From Herbaspirillum sp. AP02 (GTDB lineage Bacteria > Pseudomonadota > Gammaproteobacteria > Burkholderiales > Burkholderiaceae_D): a stretch of 64,000 nt of DNA. Where the stretch lies: assembly GCF_015767275.1 (NCBI RefSeq), contig NZ_JADWMY010000005.1:186001-250000 (forward strand), in the 5' to 3' direction. This document shows, one piece after another, positions 1-64,000 of the stretch (positions are counted from its first letter, which is position 1; every line of letters begins with the position of its first letter). The position numbers were made by a program, and so were the translations under genes. The notes beneath the pieces were generated by a model. That model was not told the origin of the DNA. It worked only from the letters and a program-made list of their open reading frames with translations, and searched no databases.

Positions 1-289
1 CGATGAAGATCGCCTGGCGCATCAGGAAATGGTAATTCGAGTACGAGGCGTACTTGGGCGAATCGGGCAAGGCCACCGAGGCCGAGTACACCATCACCAT
101 GCCGAACAGCATCAGCAGCAAGACCACCCAGATCAGCGGCTGGTCGTATTCCATCATGCGCGAGCGTTGCTCCAGACCGATGCTGCCCGATGCACTGCCG
201 CGACCGGCCCGGACCCGGCCGGCGGCCGCCGGTGCAGCCTCCTTGAGGCCACCCAGCAAACTGCGCATCGATGACAGGTTCAGTTTCAT
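1..289 (-). CDS. ftsW: FtsW lipid II polymerase/flippase-type division protein (5' part only)
   Basis: This is the N-terminal 96 residues of FtsW, a SEDS-family septal peptidoglycan glycosyltransferase of the inner membrane; the rest lies beyond the left edge. A charged, Ala/Gly-rich cytoplasmic tail (about residues 1-45) is followed by the first membrane segment, which contains the typical [18 protein letters not shown] stretch. The ATG at 289 overlaps the murD stop as ATGA, which suggests translational coupling. Its place after murD matches the standard dcw order. The family call rests on the short N-terminus plus position and is strong. Confidence 0.93.
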
Positions 290-2427
290 GCCAGTACCTC
301 GCCGCGCGAGAGCGCCAACTCACGCACCGCGTCCACGAAGACCTCGGCGCGATGGGCGTAATTGCGGAACATGTCCAGGCTGGCGCAGGCCGGCGACAGC
401 AGTACGATGTCACCGGCGCGCGCGATCTCGCCGGCTTTTTCGACGGCGGCTTCCAGGCTGGCGCAGTCGATCAGTTCGACACCGCTGTCGGCCAGCGCAG
501 CGCGGATGGCGGGAGCGTCACGACCGATCAGCAGCACGGCGCGGGCATATTTCTGTACCGGCAGGTCCAGCGGCGAGAAGTCCTGGCCCTTGCCGTCGCC
601 ACCGGCAATCAACACGATGCGGTTCGGACGACCGCCCAGGCCCAGGCCGTTCAGGGCCGCCACGGTGGCGCCGACATTGGTGCCCTTGCTGTCGTCGTAA
701 TAATCCACTTCCTGGATCACGCCGACCAGCTCCACCCGGTGCGGCTCGCCGGTGTAGTCGCGCAGGCCGTGCAGCAGCGGCGCCATCGGCAGGTCGATGG
801 CGCGGCACAGGGCCAGCGCGGCCAGGGCATTCATGGCGTTGTGGGCACCGCGGATCTTGAGGGCATCGGCGGGCATCAGGCGCTTCAGGGTGACCGGGGG
901 CGGCAGCATGTCCTTCTGCTTGCGACGACGCTTGCCTTCCGGCACCTCGTCGTCCTCATGCACGAAGGCATTGGCCAGCCACAGCATGCCGTTGTCGTTG
1001 ACCAGGCCGAAGCTATTGGGCGCGGTCGGCTCGTCCAGACCGAAGGTCGACAGCGGCGCGGCGCCGGAGGCCATCTCCATCACCAGCGCATCGTCGCGAT
1101 TGAGTACGCGCACAGTATCTTGGCCAAAGATACGGGCCTTGTCGGCGGCATAGTTTTCCATGCTGCCGTGCCAGTCCAGATGGTCCTGGGTCAGGTTCAG
1201 CACGGTGGCCGCATGCGGCTGCAGGCTGTGCGTGGTATGCAACTGGAAGCTGGACAGCTCCAGCACCCAGGCCTGCGGCAGGCTGCCACGGTAGGTCGGT
1301 TCCGGGGGCGGCGGCGGCGGGACTTCCACCAGCGCATCTTCCTCGGCCTTGCGGGAGACTTCCATGAAGTCGCCCAGGTTCATGGCTTCGCCGGTCGTGG
1401 CGGGCATATCGGGATCGGCCTGCGGCACGACGTCGGAGGCCACTTCCAGGGTGGCGGCGACGGCGGGGTCAACTGCTTCTGCAGCGACCGGCGTTTCGTC
1501 CAGCTCAGCGTTTTCTGGGGCTGCGGTCGCCTCAATGGTCTCAGTGGCCTCAGTCATCTCAGCAGCAGGCAGGTCTGTTTCGACAGCCTCGTGCGGCTGT
1601 TGCATCGGCCCGGTCGCTTCGCCGTCGTCAGCCGTTGCCAGCAGATCCAGCTGCGGGGCAGCGGGTGCATCAGTCGACAGCTCAGCAGACGAATCAGTGG
1701 ACGAATCAACCGGCAGATCGGCCCGCAGCACCGGCACGGCAATCGCTGCCGCCTCTTCGATGCGGGCGGCGGCGCGGCGATGCTTTTCGGCATCGGCCGC
1801 CTGCTGGGCATCCAGCACGGCCTGCTGCGCGGCTTGCGCCTCGGCTTCGGCCTGCGCCTGGGCTGCGGCGATCGCATCCTGCTCGGCCAGTTCGGCCAGG
1901 AAGACCTTGTCCCGGATCACCGCTTCGCGCAACACATCCAGCGCGGCCGGGCTGATGTTGCCGGCCACTTGCACCGACAGGCCGGCACGCTGGCACAGCA
2001 GGCCGGTCAGGCGCGTCACCGTGGTCTTGCCGTTGGTGCCGGTGATGGCCAGGACCTTGGGCTGGTACAGCGTTTCTTCACGCAAGGCGGCCAGCGCCTG
2101 CGCGAACAGTTCGATCTCGCCCCACAACGGCAGGCCACGCTCGGCGATGGCTGGCATCAAGGGCGCCAGTTCGCCATCGGGGGCCAGGCCCGGGCTGACG
2201 GCGACGAAGTCCACGCCCTCCAGCAGGGACGGCGACAAGGGCTGGCCCAGTTCGGCCTGGGCCTCGGGCGCATCACCGCGCAGGGCGGCCAGGCGTTCGG
2301 CCAGGGCCGCTTCGCCACGGGTATCGGCCACGCGCACGCTGGCGCCGCAGTAGACCAGCCACCGCGCCATTGCCAGGCCGGACTCACCGAGTCCGAGCAC
2401 CAGAACGTGTTTGCCCGAGTAATTCAT
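286..2427 (-). CDS. murD: UDP-N-acetylmuramoylalanine--D-glutamate ligase with large internal insertion
   Basis: MurD adds D-glutamate to UDP-MurNAc-L-Ala in the cytoplasm using ATP. Visible are the N-terminal Rossmann region ([17 protein letters not shown]), the ATP loop GTNGKTT (about residues 130-136), LELSSFQL (389-396), the [11 protein letters not shown] stretch and HNAMNALAA. The product is 713 aa, against roughly 440-500 usual for MurD. The excess is mostly one insertion, about residues 174-381, falling just before LELSSFQL. It begins as an Ala/Gln/Glu-rich helix-like stretch, becomes acidic and Ser/Thr/Pro-rich, and ends in a run of prolines. A second small basic insert (GKRRRKQK) lies before the C-terminal domain. 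I chose ATG 2427 (GGAAA upstream); an in-frame GTG at 2445 would add six residues. Confidence 0.95.
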
Positions 2428-2470
2428 CGTTGTTTCCAAACTCACTTCTCTAGAACCTGCTTGCTACAAA

Positions 2471-2501
2471 GGCGCCCCTGACATGGTCGGCAAGGGGCGC
2501 C
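2471..2501 (-). terminator. Hairpin between mraY and murD (candidate intra-operon attenuator)
   Basis: A perfect 9-bp stem, GGCGCCCCT (2471-2479) with AGGGGCGCC (2493-2501), encloses a 13-nt loop in the 108-nt gap between mraY and murD. Reading in operon direction it is followed by only a short T stretch (TTTGT). On the opposite strand it is followed by TGTTTTCTTT. It may partly terminate or process the dcw transcript, or protect an mRNA end; function is not shown. Confidence 0.45.
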
Positions 2502-2535
2502 GTGTTTTCTTTCCTGCTGCGAAGTCAAAACAAGC

Positions 2536-3705
2536 TCAACGCAGCTTCAGCGTCGACAACCCCACCAGGACCAGCATCATGGTGATGATCCAGAAACGGA
2601 CCACCACCTGGGTTTCCTTCCAGCCCTTCTGCTCGTAGTGATGGTGCAGCGGCGCCATCAGGAGTACGCGGCGACCGGTACCGAAACGCTTCTTCGTATA
2701 TTTGAAATAGGCCACCTGGATCATCACCGACAGGGTCTCCACCACGAAGATGCCGCCCATGATGAAGAGCACGATTTCCTGGCGCACGATCACGGCGATG
2801 GTGCCCAGCGCGCCGCCCAGCGCCAGCGCGCCGACGTCACCCATGAACACCTGCGCCGGGTAGGCGTTGTACCAGAGGAAGGCCAGGCCCGCGCCGCCCA
2901 TGGCGCCGCAGAAGATCAGCAGTTCGCCGGCGCCCGGGATGTGCGGGATGAACAGGTATTTGGCGTAGCTGGCATTGCCGGTCAGGTAGGCAAACAGGCC
3001 CAGCGCGGCGCCCACCAGTACGGTGGGCATGATGGCCAGGCCATCCAGGCCGTCGGTCAGGTTGACGGCATTGCTGGTACCGACGATGACGAAATAGGTC
3101 AGCGCGATGAAGCCCCACACACCCAGCGGATAGGTGACCGTCTTGAAGAACGGCACGATCAGGTCGGCCTTGGGCGGCAGATCCAGGCTGAAGCCGGAAC
3201 GCACCCACGCCACGAACAGGTCGAAGACCTTCATGTTGCTCACTTCCGAGACCGAGAAGGCCAGGTAGAACGCTGCCACCAGGCCGATCAGCGACTGCCA
3301 GAAATACTTTTCGCGCGAGCGCATGCCCTGCGGGTCGCGATAGACCACCTTGCGATAGTCATCAACCCAGCCGACGGCGCCGAAACCGAGCGTGACGATC
3401 AGCACGATCCAGACGAAACGGTTGGACAGGTCGGCCCACAGCAGGGTGGAAACGCCGATGCCGATCAGGATCAGCACGCCGCCCATGGTGGGGGTGCCGG
3501 ACTTGATCAGGTGGGTCTGGGGACCATCGGTGCGCACCGCCTGGCCGACCTTCATGCGGGTCAGCATGCGGATCACGGCCGGGCCTGCGATCATGCCGAT
3601 CAACAACGCCGTCAGCGTGGCGAACACCGCGCGGAAGGTGATGAAGTTGAACAGGCGCAGAAAGCCGAAATCCTGTTGAAAATTCTGTGCGAGCCAGACC
3701 AGCAT
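2536..3705 (-). CDS. mraY: Phospho-N-acetylmuramoyl-pentapeptide transferase
   Basis: MraY transfers phospho-MurNAc-pentapeptide from UDP to undecaprenyl phosphate, making lipid I at the inner membrane. The 389-aa protein has the expected multi-pass pattern and the family motifs [13 protein letters not shown], the metal-binding [12 protein letters not shown] loop and the C-terminal [13 protein letters not shown] histidine motif. The start at 3705 (MLVWLAQNF) gives the standard family length and lies one base after the murF stop; an upstream in-frame start would add 20 residues inside murF and is unlikely. Confidence 0.97.
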
Positions 3706-3706
3706 G

Positions 3707-5149
3707 CTAATGGGTCTCCTGTTGATGTTGCGTGTTGGATTCAACGTTGACCAGATGCTGTACAACTCGCTCCATCTTCATGAAGCGTGAACCTTTTACC
3801 AAAACGGTCGCACCATGCGGTGCGGCCTGCTCCACCGCCGCATTGAGGGCAGCGATATCGTCGAAATGCCTTGCCTGTGCGCCGAAGGCCGCGACGGCGT
3901 GCCTGCTCAGTTCGCCCAACGCGAAGAACAGCGGGATGCCGCGGCTGCGTGCATAGGCGCCGATCTCGGCGTGGAATTGCGGCCCCTGGTCGCCGACCTC
4001 GCCCATGTCGCCCAGCACCAGCACGCGGGGGCCGCTGATGGCGGCCAGCACGTCGATGGCGGCGCGCACCGAATCGGGGTTGGCGTTGTAGGTGTCGTCG
4101 ATCACCAGGGCGCCGCTGACGGCCTGCTTGCGTTGCAGGCGGCCATTGACCGGGGCAAAGCTTTCCAACCCGCGCACCACGGCCTCGACCGCGATGCCGG
4201 CGCCCAGCGCGCAGGCGGCGGCGGCCAGCGCATTGCGCACGTTGTGTTCGCCCACGGCGGCCAGTTCGACCTTGAACTGCGCCGGCGGCACTGCCAGCCC
4301 CTTGACGTTGACCTGCAAGGTGCTGCCGAACACGCCAGCCTGATAGGTGGCGCTGACATCGGCTTGCGGCGTCAGGCCGAAGCTCAGCACGCGCCGCGTG
4401 CCGGTCTCTTCGCGCCAGAGGGCGGTGAAGTCGTCGTCGGCCGGGAACACCGCCACGCCATCGGCCGGCAGGTGGCGGATCACGGCGCCATTTTCACGCG
4501 CCACCGCTTCCACGCTGGCCATGAATTCCTGGTGCTCGCGCTGGGCATTGTTGACCAGGCCCAGCGTGGGCGCAGCGATGCGTGACAGCACCGCGATCTC
4601 GCCCGGATGGTTCATGCCCATCTCGATGACGGCCGCCTGATGCTGCTCGCGCAGGCGGAACAGGGTCAGCGGCACGCCGATCTCGTTATTGAAGTTGCCA
4701 CGCGTGCCGAGGTAGCCGTCTTCGCCAAAGGCGGCGGCGAGGATGGCCGCGATCATTTCCTTGACGGTCGTCTTGCCATTACTGCCGGTCACGCCGATCA
4801 CCGGGATCGGGTGCCGTACCCGCCAGCCATGGGCGATCTGACCCAGGGCGGCGCGACTGTCGGGGACCACGATGGCGGGCAGTGCAAAACCGGGCGGCAC
4901 ACGTTCGGCCACCACGGCGGCGGCGCCCTGGGCAGCCACGGCATCGAGGAAATCATGCGCATCGAAACGCTCGCCGCGCAGTGCGACGAAGACATTGCCG
5001 GGCTTGACCGCCCGGCTGTCGGTGACGACGTCGTTGAGAATCAGCTCACCGGCCGGCGCATTGACCACGCCAGGTACGGTGTGGTCCGAGGCCGCCGCCT
5101 CGGCGGTGCGAATCCATTCCAGCATCTGCTTGAAGTCGAACCGCATCAT
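3707..5149 (-). CDS. murF: UDP-N-acetylmuramoyl-tripeptide--D-alanyl-D-alanine ligase
   Basis: MurF attaches the D-Ala-D-Ala dipeptide to UDP-MurNAc-tripeptide, completing the cytoplasmic pentapeptide precursor. The 480-aa length is normal. The N-terminal [14 protein letters not shown] motif, the ATP loop GSNGKTT (about residues 122-128), the central [10 protein letters not shown] and [11 protein letters not shown] motifs and the C-terminal [11 protein letters not shown] motif are all present. Two adjacent ATG codons (5149 and 5146) overlap the murE stop as ATGA or TGATG, so the exact first residue is open by one codon. Translation is probably coupled to murE. Confidence 0.97.
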
Positions 5150-6672
5150 GCGCCCCCCATCATGGTGGAGCGCGCAGCCAGCGCCAGGGCGACGTGGTCG
5201 GCATCGAGGAAGGGCAACTTCTTGCCGGCGATTTCCTGGTAGGCCTCATGGCCCTTGCCGGCCAGCAGCACCACATCGGCGCGGGTGGCGTGGCGGATGG
5301 CCCACAGGATGGCACCGGCGCGATCGGCCAGGACCACCGGTTCCACGCGACTCATGCCGGCGCGGATCTGTTCGATGATGGCTTGCGGGTCTTCGCTGCG
5401 CGGATTGTCGCTGGTCAGCACCACGTGGTCGGCCTGCTCGGCGATCTGGCCCATCTGCGGGCGCTTGCCCGGATCGCGGTCGCCCCCGCAGCCGAACACG
5501 CACCACAGCTGGCCGCCGCGCTGGGTCGCGACCTGGCGCAGCGCGGACAGGGTCTTGTCCAGCGCATCGGGGGTATGCGCGTAATCGATCACGATCAGCG
5601 GCACGTCCGGTCCACCGAACTGCTGCATGCGGCCGGGCGCGGGCGTCAGGGCGGCAGCGGCCGCCACGACGGCGTCCCAGGCGAGTCCCTGGCTCAACAG
5701 CACGCCCATGATGCCCAGCACATTGCTGACATTGAAGCGGCCCACCAGCTGGGTCTTGACCTGGCCGCTGCCGAAGGGCGAATCGACATGGAACACGGTA
5801 CCGGCATGGCTGCTGCGCAACTGGCTGGCGCGCAGCGTGGGGATGCCGGCCGCCTGGACGTCAGCCTCTTCGGCCAGCGCGTAGCCGATCACCGGCACCT
5901 GGCGACCCGCCAGCAAGGGCAGCAGGCGCAGGCCCATGGGATCGTCCAGATTGAGCACGGCGTGCTTCAGGCCGGGCCACTGGAACAACTTGCGCTTGGC
6001 GTCTTCGTAGGTCTGCATGTCACCGTGGAAATCCAGGTGATCACGCGTGAAATTGGTAAACAGGGCGACATCCACATGCATGCCGTTCATGCGCCCTTGT
6101 GCCAACCCGATCGAGGAAGCCTCGATGGCCAGCGCGGTGACGCGCCCCTGGGCCAGCCGGGACAGGCTGCGCTGCAGCAGCACGGCGTCCGGGGTGGTGT
6201 AGCCGGTCACATCAAACCCCTGCTGCTTGCCACCGACGAAGCTGCCCACGCCCAGGGTGCCGATCACGCCGGCATTGCTGATGCCCGGCAGGCGCGACAG
6301 GGCAGTACCCAGCCACCAGGAGCAGGAGGTCTTGCCATTGGTCCCGGTGACGGCCACGGTCAGCATGCCCTGGTCGGGCTGCCCATACCAGGCGGCAGCG
6401 ATCTCGCCGGCACGCGCCTTGAGGTCGGGCACGGCTAGGTGCGGTTCGTCGATCTCTTGCGGCCAGGTGTAGCCCTCGGCTTCATAGACGACCGCAGCGG
6501 CACCGCGTTCGACGGCGTCGGCAATGTAGGAGCGACCGTCGGCATCACCCACGTAGGCGAAGAAGATATCGCCCGGCGCCACGCGGCGCGAGTCCGAAGT
6601 CAGTTGCGCAGCAGGCGCTACCTGGCGCAGCCAGGCGAGTATGTCTTGCAGGCTCAGAACGCGCTTGGACAT
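5146..6672 (-). CDS. murE: UDP-N-acetylmuramoyl-tripeptide synthetase (meso-diaminopimelate-adding)
   Basis: MurE adds the third amino acid to UDP-MurNAc-L-Ala-D-Glu. The 508-aa protein shows DSRRVAPGDIFFAY, the ATP loop GTNGKTS (residues 110-116), NFTRDHLDFHG and the DNPRSEDP motif. In this family the DNPR form marks specificity for meso-diaminopimelate, as expected for a Gram-negative wall. Its ATG overlaps the ftsI stop by one base (TAATG). It sits in the usual dcw order between ftsI and murF. Confidence 0.97.
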   Translation of the reverse strand: MSKRVLSLQDILAWLRQVAPAAQLTSDSRRVAPGDIFFAYVGDADGRSYIADAVERGAAAVVYEAEGYTWPQEIDEPHLAVPDLKARAGEIAAAWYGQPDQGMLTVAVTGTNGKTSCSWWLGTALSRLPGISNAGVIGTLGVGSFVGGKQQGFDVTGYTTPDAVLLQRSLSRLAQGRVTALAIEASSIGLAQGRMNGMHVDVALFTNFTRDHLDFHGDMQTYEDAKRKLFQWPGLKHAVLNLDDPMGLRLLPLLAGRQVPVIGYALAEEADVQAAGIPTLRASQLRSSHAGTVFHVDSPFGSGQVKTQLVGRFNVSNVLGIMGVLLSQGLAWDAVVAAAAALTPAPGRMQQFGGPDVPLIVIDYAHTPDALDKTLSALRQVATQRGGQLWCVFGCGGDRDPGKRPQMGQIAEQADHVVLTSDNPRSEDPQAIIEQIRAGMSRVEPVVLADRAGAILWAIRHATRADVVLLAGKGHEAYQEIAGKKLPFLDADHVALALAARSTMMGGA

Positions 6673-8450
6673 TACATACTCTCCTCAAGCGGTTCTTTGG
6701 GAATGATGATGTTGGTCACGCTGGAGTCCGGCGGCACGTTCAATGCACGCAAGGCATTGGCGGCCACGTTGGCGAACACCGGGCCGGCCACCGGGCCGCC
6801 GAAGTGCTGACCTTGCGGCTCGTCGATCATGACCGAGATGATCAGGCGCGGGTCCGACATGGGGGCAATGCCCGAGAAGGACGCCACATACTTGCGCACG
6901 TACTTGCCGCCTTCGATCTTGTAGGCGGTACCGGTCTTGCCACCCACGCGATAGCCCGGCACCTGGGCCTGGGGCGCGGTGCCACCGGGAGCGACCACGG
7001 TTTCCAGCATGCGGCGCATCTGCAGGGCGGTATCGGCCGAGATCACGCGCTGGCCGATGGGCGAGTCGGTGACCTTGGTGAAGGACAGCGGGATGATGTC
7101 GCCATTGCGGGCGAAGATCAGGTAGGCATGCGCCAGCTGGATCAGCGATACCGAGATACCGTGGCCATAGCTCATGGTGGCCTGTTCGATCGGACGCCAG
7201 GACTTGTACGGGCGCACACGGCCCGCCACGGCGCCCGGGAAGCCGAACTTGGGCTGCTGGCCGAAACCGACCGTGGTGAACATTTCCCACATCTCTTCGG
7301 GCGGCATGCCCAGGGCGATCTTGGCGGTACCGATGTTGGACGATTTCTCGATGATCTGGGCCACCGTCAGCGGGCCGTGGGCATGCGAGTCGCCGATGGT
7401 GGCCGTGCCGATGGTCATCTTGCCGGGCGCGGTCTGGAACACGGTGGAGGGCGTGACACGATGGGTGTCCAGCGCCAGTGCCACCGTGAACGGCTTGAGC
7501 GTCGAGCCCGGTTCGAAGGTGTCGGTCACCACGCGGTTGCGCAGCTGCGCGCCGGTCAGTACCGAGCGGTCGTTGGGGTTGTAGGTGGGCAGGTTGGCCA
7601 GCGCCAGCACCTCGCCGGTCTTGGCATCGACCACGATGATGCCACCGGCCTTGGCCTTGAACTTCTCCACCGCTTCCTTCAGCTGGGTGAAGGCGATGTA
7701 CTGGATCTTGCTGTCGATGGACAGGGTCAGGTCGCGACCATCATGCGGTTCGCGGATGGATTCGATGTCTTCCACCACGCGGCCCAGGCGATCCTTGATG
7801 ACGCGGCGACTGCCGGTCATACCGGCCAGCGTCTTCTGGGCGGCCAGTTCCATGCCGTCCTGCCCGGCATCCTCGATGTTGGTGAAGCCGACCACGTGCG
7901 CCATCACCTCGCCCTCGGGATAGAAGCGCTTGTATTCCTTGCGGGTCTCCACGCCCGGGATGCCCAGCTTGACGATCTTGTCGGCGGTATCCTGCTCGAC
8001 CTGGCGCTTCAGATAGACGAAGCTGCGATCCGAATCCAGCTTCTTGCGCAGCTCGGCGTCGCTCATCTCCAGCAGCTTGGCCAGTTGCACCAGCTTGTCC
8101 TTGGGCGCGGCCTGCACATCATCAGGAATGGCCCAGATCGCCTTGACCGGTACCGACGAGGCCAGCACCTGGCCATTGCGGTCGGTGATCTTGCCGCGCG
8201 TGGCCGGCAGCTCCAGAGTACGGGCATAGCGCGAAGCGCCCTGCTTCTGCAGGAAGTCGGTAGACACGCCCTGCAGCCACAAGGCCCGCACGATCAGGGC
8301 GACAAAGGCCACGAACAGCACGAACAGCACGAAGCGCGAGCGCCAGGCCGGCAACTTGACCTGCAGGATGGGGTTGGACGAGAAGGCCACGCCCTTGGAA
8401 GCCGCCACGCGGCTGCCTGCCAGGTTGGGACGCGGAGGCATCTTGGTCAT
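6672..8450 (-). CDS. ftsI: Peptidoglycan D,D-transpeptidase FtsI (PBP3)
   Basis: FtsI is the septum-specific transpeptidase that crosslinks new wall made by FtsW at the division site. The 592-aa protein has a short cytoplasmic tail, one membrane anchor (about residues 39-58), the PBP dimerisation domain beginning near ATRGKITDRNG, and the penicillin-binding domain with STLK (S316 as acyl-accepting serine), SSN (370-372) and KTGT near residue 510. The start overlaps the ftsL stop as ATGA. Length and motifs are normal for class B PBPs. Confidence 0.97.
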   Translation of the reverse strand: MTKMPPRPNLAGSRVAASKGVAFSSNPILQVKLPAWRSRFVLFVLFVAFVALIVRALWLQGVSTDFLQKQGASRYARTLELPATRGKITDRNGQVLASSVPVKAIWAIPDDVQAAPKDKLVQLAKLLEMSDAELRKKLDSDRSFVYLKRQVEQDTADKIVKLGIPGVETRKEYKRFYPEGEVMAHVVGFTNIEDAGQDGMELAAQKTLAGMTGSRRVIKDRLGRVVEDIESIREPHDGRDLTLSIDSKIQYIAFTQLKEAVEKFKAKAGGIIVVDAKTGEVLALANLPTYNPNDRSVLTGAQLRNRVVTDTFEPGSTLKPFTVALALDTHRVTPSTVFQTAPGKMTIGTATIGDSHAHGPLTVAQIIEKSSNIGTAKIALGMPPEEMWEMFTTVGFGQQPKFGFPGAVAGRVRPYKSWRPIEQATMSYGHGISVSLIQLAHAYLIFARNGDIIPLSFTKVTDSPIGQRVISADTALQMRRMLETVVAPGGTAPQAQVPGYRVGGKTGTAYKIEGGKYVRKYVASFSGIAPMSDPRLIISVMIDEPQGQHFGGPVAGPVFANVAANALRALNVPPDSSVTNIIIPKEPLEESM

Positions 8451-8715
8451 TGCGCCCCCACGGTGAGGTATTGGGTGCGGGCGGCGGTGACCGGCATCAT
8501 GTTCAGGTCACGCCGGGCCAGTTCCTCGATGCGGGCGTTCTTGCCCAGGGTGGACTGGTCCAGTTGCAATTGCGCCCAGTCGACATCCAGCTGGCGGGCC
8601 GCGCTCTGGGCGCGCTCCAGCTCGATGAACAGGCTGCGTGCCTTGTACTGGGCGCTCACCACCGACAGCGCGCACGCCACCAGCAGGGCGGTCAGCGGCA
8701 CGCACAGGCGGCCGG

Positions 8716-8719
<4 letters not shown>
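8447..8719 (-). CDS. ftsL: Cell division protein FtsL
   Basis: FtsL is a small bitopic divisome protein that with FtsB and FtsQ activates FtsWI. The 90-aa product has a short N-terminus, one membrane segment (about [17 protein letters not shown]), then a periplasmic coiled-coil-like stretch ([21 protein letters not shown]). Sequence alone is weakly conserved in this family, so the call depends on size, topology and position between rsmH and ftsI. The start is GTG and overlaps the rsmH stop as GTGA. Confidence 0.93.
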
Positions 8720-9687
<968 letters not shown>

Positions 9688-9699
9688 CTTGTCCGGCCG

Positions 9700-10128
9700 T
9701 CAGAAGGAAAAATTACTCAACACATCCGGCATGCCACCCGCTACAGCTTCGGCTTCACTTTCAGCCAGCTTGACGGCATCCCAGATTTCGAAATGGCTAC
9801 CCATGCCCAGCAACATCACGTCGCGCTGCAAGCCAACGGCGGCGCGCAACTCCGGCGCGATCAGGATGCGGCCGGCACTGTCGAGCTCCACATCCTGGGC
9901 ATTGCCCAGGAAGATGCGCTGCCAGGCACGGGCCGACATCGGCCAGTTGGCGATCTGCTCGCGATGCGTCTCCCAGGTCGGACGCGGGAAGAACAGCAGG
10001 CAACCATGCGGATGGCGCGTCACGGTGGCACGGCCCTCGCACTGCACAATCAGGGCGTCACGATGCTTGGCCGGAATGGTCATCCGGCCTTTGGCATCGA
10101 GATTGAGTGCTGACGCGCCCTGAAACAC
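9700..10128 (-). CDS. mraZ: Transcriptional regulator MraZ
   Basis: MraZ is a DNA-binding protein of the AbrB-like swapped-hairpin fold that represses its own dcw operon in E. coli. The 142-aa protein shows the two tandem MraZ domains: [15 protein letters not shown] near the N-terminus and [15 protein letters not shown] in the second half. The start is GTG at 10128 with AAGGA about seven bases upstream. It is the first gene of the cluster, and a matching operator lies 85-120 bases upstream of it. Confidence 0.96.
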
Positions 10129-10213
10129 TGTTTTTTCCTTCGACTCTGGCGAGTGAGATTGCTGATCGGGTGTCGTGCCATGTCAGGCAAATGCAAATGA
10201 AACTGCGAAATGC

Positions 10214-10248
10214 CCCACAAAAAAACACTTTTTGACACTGCCGCCCAC
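10214..10248 (-). promoter_or_regulatory. MraZ operator: four GTG-repeats at exact 10-bp steps
   Basis: Read on the minus strand there are GTGGG (10248-10244), GTGTC (10238-10234), GTGTT (10228-10224) and GTGGG (10218-10214), each starting exactly 10 bp after the last. The E. coli MraZ site is known as GTGGG repeats separated by 5 nt, giving the same 10-bp period. The two outer copies are perfect and the inner two keep GTG. The array begins inside the -10 element, which fits repression. Confidence 0.85.
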
Positions 10249-10275
10249 TTTAGAGGATGCACTATTGCAGGTCAA
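10247..10275 (-). promoter_or_regulatory. Promoter of the mra/dcw operon
   Basis: On the minus strand TTGACC (10275-10270) is followed after exactly 17 bases by TAAAGT (10252-10247). This is a good sigma-70 type pair, 5/6 and 4/6 matches to consensus. Transcription would start near 10240, inside the MraZ repeat array, leaving a leader of about 110 nt before the mraZ GTG. Confidence 0.75.
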
Positions 10276-10940
10276 GCGGTATACACAGGGAAAAACTGGA
10301 ATTTTGCTAATAAAGTCAAAGACTTAGCGCACTTCCTTAAAACAGCGTTTTTAGAAGTTTTTCGAAGAAAATGAAGGACTTAGCATTTACATTGAAGGTG
10401 CAACCTGAGCTTTACACATGTGTTTATCGTCAGAATTGCGTAACGGCGCGGATTTGCGCGGCATGGAAGAGCCGGCGTGCGCGATTTCGGGGCGCGCATA
10501 GGAAGGCCTCGGGGAGACCTCCTGCATCCCTCCGATTTGCGAGTGCGAAGCAAAGGCGACATGGATTTTGCAGCGCAACTTTAGTTCAAAAAAATCAGGA
10601 AAGTTCGCAAAAAGAGAGGCGAGGTGCGATGACAGCACCGGTCAAAGATCGTCCGGCGACAGCAAAAGAAGAAAACCGGACTGTCCAAATGCCCGAAGAC
10701 CTGGCAGGTTCGAGGCCCGGGGGAGGCAATCTTCATCAAATTCTTCATCAAATGAATGCCCTGACGCGTTTTTGTTTTGACTTCCGCGCCGACCACCTTT
10801 TACTATCCGTGTCTTTGGGGAGATCGATGTACCAAAACGGGGCCTCCATGGTCCGTTCCAAGGTGCTGAAAAGCACATCGGTTTTTTTCAATCAAGGTCG
10901 GTCAAGACCAGGTCAAATCGGCTGAAAACGCAGATAGGGC

Positions 10941-10971
10941 TTGCGAATCCGCCTCATTCCAGTGCTAAAAT
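10941..10971 (+). promoter_or_regulatory. Promoter of the HU gene (extended -10)
   Basis: TAAAAT at 10966-10971 is preceded by TGC, forming an extended -10 (TGnTAAAAT). A weak -35 (TTGCGA, 10941-10946) lies 19 bases upstream. The predicted start leaves a leader of about 25 nt before the GTG at 11004, which has AAGGA upstream. Confidence 0.55.
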
Positions 10972-11003
10972 CTGGGCACCTTAACAGTGAAAGGAATTTA
11001 AAA

Positions 11004-11288
11004 GTGAACAAATCTGAATTGGTTGACGTTATCGCCGCCGACACCGAAATCTCCAAGGCAGCAGCTCAGCGTGCGCTGGACTCCGTCATCGAGAACATCA
11101 TCAAGGCCGTGACCAAGGGCGATACCGTGCAATTGGTTGGCTTCGGTTCCTTCTCCACCGGCAAGCGCGCTGCTCGCACCGGCCGCAACCCGCAAACCGG
11201 CGAAGAAATCAAGATCGCCGCTGCTACCACCGTGAAGTTCTCGGCTGGCAAGGCTTTCAAGGAAGCCGTGAACAAGAAGAAGAAATAA
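11004..11288 (+). CDS. hupB: DNA-binding protein HU (beta type)
   Basis: HU is a small nucleoid protein that bends and compacts DNA as a dimer. The 94-aa product begins [18 protein letters not shown] (GTG start read as Met) and contains the family signature [22 protein letters not shown], with the proline at the tip of the DNA-binding arm. It ends in a NKKKK tail, a few residues longer than the usual 90. AAGGA lies nine bases before the GTG. An upstream in-frame start at 10941 would overlap the promoter and is rejected. hupA versus hupB naming is uncertain. Confidence 0.95.
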
Positions 11289-11296
11289 TTTCACGC

Positions 11297-11333
11297 ATTT
11301 GAATGCCATGAAACAGATTCATGGCATTCAAAT
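11297..11333 (+). terminator. Perfect 16-bp hairpin after the HU gene
   Basis: ATTTGAATGCCATGAA (11297-11312) and its exact complement (11318-11333) flank a 5-nt loop ACAGA, eight bases after the HU stop codon. There is no T-run after the stem (CGAGGCC follows), so it is not a classical intrinsic terminator. It could stabilise the mRNA 3' end or act with Rho. Confidence 0.6.
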
Positions 11334-11719
11334 CGAGGCCGATCCGTTCGGGTCGGCCGTCCTCCCCCTCCCGCAGTAGGTTTTCCGCAGTCCTTCCGCA
11401 GTCGCTCCCTCCGCCACTCCGGCCCCACGGCCAGTACAGTTGTCTGCACACGCAGCACATACAGCAACACGACCTCGATCCGCCTGCCGTCTCCGTTTGC
11501 GAAGGCACCGTGCTGGGCCTAGGATTTTTTCGGCGTCGTATCTGATCTGAATACCGTACCTCTCATGCAGTTGCTTCACTCGTCCCGCTACCCCATGTCC
11601 CGCCGGCGCGGCCGGCCCACCCGAGGAGACCGTCGATAAATAGCTCGGCCCCGCGCCCGGCCGACCACCCCGGCCTGAGCGCACTGGGCCTCTGATCAAC
11701 GTCAGGGCTGCCAGTGGAT
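11334..11719. other. 386-nt region without a recognised gene
   Basis: This stretch lies between the HU hairpin and the convergent CoA hydrolase gene. It is C-rich on the plus strand (runs such as CCTCCCCCTCCC) and shows no tRNA-like fold or recognisable protein. It may hold the 3' end of the hydrolase transcript. Confidence 0.5.
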
Positions 11720-12880
11720 TCAGGCAGCCAGGTCGGCCAGCGGGTGCTGGCCTGGCGACCAGGGATCGGCGAAGAAGCCCTCCACCCATTCCGGCGTGGC
11801 AGCGTCCAGGGAGGCTGGTTTCCATTGCGGCTTCTGGTCCTTCTCGATGATCAGCGCACGGATACCCTCGACGAAATCCGGCCGCGCCGCACAATGCAGC
11901 GACACCACGAATTCCAGCCGGAACACCTCGGCCAGCGACAAGGGGCGCACCCGCTTCTGCAAGGCATATCCGAGCCAGGCCGAGCCAGGGGACCCGGCGC
12001 GCAAGGTCGCCATGGCCTTGGTCAGCCAGGGGTCATCGGTCTGCAGCGCAAGGATACCGTCCACGATCTCCGGCAGGCTGGGTTGGCGGCACAGCGCCTC
12101 GATCTGGTCGAAATGCGTGCGCAGATTGGACGGCACGAACGCCACCGCCCCCTCCTGCGCCGATGTCCTCTGAGCGTCGACCAGCACGCGATCAAGCAAC
12201 TCGGCATCGCTTCCCGCGCCCCACGGCTGCTGTAGCAGTGCATCGAGCACCGACTGCTTGGCCGCATGCGCTACCCGGTAATCGCCCAGGCCGGCGAAGA
12301 GCGCATCATTGGCGTTCAGGTTGGCCCCGGTCAGTGCCAGGAACACCCCGGTCTTGCCCGGCATGCGTGCCAGGAACCAGCTGCCACCCACGTCCGGGTA
12401 CAGGCCGATGGTGATCTCCGGCATCGCCAGGCGCGACTTTTCGGTGACCACCCGATGGCTGCAACCTGCCATCAGACCGATGCCGCCGCCCATGACGATG
12501 CCATGCCCCCAGCACAGGATGGGCTTGGCGAAGCTGTGGATAAGATAATCCAGGCGGTATTCCTGCTCGAAGAATTCGGCGGCATAGCGATTGGCGCGGA
12601 TATCCTCGCGCTCGGGCGAGGCGTGATGCGCGCGCATGGACCGGTAGAGTTGCTGCAGGTCGCCACCGGCACAGAAAGCCTTTTCCCCCTGCGCCTGCAA
12701 CAACACCATCGCCACGCCGGGATCGGCCTGCCACTGCTGCAGTTGCGGCGTCAGCAGGTTGACCATCTCCAGCGAGATGGCATGCAGGGTCTTTTCGGAA
12801 GCGAGGGTGGCGATGCCAATGCGGCGGCCGTTGGCGGCTGTCAGTTCTTCGAACAGCACGGGTGCGGCAACTTGGTTCAT
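11720..12880 (-). CDS. Enoyl-CoA hydratase/isomerase family, 3-hydroxyisobutyryl-CoA hydrolase-like
   Basis: This 386-aa crotonase-fold protein fits the 3-hydroxyisobutyryl-CoA hydrolase branch (valine degradation). The longer length, the FCAGGDLQQLY and GIVMGGGIGLM oxyanion-hole motifs, and MPEITIGLYPDVGGSWFL all agree; in human HIBCH the Glu and Asp of the last motif are catalytic. A good RBS (AGGAGACCC) precedes the ATG at 12880. No other valine-degradation gene is next to it, so the substrate is inferred from family only; another beta-hydroxyacyl-CoA is possible. Confidence 0.85.
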   Translation of the reverse strand: MNQVAAPVLFEELTAANGRRIGIATLASEKTLHAISLEMVNLLTPQLQQWQADPGVAMVLLQAQGEKAFCAGGDLQQLYRSMRAHHASPEREDIRANRYAAEFFEQEYRLDYLIHSFAKPILCWGHGIVMGGGIGLMAGCSHRVVTEKSRLAMPEITIGLYPDVGGSWFLARMPGKTGVFLALTGANLNANDALFAGLGDYRVAHAAKQSVLDALLQQPWGAGSDAELLDRVLVDAQRTSAQEGAVAFVPSNLRTHFDQIEALCRQPSLPEIVDGILALQTDDPWLTKAMATLRAGSPGSAWLGYALQKRVRPLSLAEVFRLEFVVSLHCAARPDFVEGIRALIIEKDQKPQWKPASLDAATPEWVEGFFADPWSPGQHPLADLAA

Positions 12881-12950
12881 GGGTCTCCTGGGGTCTCTTG
12901 CGCGAACCCGCAGTGCCCGCGGGCCGCAGTTTTTTAATGAAAGAAATTCA

Positions 12951-13283
12951 GTGAAGCAGGCCGGTAGGCCGGATTCTGTTACGGCGGGAAACCCGCTATG
13001 ACAGCCATTCCTCTAGGCGACGGATCACTCCGCCGCTCAAGCTTTCTACCCGCACGCTCCGCGAGCCACATCAACGCGTGCCTATTTGAAATTGCTCCGG
13101 GTGGAGGTTACCGCGTTTCACCGTAACTTAATACGCTCGTCTCTGTGGCCCTGTTCCTCGCCTTATACCGGCTTGCACCGGCTTTCAGCGGACGGCCGTT
13201 AACCGTCACCCTGCTCTGTGGAGTCCGGACCTTCCTCCCGCCACCTCCTTGCGAAGGCAGCCAGCGGCTGTCTGGCCTGCATC
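12951..13283 (-). ncRNA. rnpB: RNase P RNA, bacterial type A
   Basis: The minus strand has the hallmark RNase P RNA segments in order. These are the P1 5' strand GCAGGCC, GAGGAAGGTCCGGACTCCAC (CR I), ACAGAGACGAGCG, the conserved GGTGAAACGCGGTAACCTCC, CCGGAGCAATTTCAAATAGG, then GAGGAATGGCTGTC, ACAGAATCCGGC and the P1 3' strand GGCCTGC. The size of about 333 nt and the two peripheral hairpins fit type A. It processes pre-tRNA 5' ends with the RnpA protein. End positions are from P1 pairing and may be off by a few bases. Confidence 0.96.
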
Positions 13284-13290
13284 GGGCGCT

Positions 13291-13296
13291 ATTGTA
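13291..13296 (-). promoter_or_regulatory. -10 element of the rnpB promoter
   Basis: TACAAT on the minus strand (13296-13291) ends seven bases before the inferred rnpB 5' end at 13283, the right distance for a start there. I find no good -35 at 16-18 bp. Confidence 0.55.
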
Positions 13297-13462
13297 GCGC
13301 AGCATCGCCCGGCGCCGGAGATTGCCGGTGCAAAACCCTTGTGCGCGAGCGCACAGGTTCATGCCGATTCGGCATGTGACACCCGGGCGCCTCTTCGGTA
13401 GTCTCCTGCTGATCCGCTGCAGCTACGGCTGCGCGGTTCTTGACTGACTTCCACGAAACACC

Positions 13463-14737
13463 ATGCATATCTGCGTATTGGGCGCCGGCGTGATCGGCGT
13501 GACCACTGCCTACCGCCTGCTCCAGGATGGCCACCAGGTCAGCCTGATCGATGCACACGACCAGCCCGGCGCCGGCACCAGCCAGGGCAATGGCGCCCAG
13601 CTCAGCTACTCCTACGTGGCGCCGCTGGCCGACCCCTCGGTCTGGACCAAATGGGCTTACTACCTGTTCAGCAAGGAATCGCCGCTGACCATCAAACCCA
13701 CCCTGGACGGCGCGCAATATCGCTGGCTGGCCCAGTTCCTGCGCTGCTGCAACGCCGAGCGCGTGCGCCACACCACCCTCGACCTGCTGCAACTGGCCTT
13801 CTATAGCCGCGACCAGCTGACCCAGTGGAATGCCGGCCTGAACCTGTCCTTCGACTACCAGCGCTCCGGCAAGCTGGTGATGTTCACCGATGGCCAGGGA
13901 CTGGAGGCGGCTGCCGCACAGGTGCGCTTCCAGGCGCAATACGGTTGCCAGCAGGAAGTGCTGGGCGCGGCCGAATGCATCCGCATCGAACCCGCATTGG
14001 GCCACTCGCAACGCGACTGGGTCGGTGGCGTCTACACCCCCAGCGAGGAAGCCGGCGACTGCCCGCAGTTCTGCCGCGCGCTGGTCGCCGCCATGCAGGC
14101 CGATCCGAATTTCCGCTTCATCGGCGGCGCACGCGTCGATGCCGTGCGTCGTGACGATGGTGAAGGCCGCTCCCTGCGCGCCATCCAGGCCGGCGGTCAA
14201 TGGATCGCGGCCGACCACTTCGTCCTGGCGCTGGGGGCCGACAGCGCCGACTTCGCCGACCTGCTCGGCCTGCGCCTGCCGCTCTACCCCCTCAAGGGCT
14301 ACAGCATCACCGTGCCGCTGGAGGACGACACCAGCCGCACAGCGGCGCCGCAGGTCTCCATCACCGACATCGCCCGCAAGATCGTCTACGCCCGTCTCGG
14401 GCAGCGTCTGAGAGTGGCCGGCCGCATCGAACTGGTCGGTCAGGACCGCAGCATCCCGCGCCGTGCCATCGAAGAACTCAAGAACGGCATGCGCGAACTC
14501 TTCCCCGCATGCCGACTCGGCGACGACGCCACGCTCTCACCGTGGATGGGCTTCCGCCCTGCCACCCCGAGCGGGGTCCCCATCGTCGGCCGTTCGCCGG
14601 TGAACAACCTCTATCTCAACATCGGCCAGGGTGCGCTGGGCTGGACCCTGGCCTGCGGCAGCGCGGCGCTACTGGCCGACCAGATCGCCGGCCGCACCCG
14701 CGCCATCGACGACACGCCATTCCAGTACCGGGCCTGA
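13463..14737 (+). CDS. FAD-dependent D-amino-acid dehydrogenase-like oxidoreductase
   Basis: This 424-aa protein belongs to the DadA branch of the DAO flavoprotein family, which oxidises D-amino acids to 2-oxo acids and ammonia and passes electrons to the respiratory chain. It has the N-terminal FAD dinucleotide motif (LGAGVIGVTTAYRL), the DadA-like SQGNGAQLSYSYVAPLADP segment, YPLKGYSITVPL and the C-terminal GFRPATPSGVPIVG and NIGQGALGWTLACGS regions. A second paralogue is at 57347-58609. An aldolase gene follows after 85 nt on the same strand. No clear RBS precedes the ATG. The true substrate is unknown. Confidence 0.85.
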   Translation: MHICVLGAGVIGVTTAYRLLQDGHQVSLIDAHDQPGAGTSQGNGAQLSYSYVAPLADPSVWTKWAYYLFSKESPLTIKPTLDGAQYRWLAQFLRCCNAERVRHTTLDLLQLAFYSRDQLTQWNAGLNLSFDYQRSGKLVMFTDGQGLEAAAAQVRFQAQYGCQQEVLGAAECIRIEPALGHSQRDWVGGVYTPSEEAGDCPQFCRALVAAMQADPNFRFIGGARVDAVRRDDGEGRSLRAIQAGGQWIAADHFVLALGADSADFADLLGLRLPLYPLKGYSITVPLEDDTSRTAAPQVSITDIARKIVYARLGQRLRVAGRIELVGQDRSIPRRAIEELKNGMRELFPACRLGDDATLSPWMGFRPATPSGVPIVGRSPVNNLYLNIGQGALGWTLACGSAALLADQIAGRTRAIDDTPFQYRA

Positions 14738-14822
14738 AGAAGTTTCATGCGACGCCCCCGCAATCGGAATTAACATGGAGCCTCGCCAGCGCCCTGCTGG
14801 CCTGATCCATGGGAGACGAACG

Positions 14823-15575
14823 ATGCGGGAAAACCGGCTGCGCACCCTCTTCGCGCAACAGCAACTGGCCCTCTCGGGCTGGATTTCGATGGGCAATTCG
14901 CTGCTGGCCGAAGTGGTCGCGCACAGCGGCTACGATGCGGTCACGGTGGACCTGCAGCACGGCCCCTTCTCCATCGAATCGGCCCTGCCGATGCTGCAGG
15001 CCATCTCCAGCACGCAGGCCGTGCCGCTGGTGCGCTGCTCCGAGAACAGCCTGGGCGAAATCAACAAGCTCCTCGATGCCGGCGCCTATGGCGTCATCTG
15101 CCCGCTGATCAACACCGCCGATGACGCCGAGCGCTTCGTGCGCGCCTGCCACTACTCACCCCGCGGCGGCCGCAGCTACGGCCCGGCACGCGGCTTCCTG
15201 TATGGCGGCGCCGACTATTTCGCCCACGCCAACCAGACCATCCTCACGCTGGCCATGATCGAAACCCGCGAAGGCTACGCCAATGCCGAAGCGATCCTGC
15301 AGGTACCCGACCTGGACGGCATCTTCATCGGCCCCAGCGACCTGGCCATCGAACTGGGCCTGCCCCCGGACGCCTACGGCGACCAGCGTCTCAACGACGC
15401 CATCGATCATCTGCTGGCGCTGGCGCGCAAGCTGGGCAAGTACGTGGGCATCTTCGCCGGCACCATGGACATGGCGCAGCGCATGAAGACGATCGGCATG
15501 AACCTGGTAGTGCCAGGCACCGACATCCAGCAGATCAAGGCCGAAGGGGCGAGACGTATCAGCGCCTTGCGCTGA
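14823..15575 (+). CDS. HpcH/HpaI-type class II aldolase
   Basis: This 250-aa protein resembles 2,4-dihydroxyhept-2-ene-1,7-dioate and 2-keto-3-deoxy-L-rhamnonate aldolases, metal-dependent pyruvate aldolases. Seen are GWISMGNSLLAEVVAHSGYDAVTVDLQHGPF, the arginine in PLVRCSENS that binds the pyruvate carboxylate in the family, and the metal-ligand regions MIETREGYANAEAI and FIGPSDLAIELG. GGGAGACGA precedes the ATG. It probably shares a transcript with the D-amino-acid dehydrogenase upstream. Substrate not determinable here. Confidence 0.88.
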   Translation: MRENRLRTLFAQQQLALSGWISMGNSLLAEVVAHSGYDAVTVDLQHGPFSIESALPMLQAISSTQAVPLVRCSENSLGEINKLLDAGAYGVICPLINTADDAERFVRACHYSPRGGRSYGPARGFLYGGADYFAHANQTILTLAMIETREGYANAEAILQVPDLDGIFIGPSDLAIELGLPPDAYGDQRLNDAIDHLLALARKLGKYVGIFAGTMDMAQRMKTIGMNLVVPGTDIQQIKAEGARRISALR

Positions 15576-15579
15576 TACG

Positions 15580-15831
15580 ATGCGTATTACCCGGCCCGAC
15601 GAAATGGCAGATATGATGAAAAGCAAGTTGCATAGCGATGAGAGCGCCAGCGAAAGTGAAGTAATACGCGATGGGCTGCGCACCTTGCTGGCCCGTGATC
15701 GGGTGATGGAGAGCTGGCTGAACAATCAGGTAGCGCCAGCCTATGACGCATTGAAAAGCAATCCCGCCCGTGCCATCACTGCGGACCAGGTACGGGACCG
15801 ACTAGCGGCCGAATACGCAAAAACGCGGTAA
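15580..15831 (+). CDS. ParD-like type II antitoxin, without an adjacent toxin
   Basis: This 83-aa protein matches the ParD/CopG-type antitoxin family. Its ribbon-helix-helix core is recognisable in PDEMADMMKS and ASESEVIRDGLRTLLARD, and the toxin-binding tail runs through WLNNQVAPAYDALKSNP. It starts five bases after the aldolase stop with no good RBS, so translation may be coupled. A ParE toxin gene would normally follow, but a strong terminator begins within ten bases of the stop. The first residues (MRITR) lack the usual VxLP strand pattern, so the N-terminus may be altered. Likely an orphan or degraded module. Confidence 0.75.
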   Translation: MRITRPDEMADMMKSKLHSDESASESEVIRDGLRTLLARDRVMESWLNNQVAPAYDALKSNPARAITADQVRDRLAAEYAKTR

Positions 15832-15834
15832 GTC

Positions 15835-15873
15835 AAAAAAGCGGATCAGGACATTTGCCCTGATCCGCTTTTT
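15835..15873. terminator. Bidirectional intrinsic terminator
   Basis: A perfect 10-bp stem GCGGATCAGG/CCTGATCCGC (15841-15850 with 15859-15868) has an 8-nt loop. It is flanked by AAAAAA on the left and TTTTT on the right. It can end the plus-strand dehydrogenase-aldolase-antitoxin transcript and the converging minus-strand aldo/keto reductase transcript. Confidence 0.9.
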
Positions 15874-15894
15874 GTATCTCGCGCGTCCGTGACC

Positions 15895-16902
15895 TCAGCC
15901 CCGCACCACCCGACCGAAGAACGGATAGTTGGGATCGTTGTAGCCATGCGTGGACGCATGCCCCGGCGTGACCAGGCTGTCCACCAGCGCCTCTTCCTCG
16001 GCCGTGATCTTCAGTTCGGCCGCATCGTAGTAATCCTCCATCTGCACCAGTGTGCGCGGGCCGGCGATGACGCTGCTGATGGCCGAATTGCCCAGCACCC
16101 AGGCGGTGGCGAACTGGCCCAGCTTGATGCCGCGCTGCTCGCAGTGCTGCTGCAGGCGCTGCGCGATCAGCAGCGACTCTTCCCGGAATTCGGTTTCCAT
16201 CATGCGCTTGTCGCCACGTCCGGCACGGGTATCCTCGGCCGGCTTCTGGCCCGGCTGGTACTTGCCGGTCAGCACGCCACGCGCAATCGGACTGTACGGC
16301 ACCACGCCCAGGCCATAGTGTGCGCAGGCGGGCAGGATTTCCACTTCCGGCTGGCGGTTCAGCAGGTTGTAGTAAGGCTGGCAGACCAGCGGCAGCGGCA
16401 CGTTGTTCTTCTCACACAGGCGTGCAATCTCGGCAATGCGCCAGCCACGGAAATTGGACACGCCAAAGCCGCGGATCTTGCCGGCGCGGATCAGGTCGCC
16501 CAGGGCCTGCACCGCCTCTTCCAGGTTCTCGTCCCGGTAGTCGCGGTGCATGTAGAGGATGTCCAGGTAATCGGTATCGAGACGCTTGAGGATGTTCTCG
16601 GTCTCGCGCACGATCCAGTTGCGCGAATAATTCGACTCGTTGGGGCGGTTGCTCATCGGATTGCCCAGCTTGCTGGCCAGCACCCACTCGTGGCGCTGCC
16701 CGGCCAGCAGCTTGCCGACGATCTCCTCCGACTTGCCCTTGGTATAGACATCGGCCGTGTCGATGAAATTGACGCCGTGTTCGCGGGCCGAGGCCACAAT
16801 GCGGCCGGATTCCTGCAGGTCGGTCTGGTCACCGAACATCATGGAACCCAGGCACAGGGCCGATACCTTGAGGTTGCTCTTGCCGAGGCGACGATAGTGC
16901 AT
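15895..16902 (-). CDS. Aldo/keto reductase
   Basis: This 335-aa NADPH-dependent oxidoreductase has the AKR (beta/alpha)8 fold. The family's catalytic tetrad is visible: Asp and Tyr in FIDTADVYTKG, Lys in VLASKLG, His in ILYMHRDY. The start MHYRRLGKSNLKVSALCLG is typical, and GGAG precedes the ATG. An AraC-family regulator lies 84 bases upstream on the same strand and may control it. The substrate (some aldehyde or ketone) cannot be read from sequence. Confidence 0.9.
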   Translation of the reverse strand: MHYRRLGKSNLKVSALCLGSMMFGDQTDLQESGRIVASAREHGVNFIDTADVYTKGKSEEIVGKLLAGQRHEWVLASKLGNPMSNRPNESNYSRNWIVRETENILKRLDTDYLDILYMHRDYRDENLEEAVQALGDLIRAGKIRGFGVSNFRGWRIAEIARLCEKNNVPLPLVCQPYYNLLNRQPEVEILPACAHYGLGVVPYSPIARGVLTGKYQPGQKPAEDTRAGRGDKRMMETEFREESLLIAQRLQQHCEQRGIKLGQFATAWVLGNSAISSVIAGPRTLVQMEDYYDAAELKITAEEEALVDSLVTPGHASTHGYNDPNYPFFGRVVRG

Positions 16903-16986
16903 GCTGTCTCCGAATCGAAAAATGGGTGTGGATAAGTTAAGTACAGCCGATCATTCTAGCGCCGTGCCGCCGCCCCTGCAGGGGCC

Positions 16987-18027
16987 TCACAACACCGGTG
17001 CTTCCTCTTCCTGCCAACGCCGCTTGTCGCGCAGGGGCGGGGCGCCGAACAGGCGGCTGTATTCACGGCTGAACTGCGACGAGCTCTCGTAACCGACCCG
17101 ATGCGCCGCCGTGGCCACGCTGGCGTCGGCTGTCAGGATCAGCTTGCGCGCTTCCTGCAGGCGCAGGTTCTTCTGGTATTGCAGCGGGCTCATGGCCGTC
17201 ACCAGCTTGAAGTGATGATGCAGCGACGACACGCTCATGTGCACCTCACGCGCCACGTCCTCGATGCGCAAGGCCTGGTCGTAACCGTCCTTGATCAGGC
17301 GGATGGCCTTGGCCACGCGGTTCATCTGGCTGTCCTGCAGCACGGTCTGGCGCAGCAGCGCGCCCTGCCCGTTCATCAGCAGCCGGTACAGGATTTCACG
17401 CCGTATCATCGGCGCCAGGATGGCCACGTCGCGCGGTGATTCATGCAGGCGCAAGAGTCGCAAGACGGCATCCAGCAGTTCGACGTCGAGCCGGTTCACA
17501 TACAGCCCGCGGGCCGCGCCTTCATTGAGATGGGCCGCCGCCGGCAGGTTCTCGTCGCCGATCAGTTCACCGATCTCCTGGGTATCCAGTTCCAGCCGCA
17601 GACCGAGATAGGGCTCATCGGGACTGGTCACCATCACCTTGCCCACCACCGGCAGATCCACCGAAGCAACCAGGTAGTGCATGGGATCGTATTCGTAGAT
17701 TTCATCCCCCACGAAGATGCGCTTGGAACCCTGCGCGATCACCGCGAAGACCGGCTTCTGCACGGCATGCTTGGGGCCGGTAGGACAGGTGATGCGATAG
17801 ATTTCCAGGTCGGGGATGGCGGTCGCCAGCATGCCCTCGCTGTCAGCGGTATAGCGCTCCAGCAGTTGCAGCAACTCCTGCTGCATGGCATGGAAACGGG
17901 CATCGGCGGCCAGGTCTGCCTCGGAGGGGGCAGAGGGGCCAAAGGGAGCGGTTGCAGGGGATGCGTCGGCGTGCTCCGGCAACAGCAAGGGAGCGCAATC
18001 CTCGACGGCGTGCAGATCGAGATCCAT
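16987..18027 (-). CDS. AraC-family transcriptional regulator (AraC_N type)
   Basis: This 346-aa regulator has an N-terminal AraC_N-type cupin domain (about residues 60-220, including FAVIAQGSKRIFVGDEIYEYDP and HYLVASVDLPVVGKV). A C-terminal double helix-turn-helix follows (about 235-335: RIEDVAREVHMSVSSLHHHFK and ATAAHRVGYESSSQFSREYSRLFG). Such proteins often act on the neighbouring oxidoreductase gene, here the aldo/keto reductase downstream. Upstream lies a set of AGAATCAGG repeats that looks like its own operator. The ligand is unknown. Confidence 0.9.
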   Translation of the reverse strand: MDLDLHAVEDCAPLLLPEHADASPATAPFGPSAPSEADLAADARFHAMQQELLQLLERYTADSEGMLATAIPDLEIYRITCPTGPKHAVQKPVFAVIAQGSKRIFVGDEIYEYDPMHYLVASVDLPVVGKVMVTSPDEPYLGLRLELDTQEIGELIGDENLPAAAHLNEGAARGLYVNRLDVELLDAVLRLLRLHESPRDVAILAPMIRREILYRLLMNGQGALLRQTVLQDSQMNRVAKAIRLIKDGYDQALRIEDVAREVHMSVSSLHHHFKLVTAMSPLQYQKNLRLQEARKLILTADASVATAAHRVGYESSSQFSREYSRLFGAPPLRDKRRWQEEEAPVL

Positions 18028-18332
18028 GGTGTTCTCTCAACAAGGGACAAGCGGGAGCTTAACGCTTGCGAAGCATTGCCTGATTCTCCGGCAGTCACAT
18101 GCAGAGAATCAGGCAAGAAGTTTGCAGAATCAGGTATGCCAGGCAGCGATTGAGCGCGATCATCATACCGCCAACACCCGGACATCGGCCTACATGTCGC
18201 GCCGACAGCCGGCCTGGTTTGGCGATGCCGGAAACAGGAGCAGAGAATCAGGCAGGAAATCAGCAGCTTTCGGCACGCGAAAACCTGCCACCAGCCTGCA
18301 TAATCCTCGCCGAACCGATCACAAGGAAAGCC
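18028..18332. other. 305-nt region upstream of the AraC gene
   Basis: No gene is seen between the AraC-type regulator start and the end of the LysR gene, both on the minus strand. The region contains four copies of AGAATCAGG, three direct and one inverted, described separately. Confidence 0.6.
18079..18134. promoter_or_regulatory. AGAATCAGG repeat cluster, candidate AraC-type operator
   Basis: CCTGATTCT (inverted, 18079-18087), AGAATCAGG (18105-18113) and AGAATCAGG (18126-18134) lie 52-108 bp upstream of the AraC-type gene. The two direct copies start 21 bp apart, two helical turns, the usual spacing for AraC-family half-sites. The first two form a 13-bp perfect inverted repeat TTGCCTGATTCTC (18076-18088) with 18104-18116. 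A fourth copy is at 18244-18252. Confidence 0.55.
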
Positions 18333-19346
18333 TCAGAACACACTCTCGGCGATGTTGTACTGCTCGACCACGGTCCGCACGGTGCTGACGTCGGGCTTGT
18401 TGACGAAGCTGCACTCGCTCTCTTCCATACCCATGGTGCAGGCCTTGTGCAGCGGGCAGGTGGCAAACAGCTCGGCCACCCAATCGACGAAGGCGCGCAC
18501 CTTGGGCGACAGGTGGCGGTTGTGCAGATACACCACCGAAATCGGCATGGGTGCCGGCTTCCACTGCGACAGCACCTCCACCAGCCGACCTTCGTCGATG
18601 TGGCGCGTGACCATGTACAGCGGCGCCTGCACCATGCCGAAGCCCTGCAGGGCGCATTCGACGTAGGCATCGGCCTCGTTGACCGACAGCTTGCCGTCCA
18701 TCTTCACCTCGCGCGTAACGCCGTCGACCACGAAGTCCCAGTCGATGGTGCGCCCGGTACGGCTGGAGAAGTAATGCACCGCCTTGTGCTGCTGCAGATC
18801 CTCGATGGAGTGGGGCACGCCGTGGCGCTCCAGGTAGGAAGGCGAGGCGCAGGTGACGGTCTGGAAGGTGCCGATGCGGCGCGCCACCATCGACGAATCC
18901 TGCAGCTCGCCGATACGGATCACGCAATCGACTGCTTCCTGCACCATGTCCACCGGGCGGTCGCCCATGCCCATGGCCAGTTCGATGTCGGGGTACTTGG
19001 TATAGAAGTCGCACAGGTTGGGCAGCAGCATCAGCCGACCCACCGAGGCCGGCACGTCGATACGCAAGCGCCCCTGCGGTCCCCGGGTGACATTGCGGAA
19101 GGATTGTTCGGTCTCGTCGACATCGGCCAGGATGCGCACGCAGCGCTCGTAATAGGCCGCGCCATCTGGCGTGAGACTGATGCGGCGCGTGGTGCGGTTC
19201 AACAGGCGCACCCGCAGCATGCTCTCCAGCCCCTGGATCAGGGTGGTGACGGTGGTGCGCGGCAGGTTCAGGTTGTCAGCGGCGCGTGTGAAGCTGTTGG
19301 CATCAACCACTGCGGTAAAGACTTGCATGGCCTGGAAACGGTCCAT
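18333..19346 (-). CDS. LysR-family transcriptional regulator
   Basis: This 337-aa protein starts with the LysR winged helix-turn-helix (MDRFQAMQVFTAVVDANSFTRAADNLNLPRTTVTTLI, residues 1-60). A substrate-binding domain follows (about 90-300), with RLRIDVPASVGRLMLLP typical of the CrgA-like subgroup. A C-terminal extension of about 35 residues containing several Cys (ATCPLHKACTMGMEESECSF) is unusual and could be metal- or redox-responsive. It is divergent from the efflux operon, so it probably regulates that operon. It is not of MexT type by sequence. RBS AGGAGAG precedes the ATG. Confidence 0.9.
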   Translation of the reverse strand: MDRFQAMQVFTAVVDANSFTRAADNLNLPRTTVTTLIQGLESMLRVRLLNRTTRRISLTPDGAAYYERCVRILADVDETEQSFRNVTRGPQGRLRIDVPASVGRLMLLPNLCDFYTKYPDIELAMGMGDRPVDMVQEAVDCVIRIGELQDSSMVARRIGTFQTVTCASPSYLERHGVPHSIEDLQQHKAVHYFSSRTGRTIDWDFVVDGVTREVKMDGKLSVNEADAYVECALQGFGMVQAPLYMVTRHIDEGRLVEVLSQWKPAPMPISVVYLHNRHLSPKVRAFVDWVAELFATCPLHKACTMGMEESECSFVNKPDVSTVRTVVEQYNIAESVF

Positions 19347-19490
19347 CGCTCTCTCCTAAGTGCCGGCATCCGGAAGAAACCGGCGCGGCAAGCGGGGGCA
19401 GGACAAACGCGGGCAAGACCAGGCGCCGCCCCCGGCGCGCCGCAATGCCCTGGTCCGGGCGGGCTGGCCCGACACGGCCAGTCACGCTCG

Positions 19491-19505
19491 AATTTTAATC
19501 AAATT
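19491..19505. promoter_or_regulatory. Dyad in the LysR/efflux intergenic region
   Basis: AATTT-TAATC-AAATT is a 15-bp A/T-rich dyad with the T-N11-A layout of LysR-type sites. It is placed in the 276-bp divergent region about 145 bp upstream of the LysR gene start and 118 bp upstream of the hydrolase start. Assignment is by position and pattern only. Confidence 0.35.
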
Positions 19506-19622
19506 ACAGCAAATAGCCGCAATTTTCACTCTTCGGCACGCTATTGCACCGGAAAAACATCGGGTGCCAGCGACCAGGAAGTGCTGCCCGGCAGTCTCTC
19601 TCATCCCCGAAAGGAGCCCGCC

Positions 19623-20621
19623 ATGACCGAACTCGTCATCGCGATTGTTCAGACATACCGAACAGTGTTGTTGGATTATATGTGTTTATTCGCGACCCTG
19701 CTGTGGCGCACAATCCGCCTCATTCTTGGACAAGTGGCTTCGGCCCGGGCGCACATCATGCAAGCCTCGCATTCGCTGGACATCCGCAATTTCTTCGTTC
19801 CCGGTCCGCTGGGGCGCATCCCCGTGCGCCTCTACCAGCCGGCGCAAGCCGCCGCCAAAGGCGAGCAGCGGGCGCTGGTGATGTACTTCCACGGTGGCGG
19901 TTTCAACAGCGGCTCGCTGGATGACGCCGATGCCCCGGCCAGCTTCATCGCCCACCACGGCCAGGCCGTGGTGCTGTCGGTCGGCTATGCCCTGGCGCCG
20001 GCCAAACCCTTCCCGGCCGCCCCGGAAGATGCCTTCGCCGCCGCCACCTGGGCCTGCAAGCACGCTGCCGAACTCAACGTCGACCTCGACCGCATGGTGG
20101 TGGCCGGTGACGACGCCGGTGGCAGCCTGGCCGCCAGCCTCACCCTCATGACCCGTGACCGCTGCGGCAAGCCGCTGGCCGCGCAGGTCCTGATCAGCCC
20201 GATGCTGGACCCGAGCATGCGCCTGCTGGGCGATGCCAGCCGCCTGCAATCGGACCTCACCGCCGAGACCTGCGCCGCCAGCTATCGCCAGTACCTGCCC
20301 CAGACCATGCAGCGCCTGCACCCCTATGCCGCGCCGCTGGAAGTGAGCCGCCTGGCGGGCTTGCCGGCCGCCTTCATCGCCACCGCCGAACGCGACGTGC
20401 TCTGCCCGGAGGCCGAGAAATACGCCTCCAGCCTGATCCGCGCCGGTGTGCCCACACAGGTCTCGCGCTTTGCCGGCATCACGCACGGCGCCCTGCGCAC
20501 GCACCTGCCGCTGCTCACGGAAATCGTCAATTTCCTGCGCTGCCGCTTCGCCAGCCTGCAACGCAACGAACCCAGTCACGACTTCATGCCCTTCAAGCTC
20601 CACCCCTCCACTCCATTCTGA
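19623..20621 (+). CDS. Alpha/beta-hydrolase fold protein with Asp in place of the nucleophilic Ser
   Basis: This 332-aa protein resembles the hormone-sensitive-lipase esterase family. The oxyanion motif HGGG (residues 90-93), the acid region (ATAERDVLCPEA) and the histidine (GITHGAL) are present. The nucleophile elbow, normally GDSAGG, reads GDDAGG (162-167), with GAC codons at 20109-20114. The usual serine esterase chemistry is therefore not expected. The N-terminus (about 1-37) is hydrophobic and may attach to the membrane. AAAGGAGC precedes the ATG at 19623. It is the first gene of the RND efflux operon, ending 10 bases before the adaptor gene. Confidence 0.85.
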   Translation: MTELVIAIVQTYRTVLLDYMCLFATLLWRTIRLILGQVASARAHIMQASHSLDIRNFFVPGPLGRIPVRLYQPAQAAAKGEQRALVMYFHGGGFNSGSLDDADAPASFIAHHGQAVVLSVGYALAPAKPFPAAPEDAFAAATWACKHAAELNVDLDRMVVAGDDAGGSLAASLTLMTRDRCGKPLAAQVLISPMLDPSMRLLGDASRLQSDLTAETCAASYRQYLPQTMQRLHPYAAPLEVSRLAGLPAAFIATAERDVLCPEAEKYASSLIRAGVPTQVSRFAGITHGALRTHLPLLTEIVNFLRCRFASLQRNEPSHDFMPFKLHPSTPF

Positions 20622-20631
20622 GGATAAGAAC

Positions 20632-21831
20632 ATGCAAACTCCTGCTCCCCTGCGCAAGCGCTTCGCCCTTACTGCCACCGTCCTGGCTGTCATCGCCCTG
20701 TCGGTCGGCGGCGCCATCTCGGTGGTCGGCCTGTCGGCCAATGCCTCCACCGCCCCCACGGCAGCCGCCGCCGGCGCACCGGTTGACGTGGCCGAGGTGG
20801 TCCAGCGCCAGATCATCGACTGGCAGTCCTACTCCGGCCGCATCGAAGCGGTCGACCGCGTCGAAGTGCGCCCCCTGGTCGGCGGCACGCTGACCGCCGT
20901 GCATTTCAAGGATGGCGCGCTGGTCAAGAAGGGCGATGTGCTCTTCACCATCGACCCGCGTCCCTATGAGGCCGAAGTGGCCCGCGCCGAAGCGCAACTG
21001 GCCGGCGCCGATGCCCGTGCCGGCTACACCGCCACCGACCTGGCCCGTGGCCAGCGCCTGCTGGGCGACAACGCCATCGCCAAGCGCGACTTCGAGGAAA
21101 AGCAGAATGCCGCCCGCGAAGCCGCGGCCAATGTCGCCGCTGCCCGCGCCGCCCTGCGGGTGGCGCGCCTGAACCTGGAATACACCCGCATCACCGCCCC
21201 GGTGGCAGGCCGCATCTCGCGGGCCGAAGTCACGGTCGGCAACGTCGTCAACCCGGGTGCGGCCAACGCCCCCCTGACCACGCTGGTGTCGGTGGCCAAG
21301 GTGTATGCCTCCTTCGATGTCGATGAACAGAGCTTCCTGAAATACGTCAACCCGGCCCGCGCCGCCGGCGCCACCGTACCGGTGGAACTGGGCCTGGCCA
21401 ATGAAGATGCCTACTCCCGCAAGGGCCGCGTGGGGTCGGTGGACAACCGGCTCGACACCGCCTCCGGCACCATCCGCGTACGCGCCGTATTCGACAATGC
21501 CGACGGCCAGCTGGTCCCGGGTCTGTATGCCCGCGTGCGCCTGGGTGGCGGTGAGCCGCATGCCGCCGTGCTGATCGACGAAAAAGCACTCGGCACCGAC
21601 CAGGACAAGCGCTTCGTGATGGTGGCCGACAAGGACAATCACGCCAACTACCGCCAGGTGGTGGTGGGCGCCGGCCATGACGGCCTGGTGGTCATCGAGA
21701 AGGGTCTGCAGCCGGGCGAACGCATCGTGGTCAACGGCCTGCAACGCATCCGTCCGGGTGACGCCATCACCCCGACCGTGGTGCCGATGCAGGCCCAGGC
21801 CGCCAAGGCTGGTGACGCCGGCAAGGCCTGA
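20632..21831 (+). CDS. RND efflux periplasmic adaptor (MexE-like membrane fusion protein)
   Basis: This 399-aa membrane fusion protein bridges the RND pump to the outer-membrane channel. It shows an N-terminal membrane/signal segment (about residues 10-35) and a biotinyl-lipoyl-like hairpin start (VEVRPLVGGTLTAVHFKDGALVKKGDVLFTIDPRPYEA). An alpha-hairpin coiled coil spans about 105-175, and the second lipoyl half is LEYTRITAPVAGRISRAEVTVGNVV. The beta-barrel and membrane-proximal domains end near GERIVVNGLQRIRPGDAI. GAGGATAAG precedes the ATG. Co-transcription with the pump at 21932 is expected. Confidence 0.95.
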   Translation: MQTPAPLRKRFALTATVLAVIALSVGGAISVVGLSANASTAPTAAAAGAPVDVAEVVQRQIIDWQSYSGRIEAVDRVEVRPLVGGTLTAVHFKDGALVKKGDVLFTIDPRPYEAEVARAEAQLAGADARAGYTATDLARGQRLLGDNAIAKRDFEEKQNAAREAAANVAAARAALRVARLNLEYTRITAPVAGRISRAEVTVGNVVNPGAANAPLTTLVSVAKVYASFDVDEQSFLKYVNPARAAGATVPVELGLANEDAYSRKGRVGSVDNRLDTASGTIRVRAVFDNADGQLVPGLYARVRLGGGEPHAAVLIDEKALGTDQDKRFVMVADKDNHANYRQVVVGAGHDGLVVIEKGLQPGERIVVNGLQRIRPGDAITPTVVPMQAQAAKAGDAGKA

Positions 21832-21931
21832 TCCGCACGGACCTCTCTCGCATTCAAGGAAGAACAAGCTGTGGGGACGCATCGCCCTCCCGCAAGGGCG
21901 GCTGCACCCCGACGGCTGACAAGGAACCTAC

Positions 21932-24900
21932 ATGAATATCTCTAAATTCTTCATCGACCGCCCGATCTTTGCGGGTGTGCTGTCGGTACTGCTCTTGCTG
22001 GGCGGCGTGCTGGCCATGCTACAGCTGCCCATCTCGGAATATCCCGAAGTGGTGCCGCCCTCGGTGGTGGTACGCGCACAGTATCCCGGCGCCAACCCCA
22101 AGGTGATTGCCGAAACCGTGGCCTCGCCGCTGGAAGAGCAGATCAACGGCGTGGAAAACATGCTCTACATGCAGTCGCAGGCCAACAGCGACGGCAACCT
22201 CACCATCACCGTCAACTTCCGCCTGGGCGTGGACCCCGACAAGGCCCAGCAACTGGTACAGAACCGCGTCTCGCAAGCCCTGCCGCGCCTGCCGGAAGAC
22301 GTGCAGCGGCTGGGCGTGACCACGCTCAAGTCCTCGCCCACGCTGACCATGGTGGTGCACCTGATCTCGCCCGACAACCGCTACGACACCACCTACCTGC
22401 GCAACTACGCGGTCCTGAACGTCAAGGACCGCCTGGCACGCATCCAGGGTGTGGGTGAAGTGGGCCTGTTCGGCTCGGGCAACTACGCCATGCGCGTCTG
22501 GCTCGACCCCAACAAGGTCGCCCAGCGCGGCCTGACCGCCAGCGACGTGGTGCGCGCCATCCGCGAACAGAACGTGCAGGTGGCCGCCGGCGTGATCGGC
22601 GCCTCCCCCAGTTCACCGGATACGCCGCTGCAGCTGTCGGTCAACGCCCAGGGTCGCCTGAAGACCGAAGGCGAATTCCGCGACATCATCCTGAAGGCCT
22701 CGCCGGACGGCGCCACCACCCGCCTGGGCGACGTCGCCCGGGTGGAACTGGCGGCCTCCGAATATGGCCTGCGCTCGCTGCTGGACAACAAGCCGGCCGT
22801 GGCCATCCCCATCTTCCAGGCTCCCGGCGCCAACGCGCTGGATGTCTCGACCCAGGTGCGCGCGGCGATGAAGGAACTGTCGGCCGACTTCCCCAGCTCG
22901 GTCAGCTACAGCATCGTCTATGACCCGACCCAGTTCGTGCGTGCTTCCATCGAAGCGGTGGTCCACACCCTGCTGGAAGCCATTGCCCTGGTGGTGATCG
23001 TGGTGATCATCTTCCTGCAGACCTGGCGTGCTTCCATCATTCCACTGTTGGCGGTGCCGGTCTCCATCATCGGTACCTTCTCGCTGATGCTGGGCTTTGG
23101 CTACACCATCAATGCGCTGTCGCTGTTCGGCATGGTGCTGGCCATCGGTATCGTGGTCGATGACGCCATCGTGGTGGTGGAAAACGTCGAACGCAACATC
23201 GGCGCCGGTCTCTCGCCGCGCGACGCCACCTATCGCGCCATGCAGGAAGTGTCCGGCCCCATCATCGCGATTGCCCTGACACTGGTCGCGGTGTTCGTGC
23301 CGCTGGCCTTCATGACCGGTCTGACCGGCCAGTTCTACAAGCAGTTCGCGATGACCATTGCGATCTCCACCGTCATCTCGGCCTTCAACTCGCTGACCCT
23401 GTCCCCGGCCCTGGCCGCCCTGCTGCTCAAGGGTCATGGTGACAAGCCGGACTGGCTGACGCGCCAGATGGACCGCTTCCTCGGTGGCTTCTTCATCCGC
23501 TTCAACCGCTTCTTCAACCGCGCCTCCGACAAGTACGGCAGCGGCGTGACCGGCGTGATCAAGCGCAAGGGTGCCACCATGGGTGTCTACGTGGTGCTGC
23601 TGGCCGCGACCCTGGGGGTTTCCTACATCGTCCCCGGCGGCTTCGTACCGGGCCAGGACAAGCAATACCTGGTGGCCTTCGCGCAACTGCCCAACGGTGC
23701 TTCGATCGACCGCAGCGAAGACGTGATGCGCAAGATGAGCGAGATCATGCTGAAGGAACCGGGTGTGGCCAGTGCCATCGCCTTCCCCGGCCTGTCCATC
23801 AACGGCTTCACCAACAGCTCCTCGGCCGGTATCGTCTTCGTGGGCCTGAAACCCTTCGAGGAACGCAAGAGCAAGGAACTGTCGGGCAATGCCATCGCCG
23901 CCTCGCTGAACAAGAAGTTCGGCGGCATCAAGGAAGCCTTCACCGCCGTCTTCCCGCCGCCGCCGGTGATGGGCCTGGGAACGCTTGGTGGCTTCAAGAT
24001 GCAGATCGAAGACCGCGATGCACTGGGTTATGCCGAGCTCGACAAGGCCGCGCAAGCCTTCATGAAGGCCGCCGCCAAGGAACCGGCACTGGGCCCGATG
24101 TTCTCCAGCTACCAGATCAACGTCCCGCAACTGGATGTGGAACTGGATCGCGTCAAGGCCAAGCAACTGGGCATCCCGGTGACCGATGTCTTCACCACCA
24201 TGCAGATCTACCTCGGTTCGCTGTACGTGAACGACTTCAACCGCTTCGGCCGCGTCTACCAGGTGCGTGCCCAGGCTGACGCGCCCTTCCGCGCCAAGGC
24301 CGAGGACATCGCGCAACTGAAGACCCGCAACAACGCCGGCGAGATGGTGCCGCTGTCCTCCGTGGTGAAGGTCAAGCAGACCTTCGGCCCGGAAATGGTG
24401 GTGCGCTACAACGGCTACACCGCCGCCGACATCAACGGTGGCCCGGCCCCGGGTTACTCCTCGGACCAGGCCCAGGCAGCGGCCGAGCGCGTGGCGGCAG
24501 CCACCCTGCCGCGTGGCGTCAAGTTCGAATGGACCGACCTGACCTACCAGAAGATCCTCGCAGGCAATGCCGGTGTGTGGGTATTCCCGATCAGCGTACT
24601 GCTGGTGTTCCTGGTGCTGGCCGCCCTGTATGAAAGCCTGACCCTGCCACTGGCCGTGATCCTGATCGTCCCCATGAGCATCCTGGCCGCCCTGACCGGC
24701 GTCTGGCTGACCCGTGGCGACAACAACATCTTCACCCAGATCGGCCTGATGGTCTTGGTGGGCCTGTCGGCCAAGAACGCCATCCTGATCGTGGAATTCG
24801 CCCGCGAACTGGAGATGCAGGGCCGTACCGCCGTACAAGCCGCCATCGAAGCCAGCCGCCTGCGTCTGCGCCCGATCCTGATGACCTCGATCGCCTTCAT

Positions 24901-25156
24901 CATGGGTGTGGTGCCGCTGGTGGCCTCCTCCGGCGCCGGTTCGGAAATGCGCCATGCGATGGGCATCGCGGTGTTCTTCGGCATGCTGGGTGTGACCCTG
25001 TTCGGTCTGTTCCTGACCCCGGTGTTCTACGTCCTGCTGCGCACCATCGACCGCCGCCAGCTGCACTCGGCCTCGCATCATGAAGCCCCGATGACCGCCG
25101 GTTCGCACGTGCAGCAAGTGAGCCACGCTGCCCCCGGCCCGCAGGATGATCGCTGA
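21932..25156 (+). CDS. RND multidrug efflux pump, MexF/OqxB type
   Basis: This 1074-aa inner-membrane proton/drug antiporter is of the HAE1 family. The N-terminal MNISKFFIDRPIFAGVLS, the PISEYPEVVPPSVVVRAQYPGANPKVI stretch, and the proton-relay double Asp in GIVVDDAIVVVENVERN of the fourth membrane segment are visible. A twelve-helix layout with two large periplasmic loops fits. Similarity by eye is closest to MexF and OqxB, pumps known for chloramphenicol, quinolones and quinoxalines. The real substrates here are unknown. It lies between the adaptor and the outer-membrane channel genes. Confidence 0.96.
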   Translation: MNISKFFIDRPIFAGVLSVLLLLGGVLAMLQLPISEYPEVVPPSVVVRAQYPGANPKVIAETVASPLEEQINGVENMLYMQSQANSDGNLTITVNFRLGVDPDKAQQLVQNRVSQALPRLPEDVQRLGVTTLKSSPTLTMVVHLISPDNRYDTTYLRNYAVLNVKDRLARIQGVGEVGLFGSGNYAMRVWLDPNKVAQRGLTASDVVRAIREQNVQVAAGVIGASPSSPDTPLQLSVNAQGRLKTEGEFRDIILKASPDGATTRLGDVARVELAASEYGLRSLLDNKPAVAIPIFQAPGANALDVSTQVRAAMKELSADFPSSVSYSIVYDPTQFVRASIEAVVHTLLEAIALVVIVVIIFLQTWRASIIPLLAVPVSIIGTFSLMLGFGYTINALSLFGMVLAIGIVVDDAIVVVENVERNIGAGLSPRDATYRAMQEVSGPIIAIALTLVAVFVPLAFMTGLTGQFYKQFAMTIAISTVISAFNSLTLSPALAALLLKGHGDKPDWLTRQMDRFLGGFFIRFNRFFNRASDKYGSGVTGVIKRKGATMGVYVVLLAATLGVSYIVPGGFVPGQDKQYLVAFAQLPNGASIDRSEDVMRKMSEIMLKEPGVASAIAFPGLSINGFTNSSSAGIVFVGLKPFEERKSKELSGNAIAASLNKKFGGIKEAFTAVFPPPPVMGLGTLGGFKMQIEDRDALGYAELDKAAQAFMKAAAKEPALGPMFSSYQINVPQLDVELDRVKAKQLGIPVTDVFTTMQIYLGSLYVNDFNRFGRVYQVRAQADAPFRAKAEDIAQLKTRNNAGEMVPLSSVVKVKQTFGPEMVVRYNGYTAADINGGPAPGYSSDQAQAAAERVAAATLPRGVKFEWTDLTYQKILAGNAGVWVFPISVLLVFLVLAALYESLTLPLAVILIVPMSILAALTGVWLTRGDNNIFTQIGLMVLVGLSAKNAILIVEFARELEMQGRTAVQAAIEASRLRLRPILMTSIAFIMGVVPLVASSGAGSEMRHAMGIAVFFGMLGVTLFGLFLTPVFYVLLRTIDRRQLHSASHHEAPMTAGSHVQQVSHAAPGPQDDR

Positions 25157-25189
25157 TCCCCGGATCAGCCCATGAATGGAGCAAGAAAA

Positions 25190-26707
25190 ATGATGACTCA
25201 ATCGATGACCCGCCTGCTGCGCCCCGTGCGCATCGGCTCGGCCCTGCTGGCCACCTTGCTGGTGCTGGCCGGCTGCTCGGTGGCGCCCACCTACGAGCGC
25301 CCCTCGGTGGATACCCCGGCCGCCTTCAAGGAAGCCGCACCCACCACCCAGAGCGGTGAAAACGGCAGCCAGTGGAAGGCCGCCCAGCCCGCCGAAGACA
25401 TCGCCCGCGGCGAATGGTGGAAGATCTTTGGCGACGACCAGTTGAACGCCCTGGAAGACCGCGCCCAGCAAGCCAACCAGGACCTCAAGGCGGCCGCCGC
25501 GCGGCTGGGCCAGGCACGCGCACTGACCCGCGATGCGCGCTCCGGCTACTTCCCGCAGATCGACGCCGGCCTGGGCGCCACGCGTCAACGCCCTTCGCCT
25601 GCCTCGCAAGGCTTGCCGGCCGATGCCAATACCCAGCCCAACACCCTGTACCGGGCACAACTGGGCGTGTCCTATGAGGTCGACCTGTTCGGTCGCGTCG
25701 CCTCCACCGTGGATGCCGCCACGGCCGATGCCCAGCGCAGCGAAGCGCTGTTCCACTCGGTACTGCTGGCCTTGCAGGCTGACGTCGCGCAACAGTATTT
25801 CCAGGTGCGCGAACTGGATGCCGCCGCCGAGCTCTATCGCGGCACCGTCGACCTGCGCCAGGAATCGCTGCGTCTGGTGCAGCGCCGTTTCGATGAAGGC
25901 GACATCAGCGAAGTCGACGTGGCCCGCGCCCGCACCGAACTGGCCTCGGCCCAATCGGAAGCGCTGGGCATCGCCCGCCAGCGCGCCACCGCCGAACATG
26001 CCCTGGCCATCCTGCTGGGTCGCACCCCGGCCGAGTTCGCGCTGCCGCCGCAACCGCTGAAGCGACTGGCGCTCTCGGTCCCGGCCGGCCTGCCCTCGGC
26101 CTTGCTGGAGCGTCGTCCCGACATCGCTGCCGCCGAACGTGCCATGGCCGCCGCCAATGCCCGCGTGGGCGTGGCCAAGTCGGCCTTCTTCCCCGCCCTG
26201 AACCTGACCGGTGGCCTGGGCTACGAGTCGGCGCAACTGGGTGATCTCTTCAACTGGTCCAGCCGTACCTTCCTGCTGGGCCCGCTGGTGGGCACCGCCC
26301 TGACCATGCCGATCTTCGACGGTGGCCGGCGCCAGGCCGGCGTCGATCGCGCCCGCGCCAGCTATGAAGAACAGGTCGCCACCTATCGTGGCACGGTCCT
26401 GAACGCCTTCCGCGAAGTGGAAGACAACCTGGCCAACCTGCGCATCCTGGACGACCAGAACCGCGCCCAGGACGAAGCGGTGGCCTCGTCCTCGCGGGCG
26501 GCCCGGCTGTCGCACACCCAGTATCGCGAAGGCGCGGTCAGCTACTTCAACGTCATCGATGCCGACCGCACCGTGCTGCAACTGCAGCGCGCTTCGGTCA
26601 CCCTCGATGGTGAGCGCGCCCGCTCCACGGTCAATCTGATCCGCGCCCTCGGCGGCGGCTGGAGTACGCCGCAGCCGGCTGCGACGCAGGTATCTTCACG
26701 TCAGTAA
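25190..26707 (+). CDS. Outer-membrane efflux lipoprotein, NodT/OprN family
   Basis: This 505-aa TolC-like channel completes the tripartite pump. The N-terminal lipobox LVLAGCS marks a lipoprotein, with Cys about residue 29. Two repeats of the outer-membrane efflux domain span about residues 60-275 and 290-485, with typical LLGRTPAEF, LLERRPDIAAAERAMAAANARVGVAKSAFFP and FDGGRRQAGVDRARA segments. I chose ATG 25190 because GGAG lies eight bases upstream; an upstream ATG at 25172 would add six residues. Confidence 0.94.
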   Translation: MMTQSMTRLLRPVRIGSALLATLLVLAGCSVAPTYERPSVDTPAAFKEAAPTTQSGENGSQWKAAQPAEDIARGEWWKIFGDDQLNALEDRAQQANQDLKAAAARLGQARALTRDARSGYFPQIDAGLGATRQRPSPASQGLPADANTQPNTLYRAQLGVSYEVDLFGRVASTVDAATADAQRSEALFHSVLLALQADVAQQYFQVRELDAAAELYRGTVDLRQESLRLVQRRFDEGDISEVDVARARTELASAQSEALGIARQRATAEHALAILLGRTPAEFALPPQPLKRLALSVPAGLPSALLERRPDIAAAERAMAAANARVGVAKSAFFPALNLTGGLGYESAQLGDLFNWSSRTFLLGPLVGTALTMPIFDGGRRQAGVDRARASYEEQVATYRGTVLNAFREVEDNLANLRILDDQNRAQDEAVASSSRAARLSHTQYREGAVSYFNVIDADRTVLQLQRASVTLDGERARSTVNLIRALGGGWSTPQPAATQVSSRQ

Positions 26708-26775
26708 TGTTCCAGTCCCCGGATGCGCTAGCGCGACACCGGGGACAGTCATCCACCTTCATCCCAGGAAAAAAA

Positions 26776-27279
26776 ATGTCCATCACCCTGCACGAAGTCG
26801 GCATCACCCCGCTGATCCGCGCCTTACACAATCTGTCCTCCCTGCTCGACAAGGCCGAGCAACATGTCGACCAGCACAAGCTGGAACCGCAACAGCTGCT
26901 CTCGGCGCGCCTGTACGAAGACATGTATCCGCTGACCGCCCAGGTACAACGCGCCAGCGACACCGCCAAGGCCACCGCCAGCCGCCTCTCGGGCGTGGCC
27001 GCGCCGGCCTTCAGCGATGACGAGACCAGCTTCGACGAACTGCAGGCCCGCATCAACAAGACCATCGTCTTTCTCGAATCCATTCCCGCCGACGCGGTCG
27101 ATGGCCAGGAAGACCGGGTCATCAGCATGAAGCTGCGCGGCGAGGAGCGCAGCATGAGCGCGCGCGAATACCTGCTGGTCTTCGGCCTGCCCAATTTCTT
27201 CTTCCACATCACCACTGCCTACGACATCCTGCGTCACCAGGGCGTCAAGCTGGGCAAGATGGATTTCCTGGGTCTGTAA
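26776..27279 (+). CDS. DUF1993 family protein
   Basis: This 167-aa soluble protein resembles the DUF1993 family, which is related to the DinB-like helical bundle. Features seen are ALHNLSSLLDKAEQHVDQHKLEPQQLLSARLYEDMYPLTAQVQRASDTAK and a C-terminal FGLPNFFFHITTAYDILRHQGVKLGKMDFLG, both characteristic as I recall the family. AGGA precedes the ATG. It follows the efflux channel gene by 68 bases and may share its transcript. Function is unknown. Confidence 0.85.
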   Translation: MSITLHEVGITPLIRALHNLSSLLDKAEQHVDQHKLEPQQLLSARLYEDMYPLTAQVQRASDTAKATASRLSGVAAPAFSDDETSFDELQARINKTIVFLESIPADAVDGQEDRVISMKLRGEERSMSAREYLLVFGLPNFFFHITTAYDILRHQGVKLGKMDFLGL

Positions 27280-27303
27280 TACACAGCACGCCCAGACAAA
27301 AAC

Positions 27304-27327
27304 GGCCCGCATCCTGCGATGCGGGCC
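27304..27327 (-). terminator. Terminator for the SulP gene
   Basis: A perfect 10-bp stem GGCCCGCATC/GATGCGGGCC has a 4-nt loop. On the minus strand it is followed by GTTTTTG, so it should end the SulP transcript. Confidence 0.75.
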
Positions 27328-27357
27328 GGTCACCAGACAAGTTTCCCGTGGTACTTT

Positions 27358-27392
27358 GGCCCGCCTCTTGATTGAGGGCGGGCATTTTTTAT
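27358..27392 (+). terminator. Terminator of the efflux operon/DUF1993 gene
   Basis: GCCCGCC pairs with GGCGGGC (with a small bulge beside the loop) and is followed by ATTTTTT on the plus strand, just before the converging SulP stop codon at 27396. Confidence 0.75.
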
Positions 27393-27395
27393 GGC

Positions 27396-28880
27396 TCAGT
27401 CCACATGCGGCACGCCCGCCCGCTGCAGCAACTGGCGGCATCGCCGCGACAGGGCCACCACGCGCAAGTCCTTGCCCAGCCGCACATAGCGCTCGGCCAG
27501 CGTCTGCACGGCGGCAATGGCGGAGTGGTCGGCCAGGCGCAGATGGCGGCAATCCAGCGTGACCTGTTGCGGATCGTTCTGGGGATCGAACAGTTCCAGG
27601 AAGCGCGTGGTCGAGGCAAAGAACAAGGTACCGTGCGGCAGGTAGGTACGGCTGCCATCGCCTTCATCGGCGACCTCCGCACGCACTTCGCGTGCATGCT
27701 GCCACGCGAAGTTGAGCGCGGCGATCACGATGCCGCACAGCACCGCCACTGCGAGGTCGGTGAACACGGTGATGATGGTGACGGCGACGATGACCAGCGC
27801 ATCGTTCCTGGGCACCTTGCCCAACACCCGCAGCGAACCCCAGGCAAAGGTCTCCTGCGCCACCACGAACATGACGCCGGCCAGTGCCGCCAGCGGAATG
27901 CGTTCGATGGCTGGTGACAGGAACAGGATGAACAGCAGGATCATCACCCCCGCCACTACCCCCGACAGGCGCGAGCGACCACCCGAGCCGAGGTTGATCA
28001 TGGTCTGCCCGATCATGGCGCAACCGCCCATGCCGCCGAACAACCCCGAGACGACGTTGGCCGCCCCCAGCGCCAGGCATTCCCGATTGGGCTGGCCGCG
28101 GCTGGCCGTGATTTCGTCAGTCAGGTTGAAGGTCAGCAGCGTTTCCAGCAGGCCGACGATGGCCATGAGCACCGCATACGGTCCAATGATGCGCAGCGTC
28201 TCCAGTGTCAGCGGCACGCTGGGCAGATGCAGCGGCGGCAAGCCACCGGCAATCTGCGCCATGTCGCCCAGCGTGCGCGTGTGCAGGCCACTGGCATAGG
28301 TCAGCAGGCCCACGCCGAGGATGGCTGCCAGTGCCGGCGGAATGGCCTTGGTCAGGCGCGGCAGCAGCCAGACGATCAGCATGGTCGCCAGCGTCAGGGC
28401 GATCATGATCCACAGCGACGTCCCCTGCAGCCACTGCGGCCCGGATGGCGTATTGGTACGAAAATGTTCCAGCTGCGACAGCGCGATCACGATGGCCAGT
28501 CCGTTGACGAAGCCCAGCATCACCGGATGCGGCACCATGCGCACCAGCTTGCCCAGCCGCAACGCGCCGAAGGCCAGCATGATCAGGCCCGACAACACCA
28601 CCGTGGCCAGGAAATACTGCGCCCCGTGCTGCACCACCAGCGCCACGATCACCACCGCCATCGAACCGGCGGCACCCGAGATCATCCCCGGCCGGCCGCC
28701 GAACAGCGCGGTGATGGTGCAGATGAAGAAGGCACCATACAAACCCATCAATGGATTCAACTGCGCCACCAGAGCGAAGGCAATGCATTCGGGTACCAGG
28801 GCGAAGGAAGTGGTGAGGCCGGCCAGCACGTTCTGGCGGAGCTCTTGCAGGCGCGATGTCGGAGGAGCTAGGGTGGTCAT
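27396..28880 (-). CDS. SulP family anion transporter
   Basis: This 494-aa inner-membrane anion permease (sulfate, bicarbonate or other anions) has about 10-12 hydrophobic segments from residue 18. The opening FALVPECIAFALVAQLNPLMGLYGAFFICTITALFGGRPGMISGAAGSMAVV matches the SulP core, and a C-terminal STAS domain follows (about 400-490, TLDCRHLRLADHSAIAAVQTL). No sulfate-assimilation or carbonic-anhydrase gene is adjacent, so the substrate is undetermined. The gene ends facing the efflux operon. Confidence 0.92.
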   Translation of the reverse strand: MTTLAPPTSRLQELRQNVLAGLTTSFALVPECIAFALVAQLNPLMGLYGAFFICTITALFGGRPGMISGAAGSMAVVIVALVVQHGAQYFLATVVLSGLIMLAFGALRLGKLVRMVPHPVMLGFVNGLAIVIALSQLEHFRTNTPSGPQWLQGTSLWIMIALTLATMLIVWLLPRLTKAIPPALAAILGVGLLTYASGLHTRTLGDMAQIAGGLPPLHLPSVPLTLETLRIIGPYAVLMAIVGLLETLLTFNLTDEITASRGQPNRECLALGAANVVSGLFGGMGGCAMIGQTMINLGSGGRSRLSGVVAGVMILLFILFLSPAIERIPLAALAGVMFVVAQETFAWGSLRVLGKVPRNDALVIVAVTIITVFTDLAVAVLCGIVIAALNFAWQHAREVRAEVADEGDGSRTYLPHGTLFFASTTRFLELFDPQNDPQQVTLDCRHLRLADHSAIAAVQTLAERYVRLGKDLRVVALSRRCRQLLQRAGVPHVD

Positions 28881-29008
28881 GGGCAGAGCAGTGGATAAAG
28901 GCGGAACAAAAACAGGATCACGGTCGGGACCAAAAACCGGACAGGCGCGCTACCACGCCGCCGGATCAACGAGGCTTGAGAAGGGGGCGAGGAGCCGGGC
29001 CTTGCCCG

Positions 29009-29749
29009 TTAGCCCCACAGGGTCTCGATCTCGGCATCCAGGAAATAACCCGCGCCGCGTTCGGTGCGCAGCAGGGTCGGGTTCTTGGGATCGGCTTCCA
29101 GCTTGCGACGCAGGCGCAGGATCTGGACATCGATGGCACGGTCGTAGACCTCATCAAAGGCGCGCGTGCTTTCCAGCAGGTGCTCGCGCGAGACGATGCG
29201 CCCCGGCGCGCCCAGGAAGGCCACCAGCAGGCTGAATTCGGCATTGGTCAGGCTCACCTGGCGCTGGTCCGGCGCGGTCAGGCGACGCGTGTTCAGGTTC
29301 AGGTCCCAGCCGGCGAAGCGGTAGGCACGCGGGTGCTTGCTGCGGGTCACCGGCGCGGCGGGGGCGGCTGACGTGGCGGTGCGGCGCAGTACGGCCCGCA
29401 TGCGGGCCAACACCTCGCGCGGTGAAAACGGCTTGGTGATGTAGTCGTCAGCCCCCAGCTCCAGGCCCATCACCATATCGGCCTCTTCATTGCGCCCGGT
29501 CACGCAGATGATGGACATGCTGCTCTCGGCCCGCCAGCGGCGCGCCAGTTCGGCGCCATCGATGTCGGGCAGACCGAGGTCCAGCAGCACCATGTCATAG
29601 ACCGATTCCTGCACGGCGCTTTGCGCCTGGGCGCCGGTGGCGGCGCTGTCCACCGAGAGGCCATGGCCGCTCAGGTAGTCGACCAGCAATTGGCGCATGG
29701 CCTGGTCGTCATCGACGACCAGCACCCGGATGGGAGGGGTAGTGCTCAT
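29009..29749 (-). CDS. OmpR-family response regulator
   Basis: This 246-aa regulator has a receiver domain (residues 7-120, acidic pocket VVDDD, phosphoacceptor D57 in LLDLGLPD, Lys in ITKPFS). A winged-helix DNA-binding domain follows (about 145-238, ending RTERGAGYFLDAEI). Its ATG overlaps the hybrid kinase stop as ATGA, so the two are probably translated together and form a pair. AAGGA precedes the start. Confidence 0.95.
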   Translation of the reverse strand: MSTTPPIRVLVVDDDQAMRQLLVDYLSGHGLSVDSAATGAQAQSAVQESVYDMVLLDLGLPDIDGAELARRWRAESSMSIICVTGRNEEADMVMGLELGADDYITKPFSPREVLARMRAVLRRTATSAAPAAPVTRSKHPRAYRFAGWDLNLNTRRLTAPDQRQVSLTNAEFSLLVAFLGAPGRIVSREHLLESTRAFDEVYDRAIDVQILRLRRKLEADPKNPTLLRTERGAGYFLDAEIETLWG

Positions 29750-31827
29750 GGAGTTCCTTGTTCGGTATCGGGCAGCGCGGTCATGATAGCGCGTCGCAAT
29801 GCAGATCGCTCAAGCGGCTTGCCCAGGCCGGCGACACCCAGCGTGGCCGCCAGTTCCAACACGTGCGGCTGGCCGGAGCACAGCACCACCGGCAGATCGG
29901 CGCGCATTTCGCGCAAGGCCACGATGAGGGCGTCACCCTGCATCTGTGGCATGTCCAGGTCGGTGATCACCAGATCCACCGCCAGCGGCTCCAGGGCGAA
30001 TTCCTCCAGCGCCAGCAACGGGTCGTCGAAGACGATGGGCGCATAGCCCAGCGCATCCAGCCATTGCGCGCACAGTGTGCGCTGGCCCGCATCGTCGTCG
30101 ACCACGAAGATGCATTGGCCCTGGCCGCAGGCGACTTCATCGTCATTAGGCCGGCTGGTGCTGGTCGTCGATTCCGGCGCCGGTGCAGGGGGCGCCCTAT
30201 TTGTTGCGGCTGCGGTTGCGGTTGCAGCCGGCAGCAACAGCCGGAAGCGCGTGCCCCTGGTATCACTGGCAACGGCCACGCCGCCTTCATGTTCGATGGC
30301 GATGCCGGCGACGATGGCCAATCCCAATCCGGTCCCCTTGCCGCCCGGACCGTCGCGCGTGGTGAAGAAGGGTTCGAACAGGCGCGACAGGTGCTGCGGG
30401 GCGATGCCGCTGCCGTCATCCACCACCTCCAGCCACACCGCCTGCTGCTGTGGCAGGTCGCCAGCCAGGGGCGCTTCCGCTGGCGCCTCCCCGGCATGCA
30501 GGCTGACCACCACCCGGCTGCGCGCGGCCTGGCTGGCATTGCGGATCAGGTTCAGGGCCACGCGTGAGAGTTGTCCGGCATGGCCTTGCACCGCCAGCGG
30601 CTGGGCCGGTGGCAGGAACTCGATCACCACGCCGGCCCGGCACAACGGTCGCGCCAGTTGCACCGCCTCGGCCACCGGCTCGCGCAGGTCCAGCAGGCTG
30701 CGTTGACGATCGCCGCGACGTCCCGCCAGCAGGATCTGCTCCGTCAGTTCGCGCCCGCGACGCACCGCCGACACCACCTCGGACAGCGGGCGCTGGGCCG
30801 GCGCGTCCGGGTCCAGCTGTTCCTGGGCCAGCTCGGCATAGCCGCCGGCAGCACCCAATACATTGTTGAAGTCGTGGGCAATGCCGCCCGCCATCAGCCC
30901 CAGCGATTCGAAGCGGCGCATCTGTTCCATCCGTGCCGCCAGCGCCTGCCGCTCGCGCATGGCCACCGCGATGAAGAAGGTCAGGATCGCCAGGCCGGCC
31001 AGGTCGACCTGCAGGCTCCAGGTACTGTCCAGCCCTTCCTGGCGATAAGGGCCGATATCGTAGAGCGTGAGCAGGACCGCCATCACCGCGGCCAGGCTGG
31101 TCACCAGGGTGGCACTGCGCATGCCGCCGTACAGGGCGGCTCCGGCCAGTACCAGCGACAGCAGCACGCGCTGCACCTCGCCCGACCAGTCGCAGGCGGC
31201 GCACGCCAGCAATACCGCCACCACGGCCACGGCACCGAGCACCGAAGGCCGGTCGCCACGCAGGCTGCGCCAGTGCAGCTGCGACCACACCAGCCAGGTC
31301 GGCGTGAGCACCAGGATCGCCAGACCATTGCCCACCAGCAGCGTGCGCCATTCTGCCCACCATCCGGCCGGCATCACATCGGCCGCCAGGGTCGCCCCCA
31401 GAGCGGCCACCAGCGCCACCACCAGCAAGGGCAGCAGGGCCAGGAAACGCCCCAGTTTGTAGAGGCCGTCGAATTGCCCGTCGCGACTGACGAAGCGCCG
31501 CCCCAGCCATAGGCAGGCGACGATCTGCACCACGTTCAACAGTGCGAAGCCGGCATCGACCTGCACCGGCAGGCTATCGCGGTCGCCCACCACCAGCATG
31601 GCCACGAACACCGCCAGCAGATACGGGAACCAGTCTCGCGCCGGCTTGCGCCACAGCAGCGCGATCATCAATGCGGGGGCCGGCGCGGCAATCGGCGCCA
31701 GGGTGGCGCTGTCCTGCAGATTGGCGGCAGGACTGGCCAGGAGCGTGTAGACCACGCCGCACAGCAGCGCCGACAGCAGGCTGCGAAACATGCCGGCCAG
31801 CGGGCGTTGAGAAAGAGGGGGGGTCAT
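29746..31827 (-). CDS. Hybrid sensor histidine kinase with MASE1-like membrane domain and receiver
   Basis: This 693-aa inner-membrane kinase begins with about eight hydrophobic segments (residues 15-290) resembling a MASE1 sensory domain. A short coiled linker and a dimerisation/phosphoacceptor region (GGIAHDFNNVLGAAGGYAEL, H318) follow. The ATPase domain has N-box NLIRNASQAA, DDGSGIA and GTGLGLAIV, and a C-terminal receiver spans about 575-690 (VITDLDMPQMQGD as phosphoacceptor region). The start at 31827 has GAGG upstream and lies nine bases after the end of the ClpP-like membrane protein gene. Signal unknown; likely partner is the OmpR-type regulator. Confidence 0.9.
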   Translation of the reverse strand: MTPPLSQRPLAGMFRSLLSALLCGVVYTLLASPAANLQDSATLAPIAAPAPALMIALLWRKPARDWFPYLLAVFVAMLVVGDRDSLPVQVDAGFALLNVVQIVACLWLGRRFVSRDGQFDGLYKLGRFLALLPLLVVALVAALGATLAADVMPAGWWAEWRTLLVGNGLAILVLTPTWLVWSQLHWRSLRGDRPSVLGAVAVVAVLLACAACDWSGEVQRVLLSLVLAGAALYGGMRSATLVTSLAAVMAVLLTLYDIGPYRQEGLDSTWSLQVDLAGLAILTFFIAVAMRERQALAARMEQMRRFESLGLMAGGIAHDFNNVLGAAGGYAELAQEQLDPDAPAQRPLSEVVSAVRRGRELTEQILLAGRRGDRQRSLLDLREPVAEAVQLARPLCRAGVVIEFLPPAQPLAVQGHAGQLSRVALNLIRNASQAARSRVVVSLHAGEAPAEAPLAGDLPQQQAVWLEVVDDGSGIAPQHLSRLFEPFFTTRDGPGGKGTGLGLAIVAGIAIEHEGGVAVASDTRGTRFRLLLPAATATAAATNRAPPAPAPESTTSTSRPNDDEVACGQGQCIFVVDDDAGQRTLCAQWLDALGYAPIVFDDPLLALEEFALEPLAVDLVITDLDMPQMQGDALIVALREMRADLPVVLCSGQPHVLELAATLGVAGLGKPLERSALRRAIMTALPDTEQGTP

Positions 31828-31835
31828 GGCAAGCC

Positions 31836-33410
31836 TCAGTTGCGCGAATACAGGACCCGCAGCGCCACCCTGCGCTCTTCCGTTGGCAGCTGGTTGACCG
31901 CGCGCAGGTAGGCGATGGAGGCATCGCAGGTGGCATCCGGATCGGCCTGGCGACGCAGCGCCGACGACAGCAGCTTCAACTGTTCCTGCGTCAGGGGCGC
32001 CAGCGCCTTGCGGAAGACGCGGGTACGCTCGGCCAGGGTGTAGCGACCGGCATTGGCCGGATCGGCGTCGCGCATCAGGCGCTGGGTCATCTGCTGCTCG
32101 CGGCTGGCGAACTCCTGCGGCAGCACTGCCTGTGGGGCCTCGCGACCGGCGGCAGCGTCCGCGCGCGAGCGTGGATAGATCAGTTCGGTACACGCCGCCG
32201 TACTGATGCCACGCAGGGCGACCGCTTCATCCAGCAACAGTTGCTGGAACTCGGCCAGGGATTCATCGGAGGCGATCGGCAGCAGGCGACGGCTCAGCAG
32301 GCCGACCTGCTCACGACCGACCGCCAGGATATCGGCATCGGAAGCATGCGCCTGTACCTTGGCCCAGGCCAGATCGATGGTGCGGGCGAAATCGGCAGGA
32401 TGGTAGCGCGCCATGATGTCGAACAGGGCGCCTTTCTTGAACTCGGCTTCCAGGATATCGCGTGAACTGGCGATGGTGGCGATCTGCGCAGTCTCGCCAC
32501 CTGGCGCCAGGCGCGTCAGGACACCGGCCTGCAGCAACTGGCCCAGCTCCGGATACCAGCTGCGGGCGGCCGGGGTATCGGCGATGCGTTCGATGAAATC
32601 GTGCGGCAGACCCAGCTTGCCGTAGGTGTCGAAGGTCAGCTTGCGGTCGAAGCTCCTGTTGATGCGATCATCTCCACCCACCGTGTAGAGCGTATGAAAA
32701 CCGATATGCGCGCGCGGGTCCATGGCGCGGTCACGGCCGGCCAGAAAGGCCAGCGTGCAGGAAGAGGAACACTCCTGCTCCACATAGGTATCGAGCCGAT
32801 GGCGCCGGATCACCTCGCCCACCAGCTTGCCCTCGCGCACCCAGCCCCCGGCGGAATACAGCACCACGGTCTGCACCGAAGGATGCTGCAGCAACAGGTG
32901 CTCCAGGCCATCGGCGGCGCCATCGTTCATGCCACCCTGCAGCAGCAGCGACTTGCCATCCACCCGGAGCTGGTAGACCACGGGCGGCCCCAGCTGTTTG
33001 CCCAGGGCGATCTCGAACTGCTCGCGCAAGGACGGCGCGGCGCGCCAGGTGCTGCTGGCCATGCTGATGGCGCCGCAGACGATGAGGAACTTGACCACCA
33101 CCTCGGCCCAGCGCCGCCCGCCCCGCGCCACGTGCTTGCCGGCCGAACGCCAGCAGCCGCAGACGCCCCAGGTCCAGGCCAGGTAGCTGAAGGCGGCGAT
33201 CCCCAGCACGCCGGCCATGCCATAGCGTGCCGGCATGTCATTGGTCAGGCGCGCCAGCACCGAGATGGCCAGTGCCGGCACCAGCGAGGTCAGCAGGACG
33301 GTATGCAGCCAGTAGGAACGGCCCAGCGAATAATCCCCGCGCCAATGACGGCGCAGGAAACTGGCGGGCGGGCTGACGGAAACGGAAGATCGGTTTACTG
33401 CCTGGGACAC
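31836..33410 (-). CDS. Membrane protein with ClpP/crotonase-like periplasmic domain (COG3904-like)
   Basis: This 524-aa protein has three membrane segments (about residues 35-120). A domain then recalls COG3904 proteins of ClpP-like fold: TVVLYSAGGWVREGKLVGEVIRRHRLDTYV, then EQECSSSCTLAFLAGRDR with the would-be nucleophile serine, then HIGFHTLY with the candidate histidine. A long helical C-terminal region of about 250 residues follows. The start is GTG. It precedes the hybrid kinase in the same operon, so it may process or sense an envelope substrate for that kinase. Protease activity is inference. Confidence 0.75.
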   Translation of the reverse strand: MSQAVNRSSVSVSPPASFLRRHWRGDYSLGRSYWLHTVLLTSLVPALAISVLARLTNDMPARYGMAGVLGIAAFSYLAWTWGVCGCWRSAGKHVARGGRRWAEVVVKFLIVCGAISMASSTWRAAPSLREQFEIALGKQLGPPVVYQLRVDGKSLLLQGGMNDGAADGLEHLLLQHPSVQTVVLYSAGGWVREGKLVGEVIRRHRLDTYVEQECSSSCTLAFLAGRDRAMDPRAHIGFHTLYTVGGDDRINRSFDRKLTFDTYGKLGLPHDFIERIADTPAARSWYPELGQLLQAGVLTRLAPGGETAQIATIASSRDILEAEFKKGALFDIMARYHPADFARTIDLAWAKVQAHASDADILAVGREQVGLLSRRLLPIASDESLAEFQQLLLDEAVALRGISTAACTELIYPRSRADAAAGREAPQAVLPQEFASREQQMTQRLMRDADPANAGRYTLAERTRVFRKALAPLTQEQLKLLSSALRRQADPDATCDASIAYLRAVNQLPTEERRVALRVLYSRN

Positions 33411-33516
33411 GTGGTGCTTTTCCTCGATGCGAGCGCGCGTGCAGCGGGCTCGTCTTCAATGACGGGTGACTTTATGCAGCCGTGAGCATAACCCAGCTTG
33501 GCCCGGGTGTCGGTTT

Positions 33517-35172
33517 TCAGCCACCGTGACCGGGAATGCGCGACAGGTCGACTTCGTCGATCTGGCTGGCATGCATGAACTGTTCGGCATACTTTTCATA
33601 GATGCGTTCCCGCACGAAGAGGTCGAACAGGTCCGGGTCGATATGGTCGCGCGCCTTGAAACCGGCCAGGATTTCCACCGCCTCGTTGAGCGTATTGCCG
33701 CGCTTGTAGGGACGGTCGGCGGCCGTGACGGCCTCGAAGATATCGGCCACCGCCATGATGCGCGCCTGCACCGACATCTGGTCCCGCGTCAATCCCTTGG
33801 GATAGCCCTTGCCATCCATGCGCTCGTGGTGGCCACCGGCAAATTCGGTGACCCGTGAGAGTTGCTTGGGCCAGGGCAGCGACTCCAGCATGCGGATGGT
33901 GATGACGATGTGGTTGTTGATGATGGCGCGCTCGGCGTCGTTGAGCGTCCCGGCGCGGATGCGCAGGTTGCCGGCCTCTTCGTCGTCGAGCAGCTTGCGC
34001 AGTTGGCCATCCGGGCCGCGCCAGGTCCGCTCGGCAATATCCAGCACGCGCTGCTGGTCTTCGGCGCGCATGCCTTCGTTGCCATAGTTGATCTTGCGCA
34101 GGAAGGCGCGCTCCTCATCCATCTGCAGCACGTCGGCCTGCAGGGCGGCATCCAGCGCAGCCGACTGGTCCGCGCTCAGGGCCGTGCCCAGCGCCAGTTT
34201 TTCCTGCAGCATGCGGATTTCGGCGTCACGCTTCAAGACTTCGAAACGGGTATCGATCAGGTGGATGCGGTCGAAGATGGTTTCCAGCTTGGTCGCCTTT
34301 TCGACGATATGGCTGGGCGAACCGATCTTGCCGCAATCGTGCAGCAGCGCCGCCAGCCACAGCTCGCGACGGTCGGCGTCGGTCATGCGGAAATCGGCCA
34401 GCGGGCCTTCGGTGGCATTGTGGGCCGCCTCGGCCAGCATCATCGCCAGCTGTGGCACCTGCTCGCAATGGCGGCCGGTATGCGGGGATTTTTCGCCGAT
34501 GCCGATGTTGATCAGCTTGATCAGGCTTTCGAACAGGTTTTCCAGGCGACCGATCAATTGCTGGTTGGTCATCGCCATGGCCGCCTGCGACGCCAGCGCC
34601 TCGATGAAGCGTTGGTCGGTCTCGGAGAAGGGGATCGGCTCGCCGCTATCGGCATCGATGGCATTGATGAGCTGCAACACGCCCACCAGTTCGCCTTCGT
34701 GATCCTCCATCGGCACCGTCAGGATGGACTTGGACCGGTATCCATACTTCTCGTCGAACAGGCGCATGCCGTTGAAGTTGAAGCCGCTGGCCTGGTACAC
34801 GTCGGGGATGTTGACCGAATTGCGGGTATTGGCGGAATAGGCCGCCACCGCCGCCAGGTTGGGCTGGCCGTCGGGCAAGGTCAGTGCGATGTCGGGAATC
34901 GAGATCGGCTGGCCGCTGCTGCCGCCCTGGTGCATCTTGAGGGTCTGGTTGACCGAGATGTAGAAGCGCAGCGCGTCGCCACTTTCGGTGATGCGATAGA
35001 GGGTCCCGCCATCGGCGCGGGTGATGTCGCGCGCGGTCAGCAGGATACGTTCGAGCAAGAGCGGAATATCGCGATTGCTACCCAGTTCGCGGCACAGTTC
35101 GGTGAGCCGTTCCAGCCGGTGCGCGATGTCGCGGTGCTGGCCGGCACTGGGACTGAGGTCGTGGATATTCAT
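33517..35172 (-). CDS. GAF and HD-GYP domain protein (cyclic-di-GMP phosphodiesterase-like)
   Basis: This 551-aa cytoplasmic protein has a GAF domain (about residues 30-205) and an HD-GYP domain (about 215-530). The metal motif LLHDCGKIG (HD near 278) and the HD-GYP signature HHERMDGKGYPKG are intact, so cyclic-di-GMP hydrolysis is plausible. About 90 residues between HD and GYP (EIRMLQEKLALGTAL to RAIINNHI) are longer than usual and helical. ATG 35172 has GGGGAG upstream; an upstream in-frame start at 35307 is less likely. It lies upstream of the membrane ClpP-like gene in the same direction. Confidence 0.92.
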   Translation of the reverse strand: MNIHDLSPSAGQHRDIAHRLERLTELCRELGSNRDIPLLLERILLTARDITRADGGTLYRITESGDALRFYISVNQTLKMHQGGSSGQPISIPDIALTLPDGQPNLAAVAAYSANTRNSVNIPDVYQASGFNFNGMRLFDEKYGYRSKSILTVPMEDHEGELVGVLQLINAIDADSGEPIPFSETDQRFIEALASQAAMAMTNQQLIGRLENLFESLIKLINIGIGEKSPHTGRHCEQVPQLAMMLAEAAHNATEGPLADFRMTDADRRELWLAALLHDCGKIGSPSHIVEKATKLETIFDRIHLIDTRFEVLKRDAEIRMLQEKLALGTALSADQSAALDAALQADVLQMDEERAFLRKINYGNEGMRAEDQQRVLDIAERTWRGPDGQLRKLLDDEEAGNLRIRAGTLNDAERAIINNHIVITIRMLESLPWPKQLSRVTEFAGGHHERMDGKGYPKGLTRDQMSVQARIMAVADIFEAVTAADRPYKRGNTLNEAVEILAGFKARDHIDPDLFDLFVRERIYEKYAEQFMHASQIDEVDLSRIPGHGG

Positions 35173-35642
35173 GCTGCCATCTCCCCAGCACGGCAGTGGT
35201 GGCACGGGCCGTAGTGGCAGGCTCGGGCTGCTGGATGGACTGCTGGCGACATGCTGCTCCCTGATGCGTTGGCGTATGGACATGGCACGATGATTGCCGG
35301 CCGGCAAACCCGCGTTTTCTTCAGATGCTTTTTGGGCATCGTGGCGATTCTAGAACGACGGCGCACGCCGTCTTGCAGCGAACTTGTGGGGATTTGGGCG
35401 CCAATTCTACGCTTGCCACGGCCGTTGCAGCCCGATGCTGCGTATTTCCGGCAGTCGCCACGCCACTGCCGAGCTCAGGGATATCCTGATTGCACTCCGG
35501 CCCCGAATCCCTTACCATCACGATCTGTTGCATAATTTGCCACATCTTCCGCAAAACCAGTCCCGGCGGGGGTTTCCGGGCTGCAACGCGTTCCTGTGAA
35601 GCATCCATGCTCTTGCAGGGACCCATCCTCCTAAAAGCGGCA
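35173..35642. other. 470-nt divergent region between HD-GYP and phosphodiesterase genes
   Basis: No gene is convincing here. It must hold promoters for both divergent genes. CATAAT near 35530 on the plus strand could be a -10, but I find no matching -35. Some short frames exist without recognisable product. Confidence 0.5.
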
Positions 35643-36422
35643 ATGACGATGCGTGTAGAAATTCTCGGCTGCAGTGGCGGCATCGGTGGCAATGGCATGC
35701 GCACCACTTCCCTGCTCATAGATGACGATATCCTGATCGATGCCGGTACCGGCGTGGGCGACCTGTCGCTGCAGCGACTGGCGGCCATCGATCACGTCTT
35801 CATCACGCACGCCCACCTGGATCATATAGCCTGCCTGCCCCTGATGATCGACAGCGTCGGCGACCTGCGCAGTACCCCGCTGACCATGCATGCCACGGCG
35901 CAGACCCTAGAGATCATCCGCAAGCACATCTTCAACTGGCACATCTGGCCCGACTTCAGCGTCATCCCGAATGCCGAGCGACCCTTCCTGCGTTTCGCCA
36001 CGGTTGAGCAAGGCCAGGCGGTCCGTATCGGCCAGCGCAGCATCACGCCTCTGCCGGCCACGCACACCGTACCGGCAGTGGGTTATCACCTGCACAACGA
36101 ACATAGCGGCGCCTCGCTTGCCTTCAGCGGCGATACGTCCATCTGCCCGGCGCTGTGGGAAGCCCTCAACCGCATCGACGCCCTGCGCTACCTGATCATC
36201 GAAGCCGCCTTCGCCAATCGCGACCGCGAGCTGGCGCTGCTCTCCAAGCACCTGTGTCCCAGCCTGCTGCTGCAGGAACTGCAACACCTGCAGAGCACGC
36301 CGGAAGTGCTGATCACCCACGCCAAACCCGGTCAGATCCAGGAGATCGCCAGCGAGATCGCCGCCGGCACTGGCGTACATCATCCCCGCATGCTGGCCAC
36401 CGGCACCGTGCTTGAGTTCTGA
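35643..36422 (+). CDS. Metallo-beta-lactamase-fold class II 3',5'-cyclic-nucleotide phosphodiesterase
   Basis: This 259-aa MBL-fold protein is of CpdP/class II cAMP phosphodiesterase type. The class signature THAHLDHIACLP supplies the HxHxDH metal site (H56, H58, D60, H61). Further histidines appear in LPATHTVPAVGYHL, and FSGDTS and LITHAKPG complete the site. It should hydrolyse cAMP or cGMP. It converges on the FecR-TPS-cyclase block, so a cyclase and a phosphodiesterase flank the secretion genes. The start may be 35643 or 35649; neither has a strong RBS. Confidence 0.87.
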   Translation: MTMRVEILGCSGGIGGNGMRTTSLLIDDDILIDAGTGVGDLSLQRLAAIDHVFITHAHLDHIACLPLMIDSVGDLRSTPLTMHATAQTLEIIRKHIFNWHIWPDFSVIPNAERPFLRFATVEQGQAVRIGQRSITPLPATHTVPAVGYHLHNEHSGASLAFSGDTSICPALWEALNRIDALRYLIIEAAFANRDRELALLSKHLCPSLLLQELQHLQSTPEVLITHAKPGQIQEIASEIAAGTGVHHPRMLATGTVLEF

Positions 36423-36440
36423 AGCCGACCGGCTTCGTCA

Positions 36441-36477
36441 AAAAGGGCGCCGCACGCAAGTGTCGGCGCCCTTTTTT
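36441..36477. terminator. Bidirectional terminator between phosphodiesterase and FecR genes
   Basis: Stem GGGCGCCG/CGGCGCCC (36445-36452 with 36464-36471) is flanked by AAAA on the left and TTTTTT on the right. It serves both converging transcripts. Confidence 0.9.
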
Positions 36478-36499
36478 CAGGCTTGCTGCAGCGTATGGA

Positions 36500-37279
36500 T
36501 CACTGCGCTACGCAGGCATCCAGCTTGGCCGCACCGATCTTCTGCGTGCCGTTGTTGCCATTGCTGCTGATGGCCGGCGGCATGGTCACCTGCACGCCCT
36601 GCGACTGCGGCACGATCACCGGCGGCACGATCCTCGACTGCACGAAACCGAACTGGCCGGCACTGAAGACCTGCGAACCGGCCGGGTTGGTCACCACGAT
36701 GGCGCCGGTCACCACATCCACGTGCAGACCATTGTCCGGCGGCTGGCCGCTGGGAGTCGGCACGCCGCCGCAATCGTTCTGGCAGTACAGCGCGCCGAAG
36801 TGAGTGCCACGAATACCGATGGTGGCCGTGGGCGTATCGAAATTGACGGCTTCATGATTGCGCTTGCCGACCAGTCCGGTCACTGCCCGCAGGCCGCCCT
36901 TGACCAGGCCGATGGCCACCGAGTCGTTCTTCGGTTCCTTCTCGTCGTAGATGTACTTGTTGACCGCCACCTCGGTCCCCGGACGCAGGACGATCTCGGC
37001 ATTGTCCAGGAACTTGACGCGGGTATAGGTCTCGCGCTCAGTGATCAGGGTATCGCCCTGCAGGATGGCCGATTTCACGGCCAGCACCACGCGCGCACCA
37101 TCGGCATGGCGCGCCGTAAGCACACCCGACAGATGGGTCACCTGGCCGACCACCGGCTGCGCCTGCGCCTGGGCCGGGGCAGCGACGACCAGCAGCCACA
37201 GCACCAGGCTCAACGCCAGCAGTTGCCCGGCCACTTGTTGCCGGACCAGTCCCGGCAGGTTTTGCTTGAAGGAGTTCAT
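36500..37279 (-). CDS. Secreted FecR-domain protein
   Basis: This 259-aa exported protein has a signal peptide (about residues 1-45, ending AAPAQAQA). A FecR domain follows (about 50-190) with ILQGDTLITERETYTRVKFLDNAEIVLRPGTEVAVNKYIYDE and NFDTPTATIGIRGTHF. The tail is Pro/Gly-rich. No membrane anchor is seen, so it is periplasmic or exported rather than an iron anti-sigma factor. It is the last gene of the cyclase-TpsB-TpsA-FecR series, 22 bases after tpsA. I chose the ATG that directly precedes the signal peptide, although its RBS is poor. Confidence 0.88.
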   Translation of the reverse strand: MNSFKQNLPGLVRQQVAGQLLALSLVLWLLVVAAPAQAQAQPVVGQVTHLSGVLTARHADGARVVLAVKSAILQGDTLITERETYTRVKFLDNAEIVLRPGTEVAVNKYIYDEKEPKNDSVAIGLVKGGLRAVTGLVGKRNHEAVNFDTPTATIGIRGTHFGALYCQNDCGGVPTPSGQPPDNGLHVDVVTGAIVVTNPAGSQVFSAGQFGFVQSRIVPPVIVPQSQGVQVTMPPAISSNGNNGTQKIGAAKLDACVAQ

Positions 37280-37301
37280 AGGCGTGATTTGATCCGGTTC
37301 A

Positions 37302-40300
37302 TCAGGTGCACATCGGCAACGGTTTCTTGACCTGCTTGCGATCGCCACCCTCATCGCCGAAATTATCGGCGGTGCCGCCCACGGTCTGGCCGTTGGCATT
37401 GTTCTGCTGCAGGACATCGCCGGTATGGTAGACCGCCGAATCCGACAGCTGCGCATTGTTCAGCGTGGTCTGCAGGCTCTGGCTCTGCTGGTTCTGCTGC
37501 TGCTGCACCGCCTGCGCGGTCTGGCTGGTGGCCGAGCTGCCGCTGCCGGAGACCGGCGTGCGGGTGCCGTTGACGTCGGTAATGGTCACCCCTTGCGCGT
37601 AACCGATCACCGCGCCCGAATCCACCGAGAGCAGCGCCACGCCCGGCGGCGAGGTGGAGATGTTGGCATTGATGGTCATCGAGTCACCGGCCGAAAGCGT
37701 GATGTTGCCGCCGGTCGAGACCAGCACGCCATTGACGATCAGCGTGTCGTTGCTGCCCGAGGAGGCGCCAGCGGTCAGGGTGATGCTGCCGGTGGCGCTC
37801 ACGCCGCCCGACCCGATGGTCAGCGGGCTATGCGTGACCAGGCTCACGGAGCCGTTGGAACTCTTGACCTGGCCGGTCGTATTGATGCCCAGCAGCGACA
37901 GCTTGCTGGCCGCGCTGGTGACCGTGCCATTGGCGCTGGTGGGCAGACTGCCGAGGAAATCGGCGCTGCTGCCGATGGCCGTGGTCTGTGCGCCACCGGT
38001 GTTGTCGATGCTGATATTGCCGCGTGTGGTGCTCACGCCATTGATGCTGACCACGCTGGCGTCGCTGGTATTGAGCGAATTGGTGAGGCTGATGTCACCC
38101 GTGCCATTGTTGTTGGCCGCGAAGCCGGCCACCTGGTTACCCGAGTTGCTGAGCTTGATGCCGGTGGTAGCCGCCGCGATCAACTGCTGCTTCACCCGCA
38201 GCGAGGTACCGCTGTTCTGGCTGACGTTGCCGCTCTGCGCTTCCAGTACCAGGTTGTTGGCGGTGATATTGCCCACGGCCAGAGCACCGCTGGCCTGCGA
38301 CAGCGCCGCGTCGGCCAGGGTCAGATTGCCACCGGTCTGGGTAAAGCCTTCTGCCACCACCAGGCGCGAGCCGGTATTGCCGGTCACGGTGCCGTCGGAG
38401 ACGGTCAGGTTGGACAGGCGGACATCGCCGCCCAGCGTCAGGTTGCCGGCGGTCAGATTGACCGTCATGCCGGACTGCGAGGCATTGGCGATGGTCACGC
38501 TACCCTTCAACAACTCGGTCACGCCGTCCTGCACGTCGGTATCACCGATATTGAGGGTGCCGTTGCCACTGGTGCTGCCATTGAGGATCAGGGCCGTAGT
38601 GGCGTTGGCAGCCGCCGAACTGCCGACACTGATGTTGGCCGTGCCCTGGATGCTGGAACTGTTGCGTACCGTCAGGTTGCCGCTCTGCTGATACAGCTGG
38701 CCGCCCTGGGCAATCTGCAGGCTGCCGATCACGTCATCACCGCTGTCATGACTTGCGCTCTTGTTGGCAGCGATGACCACAGTGTCGATCTGGGTTGGAA
38801 GATAGGTGTCGCTGGTGCGCTCACCCTGGCTGTCGACCCAGCTGTAGCGGCTGCCCCAGCCACCCTCGCTGTTGGCTGCGTAGAAGGTCTCGGCACCCCT
38901 GAACTGCAGGCTGAGCGAGCCGCCGTCACCGTAGACCGCCTTGATCATCTTCTCGTCGCTGCCCACTTTCACCACATCGCCGGTCACGTTGCGGAAATAG
39001 CTGCTACCGACGCCCGATTCGTTTTCACCGAAACTGAAGACATCGAAGCTGGCGCTGCTCGCTGGAACGTAGTTGCCGATCAGTCGTGTCTTCAGGGTAC
39101 CACCCAGGCTGACCGAGTTGGTGCCGAAGGTGATGCGGTCGTAGCTGGTGGCGCTGACGATGTCGACCAGCATCTTGCCGGCCGCATTCTGCGTGAAGCT
39201 GGCTCCATTGATGGTCAGGTTGCCGACGGTCCCGTCGCCACCCGGCGCCAGGGTGCCGTTGTTGGTGACCGAACCGGTGGCGGTGAGCGTCCCGGTGCCC
39301 GAGATGGTGCCATTGGCCTCATTGGTGATCTGCTTGGCGCTGATCGTGGCGCCGGCCATGGTCAGCGTGCCGTTGTTGGTCACGCTATTGCTGCCGCTGA
39401 CGATGGAGGTCTGGTTGCCCAGGTTCATCTGGCCATTGTTGACCAGGCCGTTCGAACCATCCAGGCTCAGGTTCTGGCCCACGCCGCTGATGTTGAGCGT
39501 GCCATTGTTGGTCCAGGTGGCATTGCCCGATGCAGTCAGGGTCGTGCTGGCCGCATTGAGCAATATCTTGCCATTGGCATTGTTGACCACATCGCCACTG
39601 GAGGTGATCGAAGCGCTGGAATTGACGTTGATGGTACCGTTGTTGCTGATCCCGCCGCTGCCCACGGACAGGCTGTTGCTGCCACCGGTCAGCAGGTTGA
39701 CGGTGCCGTTGTTGTTCACCGAATCGACGTTGAGCTGGCTGCCTCGCATCGTCAGCACGCCGGCACTGCCCAACTGCAGGGCAGCGGCAGTCAGCAGCCC
39801 CCCCGTGCCGAGATCGACCGTGCCATTGCTGATGAGCAGATTCCCTTTGCTGGAGCCATCCTTGACGTCCATCGTGCCACCGTTGAGCACGACGCGCGCG
39901 TTATTGCCGATGGTCGTCTGGTGGCTGGAACTGACCACCGCCATACTGAAACTTTCCGTCTCAGTCTGCCGGTAGCCACTTTCGAGGTTCAGGTCCAACT
40001 TGCCCACCGTACTGGTGATGTTGGCGTTGATGGTGATGTTGTTGGCCGCCTGCAGCGTCAACGTGGCATCGGAGCCACTGGTCTTCTCGATGGCGGCGCT
40101 GACGGTGATATTGCCATCGGCGCTACCACCCGTGCCCGTCGTGAGCTGGACGCTGGTGCCGCTGTTGAGCTGGTCGCTGATGGTGCTGGCGCTGATCTGC
40201 GAGCCGCCCTCACCGGAATACACGGCATAGGAGGTACCGCAGCCGTCACCATTGCCGGTCAGGGTGCCATTGGCCACCACCTCCAGGTCATACGGATCGA

Positions 40301-41486
40301 TCAGCCAGGTACCGCCCGAACCGACCTTGGGCACTTTCACCACGTCCAGTTGCTTCAGGCCCGAGGTTTCGACGAAACCGCCCTGCCCCGGCGCGCCGGT
40401 GGCCGAGACATCGCCATCGATGAAGGCCTTGTTGCTGGCGAACAGCGTAACGTTGCCGCCCTTGGTGCCATCGGCGGTGATGCTGGAACTGGCCGTGGTG
40501 GTCAGGTCCTGCGAGGCCCGCAGGAAGATGCGGCCACCTTCGCGCACCACGCTGGAGGCGTTGATGACGCCACTGTTGGTGATCAGGCCCGCAGCCACGC
40601 CGATGCGCCCGGCTTCGGCGGTGATGCTGCCCAGGTTGGTCACGTTGCCGGCGCTACCGGTGACGTTGACCGTCACGCCCGGCGTGGCGGTATCGGCCAG
40701 GGTCACGGTCTGGCCGGCGGCCAGGATCACTTCGCCCTGCGGGCTCTTGATGATGCCGCTGTTGGAGACACTGCTGCCGATCAGGTAGACGCTGCCGCCG
40801 GTGGCCGATTCGATCTTGCCCTGGTTGTCCACCAGGCCGGCCGTGCCCTGCCTGGCGAAGTTGAGCTTGCCGGCCAGGAAATCACTGTCGCTGATGGCCA
40901 GCGAGGTGGCGATGAAACGCGCCGCATCGATGGTACCGCTGGGGCCGATCACCACGCCGTTGGGGTTGTACAGCACCACCGTGCCGGTGGCGGACAGCTT
41001 GCCGTAGATCTGCGAGATATCCGCGCCCGTCACCTTGGCCAGCAGCGCTGCCGCCGCATTGGGCTGGTTGACGTTGACGGCGGCATCGGCACCGATGCTG
41101 AAAGAAGCAAACTGGGCGATGGCCTGCGGCGAGAGCTGGTTGATATTGAGCGTGTTGCCGTTCTGGGTGAAGGTGACATTGCCATTGACCACGCTCCAGC
41201 CGTTGGGCAAGGTCCCCGGCGCGGGCGCGGCCGCCAGTACCGGTGCCTGCCAGGCGCCGCAGACGGCGGCCGCCGCCAGCGAGATGCGCAGACCCGGCGC
41301 CAGCACGCGCTGCCAGGAACGACGCAGCAGGCGCGACAGCAATTGCGGCAGCGGCTTGCGGGGACGCCAGGACAGCGTCAGCTTGCGCTTGCCCACCCGC
41401 ACCGTGATGGACGGCGGCAGCAATTCGATGACCGGCGGTACCGGTGGTTGCGTGGAAGCAGAGGCGGATGTGGATGTCGAAGTCAT
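37302..41486 (-). CDS. TpsA: filamentous hemagglutinin-type secreted exoprotein
   Basis: This 1394-aa two-partner-secretion substrate has a long N-terminal leader, about 85 residues with a basic region before the hydrophobic core (GLRISLAAAAVCGAW). The TPS secretion domain follows (about 90-330: NGNVTFTQNGNTLNINQLS, YGKLSATGTVVLYNPNGVVIG with NPNG at 174-177). The WLIDPYDLEV segment near 395 begins a long beta-helix-like part rich in NNGTLN and SVTNNGTLAPGG repeats. The C-terminus ends in a lone cysteine (PMCT). It starts one base after the tpsB stop. The role is probably adhesion or matrix contact; there is no catalytic domain I can recognise. Confidence 0.92.
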   Translation of the reverse strand: MTSTSTSASASTQPPVPPVIELLPPSITVRVGKRKLTLSWRPRKPLPQLLSRLLRRSWQRVLAPGLRISLAAAAVCGAWQAPVLAAAPAPGTLPNGWSVVNGNVTFTQNGNTLNINQLSPQAIAQFASFSIGADAAVNVNQPNAAAALLAKVTGADISQIYGKLSATGTVVLYNPNGVVIGPSGTIDAARFIATSLAISDSDFLAGKLNFARQGTAGLVDNQGKIESATGGSVYLIGSSVSNSGIIKSPQGEVILAAGQTVTLADTATPGVTVNVTGSAGNVTNLGSITAEAGRIGVAAGLITNSGVINASSVVREGGRIFLRASQDLTTTASSSITADGTKGGNVTLFASNKAFIDGDVSATGAPGQGGFVETSGLKQLDVVKVPKVGSGGTWLIDPYDLEVVANGTLTGNGDGCGTSYAVYSGEGGSQISASTISDQLNSGTSVQLTTGTGGSADGNITVSAAIEKTSGSDATLTLQAANNITINANITSTVGKLDLNLESGYRQTETESFSMAVVSSSHQTTIGNNARVVLNGGTMDVKDGSSKGNLLISNGTVDLGTGGLLTAAALQLGSAGVLTMRGSQLNVDSVNNNGTVNLLTGGSNSLSVGSGGISNNGTINVNSSASITSSGDVVNNANGKILLNAASTTLTASGNATWTNNGTLNISGVGQNLSLDGSNGLVNNGQMNLGNQTSIVSGSNSVTNNGTLTMAGATISAKQITNEANGTISGTGTLTATGSVTNNGTLAPGGDGTVGNLTINGASFTQNAAGKMLVDIVSATSYDRITFGTNSVSLGGTLKTRLIGNYVPASSASFDVFSFGENESGVGSSYFRNVTGDVVKVGSDEKMIKAVYGDGGSLSLQFRGAETFYAANSEGGWGSRYSWVDSQGERTSDTYLPTQIDTVVIAANKSASHDSGDDVIGSLQIAQGGQLYQQSGNLTVRNSSSIQGTANISVGSSAAANATTALILNGSTSGNGTLNIGDTDVQDGVTELLKGSVTIANASQSGMTVNLTAGNLTLGGDVRLSNLTVSDGTVTGNTGSRLVVAEGFTQTGGNLTLADAALSQASGALAVGNITANNLVLEAQSGNVSQNSGTSLRVKQQLIAAATTGIKLSNSGNQVAGFAANNNGTGDISLTNSLNTSDASVVSINGVSTTRGNISIDNTGGAQTTAIGSSADFLGSLPTSANGTVTSAASKLSLLGINTTGQVKSSNGSVSLVTHSPLTIGSGGVSATGSITLTAGASSGSNDTLIVNGVLVSTGGNITLSAGDSMTINANISTSPPGVALLSVDSGAVIGYAQGVTITDVNGTRTPVSGSGSSATSQTAQAVQQQQNQQSQSLQTTLNNAQLSDSAVYHTGDVLQQNNANGQTVGGTADNFGDEGGDRKQVKKPLPMCT

Positions 41487-41487
41487 G

Positions 41488-43164
41488 TCAGAACCCCAGG
41501 ATTGCGCTCAGGTGGGCGTTGAGATCGCCGCGTTGTTCGGTCACCGAATTGCCATTGAGGAGCACGCGCGCCACGTCCAGGCGCAGGCTGAAATCACGGC
41601 CCAGGGTGTAGCGGACGCCGGCGCCGAAACTGGCCAGCGTCACCGTGGAAGGCAGCGTGGAAGCGGAAGTCACGTTGTTGTTGGCGCCCCGGCCGGCATC
41701 CAGGAAGGCCAGCAGGCGCATGTTGCCGCGCGCCTCCTGCTTGGCCAGCAGGTCGGGCGTATAGACTTCGCTGTTGAGTACCACGCCACTGTCGGCAGCC
41801 ACCGCGCGTTCGGTAAACCCGCGCACGGTATTGGCCCCCGCCATGCCGAACTGCTCCACCGGCGGCAGGGCGTGCGGAGAAATCTGCAGCGCGCTGGCCA
41901 GACGCACCTGCCAGTCGCTCTCGAAGCCCTTGAACCAGGACGCACCGCCACGGATGACGATGAAATTGTCCATCGAACGGCGCGCGCCGGTGAAGAGCGA
42001 ATAACGGTCCGTCACATTCAGGCTATCGTTGCGCCGCGCCTCACCGGTGGCCATGTTGCGGGCAATGCCGAGGTTGTAGTCGATGATCTGGCCCACGCTC
42101 TGGCGCTGCGCGCTATAGCTGATCGACAGCGGCAGCGTGGAATACGGCACGCAGGTATTGATGGTGGCGCCATTGAGCAGGCCGCCGGCGATGGCGCAGG
42201 ATGACTCGACCTTCTTGTAGTCCGCCCCGAACACCAGCTTGCTGCCCCACTCCCCGCTGCGGGCAAAGAAGTGGTTCCAGCGCAGTGCATAGACTTCGCC
42301 GCGACCGGTGATGTTGAGGGTGGAATTGAGCGCCAGCGTCTGGCCCGAGCTGACGTTGGATTTACCGTAGATGAAATCCAGACTGTCACCCAGTGCATAC
42401 AGCGGCACCCGATAACCCAGCGAATACAGGTCCACCTTGGCGCCCGAGGGCGAGTCCGGCGAGGTGGTGTAGGCCACCGTGGCCACATGATCGCGATTGA
42501 ACAGGTTGGAGTGCTGCAGGGCCACGCCGGTACGCCAGCGGCCGGTATCGCCGCTGCCGGTGTTGTCGACGTTGAGCAGCAGGCGCAACGGGTTTTCGTC
42601 CTTGACGGCGACGGCGGCATCGATCTGATTGCTGGTCTCGGATGCCGTCAGGGTCACGTTGACCTGCTTGCCCGGATTGTCGTTGGCCAGTTGCACCGAT
42701 TCCGAAATGCGACGCAGATTGGGCGCGTTCCCCTCGCGCAGGTCGGGAATGCTGGCGCGGATGTTCTGTTCGCTGAAGTAACGGTTGTCGCTCACCACCA
42801 CCTTGCCGATGAGGGCTTCGACCACCTGCAGGCGCACCACGCCGCCGGTCAGTTCCTGCTCCGGCACACTGACCTGGACGGCACTGAAGCCGGCGCTGCG
42901 ATAGGCATTCTCCAGCGCCTCCAGCGCCTGTTGGATATCGCCGTAGACCCGCCCCGGCCCGGTGAACGGCGCCACGACGGCTTCGATGTGGGACTGCGAC
43001 AGCAGGCTGTTGCCTTGCACGTCATAGCGGCGGATATCGAAGCGCTCATCCCTGGGCGCCGACATGGCAGCACCCGACGCGGGTGTGGCCGTTTGCGCCA
43101 AGGCACCCGCGGCTGCGCCCAGCAGCGCCATCCCCATCACATACTGCGGCAAGCATCGTTTCAT
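41488..43164 (-). CDS. TpsB: ShlB/FhaC/HecB-family outer-membrane transporter
   Basis: This 558-aa outer-membrane pore secretes the TpsA partner encoded just downstream. A signal peptide (MKRCLPQYVMGMALLGAAAGALAQ) is followed by two POTRA domains (about residues 45-210, from RFDIRRYDVQGNSLL). The 16-strand barrel follows, with the conserved NTVRGF motif of the inward loop and a C-terminal phenylalanine. ATG 43164 was chosen because the signal peptide begins there. The stop and the tpsA start are separated by one base. Confidence 0.94.
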   Translation of the reverse strand: MKRCLPQYVMGMALLGAAAGALAQTATPASGAAMSAPRDERFDIRRYDVQGNSLLSQSHIEAVVAPFTGPGRVYGDIQQALEALENAYRSAGFSAVQVSVPEQELTGGVVRLQVVEALIGKVVVSDNRYFSEQNIRASIPDLREGNAPNLRRISESVQLANDNPGKQVNVTLTASETSNQIDAAVAVKDENPLRLLLNVDNTGSGDTGRWRTGVALQHSNLFNRDHVATVAYTTSPDSPSGAKVDLYSLGYRVPLYALGDSLDFIYGKSNVSSGQTLALNSTLNITGRGEVYALRWNHFFARSGEWGSKLVFGADYKKVESSCAIAGGLLNGATINTCVPYSTLPLSISYSAQRQSVGQIIDYNLGIARNMATGEARRNDSLNVTDRYSLFTGARRSMDNFIVIRGGASWFKGFESDWQVRLASALQISPHALPPVEQFGMAGANTVRGFTERAVAADSGVVLNSEVYTPDLLAKQEARGNMRLLAFLDAGRGANNNVTSASTLPSTVTLASFGAGVRYTLGRDFSLRLDVARVLLNGNSVTEQRGDLNAHLSAILGF

Positions 43165-43718
43165 CGTCTCAGCAGCCTCGCATGCGGCGAGGCTCTCCCT
43201 GTTTTCTTGTTTGCGATGTGCATCGCCCTCGCGATGCACCCCTGCTCCCTCCCGCAAAGCCCTTGCACCACTGACCACCCCGATCAATGGCGCAGGCACG
43301 CAAGTACGCGCCCGTGGAGGACACAACCCATGCCCGGTCCACGGCGATGACGCCCTACAGCGAAATACGAATACGAAAAGGAACCCCTGAAGCAGACTTA
43401 TCCGGACGCCGATGCGCCACTTCTTGAGGGAGTGGATGGATCGCTACCGGATACGCTGCCGCCTTTCCAGGCGGCACCGCTTATTGATACTTGTAAAGTA
43501 TACTGACTAGTCCTGACGGCGTCGACAATAATCGTCGTTTAACCGCCTCCAGTGGGCGTTTGCGCCACTTTAAGAGGACTCAAATTTCCCTCCGGAAATT
43601 GTTCTCATCAGACAGATGTAAAGAATTTCACCTCACCCCCATGCAATAAGAACAAGTGTCCATTGCGTGCCGGGCAAGCGCCTGAAGATTGCATGGAGGA
43701 ACGGGATGTTGGCGCCGC
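43165..43718. other. 554-nt region between cyclase and tpsB genes
   Basis: No gene is recognised. The left part would be an mRNA leader of tpsB of up to 330 nt. The right part contains inverted repeats (for example CAAATTTCC with GGAAATTG around 43581-43601), and A/T content is higher than in neighbouring genes. A TATACT element, a dyad over it and a hairpin after it are described separately. Confidence 0.6.
43457..43502 (-). promoter_or_regulatory. Candidate tpsB promoter with dyad and downstream hairpin
   Basis: On the minus strand TATACT (43502-43497) is a good -10 without a clear -35. A perfect dyad ATACTT-GTA-AAGTAT (43487-43501) covers it. A perfect 8-bp hairpin TGCCGCCT/AGGCGGCA (43457-43476) follows about 20 bases downstream. 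This suggests a regulated start with a structured, roughly 320-nt leader before tpsB. Confidence 0.4.
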
Positions 43719-45992
43719 TCATTTGGTCTCGAATGTGGTGACGCCATCCCAGTCTGCAGCCGGCGGCGTGAGGCGATAATGCGCGATGCGCTCCAGGTAG
43801 AGCGTGTAGAGACCCCGCGGCTGCTCCTGCTGCAGGGCCTGCAAGGCCGCCTCGGCATCGTCCCAGCGCTGGGCGCGCACCAGCGCCAGTGCCGCATGCC
43901 AGCGCTCGAGCTCGGCGCGCAAGGCGGCATCGAGGTCGCTTTCCAGTGCCAGCGGTTCATAGATGGGGACCGGCTCGTTCTTGCCCTTGACCCGCACGCG
44001 GTCCAGCTCGCGATAGGCGAACTGCGGCGCCGCCTGGCGCGTGGCCTGGCCCACCAGCAACCCTACCCCATAGACCTTGGTGATCGATTCCAGCCGCGAC
44101 GACAGGTTCACCGCGTCGCCCATGACCGTATACGCCTTGCGGATCTTCGAACCCATGTCACCCACGCGCATCTGCCCGCTATTGAGGCCGATGCCGATCT
44201 TCAGCGGTGGCCAGTTGCGGCGGATGAATTCCTCGTTCAGCAGCAGCGTGGTCTGCTGCATCTTCAGCGCCGTGGCGACAGCGCGGGCGGCGTGGTCAGG
44301 CACTTCCAGCGGCGCGCCCCAGAAGGCCATCACGGCGTCGCCGATGTACTTGTCCAGGGTGCCGCGATTGCCGCGGATGTCTTCCGACATCGCCGTGAGA
44401 TAGACATTGATGTACTCGCGCAACTCGTTGGGCTGCAGGCTCTCCGAGATGGTCGTGAAGCCGCGCACATCGGAGAACATCACGGTCAGCTCGCGGATCT
44501 CGCCCTCCATGTTGTAGCTGGCGGGATTGGCTGCCATTTCCGCCACCAGTTCCGGCGCCACGTATTCGCCGAACAAATTGACGATGGCCTTGCGGTTGCG
44601 ATACTCGAACAGGTAGCCCCAGGCCAGGTTGCTGATGAACAGCAGCGCCACCAGCAGCAGTGCGGTGGCCAGCGGCAGCACCATGCCGGCGCCGTCATAG
44701 AGCCAGAAGTTGAGTCCGCTCAGCGCACCGGCCGCCCCCACGGTGAGCAACATCGACGCCAGCGGCCCCAGCATCGGCAACAGCAGGCCCAGCAACAGGC
44801 CCACCAGCAGTACCTGCAGAGCATCATAGCCCTGCGCGAAATCGGGCCGAGCCTTGAAATCGTCATCGATGATGGAGGCAATCAGGTTGGCGTGGATTTC
44901 CACCCCCGGGTAGACCGGGTTGACCGGCGTGGCCCGCAGGTCGTTCAGGCCCGGCACGGTGGTGCCGACCAGCATGATCCGGCCATCCAGCTGATCATGC
45001 GGATAGGTGCCGCGGATCACGTCCACCGCCGGCACATAGCGGAAGGCGCCGCCCTTGGGACCGCCCGCGCCGCGATAGGTGACCAGCGTGGTCAGGTGCC
45101 GCTCCACGGGGATGAACAGGGGCTGCGGCCTGGCTTCCACGACAATGCCGGCCAGCGCGCCATAGTCACGCAGCTGACCCTCGAACAGCACATCCTGGCG
45201 TTGCAGGAAGACCGGCTTGATGCGCCTGCCACCCAGCGCCACGCGCGAGGTCGCCAGTGCCAGTGATTCGTAGAAATGATCGCCCACCTGCGCAATCAGC
45301 GGCACGGCGCGGATCAGGCCGTCGTCATCCGGGATGGGATTGAAGAAACCGCCGGCCCGCGCCGCTGCCTGCAATTGCGGCAGGTTGGCGCCATAGGCCT
45401 GCCAGTGGGTCACATCCAGTGCACGACCGCCCAGGTCGGCCACGCTGAAGGCCGGCGCCGGCAACTGCCCCTTGGCGATGGCGCCGGATTCATTGGAGAG
45501 GTTGTAGCCCATCACCACCGGCTGCCCCTGCAGGGCCTCGGCCAGGCGGGCATCGTAGTCCATCTGCGGCTTGAGCATCTGCAACTGTCGCGCCAGTTGC
45601 GGCACATCCTTCAGCGGCCCTTGCGCCAGCTGTTCCAGGCGACCATAGCCGGAACTGGTATCGGGCTCGGCGAAGACCACGTCGAAGCCTACCGATTGCG
45701 CCTGGTAGGTCTGCGTCATCTGCTTCACCAGTTGCGCCACCACGTCGCGGCTCCAGGGCCAGCGACCGAGTTCGCCGATGCTCTTCTCGTCGATGTCGAT
45801 GATGACGATGCGCGGGTCCAGATCGGGCTTGGCCACCCGCATGCGCAGGTCGTAGAAGAACAGGTCCAGTCGTTCCACCATCCGGTTGGGCAGCATGCCC
45901 ATGACCTGCGCCCCCGCCGCGCCGGTCAGTACCAGCGCCAGCAACCAGCGCGCCCAGTATTTGCCAAAGGCGGTACGCAAACGACGCAGCAT
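43719..45992 (-). CDS. CHASE2-domain class III adenylate/guanylate cyclase
   Basis: This 757-aa membrane protein has an N-terminal anchor (about 15-31) and a large periplasmic CHASE2 sensor (about 40-365: FYDLRMRVAKPDLDPRIVIIDIDEKSI, FDVVFAEPD). Three or so membrane segments (about 385-470) and a class III cyclase domain (about 490-680) follow. Metal aspartates are visible in MFSDVRGFT, the purine-binding Lys in LDKYIGDAVMAFWGAP, and YTVMGDAVNLSSRLE follows. The Lys favours ATP, so cAMP is the likely product. GGGGAAAG precedes the ATG. It lies upstream of tpsB in the same direction, across a 554-nt gap. Confidence 0.93.
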   Translation of the reverse strand: MLRRLRTAFGKYWARWLLALVLTGAAGAQVMGMLPNRMVERLDLFFYDLRMRVAKPDLDPRIVIIDIDEKSIGELGRWPWSRDVVAQLVKQMTQTYQAQSVGFDVVFAEPDTSSGYGRLEQLAQGPLKDVPQLARQLQMLKPQMDYDARLAEALQGQPVVMGYNLSNESGAIAKGQLPAPAFSVADLGGRALDVTHWQAYGANLPQLQAAARAGGFFNPIPDDDGLIRAVPLIAQVGDHFYESLALATSRVALGGRRIKPVFLQRQDVLFEGQLRDYGALAGIVVEARPQPLFIPVERHLTTLVTYRGAGGPKGGAFRYVPAVDVIRGTYPHDQLDGRIMLVGTTVPGLNDLRATPVNPVYPGVEIHANLIASIIDDDFKARPDFAQGYDALQVLLVGLLLGLLLPMLGPLASMLLTVGAAGALSGLNFWLYDGAGMVLPLATALLLVALLFISNLAWGYLFEYRNRKAIVNLFGEYVAPELVAEMAANPASYNMEGEIRELTVMFSDVRGFTTISESLQPNELREYINVYLTAMSEDIRGNRGTLDKYIGDAVMAFWGAPLEVPDHAARAVATALKMQQTTLLLNEEFIRRNWPPLKIGIGLNSGQMRVGDMGSKIRKAYTVMGDAVNLSSRLESITKVYGVGLLVGQATRQAAPQFAYRELDRVRVKGKNEPVPIYEPLALESDLDAALRAELERWHAALALVRAQRWDDAEAALQALQQEQPRGLYTLYLERIAHYRLTPPAADWDGVTTFETK

Positions 45993-46207
45993 GGACTTTC
46001 CCCCGATTCCCTTTTTGATTGGCTGCGATCATGCCAGTAGTTGGACGCTGCCACAATCGGCGCACTGCGGCCATATTGCCTGGCAGCATCACCGGCGATC
46101 GGCCGGGCATGAATGAGCACCATTGGCGCAGCGCGATGAACCGATGGCGAAAATGGGTTCTAATATTTTCCCATCCACTCTTTCCACCCTTCTTCCTGGA
46201 GCCACAG

Positions 46208-47050
46208 ATGAAGCCCATCCCGCTGATCACACTGCGCAATGGCGCGCAGGTCCCCGTTCTCGGACAAGGTACCTGGAACATGGGCGAATCCCGCGCCGCT
46301 GCCGCCACCGAGGTGCGTGCCCTGCAGGCGGGTATCGACCTGGGCATGACGTTGATCGATACCGCCGAGATGTACGCCGACGGCAATGCCGAGCGCATCG
46401 TCGCCCAGGCCATCGCCGGCCGGCGCGAACAGGTCTATCTGGTCAGCAAGGTCTTGCCGCACAACGCCAGCAAGCGCGGCACCATCGCCGCCTGCGAAGC
46501 TAGCCTCAAGCGCCTCGGGACCGAGCATCTCGATCTCTACCTGCTGCACTGGCGTGGCGCCCATCCGCTGGCCGCCACCATCGAGGGCATGCAGACCCTG
46601 GTGGCGCAAGGCAAGATCGGTGGCTGGGGAGTGAGCAACCTGGATACCGACGACATCGCGGAATTGCTGGAGGAGCCGGAGGGCGAGCACACCCTGTGCA
46701 ACCAGGTGCTCTACAACCTGTCCCGCCGCGGCATCGAATACGACCTGCTGCTGCAGGCGCAGGCAAGCGAGGTGGCCGTCATGGCCTATTCGCCCATCGA
46801 ACAGGGGCGCATCCTGAAGAACCCGGCCTTGCACGTCGTGGCGCAACGTCACGGCGCGACACCGGCGCAGGTGGCGCTGGCCTGGGTAGTGCGACAACCG
46901 GGCGTGATCGCCATTCCCAAGGCGGCCGACGTCGCCCATGTCGAAGCCAACCGCGCCTGCCTGGCGCTGGCTCTGGACGAGACCGACCTCAAGGAACTGG
47001 ATGCCGCCTTTCCGCCGCCCCGCCGCAAGGTGCCGCTGGCGATGCTGTGA
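46208..47050 (+). CDS. Aldo/keto reductase (YeaE-like)
   Basis: This 280-aa NADPH-dependent reductase has the AKR tetrad: Asp and Tyr in LIDTAEMYADG, Lys in YLVSKVLP, His in LYLLHWRG. The start MKPIPLITLRNGAQVPVLGQGTW is characteristic, with GGAG upstream of ATG 46208. It is divergent from the cyclase gene and is probably a single-gene unit; its stop is followed by 11-bp tandem repeats. Substrate unknown; methylglyoxal-type aldehydes are known for E. coli YeaE. Confidence 0.9.
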   Translation: MKPIPLITLRNGAQVPVLGQGTWNMGESRAAAATEVRALQAGIDLGMTLIDTAEMYADGNAERIVAQAIAGRREQVYLVSKVLPHNASKRGTIAACEASLKRLGTEHLDLYLLHWRGAHPLAATIEGMQTLVAQGKIGGWGVSNLDTDDIAELLEEPEGEHTLCNQVLYNLSRRGIEYDLLLQAQASEVAVMAYSPIEQGRILKNPALHVVAQRHGATPAQVALAWVVRQPGVIAIPKAADVAHVEANRACLALALDETDLKELDAAFPPPRRKVPLAML

Positions 47051-47077
47051 GCGCTGCGGCGTTCAGGGGATTTCAGC

Positions 47078-47110
47078 CAATATTCAGGCAATATTCAGGC
47101 AATACTCAGG
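47078..47110. repeat. Three 11-bp tandem repeats at the 3' end of the racemase-like gene
   Basis: CAATATTCAGG occurs at 47078-47088 and 47089-47099, and CAATACTCAGG at 47100-47110. The last copy contains the stop codon of the minus-strand racemase-like gene, and each copy repeats that TGA. This points to slippage duplication at the gene end; no function is implied. Confidence 0.8.
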
Positions 47111-47771
47111 CTGCCGCCTCCAGCGCCTGCAAGGACTTCAGCAGATGACGCACCGCCGCCGGGATCGGTGCAATCACCGGCACCGTGAATCGCCGTGCCA
47201 GGGCAATGGCGGCCTGGCCCAGCGGGCCGCCGCCGATCACCACCGCCTGCGCACCGTCGGTCTCCACGCATTCGCGCACCGCCTGGGCCAATGCCTCTTC
47301 CAGTGCCTGGGGATCAGCCGCCAGGGCACGCGGATCGCCCGCCGTCAGGCGGATGCCGGTATAGAGCCCGCCTACCCCGGCCTGCACTGCCTTCTCGCCG
47401 ATCACCCTGGCCAGTTCCGGTGTGACGGTGGCGATGCCGAAACGGCGACCGCCCTGGGCAGCCTCCAGCATCGAGGCTTCGCATAGGCCTGCCACCGGGC
47501 GTCCATCCAGCGCGCGCAGACGTTCGATACCCGGATCGCCGAAGGCACTGATGATCGCGCCCACGCTATGCCGCCCGGCCTCGCGCCAGTTGCGTTCCAC
47601 CTCGGGCGCAGCCGCCGCCAGTTCGTCGGCATTGACGATCATCCCCGGCCCCTGCCCGGCACTGACGCCACTGATGCCATAAGCCGGCGGCAGCTCGGCG
47701 CGGGCGATGGCCACCATCATGTCGGTGGTGGCACGGGAAGCATTGGGATTGATCAGCAGGATATGCGGCAT
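47106..47771 (-). CDS. Asp/Glu/hydantoin racemase-family protein lacking both catalytic cysteines
   Basis: This 221-aa protein fits the hydantoin/Asp/Glu racemase superfamily: MPHILLINPNASRATTD start, FGDPGIERLR, GLCEASM, FGIATVT. In rhizobial hydantoin racemase the two catalytic Cys are near positions 76 and 181. Here the matching places read SAFGDPG (A76) and VVIGGGPLG (G181). It may bind a related substrate and do different chemistry. It is downstream of the MFS transporter (22 bases) and the RpiR regulator, probably in one regulon. ATG 47771 gives the canonical N-terminus; an upstream start at 47912 lies inside the MFS gene. Confidence 0.82.
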   Translation of the reverse strand: MPHILLINPNASRATTDMMVAIARAELPPAYGISGVSAGQGPGMIVNADELAAAAPEVERNWREAGRHSVGAIISAFGDPGIERLRALDGRPVAGLCEASMLEAAQGGRRFGIATVTPELARVIGEKAVQAGVGGLYTGIRLTAGDPRALAADPQALEEALAQAVRECVETDGAQAVVIGGGPLGQAAIALARRFTVPVIAPIPAAVRHLLKSLQALEAAA

Positions 47772-47793
47772 GCCAGTCTCGACAGAAAATGCA

Positions 47794-49242
47794 TCAGCTA
47801 CGCGCCGCCACCGCCTGCACCGGCGCTTCGGGAGCGTCGTCCTGCAGCGGCGCATCGGGCGACTTGCCATAGGTTTCGGGAACGGTGCGCACGGCCAGTG
47901 TGAAGATGCCATACATGGCCGCGATCATGCCGAACACCCCGGCCAGGCCGAAGGCGTCGAACAGGCGTCCGGCCACCAGCGGCATGAAGGCGCCGGCAGC
48001 GGTGCCGGTGGCCAGGATGAAGGCGGTGCCGAAGGCGCGCACCCGGGTGGGATAGAGTTCCGGCGCATAGATCCAGATGGTGGTGTTGAGCAGCAGCACG
48101 AAGAACTGGAACACCGCACCAGCCGCCAGGATCAGCACGATGCTCTTGGCCAGGAAACCGATGGTCAACGCCGCCAGGCAGGCGCCGATGGCCCCTGCCG
48201 TCAGCACACGCTTGCGTGGCAGGTGGAAACCGAAGGCCGAGGCCGCAATCGCGCCCAGCAGGCTGCCGCTCTGCATCACCATGGTAAACAGCAGGCTCTT
48301 GGAGACCGTGTAGCCCAGGCTGACCAGGATAGTCGGCATGAGCGTCAACACCGAGATCTGCGCGCCATAGGTCATCCAGATGGCGACACACAGCGGCAGC
48401 GTGCGGCGGGCCAGCGCACCCTGGAAGATTTCCATGGAACGCACCTTGACCGGCGCCGCCTGCTCGCGCTTGCCATCATCGCTGATCCAGGCCTGGCTCT
48501 GGGGCGCGGGGCCGGACAGCTTGCCGCTGGCCAGCCGCGCCAGCACCTGATTGGCCTCGGCGATCTTGTGACGCGACAGCAGGAAGCGCGGGGTCTCCGG
48601 AATGTAGCGACGGTAGAAGGCGCCCAGCAGGGCCGGCAGCATCAGGCAGAAGAACAGCCAGCGCCAGCTGTTCTCGCCCGGGAACAGGGTAAAGACCAGC
48701 AGGCCGAAGGCCGGCGCCAGGAAGTTGCCCATGCCGCCGGCACCGACGTTGACCAGACCCACGGCCGTGCCTCGGAACTTGCTGGAGCAGAACTCGGCCA
48801 GCATGGTGACCGCAATGGCGATCTCGCCCCCCAGGCCGAAGCCGACGATGGCGCGACCGATGGCCATGACCGTCAGGTCCGGTGCCAGCGCACAGATGCC
48901 CGCACCCAGGGTGAACAACAGCAGGTCCAGGCTCAGCATGACGCGGCGGCCATAGCGGTCGGCCACCAGCCCGGAGACGATACGGCCGATGGCCGCGCTG
49001 GCGAAGGTAACGGTATTGAGCAGGCCGATATCGGTGGCGGACAGCCCCCACTGCTGCTTGAGCAGAGGACCGACCAGGCCGATGGCGTTCTGTTCGAAAC
49101 TGTCGAACAGGCAGCCGATCAGGATCAGGAAGATGATGGTGTGGTGCGAACGGGTCACGCCGATCTTGTCCAGCGCGCCGTCCAGCTCGGCCACGCGCGG
49201 CGAATTCGGGATGTCCGGCGACGAAAGTGTGGGTCCAGCCAT
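47794..49242 (-). CDS. MFS transporter (aromatic acid/metabolite:H+ symporter-like)
   Basis: This 482-aa transporter has twelve hydrophobic segments. The MFS loop signature GLVADRYGRRVML lies after helix 2 and PETPRFLLSRHK after helix 6, typical of sugar/aromatic-acid/H+ symporter families. ATG 49242 is preceded by GAGGAGCAGACC, a strong RBS. It is followed by a racemase-like gene after 22 bases and preceded by an RpiR regulator. Its upstream region has three TGAAA-N6-TTTCA palindromes. Substrate unknown. Confidence 0.9.
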   Translation of the reverse strand: MAGPTLSSPDIPNSPRVAELDGALDKIGVTRSHHTIIFLILIGCLFDSFEQNAIGLVGPLLKQQWGLSATDIGLLNTVTFASAAIGRIVSGLVADRYGRRVMLSLDLLLFTLGAGICALAPDLTVMAIGRAIVGFGLGGEIAIAVTMLAEFCSSKFRGTAVGLVNVGAGGMGNFLAPAFGLLVFTLFPGENSWRWLFFCLMLPALLGAFYRRYIPETPRFLLSRHKIAEANQVLARLASGKLSGPAPQSQAWISDDGKREQAAPVKVRSMEIFQGALARRTLPLCVAIWMTYGAQISVLTLMPTILVSLGYTVSKSLLFTMVMQSGSLLGAIAASAFGFHLPRKRVLTAGAIGACLAALTIGFLAKSIVLILAAGAVFQFFVLLLNTTIWIYAPELYPTRVRAFGTAFILATGTAAGAFMPLVAGRLFDAFGLAGVFGMIAAMYGIFTLAVRTVPETYGKSPDAPLQDDAPEAPVQAVAARS

Positions 49243-49396
49243 GGTCTGCTCCTCGTGCGTAGGGATGGCAAATGAATGCTGCTCGGTCTGCGGTCGAATC
49301 AAGGCTGTGGAACCACGGCGGCTGCATGTCACCGTTCGGATACTGTAGTCCAGCATGCCCGTGATTGGAAGATTGATTTCAACAAATGTTGTTTTA

Positions 49397-49412
49397 TGAA
49401 ATTTAAATTTCA
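49397..49412. promoter_or_regulatory. Palindrome box 1 (TGAAA-N6-TTTCA), candidate RpiR operator
   Basis: TGAAATTTAAATTTCA is perfectly palindromic over all 16 bases, 155 bp upstream of the MFS start. It begins 63 bp from box 2, close to six helical turns. Confidence 0.6.
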
Positions 49413-49459
49413 ATCACGACAGGCTATTAGCAATCTGCATGCCAGCACTTCCGGATGCC

Positions 49460-49475
49460 TGAAATTCAGCTTTCA
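49460..49475. promoter_or_regulatory. Palindrome box 2 (TGAAA-N6-TTTCA), candidate RpiR operator
   Basis: TGAAATTCAGCTTTCA keeps the same 5-bp arms and 6-bp spacer as the other two boxes. One extra pair (C/G) extends each arm to CTGAAA/TTTCAG. Confidence 0.6.
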
Positions 49476-49676
49476 GAAGCATCGGGATAACGGACAAAGC
49501 CGCCAGGGACATGGATTGGAGACGAAACAGGAATGTAGATCGCCAGTGGCTGGCGGCGTCCCAGGCGTGATGCCGGGTGCGCCCCAACGGGGCGTCGACA
49601 GGCGCTGCGCACCGCCGAAGTGCAGCCCCGAGTGCACCAGGCGCATGAAAACAGGGAGTCAAGCCAAATGATTTTC

Positions 49677-49692
49677 TGAAATCAACATTTCA
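49677..49692. promoter_or_regulatory. Palindrome box 3 (TGAAA-N6-TTTCA), candidate RpiR operator
   Basis: TGAAATCAACATTTCA lies just after the RpiR stop codon. With the outer C and G the arms become CTGAAAT/ATTTCAG. Confidence 0.55.
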
Positions 49693-49710
49693 GTCCGGCA
49701 AACCGGGAAA

Positions 49711-50565
49711 TCATCCGAAATCGCCCAGTTCCTCATGTTCCTGCTCCACTGCCGCCAGCCGCTTGCGTCCGGCGGCGCCACTGGCGTCGATCACCAGGGT
49801 GGCCAACAGGTCGCACAAGGCCATCACGCCGACATGGTTGTCCAGCGGGCCGGGACCGCGACACTGGGCCTGCAGCGACCAGTGGGCCTGGGCGCAATCC
49901 GGCGAGGCGTGGTCGCTGATGTAGAGGATATGGGCAGCGGCGCGCACGGCGGCCTGCAGCAGGCGGTCCATCTGGCTGGTCTGGCGGCGGGTACCGAAGA
50001 CGATGACGCAATCCCGCTCGGACAGGCCGGCGGTGTATTCGGCCAGGGTCTCACCGGGACCGGGGAGGGCCGTCACACGCGGCAGCACCTGGATGATCTG
50101 CCAACGCAGGTACAGCGCAAAGGCCTGGCTGCTGCGACTGCCGAAGATCAACACCTGCGGGGCGCCGACGATGGCGCGGGCAATCTCGGCCATGGTGGCA
50201 TCGGACAGGCGCTCGAAGGTGGCCGCCAGATTGGCCTGCGATTGCTGGAAGTGCGCCGCCACCGAACGTACCTGGCGCGCCGCACTGCTGCTGCCGCTGC
50301 TGCCGTGGAACAGGGGCGAGCCGACTTCCTGCTCCTCGCGCACGTGACGGCGTGCTTCCTCGTAGCTTTCATAGCCGATGCGGCGGATGAAACGGCTCAC
50401 CGTGGAGGGCGACACGCCGGCCAGTTGCGCCAGCTCGTTGCCGGCGTAGCTGGCCAGTTCGCCCGGGAATTCCAGCAGGAAGTCCGCCAGCAGGCGCTCG
50501 GTGCTCGACAACTCGTCCAGCTTGCTGCGCACCCGGCGCACGAAGGATTCGGAAGAAGGTCTCAT
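49711..50565 (-). CDS. MurR/RpiR-family transcriptional regulator
   Basis: This 284-aa protein has an N-terminal RpiR helix-turn-helix (about residues 5-80: LSSTERLLADFLLEFPGELASYAGNELAQLAGVSPSTVSRFIRRIGYESYEEARRH). A C-terminal SIS domain (about 125-255: QVLIFGSRSSQAFALYL) senses a phosphosugar or similar ligand in this family. It lies upstream of the MFS transporter and racemase-like gene, and repeated palindromes sit between them, so it probably controls those genes. Ligand unknown. Confidence 0.93.
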   Translation of the reverse strand: MRPSSESFVRRVRSKLDELSSTERLLADFLLEFPGELASYAGNELAQLAGVSPSTVSRFIRRIGYESYEEARRHVREEQEVGSPLFHGSSGSSSAARQVRSVAAHFQQSQANLAATFERLSDATMAEIARAIVGAPQVLIFGSRSSQAFALYLRWQIIQVLPRVTALPGPGETLAEYTAGLSERDCVIVFGTRRQTSQMDRLLQAAVRAAAHILYISDHASPDCAQAHWSLQAQCRGPGPLDNHVGVMALCDLLATLVIDASGAAGRKRLAAVEQEHEELGDFG

Positions 50566-50646
50566 GGTGACGCGGGCCTGGCCCGCTGCGGTTCGATCAG
50601 GATCGCCGCATTGTATAGCAGCTATCGTCGCGGGAAAGGCGCCAGC

Positions 50647-51909
50647 TCAACCGAACTTGCGCGCCGCATCGATCGCCAGGCCGCTGCCGATGCTGCCGAA
50701 CAGGTCCCCCTCCACATGCCGTGCCTTGGGCGCAAGCGCGGCGATGCGATTGCGCAGCAGGCGCACGCCGCTGGAGCCTCCGGTGAAGAACACACTGTCG
50801 ATATCGTCGGCACGCAGGCCGGCCTGCTTCAATAGTGCCAGCACGGTCTGCTCCACCGTCTGCACCAGGTGGTCGACGGCGGCATCGAAATCGCTGCGCT
50901 GCAATTGCAGCTGTTCGGGATTACGCAGACGCTCCAGATCCAGCAGGGTCTGATCCGCCGAGGACAGGGCAATCTTGCCAGCCTCCACCTGCAGGGCCAG
51001 CCAGTGGCCGCAGCGCTGCTCCACCACATCGAGCAGGCGGGCGAAGCGCTCGCGGTCGGCCACTTCGCGAGCCACGTCCTGCAATTGCTGCCAGGCCTTG
51101 CGGGTGTAGAGCTGGTTGATGGTGTGCCAGGTGGCAAGGTTGAAGTAATAGCTGGAGGGAATCTCGGCATTGCCCTGCAGGCGGCCGCCCAGGCCCAGCA
51201 GCGGCATGACGCAGGCCAGGCTGAAATACTTGTCGAAGTCGGTACCGCCGATGTGTACGCCGCCGTTGGCCAGGATGTCGTCACGACGTTCGCTGCGCTG
51301 TGCGCGCTGTGGCGACAGGCGTACCAGCGAGAAGTCGGAGGTACCGCCACCGATGTCGACGATGAGCACCAGCTCTTCCCGGTCGATACGCGACTCGTAG
51401 TCGAAGGCGGCGGCAATCGGTTCGAACTGGAAGGCGATGTCCTTGAAACCGACATCGCGTGCGATCTGCTCCAGCGTATCCTGCGCCAGCTGGTCAGCGG
51501 CCGCGTCGTCGTCCACGAAGTGCACCGGACGACCCAGCACCACGCTGGAGAACGAGGTACCGGCGGCACGCTGGGCGCGCTGCTTCAGCTCACCGATGAA
51601 CTGCGACAGCAGGCCGCGATAAGGCAGCGCCCGCCCGCCGACCTCGGTCTGGCCATCGATGGCGCCGGAGCCCAGCAGACTCTTGAGCGAGCGCATCAGG
51701 CGACCTTCATAGCCGGCCAGATATTCGCCCAGACCGGCGCGGCCATAGCTGAAACTGTTCTCGTCGGCGTTGAAGAACACGACCGATGGCAGCGTCGCGC
51801 GGCCTTCTTCCAGCGGCAGCAGCAGGGAATCCCCGGCGTCCGGGCGCAGCCAGCCCACGGTGGAATTGGAGGTGCCGAAGTCCACACCGCACGCGTTCGC
51901 CATCGCCAT
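50647..51909 (-). CDS. yegD: Hsp70-family chaperone-like protein (YegD type)
   Basis: This 420-aa protein has the Hsp70/actin ATPase domain but only a small remainder, so no typical DnaK substrate domain. Phosphate loops VDFGTSNSTVGW (near 9-20) and LIVDIGGGTSDFSLV, and the adenosine motif VFFTGGSSGVRLLRN, are clear. E. coli YegD is the closest named relative by architecture; its substrate is unknown. GGAGTGATCG precedes the ATG at 51909; a second ATG two codons later is possible. Confidence 0.9.
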   Translation of the reverse strand: MAMANACGVDFGTSNSTVGWLRPDAGDSLLLPLEEGRATLPSVVFFNADENSFSYGRAGLGEYLAGYEGRLMRSLKSLLGSGAIDGQTEVGGRALPYRGLLSQFIGELKQRAQRAAGTSFSSVVLGRPVHFVDDDAAADQLAQDTLEQIARDVGFKDIAFQFEPIAAAFDYESRIDREELVLIVDIGGGTSDFSLVRLSPQRAQRSERRDDILANGGVHIGGTDFDKYFSLACVMPLLGLGGRLQGNAEIPSSYYFNLATWHTINQLYTRKAWQQLQDVAREVADRERFARLLDVVEQRCGHWLALQVEAGKIALSSADQTLLDLERLRNPEQLQLQRSDFDAAVDHLVQTVEQTVLALLKQAGLRADDIDSVFFTGGSSGVRLLRNRIAALAPKARHVEGDLFGSIGSGLAIDAARKFG

Positions 51910-52043
51910 CGATCACTCCTTGTTTTTTCGGCCGGCAATCATATAGAAAAGCACCGTGCTTGTCTGCACGCATGTCCGGCAGCGTTTGAAGCAAGCAACA
52001 TGCCTTGGGCAATCTATTGCCGGCACGACAATATCAGGACGAC

Positions 52044-52077
52044 AAAAAACGCCGGGCGGCATGTCTGCCGTCCCGGC
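52044..52077 (-). terminator. Intrinsic terminator after the SDR gene
   Basis: GCCGGG-C-GGCA pairs with TGCC-GT-CCCGGC (52051-52077, small internal mismatch) and is followed on the minus strand by GTTTTTTG. It ends the SDR transcript. Confidence 0.8.
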
Positions 52078-52140
52078 GCCTTCTGCACCTGGGGTGCGCC
52101 TGTAGAGCGCCTGTGGAGCGCAATCCTGCCTGTGGAAAAC

Positions 52141-52887
52141 TTAGAATTCCTGGGCCACCGGACGCAGCACCACTTCACTGATGTCCACATTCTCCGGCTG
52201 CTCGATGGCATAGGCGATGGCGCGCGCCACCGAATCGGCGGGGATCTGGTTGGCCTCGTACCAGGCCTGGACGGCAGCCGAGGTTTCCTGGTCGCTGCTG
52301 TGCGTCTTCAGTTCGGAATCCACTGCCCCCGGCGAGATGATGGTGGTACGCACGCCCTCCGGGGCTTCGGTACGCAGGCCTTCCGAAAGGGCACGCACGG
52401 CGAATTTGGTGGCGCTATAGACAGTCCCCATGCCGGCGAAGACCTTGATGCCGGCCACCGACGCCACATTGATGACGTGACCCGAGCCCTGGGCGGTAAA
52501 ACGCGGCAGTGCGGCGGCCACGCCGTAGAGCACGCCCTTGATGTTGACGTCGATCATGCGGTCCCATTCCTCGACCTTGAGCTTGGCCATCGGTGCCAGC
52601 GGCATGATGCCGGCATTGTTGACCAGCACGTCGATGCGACCGAAGTGCTGCACGCCCTGCGCCACCAGCGCTTCCACATCGGCGTGACGGGAGACGTCGG
52701 TGGTCACCGCAATGGCCTCGCCACCGGCGGCGGTGATGTCAGCCACCAATTTCTGCAGACGCTCGGTGCGACGCGCGCCCAGCACCAGCCGTGCGCCCAG
52801 GGAGGCCAGATGACGCGCCGTGGTTTCGCCCAATCCACTGCTGGCGCCGGTGATGACGATGACCTTGTTCTTGATGTTGTTGCTCAT
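52141..52887 (-). CDS. Short-chain dehydrogenase/reductase
   Basis: This 248-aa classical SDR has the cofactor motif TGASSGLGETTARHL, the structural NNAG (LVNNAGIMPLAPM), Ser in NVASVAG and the catalytic YSATK. The length is normal. AAAGGGATACATC precedes ATG 52887. It is divergent from a LysR gene (169-bp gap), a common regulator-target layout. Substrate unknown. The nearest relatives by eye are NADP-dependent oxidoreductases of the YdfG-like group. Confidence 0.92.
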   Translation of the reverse strand: MSNNIKNKVIVITGASSGLGETTARHLASLGARLVLGARRTERLQKLVADITAAGGEAIAVTTDVSRHADVEALVAQGVQHFGRIDVLVNNAGIMPLAPMAKLKVEEWDRMIDVNIKGVLYGVAAALPRFTAQGSGHVINVASVAGIKVFAGMGTVYSATKFAVRALSEGLRTEAPEGVRTTIISPGAVDSELKTHSSDQETSAAVQAWYEANQIPADSVARAIAYAIEQPENVDISEVVLRPVAQEF

Positions 52888-53056
52888 GATGTATCCCTTT
52901 CCATGGATGTTGTGAGTGTTTGCCAATCAATGTGCATATCCCGCTCGTGCTGCTTGTGTTGCATGTGTTGCTTGTCGATGGAAGGATTATGGTCACGGCG
53001 ACTATGCCAAACAATGGAAATGATAAGATTACAGAATTCCAATTCAAGGAATCATC

Positions 53057-53947
53057 ATGCTCAACCGACTGGAGATGCTGCGCATCTTCTGTGCTGCCGC
53101 CGACGCCGGCAGCTTCAAGGAGGCCGCCATCCATCTCGGCATTTCGCCGCAGGCGGTCACCCGGGCGATCCAGGAGCTGGAACGGCTGCAAGGCGAGATG
53201 CTGTTCCACCGCAATACCCGCCAGGTGCGCATCACCAGCTTCGGTGAACAACTGGCCGAACGCGCCCGCACCAGCCTGCAGCAGCTCGATGGCCTGTTTG
53301 CGCCGGACCCCGCCGGCCCGCAGGACGACATGAGTGGCGTGGTACGACTGGCCGCGCCCTCGGCACTGGGGCGCAGTCGACTGTTGCCCATCGTGGAAAG
53401 ACTGGCCAATACCCATCCCGGTCTGCGCTTTGACCTGCGGCTGACCGATCAGCGTGCCGACGTGGTCGGCGAAAAGATCGACATCGGCATCCGTGTGGGC
53501 GCACTGCGCGACAACCGCTTCGTGGTACGCCGGCTGGGCAAGACCCGCTTCCATGTCGTGGCCACGCGGCGCTTCCTGCGCCGCCACGGCACACCCGCCA
53601 GGCTGGAAGACCTGCCCGCCCTGCCCTGTACCGGCATGCTCGACCGCGACACCGGCCGGCTATGGCCGTGGATGTTTGCCGGGGATCGCCAGATGAACGC
53701 CGACCATGCGCGCTTCGTCTGTGACGACTCGCAGGCGGAATACCTGCTGGTCAGGGATGGCATGGCCATCGGCCAGATTGCCGGCTTCCTGTGCGATGAC
53801 GACATCGCCGCCGGACGCCTGGTGCCGGTGCTGGGGGAACATGAACCGGAACCCTGGGATACCTATCTGTACCGCCCGCAGCGCGGCCCGGTGCCGCCAC
53901 GGCTGCGCCTGGTGTTCGATACGCTGGTACAGGAACTGTCCGGCTGA
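53057..53947 (+). CDS. LysR-family transcriptional regulator
   Basis: This 296-aa regulator has the winged helix-turn-helix at residues 1-60 (LEMLRIFCAAADAGSFKEAAIHLGISPQAVTRAIQELERLQGEMLFHRNTR). A CrgA-type substrate-binding domain follows (about 90-290: GVVRLAAPSALGRSRLLPIVERLANTHPGLRFDLRLTDQRADVV). AAGGA precedes the ATG. The adjacent divergent SDR gene is the probable target. Confidence 0.92.
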   Translation: MLNRLEMLRIFCAAADAGSFKEAAIHLGISPQAVTRAIQELERLQGEMLFHRNTRQVRITSFGEQLAERARTSLQQLDGLFAPDPAGPQDDMSGVVRLAAPSALGRSRLLPIVERLANTHPGLRFDLRLTDQRADVVGEKIDIGIRVGALRDNRFVVRRLGKTRFHVVATRRFLRRHGTPARLEDLPALPCTGMLDRDTGRLWPWMFAGDRQMNADHARFVCDDSQAEYLLVRDGMAIGQIAGFLCDDDIAAGRLVPVLGEHEPEPWDTYLYRPQRGPVPPRLRLVFDTLVQELSG

Positions 53948-53964
53948 GGGGCTGATCTGGTCAG

Positions 53965-54708
53965 CTACCAGCGGCAGTCGTGGTCCATCAGGACTTCGGC
54001 GCTACCCTGCTCTTGCAGGTCGAAATTGACCGGCATGTTGACCAGGAAGAAGCCGGTACTGCCGTCGGCCAGGCGCGCCCCGGTCAGCAGCAAGGACTGC
54101 GAGGCCATGTTGGCGGCTGCATAGGCGCTGCGGGCGGCGGCCAGCCGGAAGGGATCATCCTGCTGCAGGGCATCGGCAGGCAGGCGCATGACCCAATAAC
54201 GGTGCCCCTCGAAATGCCAGGGCAGCCATTGCCGCAGCGGATCATCGCGATGCTCGGCCAGGCTGGCGGCCACGTCGCGTCGCATGCAGTCCATGTGCAG
54301 ATGCAGGTGTAATTGCGAACGTGCGGCGGCGGAGTTGACTTCCACGCCCAGCTGTTCATCCTCCCGCGAGCGCCCCAGCGTCTGCGCCACGCGCCAGCGC
54401 TGTTCCCAGGCGTAGGCCCAGTAGCGGGGCGCATCCTCCCTGAGCAGTTCCGGGCTTTCGATGCCGCTCAGGCGCCGGGTCGGCATCAGCAGGTACTGGG
54501 CCGGGCCCACCAGGTCTTTCAGGATCACGAAGCCCCGTTGCAGGTCCACCGTGGCGCAGGGCTGCGGCTCGCCGTGAGCCTGCATCGCGGGGACGCATTG
54601 CTGGCTGGTGATTTCCCATAGCTTGTGGGGATCGGCGGCTGCGGTGGCGGACTGGCTGCACAGCAGCAGCCAGATCGGTATCAAGAAAGGGAAAGAGGGC
54701 AGTCGCAT
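53965..54708 (-). CDS. cdh: CDP-diacylglycerol diphosphatase
   Basis: Cdh splits CDP-diacylglycerol to CMP and phosphatidate at the cell envelope. The 247-aa protein has a signal/anchor (about residues 1-24) and a HIT-like domain with LWEITSQQCVPAMQAHGEPQPC, VILKDLVGPAQYLLMPTRRLSGIESP and the histidine triad SQLHLHLHMDC. All match E. coli Cdh as I recall it. ATG 54708 is preceded by GAGG and begins the signal sequence. It converges on the LysR gene with a 17-base gap. Confidence 0.92.
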   Translation of the reverse strand: MRLPSFPFLIPIWLLLCSQSATAAADPHKLWEITSQQCVPAMQAHGEPQPCATVDLQRGFVILKDLVGPAQYLLMPTRRLSGIESPELLREDAPRYWAYAWEQRWRVAQTLGRSREDEQLGVEVNSAAARSQLHLHLHMDCMRRDVAASLAEHRDDPLRQWLPWHFEGHRYWVMRLPADALQQDDPFRLAAARSAYAAANMASQSLLLTGARLADGSTGFFLVNMPVNFDLQEQGSAEVLMDHDCRW

Positions 54709-54860
54709 CAAACCATCCTCGGCAGGGACGCCGCGCGTGCAGGAGCGCCAGGCGGCAAGTTGCGCAGGGTAGCGATACGGTGTTTCCGCATGATGACAGT
54801 GGCTGCGCCGCCGCTCGATGAGCGGACTTGGCACGAGTTGCCATCGCCGGCATGGACGGC

Positions 54861-55514
54861 CTAGGCCATCAACTGTCTGGCCAGCCCCACCAGATCGAAC
54901 ACCGGCCGGCCGGTGCGCTGCGCAATGGCCGGCGCAACCGGCGGCATGTTGGTGCACTCCAGCAGGATGGCGCGTACCTGCGGCTGCGTGGCCACCAGCT
55001 CATCGGCCAGCGCCAGCATCTCGGCATGGATACGCTGCATGTCGCCCTGCGGCTGGTTGCCCACGATGACGCGCGCGAATTCGGAATCAACCGGCATGCC
55101 GGCAATCGGAGAATCCATGCTGCCGCCGAGCGCGGCCAGATGCGCCGGCCCCAGGCTCGCACTGGAGGCAGTAAGGATGCCGACATGGCGCGCGCCCCCG
55201 AACGCCAGGTACAGCGTGGGCAGCCAGCACAGGCTGGAGCTGGCGAAGGGAACCTGCACCGCGGCGGCGATGGTCTGCTGGTGCAGCGCCAGGAAGCCGC
55301 AACTGGTGACGATGGCCTTGCAGCCTTCTGACTCCAGGGCGCGGGCGGCCTGGACGAAATCGTCCACCATGCCACTGGCACGCTCGAAGATCACTTTCTG
55401 CGGCGAGGCCCGGCTGACCTTGTGCAGCCGCGTGGGAAAGGGAAAGGTGGCCGGGTTGCCGATATCGCCGGGGGGACGCGGAAATACAGTGTCGAGCATG
55501 ACGATGCCGAGCAT
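54861..55514 (-). CDS. Aspartate/glutamate racemase-family protein
   Basis: This 217-aa protein resembles Asp/Glu racemases. Unlike the racemase-like gene at 47106, it keeps both candidate catalytic cysteines: AIVTSCGFLAL (C72) and AILLECTNMPP (C187). It is the last gene of the minus-strand D-amino-acid set (dehydrogenase, TPP enzyme, racemase), so amino-acid racemisation before or after D-amino-acid oxidation is a fair guess. ATG 55514 has GAGG upstream; a longer start at 55559 would add an unlikely hydrophobic lead. Confidence 0.8.
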   Translation of the reverse strand: MLGIVMLDTVFPRPPGDIGNPATFPFPTRLHKVSRASPQKVIFERASGMVDDFVQAARALESEGCKAIVTSCGFLALHQQTIAAAVQVPFASSSLCWLPTLYLAFGGARHVGILTASSASLGPAHLAALGGSMDSPIAGMPVDSEFARVIVGNQPQGDMQRIHAEMLALADELVATQPQVRAILLECTNMPPVAPAIAQRTGRPVFDLVGLARQLMA

Positions 55515-55571
55515 GCGGAGCCTCAGGAAAAGTAAGTAGATCGCCAGCATTCTAACCAATCCCGCACCGAC

Positions 55572-57278
55572 TCAGTCGACGGCCAGCGGGTCCTTGCCCA
55601 TGGCCTTGATCCAGGAATAGACCGGCGGGCATTCATCGACGATCGATTCTGAAACGATGTCGATGAGGACCGGCCCTTCGCTGCCGAAGGCCTCGTCCAG
55701 CGCACTCACCAGTTCGGCGCCCGAGCCGGCACGCAATCCCTTCAGACCGAAGCCCTCGGCGATGCGCGCCACGTCCAGCCGGGTGAAATCGACCGACAGA
55801 TACTGCGCATCGTTGTGCAGCTTCTGCAGCGCCTTGATCCAGCCGAAGCAGCCATTGTTGAAATGCAGCAGCACGGCGGGCACCTTCAGGCGGGCCAGGG
55901 TTTCCAGTTCGCCGCAGGACATCGAGAAGGAGCCATCGCCAAACAGACCGATGGGCCGTACATCGGGGCGCGCCAGCCAGGCACCGACCACCGCGGGAAT
56001 CGCATAGCCCAGACCGCCGAAGGCCCGCGGGATCACCAGCCGCGAACCGTCGCCCGGCAGGCGCAGATAGCGGGTCATGTGCGGCGTCGGGGTGCCGGCG
56101 TCCGATACCATCACGGCGCGCGGCGGCAGGCGTCGGTTCAGCTCCTGCACCACGCGCTGTGGCTTCAGGGGCAGGGCGTCGCTGCAGAGGTCGGCCTGGG
56201 CCTGTTCCCAGAAGCGGCTGCGCACGCGGTTGAGTTCGCCGTTCCAGGCACGTGGTTCATGATCCAGCACCAGCGGTGCCAGGTCCTCCAGTACCGAACG
56301 GACATCACCGGCGATATTGAGATCGTTACGGCCGGTATTGCCCAGCACGGCTGGATCGATGTCGACCTGTACGCGCTGGCGCGGCTGCTTGCTGCTGGGG
56401 AAGGTCCAGCCGATGGTGACCACCGATCCCATCTTGCAGCCCAGGTAGACCAGCAGGTCGCTTTCCTCGACCGCACGCGCCGCATGTGGATGGAAACCGT
56501 TGTCGCCGATCACGCCCAGTGCCAGCGGGTGCTCGTCAGGGACGGCGCCCTGGCCGGTGATGGTGGTCACCACGATGGCATTGGCCTTCTCGGCCAGCGC
56601 CAGCAACTGCGCGCCGGCATTGGAGTGCATCACACCGCCGCCGGCCACCAGCACCGGTCGCCGGGAGGCGTTGAGCAGCCCGGCCAGCTGCTGCACCAGC
56701 GTGGCATCAGGGCGCACCGGGAAGGCCGGGAAATGGCGGCACTCCGGTTCGGCGTAGATCTCTTCCGGGGTACTGTCGGAATCCTGCGCCAGGATATCTT
56801 CCGGGAAGGTCATGTGCACCGTCCCCGGGCGACCCGAGGTGGCGGTGCGGAAGGCGCGTCGCACCGCCTCCGGGATCTTGGCCGTGGTCTTGACCTGGAA
56901 GGAGAGCTTGGAAACCGGCTCGAACAGCTTGGCGTTGTCCAGTTCGGTAATCATGCCGCGCCCCTCGCCCTTGAGCGGGATGTCGTTGGTCAGCAGGATC
57001 AGGGGGATGGAAGAACTGTTGGCCTCGGCCATGCCTGGCAACGAATACATCGCGCCAGCGCCGCTGGGACATTCGGCCACGCCCGGCCTGCCGCTGTAGC
57101 GCGCATAGGCGTCGGCCATGTAGAGGGCGGAGCGTTCGTCGCGCGCCATCACGTGGCGTAGCTTGCCGGAGCGGCTCAGCGCCTTGTAGAACGCCACATT
57201 GGTATCTCCGGGAACGCCGAAGATCACCTCCACGCCATAGTCCTCCAGCAGCTTCACGAGTACGTCTGCACCAGTCAT
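55572..57278 (-). CDS. Thiamine-diphosphate-dependent enzyme (acetolactate synthase/2-oxoacid decarboxylase-like)
   Basis: This 568-aa ThDP enzyme has the three family domains. The N-terminal PYR domain runs about 1-170, with the catalytic Glu in RDERSALYMADAYAR. A central DHS-like domain spans about 195-330. The C-terminal PP domain runs about 365-550, with the ThDP/Mg motif GDGSFSMSCGELET ending in NN. Between dadA and a racemase, it may decarboxylate the 2-oxo acid made from a D-amino acid, as AruI does for 2-ketoarginine in Pseudomonas. Sequence does not decide between a decarboxylase, a synthase and a lyase. CGGAGAAG precedes the ATG. Confidence 0.88.
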   Translation of the reverse strand: MTGADVLVKLLEDYGVEVIFGVPGDTNVAFYKALSRSGKLRHVMARDERSALYMADAYARYSGRPGVAECPSGAGAMYSLPGMAEANSSSIPLILLTNDIPLKGEGRGMITELDNAKLFEPVSKLSFQVKTTAKIPEAVRRAFRTATSGRPGTVHMTFPEDILAQDSDSTPEEIYAEPECRHFPAFPVRPDATLVQQLAGLLNASRRPVLVAGGGVMHSNAGAQLLALAEKANAIVVTTITGQGAVPDEHPLALGVIGDNGFHPHAARAVEESDLLVYLGCKMGSVVTIGWTFPSSKQPRQRVQVDIDPAVLGNTGRNDLNIAGDVRSVLEDLAPLVLDHEPRAWNGELNRVRSRFWEQAQADLCSDALPLKPQRVVQELNRRLPPRAVMVSDAGTPTPHMTRYLRLPGDGSRLVIPRAFGGLGYAIPAVVGAWLARPDVRPIGLFGDGSFSMSCGELETLARLKVPAVLLHFNNGCFGWIKALQKLHNDAQYLSVDFTRLDVARIAEGFGLKGLRAGSGAELVSALDEAFGSEGPVLIDIVSESIVDECPPVYSWIKAMGKDPLAVD

Positions 57279-57346
57279 TTGCTTCTCCGTTTGAGTTGGG
57301 TTGGGTTGAATCGGGTTGAGCTCGGTTGGGACATATGCGGCCCTGT

Positions 57347-58609
57347 TCAGCGATAGCGGGCCAGGGTCAGCCCATCGATGTCGATGGCCGGCGTACCGCC
57401 GGTCACCAGATCGGCCACCACCCGGCCGGAACCGAGCGACATCGCCCAGCCGGTCGAACCATGGCCCAGATTCAGGAACAGTCGGCCTATCGGCGTAGGC
57501 CCCAGCAACGGTGGGCCATCCGGGGTCATGGGGCGGCGTCCGACCCAGAAGCGTGCCGCGCCAAGCTCACCGGCGCGTGGAAACCAGTCCTGCATGACCT
57601 GGCGCAGCGTATGCAGGCAGGCCTGGCGCAGCTGCAGACCATCGTCGCCCAGTTCGGCGGTACCCGCCACGCGCACCACACCGTCCATGCGGGTCATGGC
57701 GGTCTTGAACGATTCGTCCATGACCGCCGCGCGCGGCGCGGCCTCGGTGTCGAGGATGGGGATGGTGGCGGAGTAGCCCTTGACCGGATACAGCGGCACC
57801 CGGATACCCAGCGGTGCCAGCAACGCATGACTGTCCACTCCGGCGGCCATGACCAGCGCATCGCAGTCGAGCTGTTCGCGCAGGCCACGGGCCTGCAGAT
57901 GCAGCCTGCGTACCTGACCTGCTTCGACCGCTATGTCGCTGACCACGGTATCGAAGCGGAACTGCACACCCATCTCTTCGCACAGGTGGCGCAACTGGCG
58001 CGCGAAGGCAGCGCAATCGCCGGCCTCGTCATCGGGCAGGTAAAGCCCGGAACGGGCCTGCACGCGCGCATGGCGCAGACCGGGCTCGACGGCCAGGCAT
58101 TGGGCTGCGGTCAGCTGCCGATGGGCGACACCGGCCTCCTGCAACAAGGCCAGCGCGGGCGCGGCCATTTGCTCGTCGAAGCGACTGCGGAACAATTGCA
58201 GATAGCCCTGGCTGCGACCGTAGTCGAAGGGATGTCGCTCCAGGAATTCATGCAGGCAATCGCGGCTGTAATAGGCGATGCGCTGCATGCGCAGCTTGTT
58301 GCGGCGATAGCGCTCCAGCTCGCAGTTGCCCAGCCACTGGCCGATCCAGCGCCATTGCCGCAAGCTCATGCGGGGCCGGAACACCACTGGCGAGGCGGCC
58401 TTGAAGAGATACTTCAGGATCTTGGTCGGCATGCCCGGAGCGGCCCACGGCGTCACATAGCCCGGCGCGATCACGCCAGCATTACCGGCACTGGTCTGAC
58501 AGGCCACATCGGGCTCGCGCTCGATGAGCACCACCTCCACCTGCTGCAGGGCCAGCCAGTAAGCGGTGGCGGTGCCGATGATGCCACCTCCGATGACGAC
58601 GACTTTCAT
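57347..58609 (-). CDS. D-amino-acid dehydrogenase (DadA family)
   Basis: This 420-aa FAD enzyme oxidises a D-amino acid to a 2-oxo acid. Motifs seen are VVIGGGIIGTATAYWLA (FAD), QTSAGNAGVIAPGYVTPWAAPGMP, YPVKGYSATIPI, GRRPMTPDGPPLLGPTP and NLGHGSTGWAMSLGSG. All are typical of DadA, and more canonical than in the paralogue at 13463. It is divergent from an Lrp-type regulator (210-bp gap), the classical arrangement for dad genes. The downstream genes suggest further processing of the oxo acid. Confidence 0.92.
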   Translation of the reverse strand: MKVVVIGGGIIGTATAYWLALQQVEVVLIEREPDVACQTSAGNAGVIAPGYVTPWAAPGMPTKILKYLFKAASPVVFRPRMSLRQWRWIGQWLGNCELERYRRNKLRMQRIAYYSRDCLHEFLERHPFDYGRSQGYLQLFRSRFDEQMAAPALALLQEAGVAHRQLTAAQCLAVEPGLRHARVQARSGLYLPDDEAGDCAAFARQLRHLCEEMGVQFRFDTVVSDIAVEAGQVRRLHLQARGLREQLDCDALVMAAGVDSHALLAPLGIRVPLYPVKGYSATIPILDTEAAPRAAVMDESFKTAMTRMDGVVRVAGTAELGDDGLQLRQACLHTLRQVMQDWFPRAGELGAARFWVGRRPMTPDGPPLLGPTPIGRLFLNLGHGSTGWAMSLGSGRVVADLVTGGTPAIDIDGLTLARYR

Positions 58610-58819
58610 GTACGGTTCACCTGCAAAAAGGTTGGAGAGAGGGATGGACCGACCAGGTCATCGACATGCAGAGCGCAGTCTAGGATTTCGCGCTGACACA
58701 AAAAAGGGCAAGAACGTCGAAATACTGGTCTAAACTGACGCAATGACGCGCCGCCTCGCCTTTTTGTAGTGTCGGCGCCTTTTTCCTCTCTTTTCGCATG
58801 GCATCGGGGAGCACTATCC

Positions 58820-59284
58820 ATGATCAGACTGGACCAGCTGGACGACATCGACCGCCAGATCATTTCCGAACTGCAGATGAATGCACGCGCGCCGGTGGCT
58901 GACCTGGCGCGCCGGCTGGACCTGGCACGCACCACCATCATCGCGCGCATGGAGCGCCTGGAAAAAGCCGGCATCATCTCCGGCTATACCCTCAAGCTGG
59001 GACGCGACGTGCTCGATCCCAGCCTGCAAGCCTATGTCGGTATCACGCTGCAGCCCAAGGCCGGGAAGGATGTGGTGCGGCGCTTCAACCGCATGCCGGA
59101 AGTCCACCAGCTATGCGCGGTCAGCGGCGAGTTCGACTACGTGGCCTGGCTGCGCGTGAGCACCCCGGAACAGCTGGATCGCATCCTCGACGAGATCGGC
59201 GAGATGGACGGCGTCATCAAGACCACCACCTCGGTGGTACTGGCACGCAAGATCGATCGCGGCGACGCGCCCAGGACTTCCTGA
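58820..59284 (+). CDS. Lrp/AsnC-family transcriptional regulator
   Basis: This 154-aa regulator has an N-terminal HTH (LDDIDRQIISELQMNARAPVADLARRLDLARTTIIARMERLEKAGIISGY). A C-terminal RAM ligand-binding domain (about 70-150: LQAYVGITLQPKAGKDVVRRF) senses amino acids in this family. ATG 58820 has GGGGAG upstream; the longer in-frame start at 58769 is not needed. It is divergent from dadA and upstream of a lysine-dehydrogenase-like gene, so it likely controls both. Confidence 0.94.
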   Translation: MIRLDQLDDIDRQIISELQMNARAPVADLARRLDLARTTIIARMERLEKAGIISGYTLKLGRDVLDPSLQAYVGITLQPKAGKDVVRRFNRMPEVHQLCAVSGEFDYVAWLRVSTPEQLDRILDEIGEMDGVIKTTTSVVLARKIDRGDAPRTS

Positions 59285-59356
59285 AGGCCGCCATAGGGCA
59301 GCCGCAGGACAAGTGGTCGAAACATATCGACGAAACTTCGATACATAATGCCGCGA

Positions 59357-59385
59357 TTGACACTACTTTCTGACTATTTGGTAAT
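59357..59385 (+). promoter_or_regulatory. Promoter of the saccharopine-dehydrogenase-family gene
   Basis: TTGACA (59357-59362, perfect -35) is followed after 17 bases by GGTAAT (59380-59385, 4/6 to the -10 consensus). The leader would be about 60 nt before ATG 59453. Confidence 0.6.
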
Positions 59386-59452
59386 TTAATCCGTCTGCAA
59401 AGCTCCCTAGAATGAAGACTAACTTTTCGTGTCTTCATCCAGGAGTTTCATC

Positions 59453-60520
59453 ATGCGCACGGTCCTATTGGGTTCCGGCCACATCGGCCAAACGATTGCA
59501 CGTCTGCTCTCCGAGAGCGGCGACTACAACGTCACCATCGCTGACCGCGATGCCCAGGCGCTGAAGGCAGTGTCGGCACTCAACATCGAGAAGGCCGTCG
59601 TCGATTCCTCCGATGCCCAGGCGCTGGAGCAGTTGCTGCGTCCGGCCGATATCGTCATCAATGCCCTGCCCTATCACATGGCCGTGAAAGTAGCCGGTGC
59701 TGCCCGCAATACCGGTACGCATTACTTCGACCTGACCGAAGACGTGCAGGCCACCCGCGCCATCGCTGCACTGGCCGCCGACGCACCAGTGGCATTCATG
59801 CCGCAATGCGGGCTGGCACCGGGTTTCATCGGTATTGCCGCGCATCACCTGGCGGGCTCCTTCGACGAAGTGCACGACGTCAAGATGCGCGTGGGCGCGC
59901 TGCCGCAATATCCCACCAACGAACTCAAATACAACCTGACCTGGAGTGTCGATGGCCTGGTCAACGAGTATTGCCATCCCTGCGAAGCCCTGCGTGACGG
60001 TACCAAGGTCGCCGTCGATCCGCTGGCCGACATCGAGCATTTCTCGCTGGACGGCGTCGAGTACGAGGCCTTCAACACCTCCGGCGGACTGGGCACCTTG
60101 TGCGAGACCCTGGCCGGGCGCATCCGCAATCTCGACTACAAGTCGGTGCGCTATCCCGGTCACCAGCAACGCATGAAATTCCTGCTCAGCGACCTCGGTC
60201 TCAAGCATGACCAGGAACTGCTCAAGAACATCCTGCGCAAGGCCGTGCCCACCACCATGCAGGACGTGGTACTGGTATTCGTCACCGTCAGCGGCATGCG
60301 TGGCGACAAGTTCGTACAGGAAGTATTCACCCGCAAGATCTTCGCCATCCACGAAGAAGGCCGCTACGAAAGCGCCATCCAGAGCACCACCGCCGCCGGC
60401 GTCTGCACCGCAGTGGACCTGTTCCGCAACGGCAAGCTGCCGCAGCGCGGCTTCATCAGCCAGGAGGCGATCGGACTGCCGGACTTCCTCGCCAATCGCT
60501 TCGGCCAGGTCTACGCCTGA
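59453..60520 (+). CDS. Saccharopine dehydrogenase-family oxidoreductase (lysine dehydrogenase-like)
   Basis: This 355-aa NAD(P)-dependent protein has an N-terminal Rossmann motif (MRTVLLGSGHIGQTIARLL). The LPYHMAVKVAGAARNTGTHYFDLTED and PQCGLAPGFIGIAAHHL segments are typical of saccharopine dehydrogenase-type and lysine 6-dehydrogenase proteins. AGGAG precedes the ATG. Next to an Lrp regulator and D-amino-acid genes, a role in lysine or related amino-acid breakdown is plausible, but the substrate is inferred from context. Confidence 0.85.
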   Translation: MRTVLLGSGHIGQTIARLLSESGDYNVTIADRDAQALKAVSALNIEKAVVDSSDAQALEQLLRPADIVINALPYHMAVKVAGAARNTGTHYFDLTEDVQATRAIAALAADAPVAFMPQCGLAPGFIGIAAHHLAGSFDEVHDVKMRVGALPQYPTNELKYNLTWSVDGLVNEYCHPCEALRDGTKVAVDPLADIEHFSLDGVEYEAFNTSGGLGTLCETLAGRIRNLDYKSVRYPGHQQRMKFLLSDLGLKHDQELLKNILRKAVPTTMQDVVLVFVTVSGMRGDKFVQEVFTRKIFAIHEEGRYESAIQSTTAAGVCTAVDLFRNGKLPQRGFISQEAIGLPDFLANRFGQVYA

Positions 60521-60549
60521 GTCCGGAGACCGGGGACCGGGCGGCGGCC

Positions 60550-60960
60550 ATGCCTGATACCGATGCCATCCTGCCGGATGGTGCCCCGCCCGGTCTGCGC
60601 ATGCATCACGCCAGTTGTCACTGCGGCGCGGTGCGTTTCCGTTTCCTCTCGCATATCGAGGAGGTGGTCCAATGCAATTGTTCCTACTGCCTGCGCAAGG
60701 CCGCCCTGCACCACCGCGTCGATGCGCAGCGCTTCACCCTGGTGGATGGGACGGCAATGCTGACCCGATACCGCTTCGGCACGCTGCGCGCCACCCATTT
60801 CTTCTGCCGCCTGTGCGGCACGCCTACCCATTGTCATCCGCGCTCGGCGCCGGCCCAGATCAACGTCAACGTGCGCTGCGTGGACGACGCCCACCTCTGG
60901 CTGGCCGCTCTGCCGGTACGCCACCATGATGGCCGCGCGTGGTCGCTCGATGTGCGCTGA
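60550..60960 (+). CDS. GFA (glutathione-dependent formaldehyde-activating) family zinc protein
   Basis: This 136-aa protein has the GFA/CENP-V zinc-binding cysteines: SCHCGAVRF, QCNCSYCLRK and FFCRLCGT. The named activity of the family (formaldehyde-glutathione adduct) is not general, so the role is open. It begins 30 bases after the lysine-dehydrogenase-like gene and probably shares its transcript. Confidence 0.88.
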   Translation: MPDTDAILPDGAPPGLRMHHASCHCGAVRFRFLSHIEEVVQCNCSYCLRKAALHHRVDAQRFTLVDGTAMLTRYRFGTLRATHFFCRLCGTPTHCHPRSAPAQINVNVRCVDDAHLWLAALPVRHHDGRAWSLDVR

Positions 60961-61443
60961 ATGCATCTGCCGCGGCGATGTGCCGGGGCGCATGTCTGCC
61001 ATGCAGCTTGCGGCGCCGCCCGTGACGCGAGATAATTTTCTAAAAAATATTCGAGACACGCTCCGGCGACGAAGACCACAACGATAACGACGAAGGCATG
61101 GAGCATCCCCTTCCACTGCGATTCCATCACTTTGGTGCAGGCGCGACCGATCGCGGTGCAGCGTCGCTGGTGCGGGTGCGACAAAGCGGCATGCGCAAGG
61201 CATTCACAAGGTGTGCGGCATGCTTCCGGCAGCGCGCTCGATGGCATGAAAATCGCTAGCTGTACCGGTGTTGTGCAGCGAATTTTTTCCTGATTTTTTT
61301 CATCGCAATGAAAGGCGGCAAGCATGCAACAGCGGCGTGAAAATTCACCGTGCAGCAGGCGACACGGGCCGCATGGTTCATGCATGGCTTGACGTCGCCC
61401 CCTTATACGCATCGACCACCACCCGTCCCACCAGGAGACCCGC
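60961..61443. other. 483-nt region upstream of the amino-acid ABC transporter
   Basis: No confident gene is present. A minus-strand frame beginning at 61127 encodes a hydrophobic stretch (MLHAFVVIVVVFVAGACLEY), but its end runs into the GFA gene. T-runs near 61288-61300 (AATTTTTTCC, GATTTTTTT) have no clear stem. The ABC transporter promoter should lie in the right part, but I cannot place it. Confidence 0.5.
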
Positions 61444-62280
61444 ATGAGCATTTCCCGCAGACACTTCATCCAATCGGCACTGGCCGGCAGCGCCGTATTG
61501 ACTCTGCCCGACGTCTTCGCGCAAGACATCGAATCGACCATGGCACGCATCAAGCGCACCGGCAAGCTGCGGCTGGGTGCGATCAACGGCGCCACCCCCT
61601 ATTTCAACAAGGATCTGGCGACGCAGGAATGGAAGGGCTTCTGTGCCGACTTCGGACGCGACCTGGCCAAGCATCTCAAGGCCGAAGTGGAATGGGTCGA
61701 GACCACCTGGGGCAATGCCGTTCTGGATGTGCAGACCAACAAGATCGATGCGCAACTGGCGATGGCTCCCACCCCGCAGCGTCGCGAGGTGGTCGATTTC
61801 AGCAACCCGCTGTACAACAACATCAACACCGTGGTCGCCCGCAAGGGATTGGACTTCAAGACCTGGGAAGAACTCAACCGGCCGGAGATCAAGGTGGCGG
61901 TCGATGTCGGTTCCTCGCACGACCAGTTGGTCACGCGCATCCTGCCCAAGGCCACCATCCTGCGCTTCGAGACCTCGGCGGCGGCCACCATGGCGCTGCA
62001 ATCGGGTCGCGCCGACTGCCAGGTGCTGGTGGTGCTGCTGTCGACCTCGCTGCTGGTGAAGCTGCCCACCATCGGCCACATCGTCTTTCCCACGCCGGAC
62101 GAAACCGCGCCCACCAACGTCGGCATCCGCAAGCAGGCCGACCAGAGCTTCGTGACCGCCGTCAATGGCTGGCTGGAAGAGGCGCGCAAGGCCGGCCGCA
62201 TTCGCGAGATCATCGTCTCCAACATGGAAAACCTGGCCAAGGTGCCGGCCAACGCCTTCCCTCCGCAGCTCAAGTTCTGA
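61444..62280 (+). CDS. Amino-acid ABC transporter substrate-binding protein
   Basis: This 278-aa periplasmic family 3 binding protein has an N-terminus MSISRRHFIQSALAGS with a twin-arginine-like motif followed by a signal core ending VFAQ. Two lobes follow, with LRLGAINGATPYFNKD, KIDAQLAMAPTPQRREVVDFSNPLY and VDVGSSHDQ, typical of polar amino-acid binders. GGAG precedes the ATG. It is the first gene of a three-gene importer. Confidence 0.92.
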   Translation: MSISRRHFIQSALAGSAVLTLPDVFAQDIESTMARIKRTGKLRLGAINGATPYFNKDLATQEWKGFCADFGRDLAKHLKAEVEWVETTWGNAVLDVQTNKIDAQLAMAPTPQRREVVDFSNPLYNNINTVVARKGLDFKTWEELNRPEIKVAVDVGSSHDQLVTRILPKATILRFETSAAATMALQSGRADCQVLVVLLSTSLLVKLPTIGHIVFPTPDETAPTNVGIRKQADQSFVTAVNGWLEEARKAGRIREIIVSNMENLAKVPANAFPPQLKF

Positions 62281-62290
62281 GGGGCTGCCC

Positions 62291-62950
62291 ATGTACAGCT
62301 GGGATTTCGGGACGCTCTGGCAGTACCGCGGCATCATCGTCTCCGGGGTGATCACCACGGTGCTGTTTACCATCGTGGTCGTCATCACGGGCATGGCGGT
62401 CGGCATCATCGTGGGACTGGGCCGGGTCTCGTCCAACCGCATCCTGTGCGGCGTGCTGCGCGGCTACGTGGAGCTGTTCCGCTGTACGCCGGTGCTGGTG
62501 CAGTTGATCTGGTTCTACTACGCCTTGCCGGTACTCATGGGCATAGAACTCTCGCCCTGGATGGCGGCGGCGCTGGCATTGACGCTGTACGGCGGCGCGT
62601 TCTATTCGGAAATCGTACGGGGCGGGATCGTCTCCATCGATACCGGACAGACCGAGGCCGGCCAGGCCATCGGCATGACCCGCTGGCAGGTGATGCACCG
62701 CCTGGTGCTGCCGCAGGCATTCCGGCGCATGACGCCACCACTGGTCAGCCAGTCCATCATGCAGTTGAAGAATACCTCGCTGCTGTCGGTACTGGCGGTG
62801 CCGGATCTGGTCTATCAGGGGCAACTGATCGCGCATGATACCTACCGGCCGCTGGAGATCTACACGCTGGTGGCGCTGCTCTATTTCATCATCCTGTTCC
62901 CCGCGACGGTACTGGCCAAGCGCCTGGAACTGCATCAGATCAAGACCTGA
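62291..62950 (+). CDS. Amino-acid ABC transporter permease
   Basis: This 219-aa inner-membrane permease is of the His/Glu/Gln/Arg type. It has about five membrane segments, the [20 protein letters not shown] segment and the EAA loop [30 protein letters not shown] that contacts the ATPase. ATG 62291 has GAGGGG upstream, ten bases after the binding-protein stop. Only one permease gene is present, so it probably works as a homodimer. Confidence 0.94.
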
Positions 62951-62960
62951 GAAAGCGTCC

Positions 62961-63734
62961 ATGAGCAAACCCATCATGATTTCGGTACGCGGCCTGAAGA
63001 AGTCCTTTGGTCAGCAGGAAGTCCTCAAGGAGATCAATCTGGAAATCGCCAGGGGTGAAGTGGTCGCCCTGATCGGGCCTTCCGGTTCGGGCAAGTCGAC
63101 GCTGCTGCGTTGCCTGAACCTGCTGGCCGCGCCCGACCATGGCGTCATCAAGATCGGCAGCGAATGCTTCGACTTCGACCAGACCGTGCCAGCAAAGCTG
63201 AGCGACCGCACCATGGCACAGTTTCGAGCGCAGACCGGCATGGTGTTCCAGCACTTCAACCTGTTCCCGCACATGACGGTGGCACAGAACGTCATGGAAG
63301 GTCCGGTGACCGTGTTGCGCCGGCCCAAGGCGCATGCACGCGCGCAGGCCATGAAACTGTTGGCGCAAGTCGGCCTGGCGGAGAAGGCAGAGATGTATCC
63401 GGAGAAGCTCTCCGGCGGCCAGAAGCAGCGTGTGGCCATCGCCCGTGCGCTGGCGATGGACCCGGAGGTGATGTTGTTCGACGAGGCGACTTCGGCGCTG
63501 GATCCGGAACTGGTCGGGGAAGTCCTCAACGTGATCAAGCAACTGGCCGAGCGTGGCATGACCATGATCCTGGTCACGCACGAGATCGCCTTCGCCCGGG
63601 AGGTCGCCGACAAGGTTATCTTCATGCGCGATGGCGTGGTGGTCGAGGCCGGCCCACCGGCCCAGGTCATCGATGCGCCGACCCAGGCGGCGACCCGCGC
63701 CTTCCTGTCGCGGGTGCACAAGATCGCGGCCTGA
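62961..63734 (+). CDS. Amino-acid ABC transporter ATP-binding protein
   Basis: This 257-aa ATPase of the polar amino-acid importer has Walker [11 protein letters not shown]-loop [11 protein letters not shown], signature LSGGQKQR, Walker [13 protein letters not shown] and switch THE. It starts ten bases after the permease stop and completes the operon. Transport of an amino acid used by the catabolic island upstream is a reasonable guess. Confidence 0.95.
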
Positions 63735-63787
63735 GACGGGCGAGCTTCAGCCCCTGCTCCTGACCACAATCCCGGTGGGGCAGCGGC

Positions 63788-64000
63788 TCACTTGCCGCCG
63801 GTGACGTCGAGAAAGGTCCCGGTGATGAACGAGGCTTCTTCGCTGGCCAGCCACAGCACCGCGCGCGCCACCTCTTCGGGCTGGCCACCCCGGCCCATCG
63901 GGATACTTTCCTTGACCCGGTTGACCCGATCCGGTTCGCCGCCACTGGCATGCATCTCGGTGTAGATGTGCCCCGGCCGGACGCAATTCACGCGGATGCC
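63788..64000 (-). CDS. Short-chain dehydrogenase/reductase (3' part only)
   Basis: This is the C-terminal 70 residues of an SDR-family oxidoreductase continuing past the right edge. It shows GIRVNCVRPGHIYTEM, then EEVARAVLWLASEEASFITGTFLDVTGGK, the usual C-terminal SDR pattern. It converges on the ABC transporter with a 53-base gap. The catalytic residues lie outside the window. Confidence 0.88.
   Translation of the reverse strand, partial: GIRVNCVRPGHIYTEMHASGGEPDRVNRVKESIPMGRGGQPEEVARAVLWLASEEASFITGTFLDVTGGK

Follow-up and report, generated by a model that had tools for sequence, protein, structure and literature searches.

The window, by which we mean the whole 64-kb stretch of Herbaspirillum sp. 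AP02 DNA under analysis, harbours four co-directed genes on its minus strand that the first-pass annotation had listed as a CHASE2 cyclase, TpsB, TpsA and a FecR-domain protein, and domain matches confirm each of them in its place. The gene assigned to a CHASE2 class III (IIIb) adenylyl cyclase (43719-45992, minus strand; PF05226, 195 bits; PF00211, 74 bits) encodes the CHASE2 part at about 44793-45902 and the catalytic domain at about 43974-44498. It is followed on the same strand by tpsB (41488-43164; PF03865, 109 bits; PF08479, 62 bits), whose listed ORF opens at 43326 and probably starts at Met 55 of that ORF, by tpsA (37302-41486; PF05860, 103 bits) and by the gene of a 259-residue FecR-domain protein (36500-37279; PF04773, 32 bits) with a signal peptide recognised by inspection. 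With a TPS domain in the exoprotein TpsA and an ShlB-type POTRA_2 region and barrel in the outer-membrane transporter TpsB, the pair is a two-partner secretion (type Vb) system. TpsA terminates in KKPLPMCT and the FecR protein in LDACVAQ; the cysteines in these tails are Cys1393, the second residue from the TpsA end (codon 37308-37310, minus strand), and Cys256, the fourth from the FecR end (codon 36512-36514, minus strand). Opposed to the row on the plus strand is a class II cyclic-nucleotide phosphodiesterase-like metallohydrolase with a PDEase_II match (ORF 35490-36422, likely start near 35643), which contains THAHLDH and hence the HxHLDH site ascribed to it earlier. A GAF and HD protein (33517-35307, minus strand), absent from the earlier description of the block, is part of the neighbourhood too; domain matches identify it, and its gene is linked to those of the cyclase and the phosphodiesterase in most Oxalobacteraceae and at several other betaproteobacterial loci.

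The spacing within TpsB-TpsA-FecR is tight, with gaps of 1 and 22 bp, and 554 bp separate the cyclase gene from tpsB. This gap includes an operator-like 16-bp palindrome, ATTTCC-N4-GGAAAT (43584-43599), and a -10-like box, TATACT (43497-43502, minus strand), at a conserved spacing: 24 of the 29 gaps from the genus Herbaspirillum contain the 14-bp core TTTCC-N4-GGAAA with no more than one mismatch, and the best palindrome match lies 89-92 bp upstream of the TATACT box in 20 of the 29 loci. Genome-wide, 20 sites, several of them intragenic, match the 16-bp form with one mismatch or none, against one for the reversed control. The Sinorhizobium meliloti Clr site has N4 spacing too, but GTNNC stands there in place of TTTCC, and we rejected the palindrome as a Clr box. 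An Rfam search of the 64-kb window at gathering scores returned RNase P as its sole match and no known RNA in the cyclase-tpsB gap. Because the gap carries elements of its own, the case for a single operon including the cyclase is weakened; the co-directed block annotated earlier stands as a gene set, and by its sequence it probably comprises two transcription units, the cyclase apart from TpsB-TpsA-FecR.

Residues D508, D552, K548, T622, N629 and R633 of the cyclase are invariant in 14 orthologues, and we take them to be those that bind metal and adenine and stabilise the transition state in class IIIb adenylyl cyclases. As judged from this metal Asp pair, the Lys/Thr and Asn/Arg positions and the CHASE2 domain, the protein is a CHASE2 class III adenylyl cyclase and is predicted to produce cAMP; it is the only PF00211 match in the AP02 genome. 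Solved structures match the catalytic part and, at the furthest, a stretch preceding it; none extends over the CHASE2 domain. The opposed metallohydrolase passes the PF02112 cut-off of 23.7 bits with 46.1 and fails the NCBIfam equivalog for cyclic-nucleotide phosphodiesterases, NF041851 (51 bits against 400); it may degrade cAMP, a hydrolysis predicted from its sequence. Its gene lies directly behind that of the cyclase in 14 of 34 loci from outside the Oxalobacteraceae, one genome (G021) keeps it though it possesses no PF00211 match, and together with the GAF-HD gene it seems to have partnered the cyclase for longer than the TPS genes have. None of the four cNMP-binding (PF00027) proteins of AP02 has the canonical CRP pocket G-E-X8-R-S/T, of which the available part of PMC10127613 gives G-E-X8-R-S as the pocket residues of Crp-family receptors. 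In two of the four, GE..R is followed by K or R, and a non-canonical receptor is possible.

The four genes stand in one row at 28 of the 31 Herbaspirillum cyclase loci, two of the rows with a FecR gene broken in the draft, and the remaining three loci run off their contigs. Among CHASE2 loci of 60 Gammaproteobacteria, a non-random choice spanning 47 families and made up of the best CHASE2 match in each of the first 59 other genomes listed and in G231, a FecR gene is nearby in 24 against 0.93 expected and a TpsB gene in four against 0.42 expected. The genes of the set stand together more often than chance would have it. Two further gene orders of the full set exist, making three in all, and the linkage of the cyclase to TPS genes needs at least five changes on the starred branches of the cyclase tree, a FastTree phylogeny with long-branch warnings whose count includes two loci without FecR (L180 and L187). 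Most of the linkage signal in the Oxalobacteraceae is one lineage. TpsB-TpsA-FecR also occurs with no CHASE2 gene in the examined stretch, and FecR-CHASE2 also occurs without TPS, so that neither module needs the other. FecR genes pair with CHASE2 proteins of differing output, both cyclases and histidine kinases, and the paired genes often overlap or adjoin; such a pair lies beside an annotated CRP gene on a Methyloprofundus plasmid, and in Rhizobiaceae pairs are located beside NHLP exporter genes.

The C-termini of TpsA and FecR carry matched cysteines, which the earlier annotation overlooked together with the gap elements and the TpsB-TpsA-FecR rows that have no CHASE2 gene in the stretch. 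A cysteine falls within the last eight residues of 65 of the 66 TpsA proteins linked to FecR and of none of 19 unlinked ones, and within those of 64 of the 66 FecR proteins linked to TPS or TpsB and of 6 of 38 unlinked ones, counts on which Fisher statistics would overstate the evidence since the linked Oxalobacteraceae rows are close relatives. In the linked proteins the last cysteine occupies position -2 in 59 of 64 TpsA and position -4 in 59 of 65 FecR, and 60 of the 65 FecR proteins have an odd number of cysteines in their last 230 residues. Among 42 aligned FecR proteins no cysteine but Cys256 is invariant, although it sits in a variable tail. The TpsA of the window has cysteines at positions 76, 416 and 1393 only, out of 1394 residues; with no second cysteine in its last 900 residues, it offers no internal hook. 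At TPS loci of the class with no CHASE2 gene in the examined stretch, 10 of 10 FecR proteins and 7 of 7 readable TpsA proteins end in the cysteine. In Variovorax, the FecR domain and the cysteine tail are two exported proteins, and the tail protein, encoded beside TpsA, keeps its cysteine.

The linked counts omit L097, L098, L099, L100 and L146, which are the same genomes as G005, G001, G015, G018 and G020, as well as L258, which contains withheld bases, and proteins truncated where a locus stops; L239, taken from L257, was added by hand to the linked TpsA, and L275, which has a FecR match and two tails ending in cysteine, was counted as linked. The exceptions, L054 and L038, come from fragmented drafts with another FecR-match piece on a different contig: the L038 FecR has its stop about 140 bp from the contig end, and L054, which is also left out of the position and parity counts, has out-of-frame tails for both TpsA and FecR. 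The 19 unlinked TpsA proteins were hand-picked (L092, L093, L094, L095, L246, L248, L251, L253, L254, L256, L259, L260, L261, L262, L263, L265, L266, L274 and L276), ten of them recognised only by their size, their position next to TpsB and an NPxG/L motif, and some are near-copies. Kept out of this set were L252 (where a weak TPS match, with a cysteine at -5, is encoded on the other strand from TpsB), the fragment L164, and L107, L110 and L111, whose TpsA ends in cysteine and where a FecR gene may be situated past the end of the locus. Two of the 38 unlinked FecR proteins, L101 and L103, have cysteine-ended tails and a truncated upstream context. FecR proteins ending in cysteine also occur beside a CHASE2 cyclase at L188 and L226, and both FecR proteins of L196 end in this way, with no TPS gene in the stretch at any of the three. 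The contigs of L188 and L226 carry an ShlB gene some 24-27 kb away, and in a search for a cysteine-ended TpsA at these distant ShlB loci (G168 and G181) no TpsA was recognised. On the TpsB tree, where linked TpsB proteins are largely one lineage, the cysteine trait needs three changes only, and an independent-pairs test found four pairs, of which two to three agree and none disagrees (P 0.25-0.5). Repeated independent gain of the cysteine pair is unsupported by this test; with so few changes and pairs, the matched cysteines may be largely co-inherited.

By inspection, the FecR protein has no membrane segment beyond its signal peptide, and a scan of 12 neighbouring ORFs found neither a sigma factor nor a TonB receptor family; the earlier statement that this is not a classical iron-signalling part holds, and we rejected an anti-sigma or iron-signalling regulator on these anatomical grounds. 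Its N-terminal part weakly resembles the LapA retention module (2e-5; 24.8 bits, below the cut-off of 50) and matches PDB 5ix9 ('Antifreeze protein') at an E of 0.028, an entry that is presumably part of an ice-binding adhesin.

Several described systems share features with this locus. In HMW1/HxuA-type TPS systems of Haemophilus influenzae the C-terminus of TpsA is likewise periplasmic and a disulfide-based knob locks it in TpsB, according to the available text of PMC5422565; there the disulfide lies within the anchor domain of TpsA and so calls for two cysteines in its C-terminal region, whereas the TpsA of the window has a single terminal cysteine and the second would come from FecR. CdrA/CdrB with LapG of Pseudomonas aeruginosa is also a cysteine-hook TPS adhesin tied to a nucleotide second messenger in the parts of PMC7616799 and PMC5422565 at hand, but it is under c-di-GMP control, in contrast to the adenylyl-type cyclase found here, and its hook differs from a TpsA with no second cysteine near the end. 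Release of the LapG type was rejected, PF06035 having no match in the AP02 genome and 1/14 in the control set. The CyaD1/CyaK-Clr-NsrA cascade of S. meliloti includes a CHASE2 adenylate cyclase, CyaD1, adjoining by locus number the FecR-domain gene smc02177 and a Crp-family gene; as far as the available excerpts go, smc02177 is a cAMP/Clr target not needed for signal perception and so reported as an output rather than an input, outer-membrane NsrA is the required receptor, and no TPS pair is named (PMC5498481, PMC7529298, PMC13001267). A Crp-receptor pocket of the S. meliloti type is found in 0/4 of the PF00027 proteins of AP02. The Burkholderia BiofilmReg operon also encodes a FecR protein beside a CHASE2 receptor; in the accessible part of its description the FecR protein is LysM-FecR, the output is a histidine kinase with a response regulator, and TPS genes do not feature (PMC5192318), whereas the FecR and CHASE2 proteins of the window have no LysM and no kinase domain. 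Separate paralogues in the genus (L063-L069) are nearer to BiofilmReg. Finally, the PUMA3 locus of P. aeruginosa links surface signalling to the TPS pair tpsAB (PA0690-PA0692), and its sigma-factor regulator has been compared with FecR, but in the available portion of PMC2729926 it is an anti-sigma/ECF sigma system with a TonB-dependent receptor, unlike the AP02 locus.

We propose two coupled modules, an anchor and a readout. TPS proteins are exported N-terminus first, and TpsB would export TpsA in this order, leaving the extreme C-terminus in the periplasm, where Cys1393 would form a disulfide with Cys256 of FecR; the folded FecR protein would then, as a plug, prevent TpsA from slipping out of TpsB, in effect a 'cysteine hook' provided in trans. 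Such an anchor for a putative adhesin builds on the matched cysteines and on their linkage to the TpsA-FecR gene pair, and we regard it as rather probable. The cyclase encoded next to them would sense FecR, either free or bound to TpsA, through its periplasmic CHASE2 domain and set the level of cAMP, which the metallohydrolase, an older partner gene, may degrade. The intact cyclase residues, the conserved linkage and the recurrent FecR-CHASE2 pairing across cyclase and kinase outputs argue for this readout of FecR or TpsA state, and if the anchor exists we would back it over its absence, with the physical sensing, the direction of the signal and cAMP as both product and substrate all conditional; the reading by CHASE2 is put forward less surely than the intermolecular disulfide. 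Counted against the two modules are the narrow descent of the linked TpsB proteins, an smc02177 gene that S. meliloti can do without in perception, the lack of a canonical CRP pocket in AP02, the occurrence of each module without the other, the cysteine-ended FecR proteins of L188, L196 and L226, and the phosphodiesterase of G021. The whole explanation, derived from sequence comparison, is accordingly modest in its claim and falls somewhat short of an even chance. The loop suggested in the earlier annotation, in which envelope or adhesin state would be read out as cAMP and then reset, is supported in part, by the persistence and recurrence of the gene set, by the anatomy of FecR and by the excess of FecR genes near CHASE2; adhesin state as the CHASE2 signal and a reset by the phosphodiesterase would be further, conjectural steps.

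An alternative that we consider unlikely but still in contention treats the locus as output only: the cyclase would sense something else, cAMP would switch on tpsBA-fecR via some regulator, and FecR would not talk to CHASE2. The conserved promoter-like box and palindrome behind the cyclase gene agree with this, as does the position of smc02177 in the S. meliloti cascade; the pairing of FecR with CHASE2 proteins of different output, often through overlapping or adjacent genes, speaks against it, and so do the departure of the palindrome from the Clr consensus, the missing canonical CRP pocket and the loci L162 and L231, where tpsB and the cyclase gene are immediate neighbours on one strand. The two cysteines might instead serve separate purposes, that of TpsA in dimers or some modification and that of FecR in modification of its tail. 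The strict -4 position of the FecR cysteine and the cysteine-ended FecR proteins at L188, L196 and L226 would fit, and most FecR tails, with a hydrophobic residue at -2, are by position like the eukaryotic CaaX box, even if the signal peptide makes cytoplasmic prenylation unlikely. However, both cysteines track the gene pair, since few of the unlinked FecR proteins and none of the unlinked TpsA proteins have one, and Variovorax retains the tail as an exported protein of its own beside TpsA, which renders this reading improbable.

Descent alone, that is, an old gene order drifting along with no functional coupling of cyclase and secretion, could account for an Oxalobacteraceae signal that is mostly one lineage and for TPS genes that seem to have joined the cyclase later than the phosphodiesterase and GAF-HD genes did. 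We judge it distinctly improbable in view of the repeated changes of TPS linkage on the cyclase tree, the three gene orders, the class-wide excess of FecR genes near CHASE2, and the retention of the block at the deeper genus loci L051-L062 although the aldo-keto reductase gene is absent from the examined flank in 11 of the 12. Classical FecR iron signalling in control of the TPS genes is barely credible: a FecR domain is present and PUMA3 cell-surface signalling does control a TPS pair, at least in the available text (PMC2729926), but this stands against the FecR anatomy and neighbourhood described above.

Returning to the coupled anchor and readout, the prediction from the matched tails is a mixed disulfide joining Cys1393 of TpsA to Cys256 of FecR. 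Terminal cysteines on an adhesin and its helper suggest that the two are bolted together, and, if true, TPS biology would gain an anchor acting in trans; the available part of a review describes anchors within TpsA (PMC5422565). That in one family of TPS systems the covalent disulfide hook is a distinct periplasmic FecR protein, and that the same FecR is the ligand of CHASE2 receptors, is a speculative, somewhat unlikely proposition. The CHASE2 ligand was called unknown in 2016, in the accessible part of PMC5192318, and the recurrent pairing makes FecR one concrete candidate for what CHASE2 senses; if true, many CHASE2 sensors would find in FecR the class of ligand that they have lacked. In this way the cell may monitor the state of its adhesin and, if so, could keep a tally of the adhesins engaged or released and convert it into cAMP.

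The four genes of the block lie on the minus strand of the window and encode a CHASE2 class III cyclase (43719-45992), TpsB (41488-43164), TpsA (37302-41486) and an exported FecR-domain protein (36500-37279); facing them on the plus strand is the gene of a phosphodiesterase-like metallohydrolase, behind which a GAF/HD protein is encoded. All catalytic residues of the cyclase are retained in an alignment of 14 orthologues. Just past the block, 29009-32193 encodes a hybrid histidine kinase with a MASE1 domain, together with a response regulator of the OmpR type, and 31836-33410 holds a 524-aa ORF without Pfam or NCBIfam match that adjoins the GAF-HD gene in many members of the genus. A class A RNase P RNA is found at 12949-13283 on the minus strand.

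The first-pass annotation had treated these genes as one set, and within Herbaspirillum they indeed stay together. A full-length cyclase orthologue is present in 31 of the 34 genus genomes, and cyclase, TpsB, TpsA and FecR form a single co-directed row in 28 of these 31 loci, a count that includes two loci with FecR broken in draft assemblies (L038 and L054) and one (L034, genome G012) in which approximately 5.6 kb of additional DNA separates the cyclase from TpsB; the remaining three (L036, L037 and L057) stop at contig ends. In L038 a stop roughly 140 bp away from the end of the contig breaks the FecR frame while the TpsA of this locus retains the terminal cysteine, the TpsA and FecR tails of L054 are out of frame in a fragmented draft of 820 contigs, and both genomes carry more FecR pieces on other contigs. 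Among the genomes without the cyclase, G021 also lacks FecR and the low-scoring TpsB type of the block, G022 is 63% complete, and G002 carries a different TpsB-TpsA-FecR set with a FecR that is 36% identical. PF00211 matches number one in 30/34 genomes, two in 2/34 and zero in 2/34, the weak, below-cut-off match of G002, located at another place, being counted among the 30. An aldo-keto reductase gene that flanks the cyclase in other loci was not found in the fetched stretch of 11 of the 12 deeper loci (L051-L062), the exception being L055, where it is 2.6 kb away.

The TpsA and FecR proteins of the window end in KKPLPMCT and LDACVAQ, respectively, and this terminal cysteine follows the linkage of the genes. 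A cysteine lies within the last eight residues of 64/66 FecR proteins linked to TPS or TpsB and of 65/66 linked TpsA proteins, the exceptions being L054 (both proteins, broken frames in a draft) and L038 (FecR, stop near the contig end); the same holds for only 6/38 unlinked FecR proteins, two of them with cut context, and for none of 19 unlinked TpsA proteins. Its position is nearly constant, at -2 from the C-terminal end in TpsA (59/64) and at -4 in FecR (59/65). The FecR cysteine count is odd in 60/65, and in an alignment of 42 FecR proteins the terminal cysteine is the sole invariant one within an otherwise variable tail. Variovorax sp. PBL-E5 splits the protein: a 156-aa FecR part free of cysteine and a 108-aa tail, which has its own signal-peptide-like start and a single cysteine at -4, are encoded by separately annotated genes adjoining a TpsA that ends MYCN. 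The two traits agree on the TpsB tree (71 rows): 47 rows have both cysteine and FecR linkage, 21 have neither and three have the cysteine without FecR in the stretch. Because an independent-pairs test on this tree yields only four pairs (P 0.25-0.5), the matched cysteines are strong conservation, not proven repeated co-gain. The mostly freely accessible papers searched, as far as they were read, describe neither a pairing of TpsA and FecR cysteines nor the gene set.

A wider scan used the cyclase alignment, and the best 80 of at least 565 loci were named. Outside Herbaspirillum, TPS genes lie within 6 kb of Oxalobacteraceae-type cyclases in 37/41 rows of the cyclase tree. The usual order there is phosphodiesterase (opposite strand), GAF-HD, cyclase, TpsB, TpsA, FecR. 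Some Duganella-like loci have a TpsA ahead of TpsB. The TPS ORFs of five Massilia-like loci (L105, L108, L113, L117 and L125), read stop to stop, contain 38-101 cysteines, far above Herbaspirillum. In a further set of 34 loci from other lineages, some cut at contig ends, the phosphodiesterase gene immediately follows the cyclase gene in 14 and the full set occurs in one (L162, Pseudomaricurvus, TpsA-FecR-TpsB-cyclase, all adjacent), which suggests that cyclase and phosphodiesterase were paired first and that the TPS genes joined them later. In the class-wide sample of 60 CHASE2 loci described below, L231 shares the Pseudomaricurvus order; the cyclase is divergent from TpsB-TpsA-FecR in L222 and likewise from the TPS genes in L225, which is cut before FecR; L187 has a divergent TPS gene with neither TpsB nor FecR in the stretch, and in L180 TpsB lies about 4 kb away on the opposite strand. 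On the cyclase tree (FastTree, with long-branch warnings) the TPS label requires seven changes, at least five of them on starred branches.

Across the class, FecR and TpsB each lie near CHASE2 more often than by chance. Of 232 genomes 133 have a CHASE2 match, and 60 CHASE2 loci from 60 genomes and 47 families were sampled. FecR lies near CHASE2 in 24/60 loci, whereas the number of PF04773 matches in the same genomes predicts 0.93; the observed count was made with our own iterated profile, and 23 of the 24 are also among the PF04773 matches listed (L186 is absent there). TpsB lies near CHASE2 in 4/60 against 0.42 expected (P ~0.001), all four being among the PF03865 matches listed. Of the 24 FecR-containing loci, eight have a CHASE2 protein devoid of a cyclase domain; in L198, the one scanned, this protein is a histidine kinase adjoining a LysM-FecR protein, and a genus paralogue (L063) likewise pairs a CHASE2 histidine kinase with a FecR protein, in which a domain scan found no LysM. 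In at least eight places among the matches listed, FecR and a ShlB gene are also no more than 1.2 kb apart, with no CHASE2 in the fetched stretch. A second CHASE2 gene without cyclase domain accompanies the CHASE2 cyclase in the gammaproteobacterial loci L185, L191, L193, L197, L205, L208, L209, L211, L216, L223, L224 and L229; the one scanned (L185) encodes a CHASE2 serine/threonine kinase, as does the one in L138. On the Methyloprofundus plasmid pINp10 (L278) the FecR gene overlaps that of the CHASE2 cyclase; a divergent neighbouring gene carries the annotation cyclic AMP receptor protein. Plasmids of Ensifer and Shinella (L279 and L280) cluster genes for FecR, CHASE2 cyclase, an NHLP-type bacteriocin exporter and a cyclic-nucleotide-binding protein, with an MBL hydrolase gene in Ensifer.

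Several observations count against a single coupled circuit. In Sinorhizobium meliloti, the FecR gene adjoining cyaD1 is reported to be a cAMP target that cells do not need in order to perceive the signal tested, an output and not an input (PMC5498481). The phosphodiesterase is retained in a genome that has no PF00211 match at all, and none of the four cNMP-binding proteins of the window's genome has the canonical cAMP receptor pocket. The tpsBA-fecR genes have a promoter-like region of their own, with the palindrome ATTTCC-N4-GGAAAT at 43584-43599. Allowing one mismatch, this pattern has 20 sites in the genome versus one for the reversed control; three are perfect and several lie inside genes, and together they may mark a putative regulon. 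Sites in the genome (G000) also include C1:9047-9062 and C3:337034-337049. One perfect site precedes a gene whose translation looks chemoreceptor-like by eye.

In HMW1 and HxuA, as described in PMC5422565, a disulfide knob locks the C-terminus in TpsB and thereby retains it in the periplasm. In contrast, the window TpsA has a single terminal cysteine and no second one in its last 900 residues, so a partner would have to supply it; FecR is the obvious candidate. As FecR weakly resembles the LapA retention module, it is plausible that it acts as a plug. The CHASE2 domain would share the periplasm with FecR, and the recurrence of the FecR-CHASE2 pair with differing outputs points to FecR as what CHASE2 may read. 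Judged by gene neighbourhood, the NHLP-type exporter genes beside the Ensifer and Shinella pair would again tie FecR and CHASE2 cyclase to export.
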